Source: Acidimicrobiales bacterium (GTDB lineage: Bacteria > Actinomycetota > Acidimicrobiia > Acidimicrobiales > AC-9). Taken from it: a DNA stretch of 33,234 nucleotides. The translations under genes and the position numbers were made by a program. The notes under the pieces were generated by a model, which had not been told where the DNA came from, searched no databases, and saw only the letters and a list, made by a program, of their open reading frames with translations. Positions 1-33,234 of the stretch are shown one piece after another; within the stretch, counting starts at the first letter, position 1; each line of letters starts with the position of its first letter. The stretch lies in the NCBI GenBank assembly GCA_036491125.1, contig DASXCO010000205.1, forward strand, positions 1 through 33,234, given 5' to 3'.

Positions 1-1387
1 CGCCCTCCGGCACGACGGGGCCCCGCCGCTGTACTACGTGCTGCTTCATGGGTGGATGCGGGTGTTCGGCACGGGCGATCTTGCCGTGCGGTCGCTCGGC
101 GGCGTGATCGCCGTGGCCACCTTCCCGTTCATGTGGCTGGCGGGCCGCCGCATCGGAGGACGTCCCGGGGCGTGGGTCGCCCTGCTGCTGCTCGCCAGCT
201 CGCCCTTCGCCGTGCGCTACGCCACCGAGGCCCGGATGTACTCGCTGGTCATCCTCCTCGTGGTGTGCGGCTTTCTCGCCTTGGCCCGGGTGCTCGAGCG
301 CTCGCGGCCGCGACCGCTCGACCTCGCCGCCGTGACCGCAGTCACCGCCCTGCTCCTCTACACCCACTACTGGACGATCTATCTGCTCGCCATCGTGGTC
401 GGCCTCGTCGCCTGGCGAACGTGGACCCGCCCGGCCGATCGCAGGGCCACCCTCTGGGCGCTGGGCGCCATTGCCGCGGGGTGCGTCCTGTTCCTGCCGT
501 GGGTGCCGATCTTCGTGTCCCAGCTCCGGCACACGGGGACGCCGTGGGCCGAGCCGGCCAACTTCAGCGCCATGGTCAACGCCGTCGGCGAGTTCGCCGG
601 CGGCAAGTCGAGCGCGGGGCGCGGCCTCGGGCTGACATTCTTCGCCCTGACCTTCCTGGCCCTGTTCGGGATGGCCCTGGACGGCCACCGGATCGAGCTC
701 GACCTCCGCACCCGGCGACCGGCCCGGGCCCTCGCCATCGCCACGGCGGGAACGCTCGGCCTCGCCATCGTCGCCGGCCTGGTCACGAGGAGCGCCTTCC
801 AGGGTCGTTACGCCGCCGTCGTGCTCCCAGTGTTCCTGCTCCTGATCGTGCTCGGGACGGCGACCCTGGCCGACCGACGCGTCAGGACGGGGGTGCTCGC
901 CGCCGCGGTGGCCCTGGGGCTGGTCGCCGCGTCCTCCAACGTGACGACCAACCGCACCCAGGCCGGCCAGGTGGCGGCGGCCATCAGCGCGGCAGCCAAG
1001 CCCGGCGACGTGGTCGGGTACTGCCCCGATCAGCTGGGCCCGTCCGTCAGCCGCCTTCTCCCGTCCGATCTGGTCCAGCTCACCTTCCCGGCGGGCGCAC
1101 CGCCGCAGCGGGTGGACTGGTACGACTACGCGGCAAGGAACGCGGCCGGCCAGCCAGCCGCCTTCGCCCGGACTCTCGCCGCCCGGGCCGGTCCCGGACA
1201 CAACATCTGGCTGGTATGGATCAGCGGCTATCGAACACTCGACCTCAAGTGCGAGACGCTCACCAACCAGCTGGCGAGCCTGCGACCGGGGACGACCCAG
1301 GTGGTCAGGCCGAACGTGAACGGCCACGACGACCTCACCGGCGTCTACGAGGCGCAGGCGTTGTTCCGCTTCCCAGCCGCGCCCTGA
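1..1387 (+). CDS. GT39-like polyprenyl-phosphate-sugar membrane glycosyltransferase (5' partial)
   Basis: The reading frame is already open at base 2, so the gene begins outside the window; 461 residues are visible. The first visible residues read HDGAPPLYY, which resembles the conserved PPLYY segment in the first outer loop of ArnT/PMT-type GT-C enzymes. About nine hydrophobic segments follow, then a soluble C-terminal part of about 130 residues. Enzymes of this family take a sugar from a polyprenyl-phosphate carrier on the outer face of the membrane and pass it to a glycan, lipid or protein acceptor. The donor and acceptor here cannot be read from sequence. The gene is 10 bp ahead of another membrane glycosyltransferase on the same strand, probably in one transcript. 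The internal GTG at 38 is not the true start, because the conserved motif continues upstream of it. The fold assignment is firm; the substrate is unknown. Confidence 0.85.
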   Translation, partial: ALRHDGAPPLYYVLLHGWMRVFGTGDLAVRSLGGVIAVATFPFMWLAGRRIGGRPGAWVALLLLASSPFAVRYATEARMYSLVILLVVCGFLALARVLERSRPRPLDLAAVTAVTALLLYTHYWTIYLLAIVVGLVAWRTWTRPADRRATLWALGAIAAGCVLFLPWVPIFVSQLRHTGTPWAEPANFSAMVNAVGEFAGGKSSAGRGLGLTFFALTFLALFGMALDGHRIELDLRTRRPARALAIATAGTLGLAIVAGLVTRSAFQGRYAAVVLPVFLLLIVLGTATLADRRVRTGVLAAAVALGLVAASSNVTTNRTQAGQVAAAISAAAKPGDVVGYCPDQLGPSVSRLLPSDLVQLTFPAGAPPQRVDWYDYAARNAAGQPAAFARTLAARAGPGHNIWLVWISGYRTLDLKCETLTNQLASLRPGTTQVVRPNVNGHDDLTGVYEAQALFRFPAAP

Positions 1388-1397
1388 GCCTCCTGAG

Positions 1398-2627
1398 ATG
1401 CTGCACCGGGATCACATCGGACAGTCCGGGCCGGCCGCCTCGAGCCGCTCGCCAGGCGGTGCTCGGGCCAGCGTGTCGGACCGGCTCCGGGTGGCCTGGG
1501 TCGGGCCTCCGGGCCGCCCCGGCGGGATCAGGGCTGACGTGGTCGCCGCCGCACCGGGATGGATCACGGCTCGGCTCATCGTGCTGGCCGCCCTGGCCCT
1601 GTCCCACTTCCTGATCAACCACCTCCATCCGACGGCGCCGGGCGTGTCCTTCCGGGTCGACCAGGGCCTCCTCGGGTGGGACGCCGGCTTCTACCGGGCT
1701 ATCGCCTCCCACGGCTACGCCCCCCTCGGCCACAGTGCGACACGGTTCTGGCCGCTGTTCCCGCTGGTCGCCCGCTACCTCGCCCTGGGTATCGCCAGCG
1801 CCACCGGGGTCACCCTGCTGATCGTCGCCAACGTCTCGGCGCTGGCGCTCGGCGCCCTGCTCCATCGACTGGTGGTGGTCGAGACCGGCGATCGAGCGCT
1901 GGCGCGGCGGGCCGCCTGGCTGATCGCCCTGGTGCCCCCGGCCTTCGTGCTTGTCATGGGGTACGCCGAGGCCACTGCCATCGCGCTGGCCGTGGCCGCC
2001 TTCCTCGCCCTGCGTACCAGGCGCTGGGAATGGGCGGCCGCCGCCGGCCTGGCCGCCGGGCTCACCCGACCGCTCGGCGTGCTCCTCCTGGTGCCCGCCG
2101 CAATCGAAGCGGTACGAGGTTGGTCGGGCGTCTCCCGACGGGAGGCGGTGGCCCGCGTCGGGGCGGTGGTGGCCCCGCTCGTAGGCGGCGCCATCTTCCT
2201 GGCTTGGTCCTGGCTGGCATACGGCGATCCGCTCGTGCCGGTGCACGCCCAGCAGGCGGCCGGCCAGCGTGGGGGCTTCGTCGACCCCGTCACCTCCCTC
2301 GGCCACGAAGCTCGTCTCTTCGTCCACGGTCACATCGGCAGCGGGCTCCACGACCCGTGGGCCCTCGGGCTCGTCGTGCTGCTGGTCGTGTGCCTGCTCC
2401 GATGGCCGGCCTCCTACGGCGCCTTCGCCGCCGCCACGCTCGTCCTCGCCCTCAGCTCGCGCAACCTCGACTCTCTCGAGCGCTACGCCCTGAGCGCGTT
2501 CCCCCTCGTCTTGGCGGGCGCATCCCTCACCGCCAGCGGACGGGTGGAGCGGGGCGTGCTCGCCCTCGGCGCTGCGGGGATGGCCGGTTATGCCACCCTC
2601 GCCTTTCTCAACGCCTACGTGCCATGA
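1398..2627 (+). CDS. PIG-V-like (GT76-type) membrane mannosyltransferase
   Basis: This 409-residue polytopic protein has about eight to ten hydrophobic segments after a polar N-terminal stretch of some 50 residues. The motif WDAGFYRAIASHGY at residues 94-107, followed by FWPLFP, matches the first outer-loop signature of the PIG-V family, where the WD aspartate (D95 here) is a proposed catalytic residue. PIG-V is the second mannosyltransferase of eukaryotic GPI synthesis. Bacterial relatives are presumed to use polyprenyl-phosphate mannose for envelope glycans. The gene starts 10 bp after the upstream glycosyltransferase, so co-transcription is likely. The ATG at 1398 has no clear Shine-Dalgarno sequence. 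A GTG at 1473 (residue 26) would remove a low-complexity Ser/Gly/Ala-rich lead and is a fair alternative. Sugar specificity is an inference from the family. Confidence 0.8.
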   Translation: MLHRDHIGQSGPAASSRSPGGARASVSDRLRVAWVGPPGRPGGIRADVVAAAPGWITARLIVLAALALSHFLINHLHPTAPGVSFRVDQGLLGWDAGFYRAIASHGYAPLGHSATRFWPLFPLVARYLALGIASATGVTLLIVANVSALALGALLHRLVVVETGDRALARRAAWLIALVPPAFVLVMGYAEATAIALAVAAFLALRTRRWEWAAAAGLAAGLTRPLGVLLLVPAAIEAVRGWSGVSRREAVARVGAVVAPLVGGAIFLAWSWLAYGDPLVPVHAQQAAGQRGGFVDPVTSLGHEARLFVHGHIGSGLHDPWALGLVVLLVVCLLRWPASYGAFAAATLVLALSSRNLDSLERYALSAFPLVLAGASLTASGRVERGVLALGAAGMAGYATLAFLNAYVP

Positions 2628-2669
2628 GGTCAAGCCCCCGGCACCATCGTCGTCATCGCCGTGGCGAGC

Positions 2670-2699
2670 GACGGGAACGGTATCGTGGAACGACCCGTC
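2670..2699 (+). repeat. Inverted repeat in the leader of the FAD oxidoreductase gene
   Basis: GACGGG (2670-2675) is matched by CCCGTC (2694-2699) around an 18-base loop. The loop holds the candidate -10 box TATCGT. It could be an operator around the promoter or chance in GC-rich DNA; there is no further support. Confidence 0.25.
2681..2686 (+). promoter_or_regulatory. Candidate -10 box for the FAD oxidoreductase gene
   Basis: TATCGT followed by GG fits the TAnnnT pattern seen ahead of other units in this window. It lies in the 114-bp gap between 2627 and 2742 and would give a leader of roughly 45-50 bases with a GAGGAG ribosome site at 2733-2738. I see no convincing -35 box. Confidence 0.35.
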
Positions 2700-2741
2700 C
2701 CGGGGCTGCCCAGGGTGGGCACGCGGCCTCGTGAGGAGAAC

Positions 2742-4331
2742 ATGGAGCCCTCGTCAGACGTGACTGGAGACCATCGCGGAACGGCACCCACGGAGCGCCC
2801 GCAGGGAGAATCCGGTCGACTGACAGCGCATGCGGGCATGGAGGTCGTCATCATTGGCGCCGGCCCGGCAGGCCTCACCGCCGCGTACGAGCTGGCCAAG
2901 GCGGGGAGGCCTTCCACCGTGCTGGAGGCCGACTCGGTCGTGGGTGGAATCAGCAGGACCACCGAGCGCGACGGCTGGCGCTTCGACATGGGCGGTCACC
3001 GGTTCTTCACCAAGGTGCCGGCCGTGGATCGGCTCTGGCACGAGATCCTGCCCGAGGGAGACTTCCTCCTCCGTCCTCGCAAGAGCCGCATCTTCTACGA
3101 CGGTAAATACTTCGACTACCCGATCCGGGGCGGCAACGCCCTGCGCAATCTCGGACCGGTCGAGGCGGTGCGCTGCGTCGGCTCCTATGCCTGGGCTCGG
3201 GTGCACCCGCCGAAGGACCAGGACAACTACGAGGGTTGGCTGGTGGCCCGCTTCGGATGGCGGCTCTACCGGACGTTCTTCAAGACCTACACCGAGAAGG
3301 TGTGGGGAATCCCCGTGAGCCAGATGCCGGCGGACTGGGCGGCACAACGCGTGAAGGGTCTGTCACTGGGTAAGGCGATCGTCAACTCACTCACCCCGAA
3401 GCGCAACCAGAAGGAGATCACCTCGCTCATCGAGGAGTTCCAGTACCCCAAGTTCGGGCCGGGGATGATGTGGGAGGTGTGTCGCGACAAGGTCGAAGCC
3501 CAGGGCTCGAAGATCGTGCTCGAGACCAAGGTGAGCCGCATCCGTCGTCAGGGCGATCGCGCCGTCGAGGTGGAAGCGACCACGACCGGTGGTGGGACCA
3601 CCACCTATCCGGTGAGCGAGCTCATCTCGTCGATGCCCTTCGGGGCCCTCGTCGAAGCGATGGACCCGCCCGCACCCGACGAAGTCCGTCGGGCCGCGGC
3701 CGGCCTCATGCACCGCGACTTCCTCACGGTCGCCCTGGTCGTGCCGGCTGACCGGGTGGCCTGGGACGACAACTGGATCTACATCCACGCTCCGGGCGTG
3801 AGAACGATGCGGATCCAGAACTTCGGCTCCTGGTCGCCCTACCTCGTGAAGGGCGGTCGCAACGTCCTGGGTCTCGAGTACACCGTGTTCGAGGGCGACC
3901 AGTCCTGGACGGCGAGCGATGACGAGCTGATCGAACGGGGCAAGGAGGAGCTCGAGCGATTGGGCCTCATGAAAGCCGCCGACGTCGAGGCGGGCTACGT
4001 GGTGCGGATGCCCAAGGCCTATCCCATCTACGACGAGCACTACCGGGAGAACGTGGAGGTGCTGCGCCGGTGGCTCGAGGCCAACCTCGTCAACGTCCAT
4101 CCCGTCGGTCGCAACGGGATGCACCGGTACAACAACCAGGACCACTCGATGTACACGGCCATGCTCACCGTCGAGAACATCCTCGGGGCCAGCCACGACA
4201 TCTGGAACGTCAACGTCGAGGCCGACTACCACGAGGAGAAGGGGGCCGGCGAGACCGGCCGGGGTCAGACGGGAACGGGCCGAGACGCCCCGGTGCTCCC
4301 CCGCGAGGCGATCCAGAGCGCCCGCCGGTAG
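2742..4331 (+). CDS. FAD-dependent oxidoreductase, amine-oxidase/UDP-galactopyranose-mutase-like
   Basis: This 529-residue protein has an N-terminal dinucleotide-binding motif GAGPAG (residues 39-44), then GGISRT and GGHRFFTK, as in protoporphyrinogen-oxidase and UDP-galactopyranose-mutase-like flavoproteins. It lacks membrane segments and should be cytoplasmic. Members of this subgroup often sit in actinobacterial envelope polysaccharide loci, but their reaction is not established. A mutase or sugar-oxidising role is an inference from context. The ATG at 2742 follows GAGGAG (2733-2738, short 3-base spacing). The frame is open further up to a GTG at 2661, and an ATG at 2838 would put the protein start right at the Rossmann strand (MEVVIIGAG); both are possible. 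The tail after about residue 505 is Gly/Thr-rich and probably disordered. It ends 6 bp from the convergent neighbour. Confidence 0.85.
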   Translation: MEPSSDVTGDHRGTAPTERPQGESGRLTAHAGMEVVIIGAGPAGLTAAYELAKAGRPSTVLEADSVVGGISRTTERDGWRFDMGGHRFFTKVPAVDRLWHEILPEGDFLLRPRKSRIFYDGKYFDYPIRGGNALRNLGPVEAVRCVGSYAWARVHPPKDQDNYEGWLVARFGWRLYRTFFKTYTEKVWGIPVSQMPADWAAQRVKGLSLGKAIVNSLTPKRNQKEITSLIEEFQYPKFGPGMMWEVCRDKVEAQGSKIVLETKVSRIRRQGDRAVEVEATTTGGGTTTYPVSELISSMPFGALVEAMDPPAPDEVRRAAAGLMHRDFLTVALVVPADRVAWDDNWIYIHAPGVRTMRIQNFGSWSPYLVKGGRNVLGLEYTVFEGDQSWTASDDELIERGKEELERLGLMKAADVEAGYVVRMPKAYPIYDEHYRENVEVLRRWLEANLVNVHPVGRNGMHRYNNQDHSMYTAMLTVENILGASHDIWNVNVEADYHEEKGAGETGRGQTGTGRDAPVLPREAIQSARR

Positions 4332-4340
4332 CAGCTGCTA
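4329..4340. repeat. 12-bp palindrome formed by two convergent TAG stop codons
   Basis: TAGCAGCTGCTA is a perfect palindrome. Its left end is the TAG stop of the plus-strand oxidoreductase and its right end, read on the other strand, is the TAG stop of the minus-strand gene. There is no T-run on either side, so it is not a classic terminator. Confidence 0.7.
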
Positions 4341-6737
4341 GCTGGCTGGCGTCGAGGCTGCAGCCCCGGAGCCGACGGGCAGCTTCGACTGCCCGTCCGC
4401 CGCTGCCTGGTCGGCGAGCGCAGTTCGATCGTCTGGCGGCCACCTCCCGAACGCGGCATCGGCCAACGCCACGAGATAGCAGACAAGGGCGAGGATGGCC
4501 GCGGCGGCAAAGCCCCAGACGATGGCGACGAAGACGGCGAGCGCCGATCCCAGCACGGAGGTGACCCCGTTGATACCCCATGCCCACGCCACGCCGGCGG
4601 GATGGAGCGCGCTCAACCGGCGGAGACCGATCGGCATGGCCGTACCGAGGAGCACGCCGAGGGGGGCCAGGAGGGCGATGGTCACAAGGACTCGTACCGA
4701 GAACGGCAGGCTGATGAGGTGGCGGAGAAGCGGCTGCAACAAATAGGCGCTCAGGGCGATGAGCACACTGATCGCAGTCAGCGCGACAGGAAGCGCCCGC
4801 CGAGGTCGTCGCCAACGGCTCGAGAGCAGGGCGCCGACGCCGGTGAAGATCAACAGCGAGAAGAGCACGACAGACAGGGCGTAAGTGGGAAAGCCGAGGA
4901 AGAGCACGAAGCGCTGGATCAGGGTGATCTCGAGCGTGAGAAAGCCGAGGCCGATGGCAGCGAAGTAGAGCAGCGATGACTGAGGCGGTCGATCCTTGCC
5001 GCGGGTCAGCCCGAGTGGAAGGCCGAAGGCGAGCAGGGTGAGCAGGAAGAGGATCCCGACCGTGGCACCGAGGAGCAGGAAGGGATCGATCGTGTAGCTG
5101 TAGCCCTTGGGCATGGGCTGGGCGATGTCCGTCAGGCGCTTCATGTTGAAGAAGAACGGTTTGTCATCGGTCGGTGCGCAGACGTCCAGCCGATAGCTGC
5201 TGCAGAAGGCCTGAGGACTCGCCGCCTGGTGGAGGCCGACCCACTCCTTCGAATACGGCCCACCGGGCGCGAACGCGATGCTGTCTCCGCGCTGGGCCGC
5301 GAGCGTGCTGATCTGGGTCAGCTGAGCAGGGCTGAACGGTCGCAGCTGTGACAGGACCGTGCCTGGAACGCCGCCGAACTGGTCGTGTCCGAGGATGACG
5401 ACCACGTTGTTCTCGGGGTGCGCGATCCCTCGCTGCCCGAGCGCTTGGAGCGTCAACACGGTGATCCGCAGGGCCTCGTCACCGACGAGGTGGTAGGCCC
5501 GGGTCACGTCCAACATGCCGCTCGGCGCGAGGTGGTCGTAGTACTCCTCGAACGCTTCGATCGTGTAGAGGTTGTTCTCGGAGAGAGCGAACGCGTCCGC
5601 CGAGCTCCCGCTCAGCGTGTCCGTGAACCCGATGTGGATCTTGTCGTACTTCGTGCTCTGGGCGGAGAGAATGGCACGACCGTCTCCGATCACCGTGTGG
5701 ACGCCGGGTAGTGAATAGGGCGAGCCGGAGGACGCACCAAGCCCTCGGTCAACGACGTCCCGGATGGCGCTGTTCAGCTCGATGACGTCGACTCGCCGAA
5801 CGCCAGACGAGAGGGCGTCGAATATGTCCCTTCCCCCGCCGCCGCCGATGACCAGGGCCCGGGTGTTGGGCGCCATCGTCAGGCCGACGCTCTGCGAGCT
5901 GGTCAGCAGCTGCTGGTAGCTCGGATAGGGCTGTCCGCGGTGATACTGGGGAACCGGAGCGTAGACACGGTCGTAGAACAGGTACCCGAAGGCATCCGCG
6001 GTGGCGGGAGCGTAGCCGAGCACCCGGTTGAGCGGGCTCCACTCGACGGCGGCGGGCCGAACGTTGGGAAAGTAGGGAGAGGCCAAGCTGTTCAGCCCCG
6101 TCGTCGCGGAGATTCCCACCACGGCGCAGCCACCTGCGGTGACGCCCACTGCGATCTTCCTCGAGAGGACAGCCGAGCCGGCGAAGAGGAGGGCCGCCAC
6201 CCCGGCGAGCGCACCCAGGGCGACCATCCCGGTCGCGGCGGTGACGATCCACATCACCGGCACGATGGCCAGCGCACCGATCCCCGCGCCCGCCAGGTCG
6301 AAGGCATAGAGGCGCCCGATGGAGGAGGTGTAGGCGCGGATCGCCAGCGTGATCACGACGCCCGCGCTGAGGAACGGGAGCAGCGCCAGCACACAGGCCA
6401 GCCCGAAGTTGAGCACGAAGTGCAGGGTGATCGAGTTGTTGTAGGAGTAGTTCAGGCGGACCAGCAGCGTCGGGGTGACGATCAGCAGGGCGGCGAAGAG
6501 GGCGGACCACCCGGCCAACGACCGCTCGAGCGGCCACCGATCGAAGAACCTCGGCCAGAGGTAGATGGCGATCCCTCCCGCTCCCGTTCCGAGCAGGGCG
6601 AGGGAGATCGCCAGGAAGGTGAAGTGATAGAAGAGGACCGCCGAGAACATCCTGGTGAGAAGCACCTGCTGGGCCAGGGCACACCCGGCTACCAGGCCAA
6701 CCCCTATGAGGACGCGGATGGGCGGCCGGTGGTCCAT
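4338..6737 (-). CDS. Polytopic membrane protein with spermidine-synthase-like methyltransferase-fold domain
   Basis: The 799-residue protein has three parts. An N-terminal block of about seven membrane segments (residues 8-225) is followed by a soluble Rossmann domain (about 290-470) and a C-terminal block of about seven membrane segments (555-775). The Rossmann domain shows LVIGGGGGRD near residue 297, an acidic residue ending the next strand (VIELN), GDGR near 349 and FALSENNLYT. This pattern is typical of membrane-fused spermidine/spermine-synthase-like proteins. True spermidine synthases move an aminopropyl group from decarboxylated SAM; for the membrane-fused family neither substrate nor product is established. 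A TACCAT box ends 9 bases before the ATG, suggesting a leaderless message separate from the upstream operon. Its place in a glycan cluster suggests it acts on an envelope molecule, but that is inference. Confidence 0.8.
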   Translation of the reverse strand: MDHRPPIRVLIGVGLVAGCALAQQVLLTRMFSAVLFYHFTFLAISLALLGTGAGGIAIYLWPRFFDRWPLERSLAGWSALFAALLIVTPTLLVRLNYSYNNSITLHFVLNFGLACVLALLPFLSAGVVITLAIRAYTSSIGRLYAFDLAGAGIGALAIVPVMWIVTAATGMVALGALAGVAALLFAGSAVLSRKIAVGVTAGGCAVVGISATTGLNSLASPYFPNVRPAAVEWSPLNRVLGYAPATADAFGYLFYDRVYAPVPQYHRGQPYPSYQQLLTSSQSVGLTMAPNTRALVIGGGGGRDIFDALSSGVRRVDVIELNSAIRDVVDRGLGASSGSPYSLPGVHTVIGDGRAILSAQSTKYDKIHIGFTDTLSGSSADAFALSENNLYTIEAFEEYYDHLAPSGMLDVTRAYHLVGDEALRITVLTLQALGQRGIAHPENNVVVILGHDQFGGVPGTVLSQLRPFSPAQLTQISTLAAQRGDSIAFAPGGPYSKEWVGLHQAASPQAFCSSYRLDVCAPTDDKPFFFNMKRLTDIAQPMPKGYSYTIDPFLLLGATVGILFLLTLLAFGLPLGLTRGKDRPPQSSLLYFAAIGLGFLTLEITLIQRFVLFLGFPTYALSVVLFSLLIFTGVGALLSSRWRRPRRALPVALTAISVLIALSAYLLQPLLRHLISLPFSVRVLVTIALLAPLGVLLGTAMPIGLRRLSALHPAGVAWAWGINGVTSVLGSALAVFVAIVWGFAAAAILALVCYLVALADAAFGRWPPDDRTALADQAAADGQSKLPVGSGAAASTPAS

Positions 6738-6746
6738 CGAGCGCCG

Positions 6747-6752
6747 ATGGTA
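6747..6752 (-). promoter_or_regulatory. Candidate -10 box, leaderless start of the spermidine-synthase-like gene
   Basis: On the minus strand TACCAT is followed by 9 bases and then the ATG at 6737, the spacing expected when transcription begins at or next to the start codon. There is no Shine-Dalgarno sequence. It lies in the 62-bp gap after the upstream epimerase gene. Confidence 0.5.
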
Positions 6753-6799
6753 GTCGATGGCCCTCTTGGAGCGACCGACGATGTCGACTCAGCGCGCCG

Positions 6800-7774
6800 C
6801 TAGCGAGCGAACTGCGAGGGCTGCCGGTCGAGCTCTCCTCGGTACCAGGCGATCGTCTCCTCGAGGCCCTCCCGCAGCGACCGCTGCGGTCGATAGCCCA
6901 GCTCCTCTCGGGCCCTGGTGCTGTCGCTGCGCATGTGCCAGATCTCCGTCGGGCGATCGGGAAGGGCCCCGATCTCGGCCCTGATGGGATTGCCCATGAG
7001 CCCGAGGATCGTCCCGGCCAGATCACGCATCGCCAGTTCTTCGCCACCCCCGATGTTGAACACCTTGCCCTCGACACCAGGCACCACGGCTGCCCGGATG
7101 AACCCCTCGACGAGATCGCCCACGAAGTTGAACTCACGAGTCTGACGACCCTGGGTCATGGCCAGGCGCTCCTTGCGCAGGGCCTGGACGATGATCTCGG
7201 GAATCACCCGGTCGGGACTCTGTGCTGGTCCATAGGCATTGAACGGTCGCACCACGACGACCGGCCACCCTCGTCCTCGCTGCAACATGAGACAGAACCG
7301 CTCCCCTGCATACTTGCTCACCGAGTACGGCGAGAGCGGATTGACCGAGGCGTCCTCCCGGAACGGGACCGCCACGTCGCCATAGACCTCACTCGTGCTG
7401 GTATAGACGAAGCGTCTGTACTCGATCCGGGCAAGCGCCTGGAGAAGGTTCACCGTCCCCTGGACGTTGGTCTGGATGCACTCGTCCAGCCGGTCCCAGG
7501 ACTTCCCCACGTGGGTGTAGGCACCGAGGTGGAAGACGATGGCCGGGTGGACCCGTTCCACCAGAGCGGCCATTGCGCCCGCGTCCGTGAGGTTGCCGCC
7601 GTGCAGGGTGAGCTGATCCCTGATCCCGAGCAGCCGCACGGGATAGACGGAGGAGACCGTGCTCGTCAGCGCGTGGACCTCGGCGCCGTCGCCGACCAGG
7701 CGCCGGGCTAGATGTGAGCCGATGAAGCCCGTCGCACCTGTGACGAGGACGCGGGCGCCGGCGAGATCGTCCAT
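6800..7774 (-). CDS. NAD-dependent SDR-family nucleotide-sugar 4,6-dehydratase/epimerase
   Basis: This is a 324-residue extended short-chain dehydrogenase. It has the NAD-binding GATGFIG (residues 13-19), the active-site stretch TSTSEVYG (about 125-132) and the YxxxK pair Y150/K154. The T-S-E triad resembles GDP-mannose 4,6-dehydratase, where the Glu takes part in dehydration, so 4,6-dehydratase activity is more likely than simple epimerisation. The C-terminal half (RPFNAYGP, QTREFNFVGDL, FNIGGG) binds the nucleotide sugar. The ATG at 7774 is supported by AAGGAGA six bases upstream; the frame is open further up, but that part is unrelated sequence overlapping the neighbour. It overlaps the upstream RfbF-like gene by 67 bp, so the two are probably translated together and act in sequence on one nucleotide sugar. 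The substrate (CDP-, GDP- or dTDP-sugar) is unresolved. Confidence 0.88.
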   Translation of the reverse strand: MDDLAGARVLVTGATGFIGSHLARRLVGDGAEVHALTSTVSSVYPVRLLGIRDQLTLHGGNLTDAGAMAALVERVHPAIVFHLGAYTHVGKSWDRLDECIQTNVQGTVNLLQALARIEYRRFVYTSTSEVYGDVAVPFREDASVNPLSPYSVSKYAGERFCLMLQRGRGWPVVVVRPFNAYGPAQSPDRVIPEIIVQALRKERLAMTQGRQTREFNFVGDLVEGFIRAAVVPGVEGKVFNIGGGEELAMRDLAGTILGLMGNPIRAEIGALPDRPTEIWHMRSDSTRAREELGYRPQRSLREGLEETIAWYRGELDRQPSQFAR

Positions 7775-8454
7775 GGACCGTCTCCTTCCCGGCAGAGGGC
7801 GCTGAGCTCGAGCGCGTCCTTGTAGGTGTCCATCGAACGCCAGAAGCCCGAGTGGCGGTAGGCGTACAGCTCGCCCTCGGCCGCCAGGGCGGGGAGCACT
7901 TCCCGCTCGAGGTCGTCGCCGCGCCAATGCTCGAACGCCCGCTCGTCGAAGACGAAGAAACCGGCGTTGATCCAGTGGTCTTGGAGTCGAGGCTTCTCCT
8001 TGAAGTGATTCACCCGTCCCACGTCGTCCCACTCGAGCGTGCCGTAGGGCGAGGGTAGCGGGACCGTGGTGACCGTCGCCGCCGCCGGGTGGGAAGCGTG
8101 ATAGTCGAGCAATGCTCTGAGGTCGACGGCGCCCAGACCGTCACCGTAGGTGGCGAGGAACGTCTGCCCCAGGCGCCCTCGGCACCGCCTGATCCGCTCA
8201 CCTGTCCCGGTCTCCTCCCCCGTGTTCACCACATCCACGCTCCAGTGCCGAGGAAGGTCGGCGGCGAACCTCTCGATGAGATCGCTGCGGAAGCCGGCAG
8301 AGAGCACGAAGTCGTCGAATCCCTGCCCTGCGTAGATCTCCATAAGGTGAAGCAGGATCGGGACGTCACCGACGTCGAGGAGGGGCTTGGGCAGATCGAT
8401 GGTGTGAGGGTACGCCCTGGTTCCCCTGCCACCACAGAGGATGACGGTCTTCAT
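7708..8454 (-). CDS. RfbF-like sugar-1-phosphate nucleotidyltransferase (glucose-1-phosphate cytidylyltransferase type)
   Basis: This 248-residue protein begins MKTVILCGGRGTR, the nucleotide-binding signature of sugar-nucleotide pyrophosphorylases. K23 lies in LPKPLL and TYGDGL (residues 102-107) supplies the metal-binding D105. VVNTGEETGTGERI (about 75-88) and GFWRSMDTYKD near the C-terminus resemble RfbF, which makes CDP-glucose from CTP and glucose-1-phosphate. The enzyme should act in the cytoplasm. The start ATG overlaps the stop of the upstream GT2 gene (ATGA, 8451-8454), and its 3' end overlaps the SDR gene by 67 bp. In classical CDP-sugar pathways RfbF is followed by a 4,6-dehydratase, and here an SDR with dehydratase-like active site follows directly. 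CTP use is inferred from motif similarity; another nucleotide is possible. Confidence 0.87.
   Translation of the reverse strand: MKTVILCGGRGTRAYPHTIDLPKPLLDVGDVPILLHLMEIYAGQGFDDFVLSAGFRSDLIERFAADLPRHWSVDVVNTGEETGTGERIRRCRGRLGQTFLATYGDGLGAVDLRALLDYHASHPAAATVTTVPLPSPYGTLEWDDVGRVNHFKEKPRLQDHWINAGFFVFDERAFEHWRGDDLEREVLPALAAEGELYAYRHSGFWRSMDTYKDALELSALCREGDGPWTISPAPASSSQVRRASSAHI
7781..7787 (-). promoter_or_regulatory. Shine-Dalgarno sequence fixing the SDR gene start
   Basis: The minus strand reads AAGGAGA, six bases before the ATG at 7774. It lies inside the coding sequence of the upstream nucleotidyltransferase and selects 7774 over the longer open frame reaching 8032. Confidence 0.7.
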
Positions 8455-9218
8455 TGGAGCTCCCGGGAGGGCGAGACCGTCTCGGTATCGGCCAGGCGCG
8501 GAGCTGCCCCTCTGCGCACGTTCTGGCGCGCCGCGGACAGCTCGCGGATCGCGGGGATCAGCACGCTGCGGATGGACAACCGCGAGTTCGGCCTGTTGAT
8601 CCATTCGATGCCGACCTCGGTCACGCGGTAGCCCAAGCTGTTTGCCATCGACAGCGCCTCGGCATCGAAGACCCAGCCGTCGACGACGACACGCTCGAAC
8701 ACCGCACGAGCGGCCTCCGCCCGCCAGAGCTTGAATCCACAGTAGACATCGCGTGTGAGCCGACCGACGATCAACCGGGTCAGGACGAGGAAGCCCAAAC
8801 CCACGAACCGCCGGCGCAGCGGCTGTTGGTGTGCGACATGGGCGCCCGTTGCGATGCGAGACCCGACCACGACGTCGGCCTCCTCGGCTGCGCCGAGCAG
8901 ACGCGGGAGCGACCCGAGCGACGGGACGCAGTCGGCGTCGCACATGAGGCGAAGATCGCCACTCGCCGCCAGCATCCCGCGGCGAACCGAGAACCCCTTG
9001 CCCAGATTCACTTCGTTGCGCAGGAGGCGCACATGTGTCCCGTCGAGGAAAGGCTGGACGCGCTCGCAGGTCCTGTCCGTGCTGGCGTTGTCGACGATGA
9101 TGATCTCCCACTCCCCACCCCGCTCCTCCAGCAGCGCACGGGCGGCGGTGAGAATGTTCTGAACCTCATCCTCCTCGTTGAGAACGGGGATGACGATCGA
9201 CAACGACCTCGGCGGCAT
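8451..9218 (-). CDS. GT2 glycosyltransferase, polyprenyl-phosphate sugar transferase type
   Basis: With the ATG at 9218 the protein has 255 residues: SIVIPVLNEE near the N-terminus, DNASTD, then the metal-binding CDAD (D94/D96) and GSR. This is a GT-A fold of the dolichyl/polyprenyl-phosphate glycosyltransferase type, which moves a sugar from a nucleotide donor to a lipid phosphate on the cytoplasmic side. No strong membrane segment is present beyond a moderately hydrophobic stretch around GLGFLVLTRLIVG. A GTG at 9251, inside the upstream methyltransferase gene, would add 11 residues. Neither start has a clear ribosome site, and 9218 puts the first beta strand at the usual distance. The stop overlaps the next gene by ATGA. 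It is paralogous in role to the GT2 at 13306-14316, which unlike this one carries membrane anchors. Confidence 0.85.
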   Translation of the reverse strand: MPPRSLSIVIPVLNEEDEVQNILTAARALLEERGGEWEIIIVDNASTDRTCERVQPFLDGTHVRLLRNEVNLGKGFSVRRGMLAASGDLRLMCDADCVPSLGSLPRLLGAAEEADVVVGSRIATGAHVAHQQPLRRRFVGLGFLVLTRLIVGRLTRDVYCGFKLWRAEAARAVFERVVVDGWVFDAEALSMANSLGYRVTEVGIEWINRPNSRLSIRSVLIPAIRELSAARQNVRRGAAPRLADTETVSPSRELQ

Positions 9219-9228
9219 CCGGGGCAGT

Positions 9229-9972
9229 CTAGGTGAGCCCGATCCGGTCACGCTGACATACCATCCCGACCGAGACGCCCGCGGGCAGACGAGCCCCGCG
9301 GGCGATCATTGCCGCTTCCAATCGCATGGGCGCCTCGAGCGCCGAGTTGAGGGCCGGCGGGGTGCGGCCGATGTCCGTGCGCCCCCTGAGTGGCAGCAGC
9401 CGCGTCGAGAGTCGGGCCGCAGCCACGACGGGCAGCAGGATCGAGTTGAAGTACGTGGCGTGGACGGGACGCCAGCCCGCAGCGAGGACCCGTTGGCGCA
9501 GACGTCGCAGGGTATAGCGCCGGAGGTGATGCAGCTGGTCGTCGTGCTCGCTCCACATCCACTCGTAGGCCGGAACGGTGATGACGAGGGATGCGCCATC
9601 GGCCGCGACCCGCCCGAGCTCGACCAGGGCGCTGTGGTCGTCCTGGACGTGCTCGAGCACGTCGCTGGCCAGAAGAAGATCGAACTCACCGGCCTCGAAC
9701 GGCAGCGCCTCCAGCCCACCGAGCCGAACGCTGTCCAGCCCCCGCCGATGACAGAAGGCGACGGCTTCCGCGGAGGGATCCACGCCGGCTGCGGGGCCGA
9801 GAGCGCCGAGCTCCACGAGGGTCCGTCCCGTTCCGCAGCCGGCGTCGAGCACACGCGCCTTGTCCGGCAGGTCGACGCGATGCACGAGGGCCCAGATAAC
9901 CGCCCGCTTTCCCCGGAACCACCAATGGCGATCCTCCTGCTCGTAGTGCTCTGCGTAGACCCCCTCTTCCAC
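9229..9972 (-). CDS. Class I SAM-dependent methyltransferase
   Basis: The protein has 247 residues. SAM-binding motif I is VLDAGCGTG (residues 41-49), the acidic residue of motif II lies in GVDPS, and motif IV is LLLASDVLEH. The N-terminal HYEQEDRHWWFRGKR is the usual opening of a methyltransferase subgroup found in envelope glycan clusters. It should act in the cytoplasm on a sugar or lipid-linked glycan; the acceptor is unknown. The start GTG is preceded, on the minus strand, by TAGAGT nine bases upstream, consistent with a leaderless message and making this the first gene of the minus-strand operon 9972-6800. Its motif layout matches residue for residue the methyltransferase at 12602-13309 (motif I also at 41-49), so the two are paralogs flanking the YfhO-like gene. 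Confidence 0.88.
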   Translation of the reverse strand: MEEGVYAEHYEQEDRHWWFRGKRAVIWALVHRVDLPDKARVLDAGCGTGRTLVELGALGPAAGVDPSAEAVAFCHRRGLDSVRLGGLEALPFEAGEFDLLLASDVLEHVQDDHSALVELGRVAADGASLVITVPAYEWMWSEHDDQLHHLRRYTLRRLRQRVLAAGWRPVHATYFNSILLPVVAAARLSTRLLPLRGRTDIGRTPPALNSALEAPMRLEAAMIARGARLPAGVSVGMVCQRDRIGLT

Positions 9973-9981
9973 CGGCCGGTG

Positions 9982-9987
9982 ACTCTA
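9982..9987 (-). promoter_or_regulatory. Candidate -10 box, leaderless start of the methyltransferase operon
   Basis: The minus strand reads TAGAGT, nine bases, then GTG at 9972. The same hexamer precedes sufE at the end of the window with eight bases of spacing. It lies where the -35 region of the divergent plus-strand promoter would be. Confidence 0.5.
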
Positions 9988-10006
9988 GTCGACAGGGGCG
10001 CGCCGA

Positions 10007-10012
10007 TAGGCT
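10007..10012 (+). promoter_or_regulatory. Candidate -10 box, leaderless start of the YfhO-like operon
   Basis: TAGGCT is followed by 10 bases and the ATG at 10023. The same hexamer, eight bases before a GTG, precedes the gene starting at 21392 on the other strand. It occupies the position expected for the -35 region of the divergent minus promoter. Confidence 0.5.
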
Positions 10013-10022
10013 GGCCCGGCTT

Positions 10023-12605
10023 ATGCGCCGGAGTGCCCGAGCAGGCCCCCTGAACTGGCTGCGAGCACGCCCGGCGCTCGTCGCCCTCCTTCTCTACGGG
10101 CTGCTCTCCGTGGCGTTCTTCTCTCCGGGATTGCTCCCGGGCCACACGACCTCGGGGGCCGACTACCTGTGGTCGGCGGCGCCGTGGAACACGACGGCTC
10201 CGAGCGGCGTGCCCAGCAAGTACAGCCAGAGCTGCCAATGCACCCTCTCGGGGTCGAACCCAGAGCTCGTCGACCCCACCACGGTCTTCGAGCCCTTCCT
10301 CCAGTACACCGGGAGCCATCTCCCTCAGGTCCCGCTCTGGGACCCGCACATCATGGGCGGCCGACCGTACGTGGCGAACATGCAGTCGGCCGTCTTCTCG
10401 CCCTTCAGCGTTCCCGCCTACGTGTTGCCCTTCTGGCGGTCCTTGACCGTGATCGACATCCTGAAAGTCCTGGTCGCGGCCATGGGCGCCTTTCTGCTCG
10501 GCCGAGCGCTCAGGATGGGCTTCGCCGGTGCCTTCATGACGGGTGCGGTCTACGGCTTTGGTCTGTTCCTCGTCGTCTGGCTCCCCTGGCCGCTCGCCAA
10601 CGTCTTCCCGCTCATCCCCTGGCTGCTGCTGGCGACCGAGCGGCTCGTCCGGCGCCCCGACGGGTTGTCCGCCGCCGCGCTCGCCGCCGTGGTGGCCCTC
10701 CAGTTCTTCGGGGGTCATCCCGAGAGCAGCTTCCACGCCCTGTTCGCCGCAGCCGCCTTCTTCGTCTTGCGCGTGCTCCAGGGACCCACCGGGGGCGTGG
10801 CGTCGATGGCCGCCGCGGCGCGCCAGGGAGGCTCCCGGCTCGCCGCTCTGGGCCGGGCGAGCGCTCGGCCCGTCACCGTCTTCGCTCTTGCCCTCGTCGC
10901 CGGGACCGCGCTGGCTGCCGTCACGCTCCTACCCTTCCTCGAGCTCCTGAGGCACTCCTCGGACCTCAGCGCCCGCCCCCGCGGCGCCGTCTATGTGCAG
11001 CCGAAGTACTTCCTGGCGGTACTCCTACCGGACTACTGGGGCCGGGCGACCCAGACCACGCTGGGCAACGGCTTCGAGGTCGAACGCGCGTTCTACGCCG
11101 GTGCCCTTCCACTGATGCTGGCCCCCATCGCCCTGATCCTGCGGCCCCGCGTGGAGCGGGTGGCCATCGCCGTCTTCGCTGCGGTGAGCGTCTTCGTGGT
11201 GCTCGGTCTGCAGCCGTTCTTCGGCATCGTCCGACACCTGCCGGGTTTCGCGTCGACCTACAACACCCGGCTGACGATCCTCTTCCTGCTCTGTGTGGCG
11301 CTCCTGGCCGGGTGGGGGCTCGACGACCTCATCCGTCGTCGGCCGCAGGGTCGTCGAGCCTGGGCGGCGACCGCGCTCGCTGGCGGACTGCTCGTCCTAC
11401 CGGTGCTCGTGGTCGTCGCCACAGATGGCTCCTCGGTGCGCTTCTTCAGCCGGGCTCTCCACGTGGCCTGGGGGTTCGCCCAGCCGCCGGGCCCGACCTC
11501 TGCCGACGCTGCGCCCGTCATCCACCTGGCCTCGCTGATCGTGTGGATCACCCTCGCCGGGGCCGCCATCGCCCTTCTGCTCGCCCGGATGTGGCGCGGC
11601 CTGGCCGCGGGGGCCTTCGCCGGGCTGGTCGTCCTCCTCGTTCTCGGCGACCTGTTCCGCGCTGGCGTTGGTCAGAACCCGGCGATCACCGTCGCCCATG
11701 CCACCCAGCCGGTCACGCCCGCGATCCAGTACCTGCAGTCCCAGCAGCCAGCGCGGTACGTGGCGTTCCCGCCGCGTGTGGGCGTCATTCCCCTCCCGAC
11801 TGATGTGAACCTCCGCTACGGCATCGACGACCTCCGGGGCTACGACTTCCCCGTGGAGGAACGCTTCGGCCGCCTGTGGGTCCGGGACATGCACGCCCCG
11901 ACGCCGCTGCTGCCCCTGGACACCACCACGGTCGATCCGAGCCCGCAGTCGCTGCGGATCCTCTCGCTCTTCGGCGTCCGCGACATCCTCCTGCAGAAGG
12001 GGGAGCCGCCGCCGGCACTGCCCGGCCTGCGTCCTGTCTATGACGGCCCCGATGCCACGATCCTCGCCAACGACGGGGCACTCCCCCGGACGTGGCTGGT
12101 CACTGGTCAGCAGGTTGTCCCCGGCGAGAGCCAGCAGCTCGACGCCATCTCGTCGCCGACCTTCGATCCACGTCGCGTGGTCGTCACCCAGAAACCACTC
12201 CCACAACTCGGCAGTGGTGACGCCTCGGGTCCGTCGCCCGGAAGCGCCAATCTGGCCCAGTACGGGGCGGATCAGCTCTCGATCAACGCCCGCGCCGACC
12301 GGCCGGCCGAGCTCGTGCTCTCCGACCTCTCCTACCCCGGATGGCAGGCCACCGTCGACGGCCGGCCCGCTCGCCTCGATCGTGTCGACTACCTGCTCCG
12401 GGGAGTGCCGCTCCCGGCCGGCAATCACCGCGTCGAGCTCTCGTACCATCCCAGCAGTTGGCGGGTCGGCTGGATCGTCAGCCTCGCAGCCCTGGCCGCA
12501 GTCACCGCGGCGGCCATCGTAGGCATTCGAGGCCGGCGGAAGCAGCGTAGTCTTGGTCTTGTGAGTGACCAGCGTGCCGCCCTCAGGGCCGAGCGGCAGC
12601 CATGA
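10023..12605 (+). CDS. YfhO-like polytopic membrane protein (GT-C-related)
   Basis: This 860-residue protein has a membrane domain of about twelve segments (residues 15-560) followed by an outer soluble domain and a final membrane helix near residue 830. PLWDPHIMGGRPYVANMQSAVF in the first large outer loop (about residues 112-133) and the GGHPE stretch near residue 230 are typical of the YfhO family. In Gram-positive bacteria YfhO is linked to glycosylation of lipoteichoic acid; distant actinobacterial members have no proven substrate. The C-terminal soluble part contains LVLSDLSYPGWQATVDG, a common beta-sandwich signature of this family. No ribosome site is present and a TAGGCT box lies 10 bases before the ATG. 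The stop overlaps the next gene by ATGA. Confidence 0.8.
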   Translation: MRRSARAGPLNWLRARPALVALLLYGLLSVAFFSPGLLPGHTTSGADYLWSAAPWNTTAPSGVPSKYSQSCQCTLSGSNPELVDPTTVFEPFLQYTGSHLPQVPLWDPHIMGGRPYVANMQSAVFSPFSVPAYVLPFWRSLTVIDILKVLVAAMGAFLLGRALRMGFAGAFMTGAVYGFGLFLVVWLPWPLANVFPLIPWLLLATERLVRRPDGLSAAALAAVVALQFFGGHPESSFHALFAAAAFFVLRVLQGPTGGVASMAAAARQGGSRLAALGRASARPVTVFALALVAGTALAAVTLLPFLELLRHSSDLSARPRGAVYVQPKYFLAVLLPDYWGRATQTTLGNGFEVERAFYAGALPLMLAPIALILRPRVERVAIAVFAAVSVFVVLGLQPFFGIVRHLPGFASTYNTRLTILFLLCVALLAGWGLDDLIRRRPQGRRAWAATALAGGLLVLPVLVVVATDGSSVRFFSRALHVAWGFAQPPGPTSADAAPVIHLASLIVWITLAGAAIALLLARMWRGLAAGAFAGLVVLLVLGDLFRAGVGQNPAITVAHATQPVTPAIQYLQSQQPARYVAFPPRVGVIPLPTDVNLRYGIDDLRGYDFPVEERFGRLWVRDMHAPTPLLPLDTTTVDPSPQSLRILSLFGVRDILLQKGEPPPALPGLRPVYDGPDATILANDGALPRTWLVTGQQVVPGESQQLDAISSPTFDPRRVVVTQKPLPQLGSGDASGPSPGSANLAQYGADQLSINARADRPAELVLSDLSYPGWQATVDGRPARLDRVDYLLRGVPLPAGNHRVELSYHPSSWRVGWIVSLAALAAVTAAAIVGIRGRRKQRSLGLVSDQRAALRAERQP

Positions 12606-13309
12606 CCACCGACGCGTACAGCGGCGTCGACAACCTGGAGGTCATGGCGGTGGCGACGAACTATCGCCGCTTCCTCACCGATCTGGTCGCGTCGATCGCA
12701 GAGCCGGTCGAAGGGCAACTGGTGCTCGACTTCGGCGTGGGCGTCGGGACCCATGCCGAGGCCATGCGCGCACTCGGCTACGACGTGAGCTGCGTCGAGA
12801 CTGACGATGAGCTCCGAGCGCGGCTTCGGTCGCGGGGCTTCCGGGCCGTGAAGACCCCAGCCGAGCTGGGCGACGAACGCTTCGACCTGGTCTACAGCTT
12901 CAACGTGCTCGAGCACATCGTCGACGATGTCGGCGCTCTCCGCGAGCTGCGCCAGGTGACTGCTCCGGGCGGGACGCTCGTCCTGTACGTTCCGGCCTTC
13001 CAGCTCCTTTACTCCGCCATGGACCGGAAGATCGGCCATGTCCGACGCTACCGGCGCCGCCAACTGATGAGTGCGGTGGAGCAGGCCGGCTACGACGTCT
13101 GCCAGTGCCGGTATGCCGACAGCCTCGGCTTCTTCGCCGCGCTGGTCTATCGAGCAGGCGGCAGTCGCCGCGGCGATCTCAACGAGGCAGCGGTGGCGGC
13201 GTACGACCGGTACGCCTTCCCGCTCAGTCGCGCCCTCGATCGGGGTGTGGGTCGCTGGTTCGGCAAGAACCTCGTCCTCGTCGCGCGAGTCCAGGAGACT
13301 CGTCTGTGA
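12602..13309 (+). CDS. Class I SAM-dependent methyltransferase (paralog of the 9229-9972 gene)
   Basis: The protein has 235 residues, with SAM motif I VLDFGVGVG (residues 41-49), CVETD as motif II and LVYSFNVLEHIVDD as motif IV. VPAFQLLYSAMDRKIGHVRRY aligns with VPAYEWMWSEHDDQLHHLRRY of the methyltransferase at 9229-9972, so the two belong to one subgroup. It should methylate a glycan or lipid-linked intermediate in the cytoplasm; the acceptor cannot be told. Translation is coupled on both sides: its ATG overlaps the YfhO-like stop (ATGA) and its stop overlaps the next GTG start (GTGA). The first half of motif I (DFGVGVG in place of DxGCGTG) is slightly unusual but keeps the glycines. Confidence 0.87.
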   Translation: MTTDAYSGVDNLEVMAVATNYRRFLTDLVASIAEPVEGQLVLDFGVGVGTHAEAMRALGYDVSCVETDDELRARLRSRGFRAVKTPAELGDERFDLVYSFNVLEHIVDDVGALRELRQVTAPGGTLVLYVPAFQLLYSAMDRKIGHVRRYRRRQLMSAVEQAGYDVCQCRYADSLGFFAALVYRAGGSRRGDLNEAAVAAYDRYAFPLSRALDRGVGRWFGKNLVLVARVQETRL

Positions 13310-14316
13310 CGACCCTCGGCGGGCGCGATACGCAGACCGAGACGTTGCTCGGTGCGGTACGAGCGCCGGCCACGCGATCGACGCTGGCGGTGGTGATCCC
13401 CTGCCACAACGAAGAGCACGCCATCGCCTCGGTCGTGCACGACTTCCGCCAGGCGCTCCCCGAGGCGGACATCTACGTGTACGACAACCAGTCGACGGAC
13501 GCGACCCGTGAGCACGCCTCCAGAGCAGGGGCGATCGTGCGCCGCGAGCCGAGACTAGGCAAGGGCAACGTCGTCCGTCGGATGTTCGCCGATGTCGAGG
13601 CCGACATCTATGTAATGGTCGACGGAGACGGCACCTACCACGCACCGACCGCTCGACACATGGTGGACCTGCTCATCGACAACGATCTCGACATGGTCGT
13701 CGGACGCCGCGAGCCGATCGCCGACGATGATCGGGCGTACCGACGGGGACACTCGACGGGCAACGCCGTCTTCGCCAGAGTGTTTCGGCTTCTCTACGGC
13801 TCAGACTTTACCGATGCCTTCTCTGGCTATCGCGTGATGTCACGTCGGTTCGTGAAGTCGTTTCCCGGTACCTCGTCCGGATTCGAGATCGAGACCGAGC
13901 TCAGTGGCCACGCAGCGACGGTCTCAGCAGCGTGCTCTGAGGTGCCGACGCCCTACCGCAGTCGCAAAGGGAACTCCAACAGCAAGCTCCGGACGTACCG
14001 GGACGGGGGCCGCATCCTTCGCGTTGCCTTGCAACAGTTCAGAGAGCTACGACCCCTACAGTTCTTCGGGATCCTCTTCATAGTCCTCACGGCAGCAGCG
14101 GTGGGCATCGGGATTCCGGTTGTCAACGAGTACGTCCGATCCGGCCTCGTGCTCCGCTTCCCAACGGCAATCCTGGCCGCGGCCATCCAGACCGTCGCCT
14201 TCATCTGCCTGACGTGTGGGTTGGTGTTGCAGAGTGTCGGCCGGGCTCGTCAAGAGGTTCGGAGGCTCGCGTACCTACAGATCGAGTCGCCGGGCGGGTG
14301 CCGACGGGGCCCCTGA
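13306..14316 (+). CDS. GT2 polyprenyl-phosphate glycosyltransferase with two C-terminal membrane helices
   Basis: This 336-residue protein has a GT-A domain with LAVVIPCHNEE (residues 28-38), YDNQSTD, RLGKGN, and the metal site DGD at 106-108. Two membrane helices follow near residues 250-275 and 290-315. This is the GtrB/DPM-like architecture: the enzyme loads a sugar from a nucleotide donor onto polyprenyl phosphate at the inner face, making donors for GT-C enzymes outside. Several such GT-C enzymes are encoded nearby. The start is the GTG at 13306, which overlaps the previous stop (GTGA). An upstream extension of the open frame to 13105 lies wholly inside the methyltransferase gene and is not used. 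The sugar is unknown. Confidence 0.87.
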   Translation: MTTLGGRDTQTETLLGAVRAPATRSTLAVVIPCHNEEHAIASVVHDFRQALPEADIYVYDNQSTDATREHASRAGAIVRREPRLGKGNVVRRMFADVEADIYVMVDGDGTYHAPTARHMVDLLIDNDLDMVVGRREPIADDDRAYRRGHSTGNAVFARVFRLLYGSDFTDAFSGYRVMSRRFVKSFPGTSSGFEIETELSGHAATVSAACSEVPTPYRSRKGNSNSKLRTYRDGGRILRVALQQFRELRPLQFFGILFIVLTAAAVGIGIPVVNEYVRSGLVLRFPTAILAAAIQTVAFICLTCGLVLQSVGRARQEVRRLAYLQIESPGGCRRGP

Positions 14317-14381
14317 GCCGCATCCTCGAGCTCCCCGGCGTATCTCGGCAGGCCCGCCCCGAGACCGAGCAGGTCCCTTCC

Positions 14382-15887
14382 ATGAGACCAATTGGCGACA
14401 ACGGGTCGCGATCGACGGGATCGCCCTCGCTGGTTCGGGAGTCATGGCGATCCCTCGCGGCACTGACCGCGGCCTTCGCTCTTTCCCGTCTCGCCTTCTT
14501 CCTTGCCGGAGTTCGATTCGACATCTCCGGCCTCCAGGGGGGCTACCGCGGTTCGCAGTGGCAGCTCCTCGACGTCCGGCTGCTCAAGGACCACCTCCTC
14601 CAGAGCGTCTGGCACCTTCACAGCCAGCCGCCGCTCTACAACCTCTTCGTTGGGTTTCTGGCAAAGCTGCCCTTCGGGATGCAGCGACCGGTGGCCATCG
14701 CCTGTTACCTGGCCATGGGCCTGGTGCTGGTGCTGGCCACCTATCTGCTCCTCGTCGATCTCCGTGCGCCGCGGTGGGCGGCCATGACCGCGGCCATCGT
14801 GGTGGTGGCCGATCCGCGGTACGTCCTCTACGAGAACTGGCTCTTCTATGCCTATCCGACAGCGGTGCTGATCACCGTCGCCGCGCTGTGCTGCATCCGA
14901 TATCTTCGTACGAGGGCTTGGTGGTGGGGCCTGGGGCTGTTCGGCTCCGGGGCCGGGCTGGTCCTGCTCAACAGCTCCTGGCAGTGGGTATGGCTCGCCG
15001 GGGTGCTCGCGGTCGTGCTCGTGTCGGTCCGTCACCGGTGGCGGGCAGTGGTCGTGCTCGCCGCGCTTCCGTTGCTGCTGGTGCTCGGGTGGTATGTCAA
15101 GAACGGCATGATGTTCGGGACCTACACCACGAGCAGCTGGCTCGGGATGAACATGCAGAGCATCACCCTCAGCCTGGCTGGGCCGGGCAAGGTCGCTGAT
15201 CTGGTGCGACGGGGGGTGCTGTCACCGATCGCCAAGGTCAGCGCCTTCGGCCCCGTGAGCCAGTACCAACCCAGGTTCGTGCACGTGCACCACACGGGCA
15301 TCCCTGCCCTCGACGAGACGACGACTGGGACTGGACAGGTCAACTACAACAATCTCGTCTACGTACAGGTGTCGAAGCGGTACCTGCATGACGACCTCGC
15401 CTACGTCGTTGCCGCTCCGGGCGCCTACGCCGGCCACGTCCTCGAGGGTGCGGCGGCGTGGTTCGTGCCTGCCGACAAGAGCCCCTTCCTCAATGGCAAC
15501 CAGACCCACATCGCGACGTACTCTCGGGTCTTCGACAGCGCGGTGCTCTGGCAGCCGGCGAGCCCCAAGTGGTACGCGGTTCTCGACTGGGTCAGCGGGA
15601 GGGGTCCCTCGGTGGACCAGCTCTCCTACCTCACGCTCATCGCCTTCGCCGTGGCGATCATCGGCACGCCGATCGTCGCATGGCGGAGACGCGATGACCT
15701 GGCACTCGTCGGGACGCTGGCGTTCATGTGGCTGACCCTCGCCTATGGGTTCCTCACGACCTCTCTCGTCGATCTCGGCGAGAACCCGCGCTTCGGCTTC
15801 GAGCTCGGCCCTCTGCCAGTCGTCGCCGCCGTGGCGGTCCTGGTGTCGGCGAGGACGCGGACGCGGGCCAGAGACTCTGGTCGATGA
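14382..15887 (+). CDS. Polytopic GT-C-like membrane protein
   Basis: This 501-residue protein has about ten hydrophobic segments. The first outer loop contains LLDVRLL (D64) and LHSQPPLYNLF (residues 79-89), resembling the catalytic loop of GT39/ArnT-like enzymes. I cannot name a closer family. It is expected to be an outer-face glycosyltransferase using a polyprenyl-phosphate sugar, probably the one made by the GT2 encoded just upstream. A gap of 65 bp separates it from that gene. The ATG at 14382 is the best start, with only a weak AGG 7-9 bases upstream. The open frame extends back to 14214 (with a GTG at 14298), but this overlaps the GT2 gene and would add an unlikely Arg/Pro-rich lead. 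It converges with the minus-strand gene ending at 15913. Confidence 0.72.
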   Translation: MRPIGDNGSRSTGSPSLVRESWRSLAALTAAFALSRLAFFLAGVRFDISGLQGGYRGSQWQLLDVRLLKDHLLQSVWHLHSQPPLYNLFVGFLAKLPFGMQRPVAIACYLAMGLVLVLATYLLLVDLRAPRWAAMTAAIVVVADPRYVLYENWLFYAYPTAVLITVAALCCIRYLRTRAWWWGLGLFGSGAGLVLLNSSWQWVWLAGVLAVVLVSVRHRWRAVVVLAALPLLLVLGWYVKNGMMFGTYTTSSWLGMNMQSITLSLAGPGKVADLVRRGVLSPIAKVSAFGPVSQYQPRFVHVHHTGIPALDETTTGTGQVNYNNLVYVQVSKRYLHDDLAYVVAAPGAYAGHVLEGAAAWFVPADKSPFLNGNQTHIATYSRVFDSAVLWQPASPKWYAVLDWVSGRGPSVDQLSYLTLIAFAVAIIGTPIVAWRRRDDLALVGTLAFMWLTLAYGFLTTSLVDLGENPRFGFELGPLPVVAAVAVLVSARTRTRARDSGR

Positions 15888-15912
15888 GGATGGAACAGAC
15901 CTGGCTCGACGG

Positions 15913-17958
15913 TCACCTCGCTTCGCTCGACGCCGCGATGACGCAGTCCGGTACCGCTTGGGGTGATGCGCTGCGCCACAACTGATCGGTCGTACAGGAA
16001 GCGAAGCTCTGGGGCGATACCGATCGCGGCGGACTTGGTGACTGAAGACCGGACCAGACCCAAGCGTCGTCGCGGAACTCCGGCCGGCGACCGGTCGCCG
16101 CAGTGAACATCCCAAGCGCCCACCCGGTAGCCCGACCCTGCTCGTAGTCGGGTAGACGCAAGGGATCTGGGACGACCACCATCGTCACCCGCCAACCGGC
16201 GATTGCTTGTCGTACCGCGTCGACGGTCGCCGCTGTCCCCGGGGGCGGTCCAGGGAGCGAAAGCGACGCTGCCGTGAGGACTTCGACGCCGGGTCGCTCT
16301 TTGCCGGCGCGGGCCGGGAGGGCCTGGGGTCCGGCGCCACCTGCAAGGGCGAAATGCATCGAGTCGACAGCCTGCCACAGCATCGGCACCCCGCCGGCAA
16401 ACGGCGGAGGATAGGCCAGCACCACCTGGCCGGGGGGCAGATGCGGGGCGACGTCGGCGAACCAATGAGGGAGCCTGATCGCCTGGGCCGTGAGCGGGAC
16501 CCTGCCGACGGCGGCTGTGCCCAGTGGCACCGCGCCCACGGCGGCCACGCCGAGAGCGGCCAACGACGCCAGCACGCCCGTCAGAGCCGGGCCGCGACTC
16601 CCCCACCGGCTACCGGCCGTGCGTCGTAGTAGCGCGGCGACGGAGCCGCGGGCCCGGTCCACGACGATGGCGAGCATCACGGCAACGCACAACGTGGTCA
16701 CGGCGATGAACCGCGCCGGAAGTGCGTTCTGCACCAGGGGGATGCGGGCCAGAACCTGCCAGGGCACCCAGCTGCCGGTGCCCACCCCGAGCGACAGCAG
16801 GACGCTGATCACCCCCAGCCCACCGAACAGCCACAGGCGCCGATCGCGCCGCCACGCGACGAGACCACCAGCGAGCACCACCAGCATCCCAATCCCGAGA
16901 TACTCGGGAAGCGGAAGAGCGGGACCCGAGTACCCGCTCAAGAGCTGAACGAGACCTCTGTTCTGAAACGTCAACTGCCAGAGACCGTTGGGCGAGATGC
17001 CGACGCCGCCGGGGGTCAGAGTCGGCCACACCAGCCCGGAGAGGTGGGCCGGACCAGCGACGGTGAACCACAGCGGGTACGCGAGGAGCACCACGGCGAC
17101 GACGGCCCCCATCCCGAGGCCGCGAGCAGCGTGAGGGAGGCGACCGATCAGATCCCCTCGGTCCCGGACCGCTGCATAGATCCCGAGCATCGCGAGCCCC
17201 ACTACACCGCACACGGCCAGGATGACCACCATCTCGCTGCTCACGAAGAACTCGACGGTCACGAGGAGCCCCAGGGCCGCGCCGACCAGCGTGGGCCGCC
17301 GCCGCTGGCGCACGAGCAGCTCGTCGAGACAGGCGACGATGAGCGGCAAGAGGGCGAGGAATGCCGTCATGACGTGGGCGATGGCCTCGGCGGTGAGCAT
17401 GAACGGGGAGAACCCGTAGACCAACCCACCGACGAATGCGGCCGGTGTCCAGGACACCCAGCGGCGCAAGAGCCAGAACATCGCCAGGGCCGACAGGGCC
17501 GGCGCCAGCGTCAAGGCCACGTTCAACGTGGCGACCGGCCCGAACAGCAGCGTCACTGGGGCAAGCGGGACGCCAATGGCGAGGGCGCTCACGTTCGAGA
17601 GCGTGTTCACCCCGGTGGGATGGAACAGCAGGGTCGAGTAGAAGAGGCTGTGACCGTGGGCGAGCGCGTAGGCGGGCCAGGCGAGGAACCAGAGCACGAA
17701 CGCGGGGTCGTCGCACCCGCAGGTTGCCACCCCGGTCGGGTGGGTCGACCACACCTGCCACCACAGGCCGATCGACACCAGCAGGTAGATCGCGAAGGCG
17801 ATGCCGAACACCGCCAGGGGCCGACGGGTCCTCCTGCCGAGGCCGACGGGCGTCCGGTGCGCCTGCCGAGATCGGGAACCCGCATGGCGGGATGGCTGAC
17901 GCCCGGTCTGCGTAGTGACGAGGCCGCCTTCCTCGGTCGCTCCGACACCGCCAGTCAT
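15913..17958 (-). CDS. GT-C-like polytopic membrane protein, downstream copy of a tandem pair
   Basis: This 681-residue protein has about twelve membrane segments and an outer C-terminal domain of about 180 residues. The first outer loop carries STHPTGVATCGCDDPAF (from residue 71; C80, C82, D83, D84), in the position where GT-C enzymes hold the catalytic acid. HGHSLFYSTLLFHPTGVN follows. The C-terminus has a conserved cysteine pair (SCTT...PDC), perhaps a disulfide outside the cell. The start ATG at 17958 overlaps the upstream stop (ATGA); the longer open frame to 18093 lies inside the upstream gene. It is closely similar along its whole length to the gene at 17955-19994, so the pair arose by tandem duplication. 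The family resembles uncharacterised bacterial membrane proteins with a GT-C layout; the enzymatic role is inferred. Confidence 0.75.
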   Translation of the reverse strand: MTGGVGATEEGGLVTTQTGRQPSRHAGSRSRQAHRTPVGLGRRTRRPLAVFGIAFAIYLLVSIGLWWQVWSTHPTGVATCGCDDPAFVLWFLAWPAYALAHGHSLFYSTLLFHPTGVNTLSNVSALAIGVPLAPVTLLFGPVATLNVALTLAPALSALAMFWLLRRWVSWTPAAFVGGLVYGFSPFMLTAEAIAHVMTAFLALLPLIVACLDELLVRQRRRPTLVGAALGLLVTVEFFVSSEMVVILAVCGVVGLAMLGIYAAVRDRGDLIGRLPHAARGLGMGAVVAVVLLAYPLWFTVAGPAHLSGLVWPTLTPGGVGISPNGLWQLTFQNRGLVQLLSGYSGPALPLPEYLGIGMLVVLAGGLVAWRRDRRLWLFGGLGVISVLLSLGVGTGSWVPWQVLARIPLVQNALPARFIAVTTLCVAVMLAIVVDRARGSVAALLRRTAGSRWGSRGPALTGVLASLAALGVAAVGAVPLGTAAVGRVPLTAQAIRLPHWFADVAPHLPPGQVVLAYPPPFAGGVPMLWQAVDSMHFALAGGAGPQALPARAGKERPGVEVLTAASLSLPGPPPGTAATVDAVRQAIAGWRVTMVVVPDPLRLPDYEQGRATGWALGMFTAATGRRPEFRDDAWVWSGLQSPSPPRSVSPQSFASCTTDQLWRSASPQAVPDCVIAASSEAR

Positions 17959-19994
17959 TGCGCGGAGGCCGCGATGATGCAGTCCGGTACGTCTTGCCGG
18001 GCCCCGGCCGGGATCAACCCGCCTGTCGTGCACCGCGTGAACGCCAGCGGAGTCACCGCTAGCTGCGGAGCAGGGGACTGGACGCCGGCCCACACCCAGG
18101 CGTCGTCGCGGAGCTCGGGCCTTCGACCGATGGCGGCGGTGAACAGACCGAGCGCCGTCTCGGGGCTAGTTCCCTGGTCGTAGCGAGGCAACCCCGACGG
18201 ATCGGGGACGACCACCATCGTCACCCCCCAACCAGCGAGGGCTCGTCGCACTGCGTCGACGTTGCTGGTTGTCCCCGAGGGTGGTCCTGACAGCGAGAGG
18301 GATGCGGCGCTGAGCACCTCGAGGCCGGGGCGCTCGGCGCCGGCACGGGCTGGTATGCCGGCGGGTCCGCCACCGCCAACCATGGCGAAGTGTAGCGAGT
18401 CGACCGCCTGCCAGGCCATCGGCGCCTGGACGCCTGAGAACGGGGCCGGGTACGCCAACACGACCTGGCCAGGGGGGAGACGCGGGGCGGCGTCGGCAAA
18501 CCAACGAGGGAGTCTGATTGGCTGGACCGTGAGCGGGACCTTGCCGACGACAGCTGTACCGATAGGCACCGTCCCCACGGCAGCCACACCGAGAGCGGCC
18601 AGCGAGGCGAGAACGCCAGTCAGAGCAGGGCCGCGGCGGGCCCAACGGCGGCCGGCGATCCGTGGCAGCAGCTCGGCGGCAGAGCCACGTGCTCGGTCAA
18701 CGATGATGGCGAGCATCACGGCGGCGCACAGCGTGGTGACGGCGACGAAGCGTCCGGGAAGGATGTTCTGGACCAGCGGGACCTGGGCGAGGAGCCGCCA
18801 GGGCACCCAGTAGCGGCTCTCCACCCCGAGCGATAGCAGGACACTGATCACCCCGAGCCCACCGAACAACCACAGGCGCCGATCGCGCCACCAGACGACG
18901 AGACCAGCAGCGAGCACGACAAGCAGACCGAGCCCGAGGTACTCGTACGACGGCAGCGCCGGACCCAAGTACCCGCCGAGCAGTTGGGACACGCGCCGGT
19001 CGGAGGTCGAGAAACCCAGGTGCCAGAGGCCACTGGGTGTGATGCCGCCGCTGCCGGCAGTCAGCGTCGGCCACACCCGCCCGGACAGGTGAGCTGAACC
19101 AGCTAAGGCGAACCACAGCGGGTAGGCGAGGAGTACCAGGGCAACGACGGCCCCGATTCCGAGGCCGCGAGCAGCATGGGGAAGGCGACCGATCAGATCC
19201 TGCCGGTCGGTGAGCAAGGCGTTCGTCCCGAGCATCACCAGCGCCGCGACAGCGGAGATGGCCATGATGACCACCATCTCGCTGCTCACGAAGAACTCCA
19301 CCGTCACGAGGAGCCCCAGGGCCGCGCCAACCAACGCGGGCTGGCGCCGCTGGCGCACGAGCAGCTCGTCGAGGCAAGCGACCACGAGAGGCAGGAGCAC
19401 CAGGAAGCCGAGCATGATGTGCGCAGTGGCTACCGCTGTCAGCACGAATGGGGAGAACCCGTAGACCAGGCCACCGACGAAGGCGGCCGGCGTCCAGGAC
19501 ACCCAGCGGCGCAACAGCCAGAACATCGCCAGGGCCGACAGGGCCGGCGCCAACGTCAAGGCCACGTTCAGCGTGGCGACCGGCCCGAACAGCAGCGTCA
19601 CCGGGACAAGCGGAACGCCAATGGCGAGGGTGCTCACGTTCGAGAGCATGTTCACCCCGCTGGGATGGAACAGCAGCGTCGAGTAGAACAAGTTGTGACC
19701 ATGTGAGAGCGCGTTGGCGGGCCAGGCCAGGAACCAGGTGACGAAGGCAGCATCGCCACATCCGCAGGTCGCCACCCCGGTCGGGTGTGTCGACCAGACG
19801 TGCCACCACAGTCCGACCGACACCAGCAGGTACGGCGCGAAGGCCACTGCGAGCGCCACCAGGGACCGACGACTGAGCGCTCGACGAGAGCGGGAACCCT
19901 CCGAGATCGAGGATTGTCGACGTGTTGTCGATGACCCGGTGAAGGTGCTCTTCTCGGTCGCCTCGACTCCGTCTGCCACAGGCAAGTCTGTCAT
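17955..19994 (-). CDS. GT-C-like polytopic membrane protein, upstream copy of a tandem pair
   Basis: This 679-residue paralog of the next gene has the same layout: polar N-terminus of about 45 residues, about twelve membrane segments and an outer C-terminal domain ending CTT...VPDCIIAAS. The first-loop motif here is TCGCGDAAF (C77, C79, G80, D81), so the first of the two acids in the sister protein is Gly and only D81 is shared. VGAALGLLVTVEFFVSSEMV and DELLVRQRR are identical or nearly so between the copies, while the N-terminal 45 residues differ. It starts 15 bp after the GT39-like gene with a weak GGGGAG ribosome site, and is translationally coupled to the downstream copy. It is probably a glycosyltransferase of the outer face; the donor is unknown. 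Confidence 0.75.
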   Translation of the reverse strand: MTDLPVADGVEATEKSTFTGSSTTRRQSSISEGSRSRRALSRRSLVALAVAFAPYLLVSVGLWWHVWSTHPTGVATCGCGDAAFVTWFLAWPANALSHGHNLFYSTLLFHPSGVNMLSNVSTLAIGVPLVPVTLLFGPVATLNVALTLAPALSALAMFWLLRRWVSWTPAAFVGGLVYGFSPFVLTAVATAHIMLGFLVLLPLVVACLDELLVRQRRQPALVGAALGLLVTVEFFVSSEMVVIMAISAVAALVMLGTNALLTDRQDLIGRLPHAARGLGIGAVVALVLLAYPLWFALAGSAHLSGRVWPTLTAGSGGITPSGLWHLGFSTSDRRVSQLLGGYLGPALPSYEYLGLGLLVVLAAGLVVWWRDRRLWLFGGLGVISVLLSLGVESRYWVPWRLLAQVPLVQNILPGRFVAVTTLCAAVMLAIIVDRARGSAAELLPRIAGRRWARRGPALTGVLASLAALGVAAVGTVPIGTAVVGKVPLTVQPIRLPRWFADAAPRLPPGQVVLAYPAPFSGVQAPMAWQAVDSLHFAMVGGGGPAGIPARAGAERPGLEVLSAASLSLSGPPSGTTSNVDAVRRALAGWGVTMVVVPDPSGLPRYDQGTSPETALGLFTAAIGRRPELRDDAWVWAGVQSPAPQLAVTPLAFTRCTTGGLIPAGARQDVPDCIIAASAQ

Positions 19995-20009
19995 GCTCCC
20001 CGCTGACGG

Positions 20010-21392
20010 CTATCCAGGGCTGCCGGGCGCCCACTGCTGCGGCAGCGCAAGAGGGGAACGCGGGGCCGGGGATGAGGGACCGGCCCCGGCCTCGGCCGTC
20101 TCGGGCTCGATCGGCGGTTCCCGCCGTCGCCGTCGCCACCAGTCGAACGCCGCGGCCAACGCGACCGATGTCAGCACGACGAGGACCGGCTCCGCTTCGA
20201 CGCGGAAACGGACCTGTCCGTAGGACACCACAGCGCTCAGCGTCACGATGATCGGCGGCACGAGAAGCGGCCAGACCGGAGTGCGACGCCGCCACAGCAC
20301 CGCGGTGCCGCCGATGGCCAGAGCGAGCATTGGGTAGTAGAAGGCGAATCCCAGCTCAGTGACCCAGCGGGGACGGCCCTCGGTCTCATTGAGCGCGTCT
20401 TGGGGACGGAAGACGCTCCAGTCGCGTCCCACGCGTGCCGCGAGGACAACGGGCAGGCGCTGCAGGTGGCCGCGCATGTAGGCGAACGCTTTGTCGCGAT
20501 AGGCCCTGGCCGCCACCGAATCGTCGCCGGAAGGTGGGTTGGCCGGAAGGCACTGCCCGGGAGTGAGGGTGGTCCCACCGATCAGGTTGCCGTAGTACGC
20601 GACATCGCAATTCGAGCCGGCCAAGGCGATCCCGTCGTTCGTCGACACGAAGGTCGCATCTTGAAATCGGGCCAGGTCGTAGCCGAACCATGGTGCGATC
20701 ACCAGCCCCGACACCGCCACCACCGTGCCCGCCGTCGCCAGGCCGGACCGCCAGGAGGTCCGGCGTCTCCACAGGAGGAACCACACGGCGAGCAGAGGAG
20801 CGAGCAGCACCACCTCGGCTCGGGCGAGAGTCGCCAGCCCACACACCGCGCCGAGTCCGGCTGCGGTCAGCAGGCGTGGCCGCCGCACCAATTTGTAAGT
20901 CAACAGGAGGGCGCCCGCGACGGTCAACGCTGTCAAGGTCTCGGACATGATGAGCCCGTCGTTCACCCACAGGAACGGGTACGCGGCGGCGATGCCCGCA
21001 GCGAGCAGTCCCGCCCCGTCGCCCGCGATCTCCCGGGCCAGGAGGCCCACGAGCACCACGGTGACCCCGCCGAGCACGACCATGGTGAAGCGCATGGCGA
21101 GCGGGTTGCCGTTGGTCGCCCACGCCACGGGGGTGAGCACGAGCGCAGTGAGCGGCGGATGCTGGGCTGACGGCATGGCGGGAGCAAGCGGATGGGTTAT
21201 CGGAAGGAACGGATCGGTGAAGCCGCCCCCGAAGGCCACTCGGTCGGCCTCGAGCTGGTAGTAGGCAGCGTCGTAGAAGTGCCGGTCGTAACGGGTGACT
21301 CCCAGCACGAAGGTCGCGCGGATTGCCAAGGCCGCAGCAACGATGAGAAACAGCGTCACGATGAAGCGCCGGCGGCCAGAGACAAGCGCCAC
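20010..21392 (-). CDS. GT39-like (ArnT/PMT-type) membrane glycosyltransferase
   Basis: With the GTG at 21392 the protein has 460 residues. It begins MALVSGRRRF and passes at once into the first membrane helix. FYDAAYYQLEA (D41) in the first outer loop and SAQHPPLTALVL are classic ArnT/PMT features, where the Asp is the catalytic base. About ten more hydrophobic segments follow and the C-terminal 50 residues are polar, Pro/Ser-rich and probably cytoplasmic. I prefer 21392 over the longer open frame to 21458 because TAGGCT lies eight bases upstream of it, the same arrangement as at other leaderless starts here, and because the extra 22 residues look non-homologous. It heads the operon that continues into the duplicated GT-C-like pair. 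Donor and acceptor are unknown. Confidence 0.82.
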   Translation of the reverse strand: MALVSGRRRFIVTLFLIVAAALAIRATFVLGVTRYDRHFYDAAYYQLEADRVAFGGGFTDPFLPITHPLAPAMPSAQHPPLTALVLTPVAWATNGNPLAMRFTMVVLGGVTVVLVGLLAREIAGDGAGLLAAGIAAAYPFLWVNDGLIMSETLTALTVAGALLLTYKLVRRPRLLTAAGLGAVCGLATLARAEVVLLAPLLAVWFLLWRRRTSWRSGLATAGTVVAVSGLVIAPWFGYDLARFQDATFVSTNDGIALAGSNCDVAYYGNLIGGTTLTPGQCLPANPPSGDDSVAARAYRDKAFAYMRGHLQRLPVVLAARVGRDWSVFRPQDALNETEGRPRWVTELGFAFYYPMLALAIGGTAVLWRRRTPVWPLLVPPIIVTLSAVVSYGQVRFRVEAEPVLVVLTSVALAAAFDWWRRRRREPPIEPETAEAGAGPSSPAPRSPLALPQQWAPGSPG

Positions 21393-21400
21393 GAGCCGGC

Positions 21401-21406
21401 AGCCTA
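21401..21406 (-). promoter_or_regulatory. Candidate -10 box, leaderless start of the GT39-like operon
   Basis: The minus strand reads TAGGCT, eight bases, then GTG at 21392. The hexamer is identical to the one before the gene at 10023. It implies that the open frame from 21458 to 21392 is upstream of the transcript. Confidence 0.5.
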
Positions 21407-21486
21407 GGGGCTCGGGCCGCTCCAGCGCGTTGCACCGCACGGTCAGGCCGGCCGCCACGGTGCGAAGCTTCCCGCGCTCCAGGGGT

Positions 21487-21492
21487 TACCCT
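21487..21492 (+). promoter_or_regulatory. Candidate -10 box upstream of the acyltransferase gene
   Basis: TACCCT followed by GACTCGT shares ten bases (CCTGACTCGT) with the element at 25973. It would give a leader of about 120 bases before the ATG at 21624. A second, weaker candidate, TACACT at 21590-21595, lies 28 bases before the ATG. Confidence 0.4.
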
Positions 21493-21597
21493 GACTCGTC
21501 ATCACGTCATCCACGCCCATTCATCAGCTGACGTTCCCTGGGGGGTTCGACGGACTGGCCGAAGCTCATGCATGGCATTCCAGCACTCGTACACTGC

Positions 21598-21623
21598 GGC
21601 CCTGCAGGGCCTAGCCGGCCGGC
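21598..21623 (+). repeat. Two adjacent GC palindromes directly before the acyltransferase start
   Basis: GGCCCTGCAGGGCC (21598-21611) and GCCGGCCGGC (21614-21623) are both perfect palindromes, and the second touches the ATG at 21624. No Shine-Dalgarno sequence is present. They could fold in the RNA and limit ribosome access, or bind a dimeric regulator; neither is shown. Confidence 0.6.
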
Positions 21624-24323
21624 ATGACGATCACCGGCGAGCGACCCCTGGCCTTGCCGCGACGGCGGCGGGCCGCCGGCGCCCCAGCGAAGGCCGCCGC
21701 CCCCCAGCGGCACATGCCCGCCCTGGACGGGCTGCGGGCCTTCGCCGTGACGGCGGTGATCGCCTACCACCTCAACCTCACGCACGCGGGAGGCGGCTAC
21801 CTCGGGGTCGACGTCTTCTTCGTGCTGTCCGGCTTCCTCATCACCGGGATCCTGGTCGAGGAGCGAGCCCGCACCGGCCGGATCGTCCTGAAGGCGTTCT
21901 GGGCTCGGCGAGCCCGACGGCTCCTCCCGGCCCTGCTGCTGATGCTGTCCGCTTTGGCCCTGTATGCCGGACTAGGCAGCCCGGGTCTGGACCGGTCGAC
22001 CTTGCGGCCCGACGCCCTGTCGACCCTCTTCTATGGGGCCAACTGGCATCTGATCTTCACCCACAGCTCGTACTTCGCCCAGTTCTCGGCTCCCTCACCG
22101 CTCCTGCACACCTGGTCCCTCGCCATCGAAGAGCAGTTCTACCTCTTGTGGCCGCTCATCCTGCTTCTTCTGCTCCGAGCAACCCGGGGTTCGCGTCGCC
22201 TGCTGACCGGCGCCATCCTGGCCCTCGCCGCCGGCTCGGCCGCCTTGATGGGGCTGCTGTACCACCCTGGCGTCGATCCGAGCCGCATCTACTACGGCAC
22301 CGACACGAGGGCTTTCGAGCTGCTCATCGGGGCCGCCCTCGCCGTTGTCATGGCCGGGCGATCGCGTCCGTCCCGAGCCCCTCGGCGGGCGTTGCACACC
22401 GCCGGGTTGGTCGCCATCGGAGCCGTCGCCGCAGCCTGCGCGACCGCGTCGCCGCAGGGCTGGATCTGGCGGGGCGGACTCGTCGGCGTCGGCGTCCTCA
22501 CCGCGGTGGTCATCGCAAGTATCAGCCTTACGCGGTCCGGCCCGCTCGGGGCCGTCCTGTCGCTGGCACCGATCCGGTGGATCGGGATCATCTCCTATGG
22601 GCTGTACCTGTGGCACTGGCCGGTCATCGTGCTCATGACCCGCACCAAGACCGGGATCTCGGGTTGGCCCCTCAGGGGAGCACAGATCGGAACCATGCTG
22701 GCGCTGGCCACCGCCAGCTATCTCCTCGTCGAGCGACCCATCCGGCGGGCCCGGTGGGCGGGCTGGAGACCCTGGTTGACGGCCCCCGCCGCTGTCACGG
22801 CGACGGCCGCTGCGTTGGTGGCCGCCACGGCCGTTCCGAGCACCGTGGCGGCGGCCGTCGCCCCTCCGGTGACCAGCTCCAGGCCTGCCCTTGCGGCGGC
22901 CACGCCGACCGCCTCGACCAGCGTGATGGTGGTGGGCGGCAGCACGGCCCTCAGCTTGGCCTCCGGCATGGAGGACGCCGCCGGCGCGCACGGGCTGGCT
23001 GTCCACAATGCAGCCGGTCCCGGCTGCAGCATGGCCGAGGGGTCGACGGCCGACGATCTCGACGGGATCACCCGTCCGACGACCGAGTCACCGGCCTGCC
23101 GGTGGCGCGCGGCCTGGCCGCGCCAGCTCCAGCAATGGAAGCCGACGGTCGCCTACGTCGCCTTCGGCGCCGAAGACACCGCCGACCACCTCATCGACGG
23201 CCGCTGGATGACAGTGGGAACACCCGAGTGGCAGGCCTACTACCAGGGCGAGCTGGCGCAAGTGGCCGCGCTCCTCGGCTCCGGGGGAGCTCGCGTCGTG
23301 ATCGCGACCGTGCCTCAGTACTCCCAGCCGTCGACAGCGGGGAAGCGCTCTCCCACCTTCGCCGATCCGGTCCGTCTCGCAGCGTTGAACGCGGTCTACC
23401 GCTCATTCGCCGACGCGCATCCCGAGGTGACGCTCTATGACATGGCGTCCCAGGTCGCGCCAGGAGACCTCGGCGACGGGCCAAATCTCAGCCGTCCGGT
23501 CGCCGACCGGGTGGCCGACAACGTCGACGCCTCGCTCTCGATGATCGCCAATCCGACGATCCACCTCCCACCGGGGAGGATCCTGTCGCCGGCCGACCCG
23601 CTCCGGGTCATGATCGTCGGCGACAGCGTCATGATGGATGCCGCTCCTGGTCTCGAGGCGGCCCTCGAGGCGACGGGCGTGGTGAAAGTGGTGGCGAACG
23701 ACCCCAAGAAGTGGTGGGGACTGACGAACAACTCGGGCTGGAAGAGCGCCTGGCCCCAGCTGATCCGCGAGGATCGCCCGGAGCTCGTCATCGGCTCATG
23801 GAGCTGGGACAACGGTGCCGCGGAGGCGGACCCCGCCGCCTACAGCCGGACGGTCGGGCAGGCGATGGGCATGCTGCTCGCTCCGGGGGACGGCGTCGAC
23901 GGCGTCGCCATCATGGAGTTCCCCCCCTACGGACCACCCGCCTCCGTCGTCGATCCGGCCAAGGCGCAGCAGGCCCTCGCCGGCCTGGAGCGGGGCCGCA
24001 CCGCCTGGGACTCGTTGATGGCCTCGGTCGCCCCGCGATGGCCGGGTCAGTACATGTTTCTTCCGGTCGCCAGCTCGCTCGAGGTGAACGGCCAGTACTC
24101 GACCTGGTTGCCAGGGCCCGGGGGGGTCTTGTCGAGGGCCCGGAAGACTGACGACTTCCACCTCTGCCCGACCGGAGCGGCGGCGCTGGGCCAGGCGACG
24201 CTGACCCAGCTCACGCCCGTGCTCGATCTGCCTCCTCCAGCGGCCAGTTGGTGGTCGGGCTCGTGGACGAAGAACTCGACGTACAACGACCCTTCCGGGA
24301 GCTGTCCCGACGACCACCCCTGA
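21624..24323 (+). CDS. OafA-like acyltransferase-3 protein with two C-terminal SGNH domains
   Basis: This 899-residue protein has an acyltransferase-3 membrane domain (about residues 30-375) with MPALDGLRAF, AYHLN (H49), VDVFFVLSGFLITG and SLAIEEQFYLLWP. Such domains pass acyl groups across or at the membrane to glycans. A Ser/Thr/Ala-rich linker follows, then two SGNH-hydrolase-like domains. The first (434-635) has GGS (438-440) in place of GDS, and DxxN (D618, N621) in place of DxxH. The second (660-880) has GDS (666-668) and a full DxxH (D843, H846). The first is therefore probably inactive and the second active. The fused SGNH domain likely completes transfer to the acceptor outside the cell. 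The ATG at 21624 has no ribosome site. A later ATG at 21714 (residue 31) is possible but less likely. Confidence 0.88.
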   Translation: MTITGERPLALPRRRRAAGAPAKAAAPQRHMPALDGLRAFAVTAVIAYHLNLTHAGGGYLGVDVFFVLSGFLITGILVEERARTGRIVLKAFWARRARRLLPALLLMLSALALYAGLGSPGLDRSTLRPDALSTLFYGANWHLIFTHSSYFAQFSAPSPLLHTWSLAIEEQFYLLWPLILLLLLRATRGSRRLLTGAILALAAGSAALMGLLYHPGVDPSRIYYGTDTRAFELLIGAALAVVMAGRSRPSRAPRRALHTAGLVAIGAVAAACATASPQGWIWRGGLVGVGVLTAVVIASISLTRSGPLGAVLSLAPIRWIGIISYGLYLWHWPVIVLMTRTKTGISGWPLRGAQIGTMLALATASYLLVERPIRRARWAGWRPWLTAPAAVTATAAALVAATAVPSTVAAAVAPPVTSSRPALAAATPTASTSVMVVGGSTALSLASGMEDAAGAHGLAVHNAAGPGCSMAEGSTADDLDGITRPTTESPACRWRAAWPRQLQQWKPTVAYVAFGAEDTADHLIDGRWMTVGTPEWQAYYQGELAQVAALLGSGGARVVIATVPQYSQPSTAGKRSPTFADPVRLAALNAVYRSFADAHPEVTLYDMASQVAPGDLGDGPNLSRPVADRVADNVDASLSMIANPTIHLPPGRILSPADPLRVMIVGDSVMMDAAPGLEAALEATGVVKVVANDPKKWWGLTNNSGWKSAWPQLIREDRPELVIGSWSWDNGAAEADPAAYSRTVGQAMGMLLAPGDGVDGVAIMEFPPYGPPASVVDPAKAQQALAGLERGRTAWDSLMASVAPRWPGQYMFLPVASSLEVNGQYSTWLPGPGGVLSRARKTDDFHLCPTGAAALGQATLTQLTPVLDLPPPAASWWSGSWTKNSTYNDPSGSCPDDHP

Positions 24324-24329
24324 GCGTGT

Positions 24330-24352
24330 CCTCGCGCCGGCCCACGGCGAGG
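24330..24352 (+). terminator. Weak hairpin after the acyltransferase gene
   Basis: CCTCGC and GCGAGG form a 6-bp stem around an 11-base loop, seven bases after the TGA. There is no T-run, so intrinsic termination is uncertain. Confidence 0.25.
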
Positions 24353-24386
24353 GCCACCCGTCGACCGTCCGCCCCCGGTAGCTCGT

Positions 24387-24392
24387 TAGCAT
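24387..24392 (+). promoter_or_regulatory. Candidate -10 box upstream of the flippase gene and its upstream ORF
   Basis: TAGCAT followed by GACTTG matches the pattern at 21487 and 25973. Seven bases later is the ATG at 24400 that opens a 25-codon ORF. Confidence 0.45.
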
Positions 24393-24399
24393 GACTTGG

Positions 24400-24477
24400 A
24401 TGGCGTGGCAGAAGGGGGAGCAGGGCGGGCCCGCGACCGGAGCGCTGCACAGCGGCGCGACTGAGGTTCCCCTCTGA
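24400..24477 (+). CDS. Short upstream ORF (25 aa) coupled to the flippase gene
   Basis: The ORF begins ATGGCGTGGCAG and ends at TGA (24475-24477), whose last base is the A of the flippase ATG (TGATG). The peptide begins MAWQKGEQGG and resembles nothing I know. No ribosome site precedes it, but a TAGCAT box lies seven bases upstream, so it could be read from a leaderless message. Ribosomes finishing it would be placed on the flippase start, which itself lacks a clear Shine-Dalgarno sequence. The coding case rests only on position; chance is not excluded. Confidence 0.45.
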   Translation: MAWQKGEQGGPATGALHSGATEVPL

Positions 24478-25991
24478 TGGCCGGCTCGACCACCGCTGCC
24501 CCGAGCGGCGCGACGAGGAGGGCACGCGTGAGTGCCCGTCCGTCCGTCGTGGCCCTGCGCCGAGCCGGCCCCCTGGCCTTCGCCGGCGTGGCTGCCAACG
24601 CCGCCAATGTCATCGTCACCGTCACGATCGCCCACCTGCTCAGCTCCCGCGACTACGGATCGCTGGGACAGCTGCTGGTCCTGTTCCTCGTGCTCTCGAT
24701 GCCAGGATCGGCCCTGCTCGTGGCCGTCGTGCGGCGGGTCACGGCCTGGTCGATGGCAGGTCAGGCCGATCGGATCAAGCCCTGGGCGTCCAGCGTGCGC
24801 CGCTGGGGGTTCCTGGGCCTGGCCCTCCTGGCCCTGGTGGCGTGGCTGAGCCGTTCGTGGCTCGCGACCGCGCTCTCGCTGCCTGGCCCCGACGGGGTGG
24901 CGGAGTTCCTGATCGCCGGGGGGGCGTGGGGACTCCTCTCGTTCGAACGAGGGCTCATCCAGGCCGACCGCAACTACACCGGCCTGGCGTGGAACCTGTG
25001 CGTCGAGGCCGGAGTCCGGACCACGCTGACGGTGGCCCTCATCGGCATCGGTCTCGGCGTGGAGGGGGCTGGACTGGCGCTGATGGCAGCCATGGGCGCC
25101 GCCATCGGCCATGCCCGTTGGGCCGAGGCGCGCGCCCGTCCCGCCGTTGCACCGCCGGCAACCGAGCAGGCCGAGGCCGGCCCGGGAGGCCGGCCCAATG
25201 GACAGGTGCCGGCGCGAAGCGCCCAGGCCGGCCCGGGAGGCCGGCACGAAGGCGACCCTGAAGAGGTCGAGCCCGAGGTCGGGCCCTCCCCCGTGCTGCC
25301 CATCGAGGAGGCAGACGCCGAAGGCCTACCGACCACGGCGGCTGCGGCAGTCGACGACGCGGGCCGGGGGCGGCTCCTTGCCGTGGACCTCGTCGCCGCC
25401 CTCGGGGCCTTGTTCTTCCTCGCCGCCCTCCAGGGCCTCGACGTCGAGATCGTGGGCCGGGAGTCGCCCGGCTCGGTCGGCTCGTACAACGCCATCTCGG
25501 TGGCATCCAAGGCCGTGGTCTTCCTCGCCATCGTGCTCAGCGGCTATCTGCTGCCCGAGGCGGTGGTGCGCTGGCGCCGGGGCGGCCACGCCCTCAGCCA
25601 GCTCGGCGTGGCACTCGTTCTCGTGGCGGTACCGGTTCTCGTGCTCACCACGTTGGCCGCCGCCGCGCCCGACGAGATGCTGCGAATCCTCTTCGGGCCG
25701 GACAAGGTGCGGGCAGCCTCCGCCTTCGCCACCCTCGCCCTGGCCATGGGATGCCTCGCCGCCAGCACGCTGTTCACCTACTACCTCCTGGGCATCGGAC
25801 GCCGGTGGATCGTCGGTGTCCTGGCCGTGGCGACCTTGGTCACCATCCTGCTGGTCAACGCCGCCCACGGGCACGCCCTTTCGACTGCGCGGGCCGAGCT
25901 GGCCTGCCAGGGCGCGCTCGCCCTCATCCTCGGGATCCTGGTCGTATCGGCTCCCAGGAGCATCCGATCCGGTAGCCTGACTCGTTCGTGA
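24477..25991 (+). CDS. Wzx-like polysaccharide/lipid-linked oligosaccharide flippase (MOP superfamily)
   Basis: This 504-residue protein has about twelve membrane segments. LAFAGVAANAANVIVTVTIAHLLSSRDYGSLGQ near the N-terminus matches the opening of Wzx-type exporters (AxxLLspxdYG). These proteins flip polyprenyl-diphosphate-linked glycans from the inner to the outer face. Helices 6 and 7 are separated by a polar loop of about 80 residues (222-300), rich in Pro, Gly, Ala and Glu, which is long for the family. That loop is encoded by a palindromic, partly repeated DNA block at 25174-25247. The ATG at 24477 overlaps the stop of a 25-codon ORF (TGATG). The stop overlaps GTG at 25988, the start of another short ORF. 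The next genes encode a GT4 enzyme and an AftD-like enzyme, consistent with one assembly line. Confidence 0.83.
   Translation: MAGSTTAAPSGATRRARVSARPSVVALRRAGPLAFAGVAANAANVIVTVTIAHLLSSRDYGSLGQLLVLFLVLSMPGSALLVAVVRRVTAWSMAGQADRIKPWASSVRRWGFLGLALLALVAWLSRSWLATALSLPGPDGVAEFLIAGGAWGLLSFERGLIQADRNYTGLAWNLCVEAGVRTTLTVALIGIGLGVEGAGLALMAAMGAAIGHARWAEARARPAVAPPATEQAEAGPGGRPNGQVPARSAQAGPGGRHEGDPEEVEPEVGPSPVLPIEEADAEGLPTTAAAAVDDAGRGRLLAVDLVAALGALFFLAALQGLDVEIVGRESPGSVGSYNAISVASKAVVFLAIVLSGYLLPEAVVRWRRGGHALSQLGVALVLVAVPVLVLTTLAAAAPDEMLRILFGPDKVRAASAFATLALAMGCLAASTLFTYYLLGIGRRWIVGVLAVATLVTILLVNAAHGHALSTARAELACQGALALILGILVVSAPRSIRSGSLTRS
25174..25247 (+). repeat. In-frame palindromic repeat block inside the flippase gene
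   Basis: A 21-base unit (AGGCCGGCCCGGGAGGCCGG plus C) occurs at 25174-25194 and again, identical, at 25225-25245, a period of 51 bases or 17 codons. Each unit is nearly self-complementary (GCCGGCC/GGCCGGC arms). Between them GGCGC-GAA-GCGCC (25211-25223) is another hairpin. The second unit lies in a 42-bp segment bounded by 8-bp inverted repeats, GTGCCGGC (25206-25213) and GCCGGCAC (25240-25247). Confidence 0.8.
25973..25978 (+). promoter_or_regulatory. Candidate -10 box upstream of the GT4-aftD genes
   Basis: TAGCCT followed by GACTCGT lies within the last codons of the flippase gene. It shares ten bases with the element at 21487, and a GTG follows nine bases later. Confidence 0.4.
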
Positions 25992-26035
25992 TACGGCCGC
26001 GTGCCAACGGGCATAACCCGGTCACCAGACGTTGA
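25988..26035 (+). CDS. Possible 15-aa leader peptide ORF before the GT4 gene
   Basis: GTG at 25988 overlaps the flippase stop (GTGA) and opens a 15-codon frame (MIRPRANGHNPVTRR) that ends with TGA at 26033-26035, 18 bases before the GT4 ATG. It is in the GT4 frame but separated from it by the stop. A -10-like TAGCCT lies nine bases upstream. The evidence is positional only. Confidence 0.3.
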   Translation: MIRPRANGHNPVTRR

Positions 26036-26053
26036 CGAGGAGCGCGAGGCAGG

Positions 26054-27307
26054 ATGCATTCTGAGGCGGGCTCGGCCACGCCTGGGCCCGGCTCCCGACG
26101 AGACGTCGAGGCCGGTTCACGAGCCGACGCTCCCGGTCGCCCGGGGGGCACGTCTCCCGAGGGCGATATCGCCGCCATCGCCCACCGGGCCGGCCTGCAC
26201 CGCATCCACATCCTCGCCTGGCGGGACCTCGACGATCCTGAGGCGGGCGGCTCGGAGCTGCACGCCTCGACGATCGCCCGGCTGTGGGCGCAGGCCGGCC
26301 TCGACGTCACCATGCGGAGCTCGGCCGCTGCCGGCCACCCCGCGTACGCCCAGCGCGACGGTTACCGGGTGGTCCGCAAGTCGGGGCGTTACGGCGTCTT
26401 CCCCCGCACCGCCCTCAGCGGGCTGGTGGGGCGGACCGGCCAACGCGACGCGCTGGTCGAGGTTTGGAACGGCATGCCCTTCTTCTCTCCCGCCTGGGCC
26501 CGTTGCCCGCGCGTGGTGTTCCTCCACCACGTGCACGCCGAGATGTGGCGCATGGTGCTCAAGCCGGAGATCCTGGCCCGCCTCGGTGAGATGCTCGAGT
26601 TCAGCGCCGCTCCGCCGGTCTACCGCCGCAGCCGCATCGTCACACTGTCGTCGTCGTCGAAGCAGGAGATCGTCGAGATGCTCCGGCTCCCCGAACGCAA
26701 CATCTCGGTCGTCCCCCCGGGCGTCGATCGTCGCTTCACCCCTGGGGGGGCCCGTTCACCGCGACCGCTTGTCGTCGCCGCTGGACGGCTGGTGCCGGTC
26801 AAGCGCTTCGAGCTGCTCATCGACGCGCTCGTGGAGCTGCGAGAACGCCATCCCGGCCTCGAAGCCGTGATCGTCGGCGAAGGCTACGAACGACCCGCCC
26901 TGGAAGCTCGCATCCGCGCTGCTGGAGCGGCCGGGTGGTTGACCCTGCCCGGGCACCTCAGCGACGACGACCTCCTGTCGTTGTACCGGAGGGCGTGGGT
27001 CCTGGCCAGCACCTCCTTGCGCGAGGGATGGGGCATGACCGTCACCGAGGCCGCCGCCTGCGGGACGCCTGCCGTGGTCAGCCGCATCGCCGGTCATCTG
27101 GACGCGGTGGACCACGGCGCCAGCGGCTTTCTCGCCGATGGGCCCGAGCTGGCCGAGCACCTGGACCTCGTGCTGCGAGACGGGGCGCTGCGCCGGCGGC
27201 TGGGGAAGGGCGCGCTGGAGCTCGCCTCCCGGTACACGTGGGAGGCCACCGCCCGGGGCACCCTCGAGGCGCTCGCCTCGACTGCCGCGGCGCGCCCGCA
27301 CCCATGA
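26054..27307 (+). CDS. GT4-family glycosyltransferase
   Basis: This 417-residue protein has a polar, Gly/Pro-rich N-terminus of about 40 residues, then a GT-B fold. The N-terminal domain has WRDLDDPEAGGSELH (the GGSE-type donor/acceptor loop near residues 55-70). The C-terminal domain has VVAAGRLVPVKRFELLIDAL and the EX7E motif (E324 and E332, in EGWGMTVTE) that binds the nucleotide sugar. It is a retaining transferase expected at the inner face of the membrane, adding a sugar to a lipid-linked or growing glycan. GAGGAG at 26037-26042 and GAGG at 26046-26049 precede the ATG. The stop overlaps the aftD-like start (ATGA), so the two proteins are made together. The sugar donor cannot be told from sequence. 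Confidence 0.88.
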   Translation: MHSEAGSATPGPGSRRDVEAGSRADAPGRPGGTSPEGDIAAIAHRAGLHRIHILAWRDLDDPEAGGSELHASTIARLWAQAGLDVTMRSSAAAGHPAYAQRDGYRVVRKSGRYGVFPRTALSGLVGRTGQRDALVEVWNGMPFFSPAWARCPRVVFLHHVHAEMWRMVLKPEILARLGEMLEFSAAPPVYRRSRIVTLSSSSKQEIVEMLRLPERNISVVPPGVDRRFTPGGARSPRPLVVAAGRLVPVKRFELLIDALVELRERHPGLEAVIVGEGYERPALEARIRAAGAAGWLTLPGHLSDDDLLSLYRRAWVLASTSLREGWGMTVTEAAACGTPAVVSRIAGHLDAVDHGASGFLADGPELAEHLDLVLRDGALRRRLGKGALELASRYTWEATARGTLEALASTAAARPHP

Positions 27308-30300
27308 GCATCCTGCGTACGGCGCCCGCTCGCCGGGCCGCCCGATCCGAGGCCCAGCCGAGGCCGGGTCGGGGCGCGGATGTCCGGCGCTGGGGCGTAC
27401 CGCTGCTGCTGGCGGCGGTGGCCTACATCCCGCTGCTCGCCACCAAGCCGGGCATGGTCGAGGCCGACACCAAGCAGTACCTCTACATCAACCCGGGAAA
27501 ACTGCTGGCCGGCGCGTCGACCCTCTGGGACCCCAACGTGGGCATGGGGACCGTCACGCACCAGAACATCGGCTACCTGTTCCCGATGGGTCCCTTCTTC
27601 TGGGTGTTCAACGCCATAGGGGTGCCGGTGTGGGTGGCGCAGCGGCTGTGGATCGGGTCACTGCTCTTCGCTGCCGGTATGGGGATGCTCTTTCTGGTGC
27701 GCACCCTGGCCGCCGACGGGACCGCCCGCCACGCCGGTGCTGCGGTCGGCGACGGCACGTGGCGATCGACGGTGACCATCGGCTCGGGCTGGAGGACCCC
27801 GGCGGTCACGGTCGCGGCGCTGGCCTTCATGCTGAGCCCCTACGTGCTCCAGTACGAAGCGCGCATCTCCGCCTTGCTGATGCCGTGGGCCGCCCTCCCC
27901 TGGCTGGTCGCCTTCGTGGCCCGAGCGCTCAGAGTCGGCGGCTGGCGCTACCCGGCGCTGTTCGCCCTCGTCACGGCCATCACCGGAGCCGTCAACGCCA
28001 CCAGCATCGTGTACGTCCTCATCGCCCCCCTCTTGTGGTTTCCCTACGCCGTCTGGATCCTTCGCGAGGTCACGCTCCGGCGCGCCCTCGTCATCCTGGT
28101 CCGCATGGGCGTCCTCACCGCCCTGCTGTCGCTCTGGTGGCTGGCCGGCCTCGCCACGCAAGCCGGCTACGGCCTCGACGTCCTGCGCTACAGCGAGACC
28201 GTGCAGGCGGTGGCGTCGGCCTCCCTCAGCTACGACATCCTGCGCGGCTTCGGGTTCTGGTACTTCTACGGCCAGGACGGCATCGGCCCGTGGATACAGG
28301 CCTCGGTCGACTTCACCCGCTGGCCGTGGTTGCTGCTCGTCAGCTACGCCGTGCCGGCCGCGGCGTTCCTCGCCGCCGTCGTGATCCGGTGGCGGCACCG
28401 CCTCTACTTCATCGCCTTGATCGGCATCGCCGTCGCCATTGCTGTGGGCGTCCACCCCTACGACCACCCCGCCGCACCTCTCGGATCGCTGCTGAAGTCT
28501 TTCGCCACCGGTTCGACAGCTGGGCTCGCGCTGCGCAACGTGGCCCGAGCCATCCCGCTCCTCGCCCTCGGCTTCGCCATGCTGCTGGCGGCGGGCGTCG
28601 AGGCCCTGTCGGCGTGGTGGAGCCGGCTCGGTATCATCGCTGCCGTCGCCATCGGCGGACTCGTCGCGGCCGACATTGCGCCGCTGTGGGCCGGCCAGTT
28701 CGTCGACGCCAACCTCTCTCGTCCCAGCCAGCTACCGAGCTACTACCAGGCTGCGGCCAACTACATGGACGCACAGGGGAACGCCACCCGTGTGATGGCG
28801 CTGCCCGGCATCGACTTCGCCTCCTACCGGTGGGGCAACAACCTCGTCGATCCCGTCGAGCCGGGCATCATGTCCCGCCCCTTCGTGGCGCGCGAGCAGG
28901 TCCCGTGGGGATCACCGCCATCCGCCGATCTGCTGGTGGCCCTCGACGACCGCCTACAGCAGGGCACGTTCGACCCCGCGTCCCTCGCTCCGCTCGCCCG
29001 TCTCATGGGTATCGGTGACGTCGAGCTGCGTTCCGATCTGCAGTACGAGCGCTACCTGACCGCCAGGACGCTGCCCACCGCGGCCCAGTTCAACCCGCCG
29101 CCGCCCGGCCTGAGCCAGCCGGTGGGCTTCGGTCCACCGGCGAGCCTGCACACCTCGGTCCCGCTCGTCGACGAGCAGACCCTGGGGCCCTCGGCCACCA
29201 CGCCGGACCCGGCGGACCTCGAGGTCTACGGGGTCACCGACCCCCGGTCGATCCTGCGAGCCGAGCCGGCCCAGGAGCCGCTGGTCGTCGCCGGCAACGG
29301 CGACGCGCTGGTCGACGGCGCGTCGGCCGGTCTGCTCAACAGTCAGCAGACGGTGCTGTACCAAGGTGATCTCGACACCAACACCGCCGCTGAGCGACAG
29401 GCCCTCGGCGCCGGCGCCGATCTCGTGCTCACCGACACCAACCGCCGCCGGGCCGAGCGTTGGGACACGATCACCCAGAACACCGGCTACACGGAGCAGG
29501 CCGGCGAGACGCCTCCGGTGCCCGATCCCAACAACAATCCCCTGCCGCTGTTCCCCGGGGCGACCGACGGCACCCGTACCGTCACCCAGCAAGGCGGTAT
29601 CGCCTCGGTCCAAGCGTCCGGCTACGGCAACCCGGTCTCGTACACACCCGCCAACCGCCCCGACCTGGCCATGGACGGCGATCTCTCCACGGCTTGGGAG
29701 GTAGCCGCGTTCAGCAAGGTCGACGATCAGGGCCAGTACCTCCGGATCAACTCGACCCACCCGGTCACCACCGACCACGTCAACGTCGTGCAGCCCCAGA
29801 CCGGGCCCCGCGACCGCTTCATCACCCGGGTCACCCTTCGCTTCGACCACGGACCGGACGTCTCGGCGCAGCTCGGGCCCAGCTCGCTCACACCGGGCGG
29901 GCAGACCATCACCTTCCCGACGCGCACGTTCGGCCGGGTCGACGTCGTCGTTGACACCACCAATTTCGGACTGCGTTCCAACTACAAGACGGCGAGTGGT
30001 GTCGGGTTCGCCGAGGTGCGCGTCGGCGGCGGACCCAACGGCGGTCCCATTCCGCCGGTCGACGAGGTGACCCGCCTTCCCACCGATCTCCTCTCCAAGG
30101 CGGGCACCGCGTCGATCGACCATCGCCTCGTCATCCTGATGACCCGGCTACGCGCCGATCCCTCCCAGCCGATCAAGTCTCCCCCGATAAACGCGGACGA
30201 GGAACGGTCGATGGCGCGCACGTTCTCGTTGCCGACGGCGAGGACCTTCTCGATGTCGGGCACGGCGCGCATCTCCGCCGACGCGCCCGATGACACCATC

Positions 30301-31878
30301 GACCGTCTGCTGGGACGGCCCACGTCGGGTCCGGGATCGGACATCGTCGTCACGTCGTCGAGCCGCCTGCCCGGTGACCTGTCGAACCGGGGCGAGAGCG
30401 CCTTCGACGGCGATCCCACGACCTTCTGGAGCCCGCAGTTCGGCGACCAGGTCGGCCAGTGGCTCCAGGTCCAGCAAGCCCAGCCCGCCACTTTCGATCA
30501 CCTCAACCTGTCGGTGGTGGCCGATGGGCATCATTCGGTCCCGACCAGCCTCAGCATCCAGGCCGACGGGAAGCCTCCGGTCATCGCCGACGTGCCTCCG
30601 GTCGCCGACGTGGCCCGTACGAACGGCACCGTGCAAGTGCCCGTCAGCTTCCCGGCGGTGCAGGGCAGCACGATCCGAGTGACGATCGCCGGCGTCCGTC
30701 AGGAGAGCACGGTCGACTTCCTGAGCCAGCTCCCGAGCGTGCTGCCCGTCGGCATCGCCGAGCTCGGCATCCCCGGCGTGACCCTGCCGCCCGCCGGTCC
30801 GACGGTGCCGAACACCTGCCGGACCGATCTGATGACCGTGGACGGCAGCCCGGTGGGCCTGCGGGTCGTCGGCTCGACGGCTGCCGGCACGGCCCTCCAG
30901 GGCCTGCAGGTACAGCCCTGCGGGCCGGGATCGTCAGGGCTCTCGCTGGGTCCCGGCAACCATGTCATCCGCACGACCCAGGGCGCGGCCTCGGGCATCG
31001 ACCTCGACCAGCTGGGGCTCGGGTCGGAGCGGGGCGGAGCCGCCCTGGCCACCGGGCCGACGGGCCAGGTGGTGCCGGCCACGACCATCGCCGCCTCGCC
31101 CGCACCGTCGGTGAAGGTGCTCAGCCAGGACCGGACCACGTCGAAGGTGGCCGTCGACGTCCCGGCGTCCAAGAGCCCGTTCTGGCTGGTTCTGGGGCAG
31201 AGCTTCAACAGCGGCTGGACCGCACAGGTGAACGGCGGCCCCTCGCTCGGGAGCCCGAGGTCGGTCGACGGCTACGCCAACGGGTGGCTGGTGGAGCCCA
31301 AGACGTCGGGCCAGATGCTCGTCACGCTTCACTGGAAGCCCCAGGACCGGGTGAACCTGGCGCTCTATCTGTCGGCCGTGGCCGGCCTCCTGTGCCTGCT
31401 CCTCATCTTCTGGCGTCCCCGGCGGCCTTCTGACGGTGACCGCCACCCGATCGATGCCACCACTTCGGCCGCGACGGAGCCGAGCGGTGGGGACGCACCG
31501 GTGCAGCCCCAGCTGGTCTCGCCGCTGCGGTCGACCGGGCGCCCGGTCTCCCTGCGAGCCGCCCTCGTGCTTACGCTTGCGTCCGCCGCGGTATCGGGCT
31601 TCGTCATCGGTCCGTGGGCGGCGCCGGTGGTCGGGCTGGCCGTCGCCGTTGTGGTGCTGCGTCCAACACTGCGCGCCCTGCTCACGATCGGCGCCGTAGG
31701 CCTGGTGGCGGTCACGGGGCTGTACGTCACCCAGCTCGAGGTGCGCCACAACTTCCCGTCCGGCGCCGACTGGCCGTCGAACTTCAGCGCCGTCACCTGG
31801 GTCGCCTGGTTGGCCGTGGCCCTGCTGGTGGCCGACGCGGTGATCGAGTACCTCAGATCGGTCCGGCGCCAGACCTGA
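27304..31878 (+). CDS. aftD: AftD-like alpha-(1->3)-arabinofuranosyltransferase (DUF3367 type)
   Basis: This is a 1524-residue protein. An N-terminal GT-C membrane domain (about residues 30-465) has MVEADTKQYLYINPGKLL (D55) and LWDPNVGMG...GYLFPMGPFFWVF, characteristic of AftD. A long outer region contains two discoidin/carbohydrate-binding-like modules (about 765-908 and 1012-1138; FDGDPTTFWSP in the second), and four or so membrane helices lie near the C-terminus (1350-1520). In mycobacteria AftD adds arabinofuranose from decaprenyl-phospho-arabinose to arabinan outside the membrane. The size and order match that family. The start ATG at 27304 overlaps the GT4 stop (ATGA); an open extension back to 26935 lies inside the GT4 gene. 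Whether the donor is arabinose in this organism is inferred, as no DprE or UbiA homolog is in the window. It converges with the next gene at a 17-bp gap. Confidence 0.87.
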   Translation: MSILRTAPARRAARSEAQPRPGRGADVRRWGVPLLLAAVAYIPLLATKPGMVEADTKQYLYINPGKLLAGASTLWDPNVGMGTVTHQNIGYLFPMGPFFWVFNAIGVPVWVAQRLWIGSLLFAAGMGMLFLVRTLAADGTARHAGAAVGDGTWRSTVTIGSGWRTPAVTVAALAFMLSPYVLQYEARISALLMPWAALPWLVAFVARALRVGGWRYPALFALVTAITGAVNATSIVYVLIAPLLWFPYAVWILREVTLRRALVILVRMGVLTALLSLWWLAGLATQAGYGLDVLRYSETVQAVASASLSYDILRGFGFWYFYGQDGIGPWIQASVDFTRWPWLLLVSYAVPAAAFLAAVVIRWRHRLYFIALIGIAVAIAVGVHPYDHPAAPLGSLLKSFATGSTAGLALRNVARAIPLLALGFAMLLAAGVEALSAWWSRLGIIAAVAIGGLVAADIAPLWAGQFVDANLSRPSQLPSYYQAAANYMDAQGNATRVMALPGIDFASYRWGNNLVDPVEPGIMSRPFVAREQVPWGSPPSADLLVALDDRLQQGTFDPASLAPLARLMGIGDVELRSDLQYERYLTARTLPTAAQFNPPPPGLSQPVGFGPPASLHTSVPLVDEQTLGPSATTPDPADLEVYGVTDPRSILRAEPAQEPLVVAGNGDALVDGASAGLLNSQQTVLYQGDLDTNTAAERQALGAGADLVLTDTNRRRAERWDTITQNTGYTEQAGETPPVPDPNNNPLPLFPGATDGTRTVTQQGGIASVQASGYGNPVSYTPANRPDLAMDGDLSTAWEVAAFSKVDDQGQYLRINSTHPVTTDHVNVVQPQTGPRDRFITRVTLRFDHGPDVSAQLGPSSLTPGGQTITFPTRTFGRVDVVVDTTNFGLRSNYKTASGVGFAEVRVGGGPNGGPIPPVDEVTRLPTDLLSKAGTASIDHRLVILMTRLRADPSQPIKSPPINADEERSMARTFSLPTARTFSMSGTARISADAPDDTIDRLLGRPTSGPGSDIVVTSSSRLPGDLSNRGESAFDGDPTTFWSPQFGDQVGQWLQVQQAQPATFDHLNLSVVADGHHSVPTSLSIQADGKPPVIADVPPVADVARTNGTVQVPVSFPAVQGSTIRVTIAGVRQESTVDFLSQLPSVLPVGIAELGIPGVTLPPAGPTVPNTCRTDLMTVDGSPVGLRVVGSTAAGTALQGLQVQPCGPGSSGLSLGPGNHVIRTTQGAASGIDLDQLGLGSERGGAALATGPTGQVVPATTIAASPAPSVKVLSQDRTTSKVAVDVPASKSPFWLVLGQSFNSGWTAQVNGGPSLGSPRSVDGYANGWLVEPKTSGQMLVTLHWKPQDRVNLALYLSAVAGLLCLLLIFWRPRRPSDGDRHPIDATTSAATEPSGGDAPVQPQLVSPLRSTGRPVSLRAALVLTLASAAVSGFVIGPWAAPVVGLAVAVVVLRPTLRALLTIGAVGLVAVTGLYVTQLEVRHNFPSGADWPSNFSAVTWVAWLAVALLVADAVIEYLRSVRRQT

Positions 31879-31895
31879 TCGCCGGCCCGTGCGAG

Positions 31896-32774
31896 CTATC
31901 GCTCGATCGGTGCCCGCACGAGGTTGCCCCACTCGGTCCACGAGCCGTCGTAGTTCCGGATCCTGGGGTAGCCGAGGAGGTGGTGGAGGACGAACCACGT
32001 GTGGCTGGAGCGCTCTCCGATGCGGCAGTAGACGATCACGTCGTCAGCCTCGGAGAGCTTCTGCTCCTGGGCGTAGATCGCCCGCAGCTCGTCGGCCGAC
32101 TTGAACGTGCCGTCGTCGTTGGCCGCCCGCTTCCACGGCACGCTGGCGGCACCGGGGATGTGACCGCCCCGCAGCGCACCCTCCTGGGGGTAATCGGGCA
32201 TGTGGAGCAGTTCACCGCTGAACTCGCCCGGCGAGCGGACGTCGACGAGGCGACCCCGGCTCGCGAGATGCCGGCTGACGTCGTCCCGGAAGGCCCGGAT
32301 CGGAGGATCCGCGCGCTGGACGGCGGGGTACTCGGCCGCGGGTCGGGTCGGCACATCCGTGACCAGCGGGCGGCCCTCCTCGATCCACTTCATCCGGCCC
32401 CCGTTGAGCAGCCTCACGTCGGGATGGTCGAAGAGTGTGAACACCCAGAGCGCATACGCCGCCCACCAGTTGAAGTTGTCGCCGTAGAACACCACCGTGT
32501 CGTCGCGGCCGATCCCCTTGGCCGACATCAGCTCGGCGAACCGCTCGCCGTCGACGTAGTCACGGGTCACCGGATCGTTGAGGTCGAGGTGCCAGTCGAC
32601 CTTGATCGCTCCGGGGATGTGCCCGGTCTCGTAGAGCAGCACGTCCTCGTCCGACTCCACCACCACCAAGCCGGGATCCTCGAGGTGCTCGGCCAGCCAC
32701 GACGTCGTCACGAGCATGTCGGGCCGGGCGTACTGGCCCAGCTCGGTCGCCGGATCCTGTTGGACAGTGGACAT
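31896..32774 (-). CDS. Thiosulfate sulfurtransferase (two-domain rhodanese, CysA2/CysA3-like)
   Basis: The protein has 292 residues in two rhodanese domains. In the N-terminal domain the catalytic position is occupied by Asp ([11 protein letters not shown]99), as is normal for the structural half. The C-terminal domain has the active loop [12 protein letters not shown] with C250, very like mycobacterial CysA2/CysA3. It moves sulfane sulfur from thiosulfate or a similar donor to a thiol acceptor in the cytoplasm. The start at 32774 is fixed by a strong ribosome site, GAAGGAGGT, four bases upstream; the frame open to 32843 would add an unlikely lead. It is divergent from sufE, and the pair suggests a sulfur-relay role. 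It is unrelated to the glycan cluster. Confidence 0.93.
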
Positions 32775-32778
32775 GGTG

Positions 32779-32787
32779 ACCTCCTTC
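32779..32787 (-). promoter_or_regulatory. Strong Shine-Dalgarno sequence of the sulfurtransferase gene
   Basis: The minus strand reads GAAGGAGGT four bases before the ATG at 32774. It is the strongest ribosome site in the window and decides this start. A small inverted repeat (GCCCT/AGGGC, 32791-32805) lies just upstream of it. Confidence 0.85.
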
Positions 32788-32817
32788 GTCGCCCTCCTGA
32801 AGGGCAGGTCAAACTCG

Positions 32818-32823
32818 ACAGTA
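32818..32823 (-). promoter_or_regulatory. Candidate -10 box of the sulfurtransferase gene
   Basis: The minus strand reads TACTGT, which would give a leader of about 35-40 bases carrying the strong ribosome site. The -35 box is not recognisable. Confidence 0.3.
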
Positions 32824-32855
32824 GTGGTCACGGACCCGACCACCTCCGGGCCCCG

Positions 32856-32861
32856 TAGAGT
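32856..32861 (+). promoter_or_regulatory. Candidate -10 box, leaderless start of sufE
   Basis: TAGAGT is followed by eight bases and the ATG at 32870. No Shine-Dalgarno sequence is present. It is the same hexamer and almost the same spacing as at the methyltransferase start at 9972. Confidence 0.5.
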
Positions 32862-32869
32862 ATGGGGAC

Positions 32870-33234
32870 ATGGCTTCCACGGCGACCTCGCCCCGCCTCC
32901 AGCACATCGTCGACCTGTTCGCGGGAGCCCCCAAGGAGCTCAGGCTCCAGGCGCTGCTCGAGTACTCCCGCAAGGTACCGCCCCTGCCTGCCGAGCTGGC
33001 CTCCAACCGCGAGGGCCTCGAGCAGGTGCCCGAGTGCCAGACGCCGTTCTTCCTCGCTGTCGAGGTCGGCGACGACGACCGCGTGTCGCTGCACTTCGAC
33101 GTCCCCGACGAGGCTCCGACGACGCGGGGCTTCGCCGGCATCCTCCACAGCGGCCTCGACGGCGCCACCGCCGAGGAAGTGCTGGGCACGCCCAACGACT
33201 TCTACACCCGCATGGGGTTGTCCGAGGCCATCTC
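32870..33234 (+). CDS. sufE: SufE-family cysteine desulfuration protein (3' partial)
   Basis: The frame is open from the ATG at 32870 to the window end, giving 121 residues; the usual family length is about 135-145, so little is missing. [25 protein letters not shown] and [11 protein letters not shown] place the conserved sulfur-accepting cysteine at C56, and [13 protein letters not shown] and FYTRMGL are typical of the C-terminal half. SufE takes persulfide sulfur from a cysteine desulfurase (SufS) and hands it to the Fe-S assembly scaffold; in actinobacteria it is often encoded beside a thiosulfate sulfurtransferase, as here. The start lacks a ribosome site and sits eight bases after TAGAGT, suggesting a leaderless message. 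Confidence 0.92.

What the first reader, a model, noticed from the sequence alone, without database searches (positions are those of the whole stretch)
22923..24323. Acyltransferase with two SGNH domains in tandem, the first apparently inactive
Bacterial OafA-type acyltransferases commonly carry one C-terminal SGNH domain. Here two follow each other. The first has GGS (residues 438-440) and D618-x-x-N621, so it has lost the block-I Asp and the catalytic His; the second keeps GDS (666-668) and D843-x-x-H846. A dead SGNH module ahead of a live one suggests a glycan-binding or positioning role for the first, as with other pseudo-enzymes. The domain limits are my reading of motifs; the binding role is inference.
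Basis: partly seen in the sequence, partly recalled or inferred. Interest (0 to 1): 0.62.

Follow-up and report, generated by a model that had tools for sequence, protein, structure and literature searches.

The report
Acyltransferase with dead-plus-live SGNH pair
A membrane enzyme that adds acyl groups to surface sugars carries two copies of its outer catalytic module; one of them is losing its active site here, and many related enzymes in the same bacterial order also pair one dead module with one intact one.

Summary
ORF 21624-24323 (+, 899 aa) is an AT3 acyltransferase with two separate SGNH folds: D1 (about 430-642; GGS438-440, DGPN618-621) and D2 (about 655-870; GDS666-668, DDFH843-846). 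AlphaFold2 and PDB matches support both folds. Only three genomes of the family are held: one ortholog keeps a full D1 triad, another lost only the Ser, and the window lost the His. Trees show D1 and D2 are different SGNH lineages, D1 having been inserted between AT3 and D2. A paralog in a sister genome that lacks D2 keeps a live D1. Beyond the window, AT3-SGNH-SGNH proteins recur in at least 9 families of this order. Of 37 found (31 by HMM, 6 by eye), 35 have one intact and one broken copy, 2 have both intact, none both broken; all 102 full-length single-SGNH relatives are intact. One family keeps a dead D1 in all 13 orthologs found. Best explanation: D2 does the transfer; D1 became catalytically redundant, lost chemistry, and persists as a folded spacer or docking module. 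Glycan binding by D1 is possible but untested.

The parts
21624..24323 (+). AT3-SGNH-SGNH acyltransferase, 899 aa, whole ORF
   Evidence: dN well below dS in all segments against orthologs
21720..22817 (+). AT3 membrane domain (res 33-398), with R38-x10-H49 in TMH1; a further long helix 382-403 leads out to D1
   Evidence: PF01757; near-invariant R38, H49; AF2 helices
22911..23549 (+). D1, first SGNH domain (res about 430-642), triad broken: S440 and D618 kept, His replaced by N621; block-I Asp and block-III Trp also lost; C468 and C492 kept
22935..22943 (+). D1 block I GGS (438-440)
23475..23486 (+). D1 block V DGPN (618-621), DGVH in both orthologs
23586..24233 (+). D2, second SGNH domain (res about 655-870), intact triad S668, D843, H846
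24234..24320 (+). C-terminal tail of the D2 family (res 871-899, W..GSWT..P.G.CP.D.P; C848 and C894 invariant)

Best explanation
This is an AT3-SGNH O-acyltransferase of an envelope-glycan gene cluster. AT3 passes an acyl group across the membrane and the second SGNH domain (D2) transfers it to an extracytoplasmic sugar. The first SGNH domain (D1) was inserted between AT3 and D2 in the ancestor of this genus. With D2 present, D1's chemistry became redundant and is being lost lineage by lineage, while its fold is kept as a spacer or docking module that sets D2's position relative to AT3. Shown by computation: two folds, the motif states, intact D2 across relatives, the insertion history, private D1 losses, and constraint on D1. 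Inferred: acyl transfer itself, D1 inactivity, and the spacer role.
For: D2 keeps GDS and DxxH in all three orthologs and in the AT3-D2 family. AT3 of the genus sits inside the AT3-D2 clade (support 0.988) while D1 is in a different SGNH clade, sister to the D1 of paralog L033 (1.0): an insertion, not a recent duplication. Paralogs L033 and L034 in G002, which lack D2, keep an intact D1 triad (GDS, DGVH). Different losses in D1 of each ortholog. dN/dS (NG86, dS near saturation, so rough) is about 0.26-0.43 for D1, 0.24-0.32 for D2 and 0.14-0.20 for AT3: D1 is constrained but least so. Order-wide: 35 of 37 tandem proteins have exactly one broken copy, on either side (26 first, 9 second), never both; 102 of 102 full-length single-SGNH relatives are intact.
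Against: No activity was measured. L005 and L185 keep both triads, so a second active domain is tolerated. The f20 family keeps a dead D1 over long divergence with its own conserved motifs, which suggests more than a passive spacer there. The full-length AF2 model has low confidence for D1 (only 3 sequences covered it), so the arrangement of D1, D2 and AT3 is unknown.
Confidence: 0.6

Rival explanations
1. D1 is a pseudo-enzyme that kept its cleft and binds the acceptor glycan, feeding it to D2.
For: In family f20 Ser and His are lost in all 13 D1 domains while block-I GD is kept in all and the block-V Asp in nearly all, with other family motifs also kept; D1 there evolves under constraint (dN below dS in all pairs, dS often saturated).
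Against: In the window genus the loss is not shared; in other lineages the dead copy is eroded beyond its cleft (L101, L103, L186, L187, L188, L194, L198, L203); no binding data.
Confidence: 0.25
2. D1 was an acyl relay between AT3 and D2 (as AlgJ to AlgX is proposed to be in alginate acetylation) and still is in orthologs with both triads.
For: L005 and L185 have two intact triads; an AlgJ/AlgX two-SGNH relay is proposed in the literature (PMC10302187).
Against: Most tandems lack the nucleophile or the His in one copy, and the dead copy can be first or second, so a covalent relay cannot be general. The 102 single-SGNH relatives need no relay.
Confidence: 0.07
3. D1 is a decaying relic with no present role.
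For: Least constrained segment; different lesions in each ortholog; 15-residue in-frame gap in L005 D1.
Against: Frame open in all three orthologs, dN below dS, Cys pair and core residues kept, AF2 predicts a complete fold.
Confidence: 0.08

Closest known systems
AT3-SGNH fused O-acyltransferases OafA/OafB (Salmonella), OatA
   Same: AT3 with R-x10-H, extra helix, extracytoplasmic SGNH with Ser/Asp/His triad; D2 fold matches PatB, OafB (6se1) and OatA structures.
   Different: Those carry one SGNH domain; the papers read describe only AT3-only, AT3-SGNH and racemase-fused architectures in bacteria.
SucT, mycobacterial arabinan succinyltransferase (NCBIfam NF058601)
   Same: Only NCBIfam hit; the AT3 part aligns (4-410, 3.8e-33); an AftD-type arabinofuranosyltransferase gene lies close by (26935-31878).
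   Different: 114.9 bits against a cut-off of 1275; the hit covers only the AT3 half; one SGNH in SucT by my recollection.
AlgJ/AlgX alginate acetylation
   Same: Two SGNH domains in one acylation route (PMC10302187).
   Different: Separate proteins, both with Ser-His-Asp triads, circularly permuted, with an MBOAT partner.
Oskar OSK domain
   Same: SGNH fold with Ser and His lost and the domain kept (PMC2848206).
   Different: Eukaryotic germ-plasm protein, not in an acyltransferase.

Membership tests
AT3-SGNH fused acyltransferase | PF01757 domain over cut-off | tested here: met
   93.7 bits, cut-off 31
AT3-SGNH fused acyltransferase | C-terminal SGNH with Ser-Asp-His triad | tested here: met
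   D2: S668, D843, H846, invariant in the 24-sequence AT3-D2 alignment
AT3-SGNH fused acyltransferase | One SGNH domain per protein, as in the described members | tested here: not met
   two folds; this is why it is filed as a variant
AT3-SGNH fused acyltransferase | Acyl transfer to an extracytoplasmic glycan | not testable with these tools
   needs biochemistry
Active SGNH hydrolase/transferase (for D1) | Block-I Ser and block-V Asp and His | tested here: not met
   His replaced by Asn
SGNH fold (for D1) | SGNH alpha/beta/alpha fold | tested here: met
   pLDDT 84.9; Z 19.3, rmsd 2.5 over 183 residues to 8gr2
SucT (NF058601) | Score over the equivalog cut-off | tested here: not met
   114.9 of 1275 bits
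Conserved pseudo-enzyme (for D1 in this genus) | Loss of catalytic residues shared by orthologs | tested here: not met
   L005 intact, L004 keeps His, window keeps Ser

The most novel reading that the evidence does not exclude
In this actinobacterial order, AT3 acyltransferases repeatedly acquire a second SGNH domain and then keep exactly one catalytic centre, turning the other copy, first or second in the chain, into a pseudo-SGNH module that controls where or on which glycan the live one acts; the window shows this conversion in progress within one genus.
Probability: 0.35. Interest if true: 0.65.

Novelty: new variant of a known kind. Interest (0 to 1): 0.5.

Why it matters
How AT3 and SGNH domains cooperate is an open question for a large class of surface-modifying enzymes. 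A set of related proteins in which one of two SGNH domains has been switched off, on either side and at different times, is a natural mutagenesis series: it suggests that one triad suffices, that it may sit next to or away from the membrane domain, and it offers ready comparisons (L005 with both triads, L004 and the window with one, L033 with D1 only).

Tried and rejected
Recent tandem duplication: rejected for the window genus, since D1 and D2 fall in different SGNH clades and share about 23% identity over a short stretch, though it fits L024 and L095 (support 0.991, 0.985). Sequencing error or frameshift as cause of the D1 changes: unlikely, as the changes are in frame and span several codons (GACGGGCCAAAT for DGPN). 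Mixed full-length alignments (A3, A5) put D1-type singles on D2, so D1 was modelled alone. A D2 remnant behind the paralogs L033/L034: none found. Tandems outside the order: none seen among the out-of-order genomes of a 396-genome phylum sample at this sensitivity. Literature terms for tandem or inactive SGNH returned four papers, none on AT3 proteins (a second search found none). phmmer of the whole protein against PDB sequences gave nothing useful. The genome-contig scan found only five related loci.

Full report
What is there. The ORF at 21624-24323 (+) encodes 899 residues. Pfam finds AT3 (PF01757, 33-358), SGNH/DUF459 over 430-609 and DUF459 again over the last third. AlphaFold2 of D1 alone with 26 sequences gives pLDDT 84.9 and pTM 0.80; Foldseek and VIA-align place it with PatB and GDSL esterases (Z 19.3, rmsd 2.5 over 183 residues to 8gr2). 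In the full-length model D2 is predicted well and matches the same structures (Z 20.7 to 8tlb), while D1 there is poorly determined because only three sequences covered it. So two SGNH folds are present. D1 keeps Ser440 and Asp618 but has Asn621 for the catalytic His, Gly for the block-I Asp and no block-III Trp. In OafA the His mutant keeps under 1% of activity (PMC7448272), so D1 is very probably inactive.

Is the loss conserved? The family of this genome holds only three genomes, all with the same architecture. L005 (G001) has GDS and DGVH in D1, i.e. a full triad, though with a 15-residue gap after the block-III region; L004 (G002) has GDG and DGVH; the window has GGS and DGPN. D2 is intact in all three. 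Two paralogs in G002, L033 (AT3-D1, 666 aa) and L034 (D1 without AT3, 325 aa), end where D2 would begin and keep an intact D1 triad; no D2 remnant follows them.

Origin. A joined D1-D2 match occurs only in these three genomes among 397 of the order. Elsewhere the D2 type follows AT3 directly in some 25 genomes, with G666, D667, S668, D843 and H846 invariant in the alignment made. In trees the AT3 of the genus and of L033 lies within the AT3-D2 group (0.988), D2 lies with those singles (0.979), and D1 lies elsewhere with L033 (1.0). The simplest history is AT3-D2, insertion of D1, then loss of D2 in the L033 paralog. dN/dS estimates (NG86, dS near saturation, so rough) are lowest for AT3, higher for D2 and highest, but below 1, for D1.

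The wider pattern. Other AT3-SGNH-SGNH proteins turned up in families f3, f7, f12, f20, f28, f34, f52 and f53. In f20, 13 orthologs keep D1 with GDE, GDQ, GDH or GDA and no block-V His, ahead of a D2 with GDS and DGLH or DGVH. L024, L032, L191, L192, L199 and L201 have it the other way round, D1 live and D2 dead; L095 has Ser to Thr in D2. In all, 37 tandem proteins were seen, 31 by HMM and 6 (L101, L103, L186, L187, L189, L201) by eye because the dead copy is too eroded for the model; 35 have exactly one intact triad, two (L005, L185) have both, none has neither. All 102 distinct full-length single-SGNH relatives are intact; one more is cut by a contig end. A Fisher test treating proteins as independent gives 7e-31, but they are related, so the number only shows the direction. 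Candidates were chosen for long open frames, not for triad state, so the contrast stands but the frequency of tandems is not estimated. No such tandem was seen outside the order in the phylum sample.

Context. The gene lies in a glycan cluster: PMT-type genes (38-1384, 20013-21458), nucleotide-sugar genes (6803-9111), GT4 (26054-27307) and an AftD-type arabinofuranosyltransferase (26935-31878). Several neighbours are shared with G001 and G002. G001's contig has the length of record VAWP01000071.1, an uncultured Actinobacteria MAG. The nearest NCBIfam model is SucT, far below cut-off and only over AT3; SucT is needed for succinylation of mycobacterial LAM and arabinogalactan (PMC10503756). An arabinan-like acceptor is a reasonable guess, no more.

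How it likely works. AT3 delivers the acyl group, D2 transfers it, and D1 is a folded insert whose chemistry is redundant. Whether it positions D2, binds glycan or is a passive spacer is open; the conserved dead D1 of f20 makes a role likely there. The papers read and searched here describe no such architecture, within the open-access library searched.

Noticed in passing
L126:2-1999 and L127:96-1070 (G002 C29, C101): Two paralogs of the window gene that stop where D2 would start; one also lacks AT3. Their D1 triads are intact.
   Followed up: yes
L089, L090, L044, L131-L137, L139-L141: Conserved AT3-pseudoSGNH-SGNH orthologs in family f20; D1 has lost Ser and His in all 13.
   Followed up: partly
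L185 (G102 C13): AT3 with two SGNH domains that both keep full triads, besides L005.
   Followed up: partly
L191, L192 (G283, G381): Two neighbouring AT3-SGNH-SGNH genes in one locus, each with a live first and dead second SGNH.
   Followed up: no
26935-31878 (+): 1647-aa AftD-type arabinofuranosyltransferase with F5/8 type C and NADase-type glycan-binding (below cut-off) matches.
   Followed up: no
24477-25991 (+): 504-aa ORF without a Pfam match, 74-80% identical in both congeners near the acyltransferase; possibly a polysaccharide flippase by its hydrophobic look.
   Followed up: no
15913-18093 (-) and 17955-19994 (-): Long ORFs without Pfam matches that overlap slightly; not resolved whether both are coding.
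   Followed up: no
L091, residues 391-624 of the 1036-aa frame: An SGNH domain with GGS but an intact DGVH, showing that the block-I Asp can be lost without loss of the triad.
   Followed up: no
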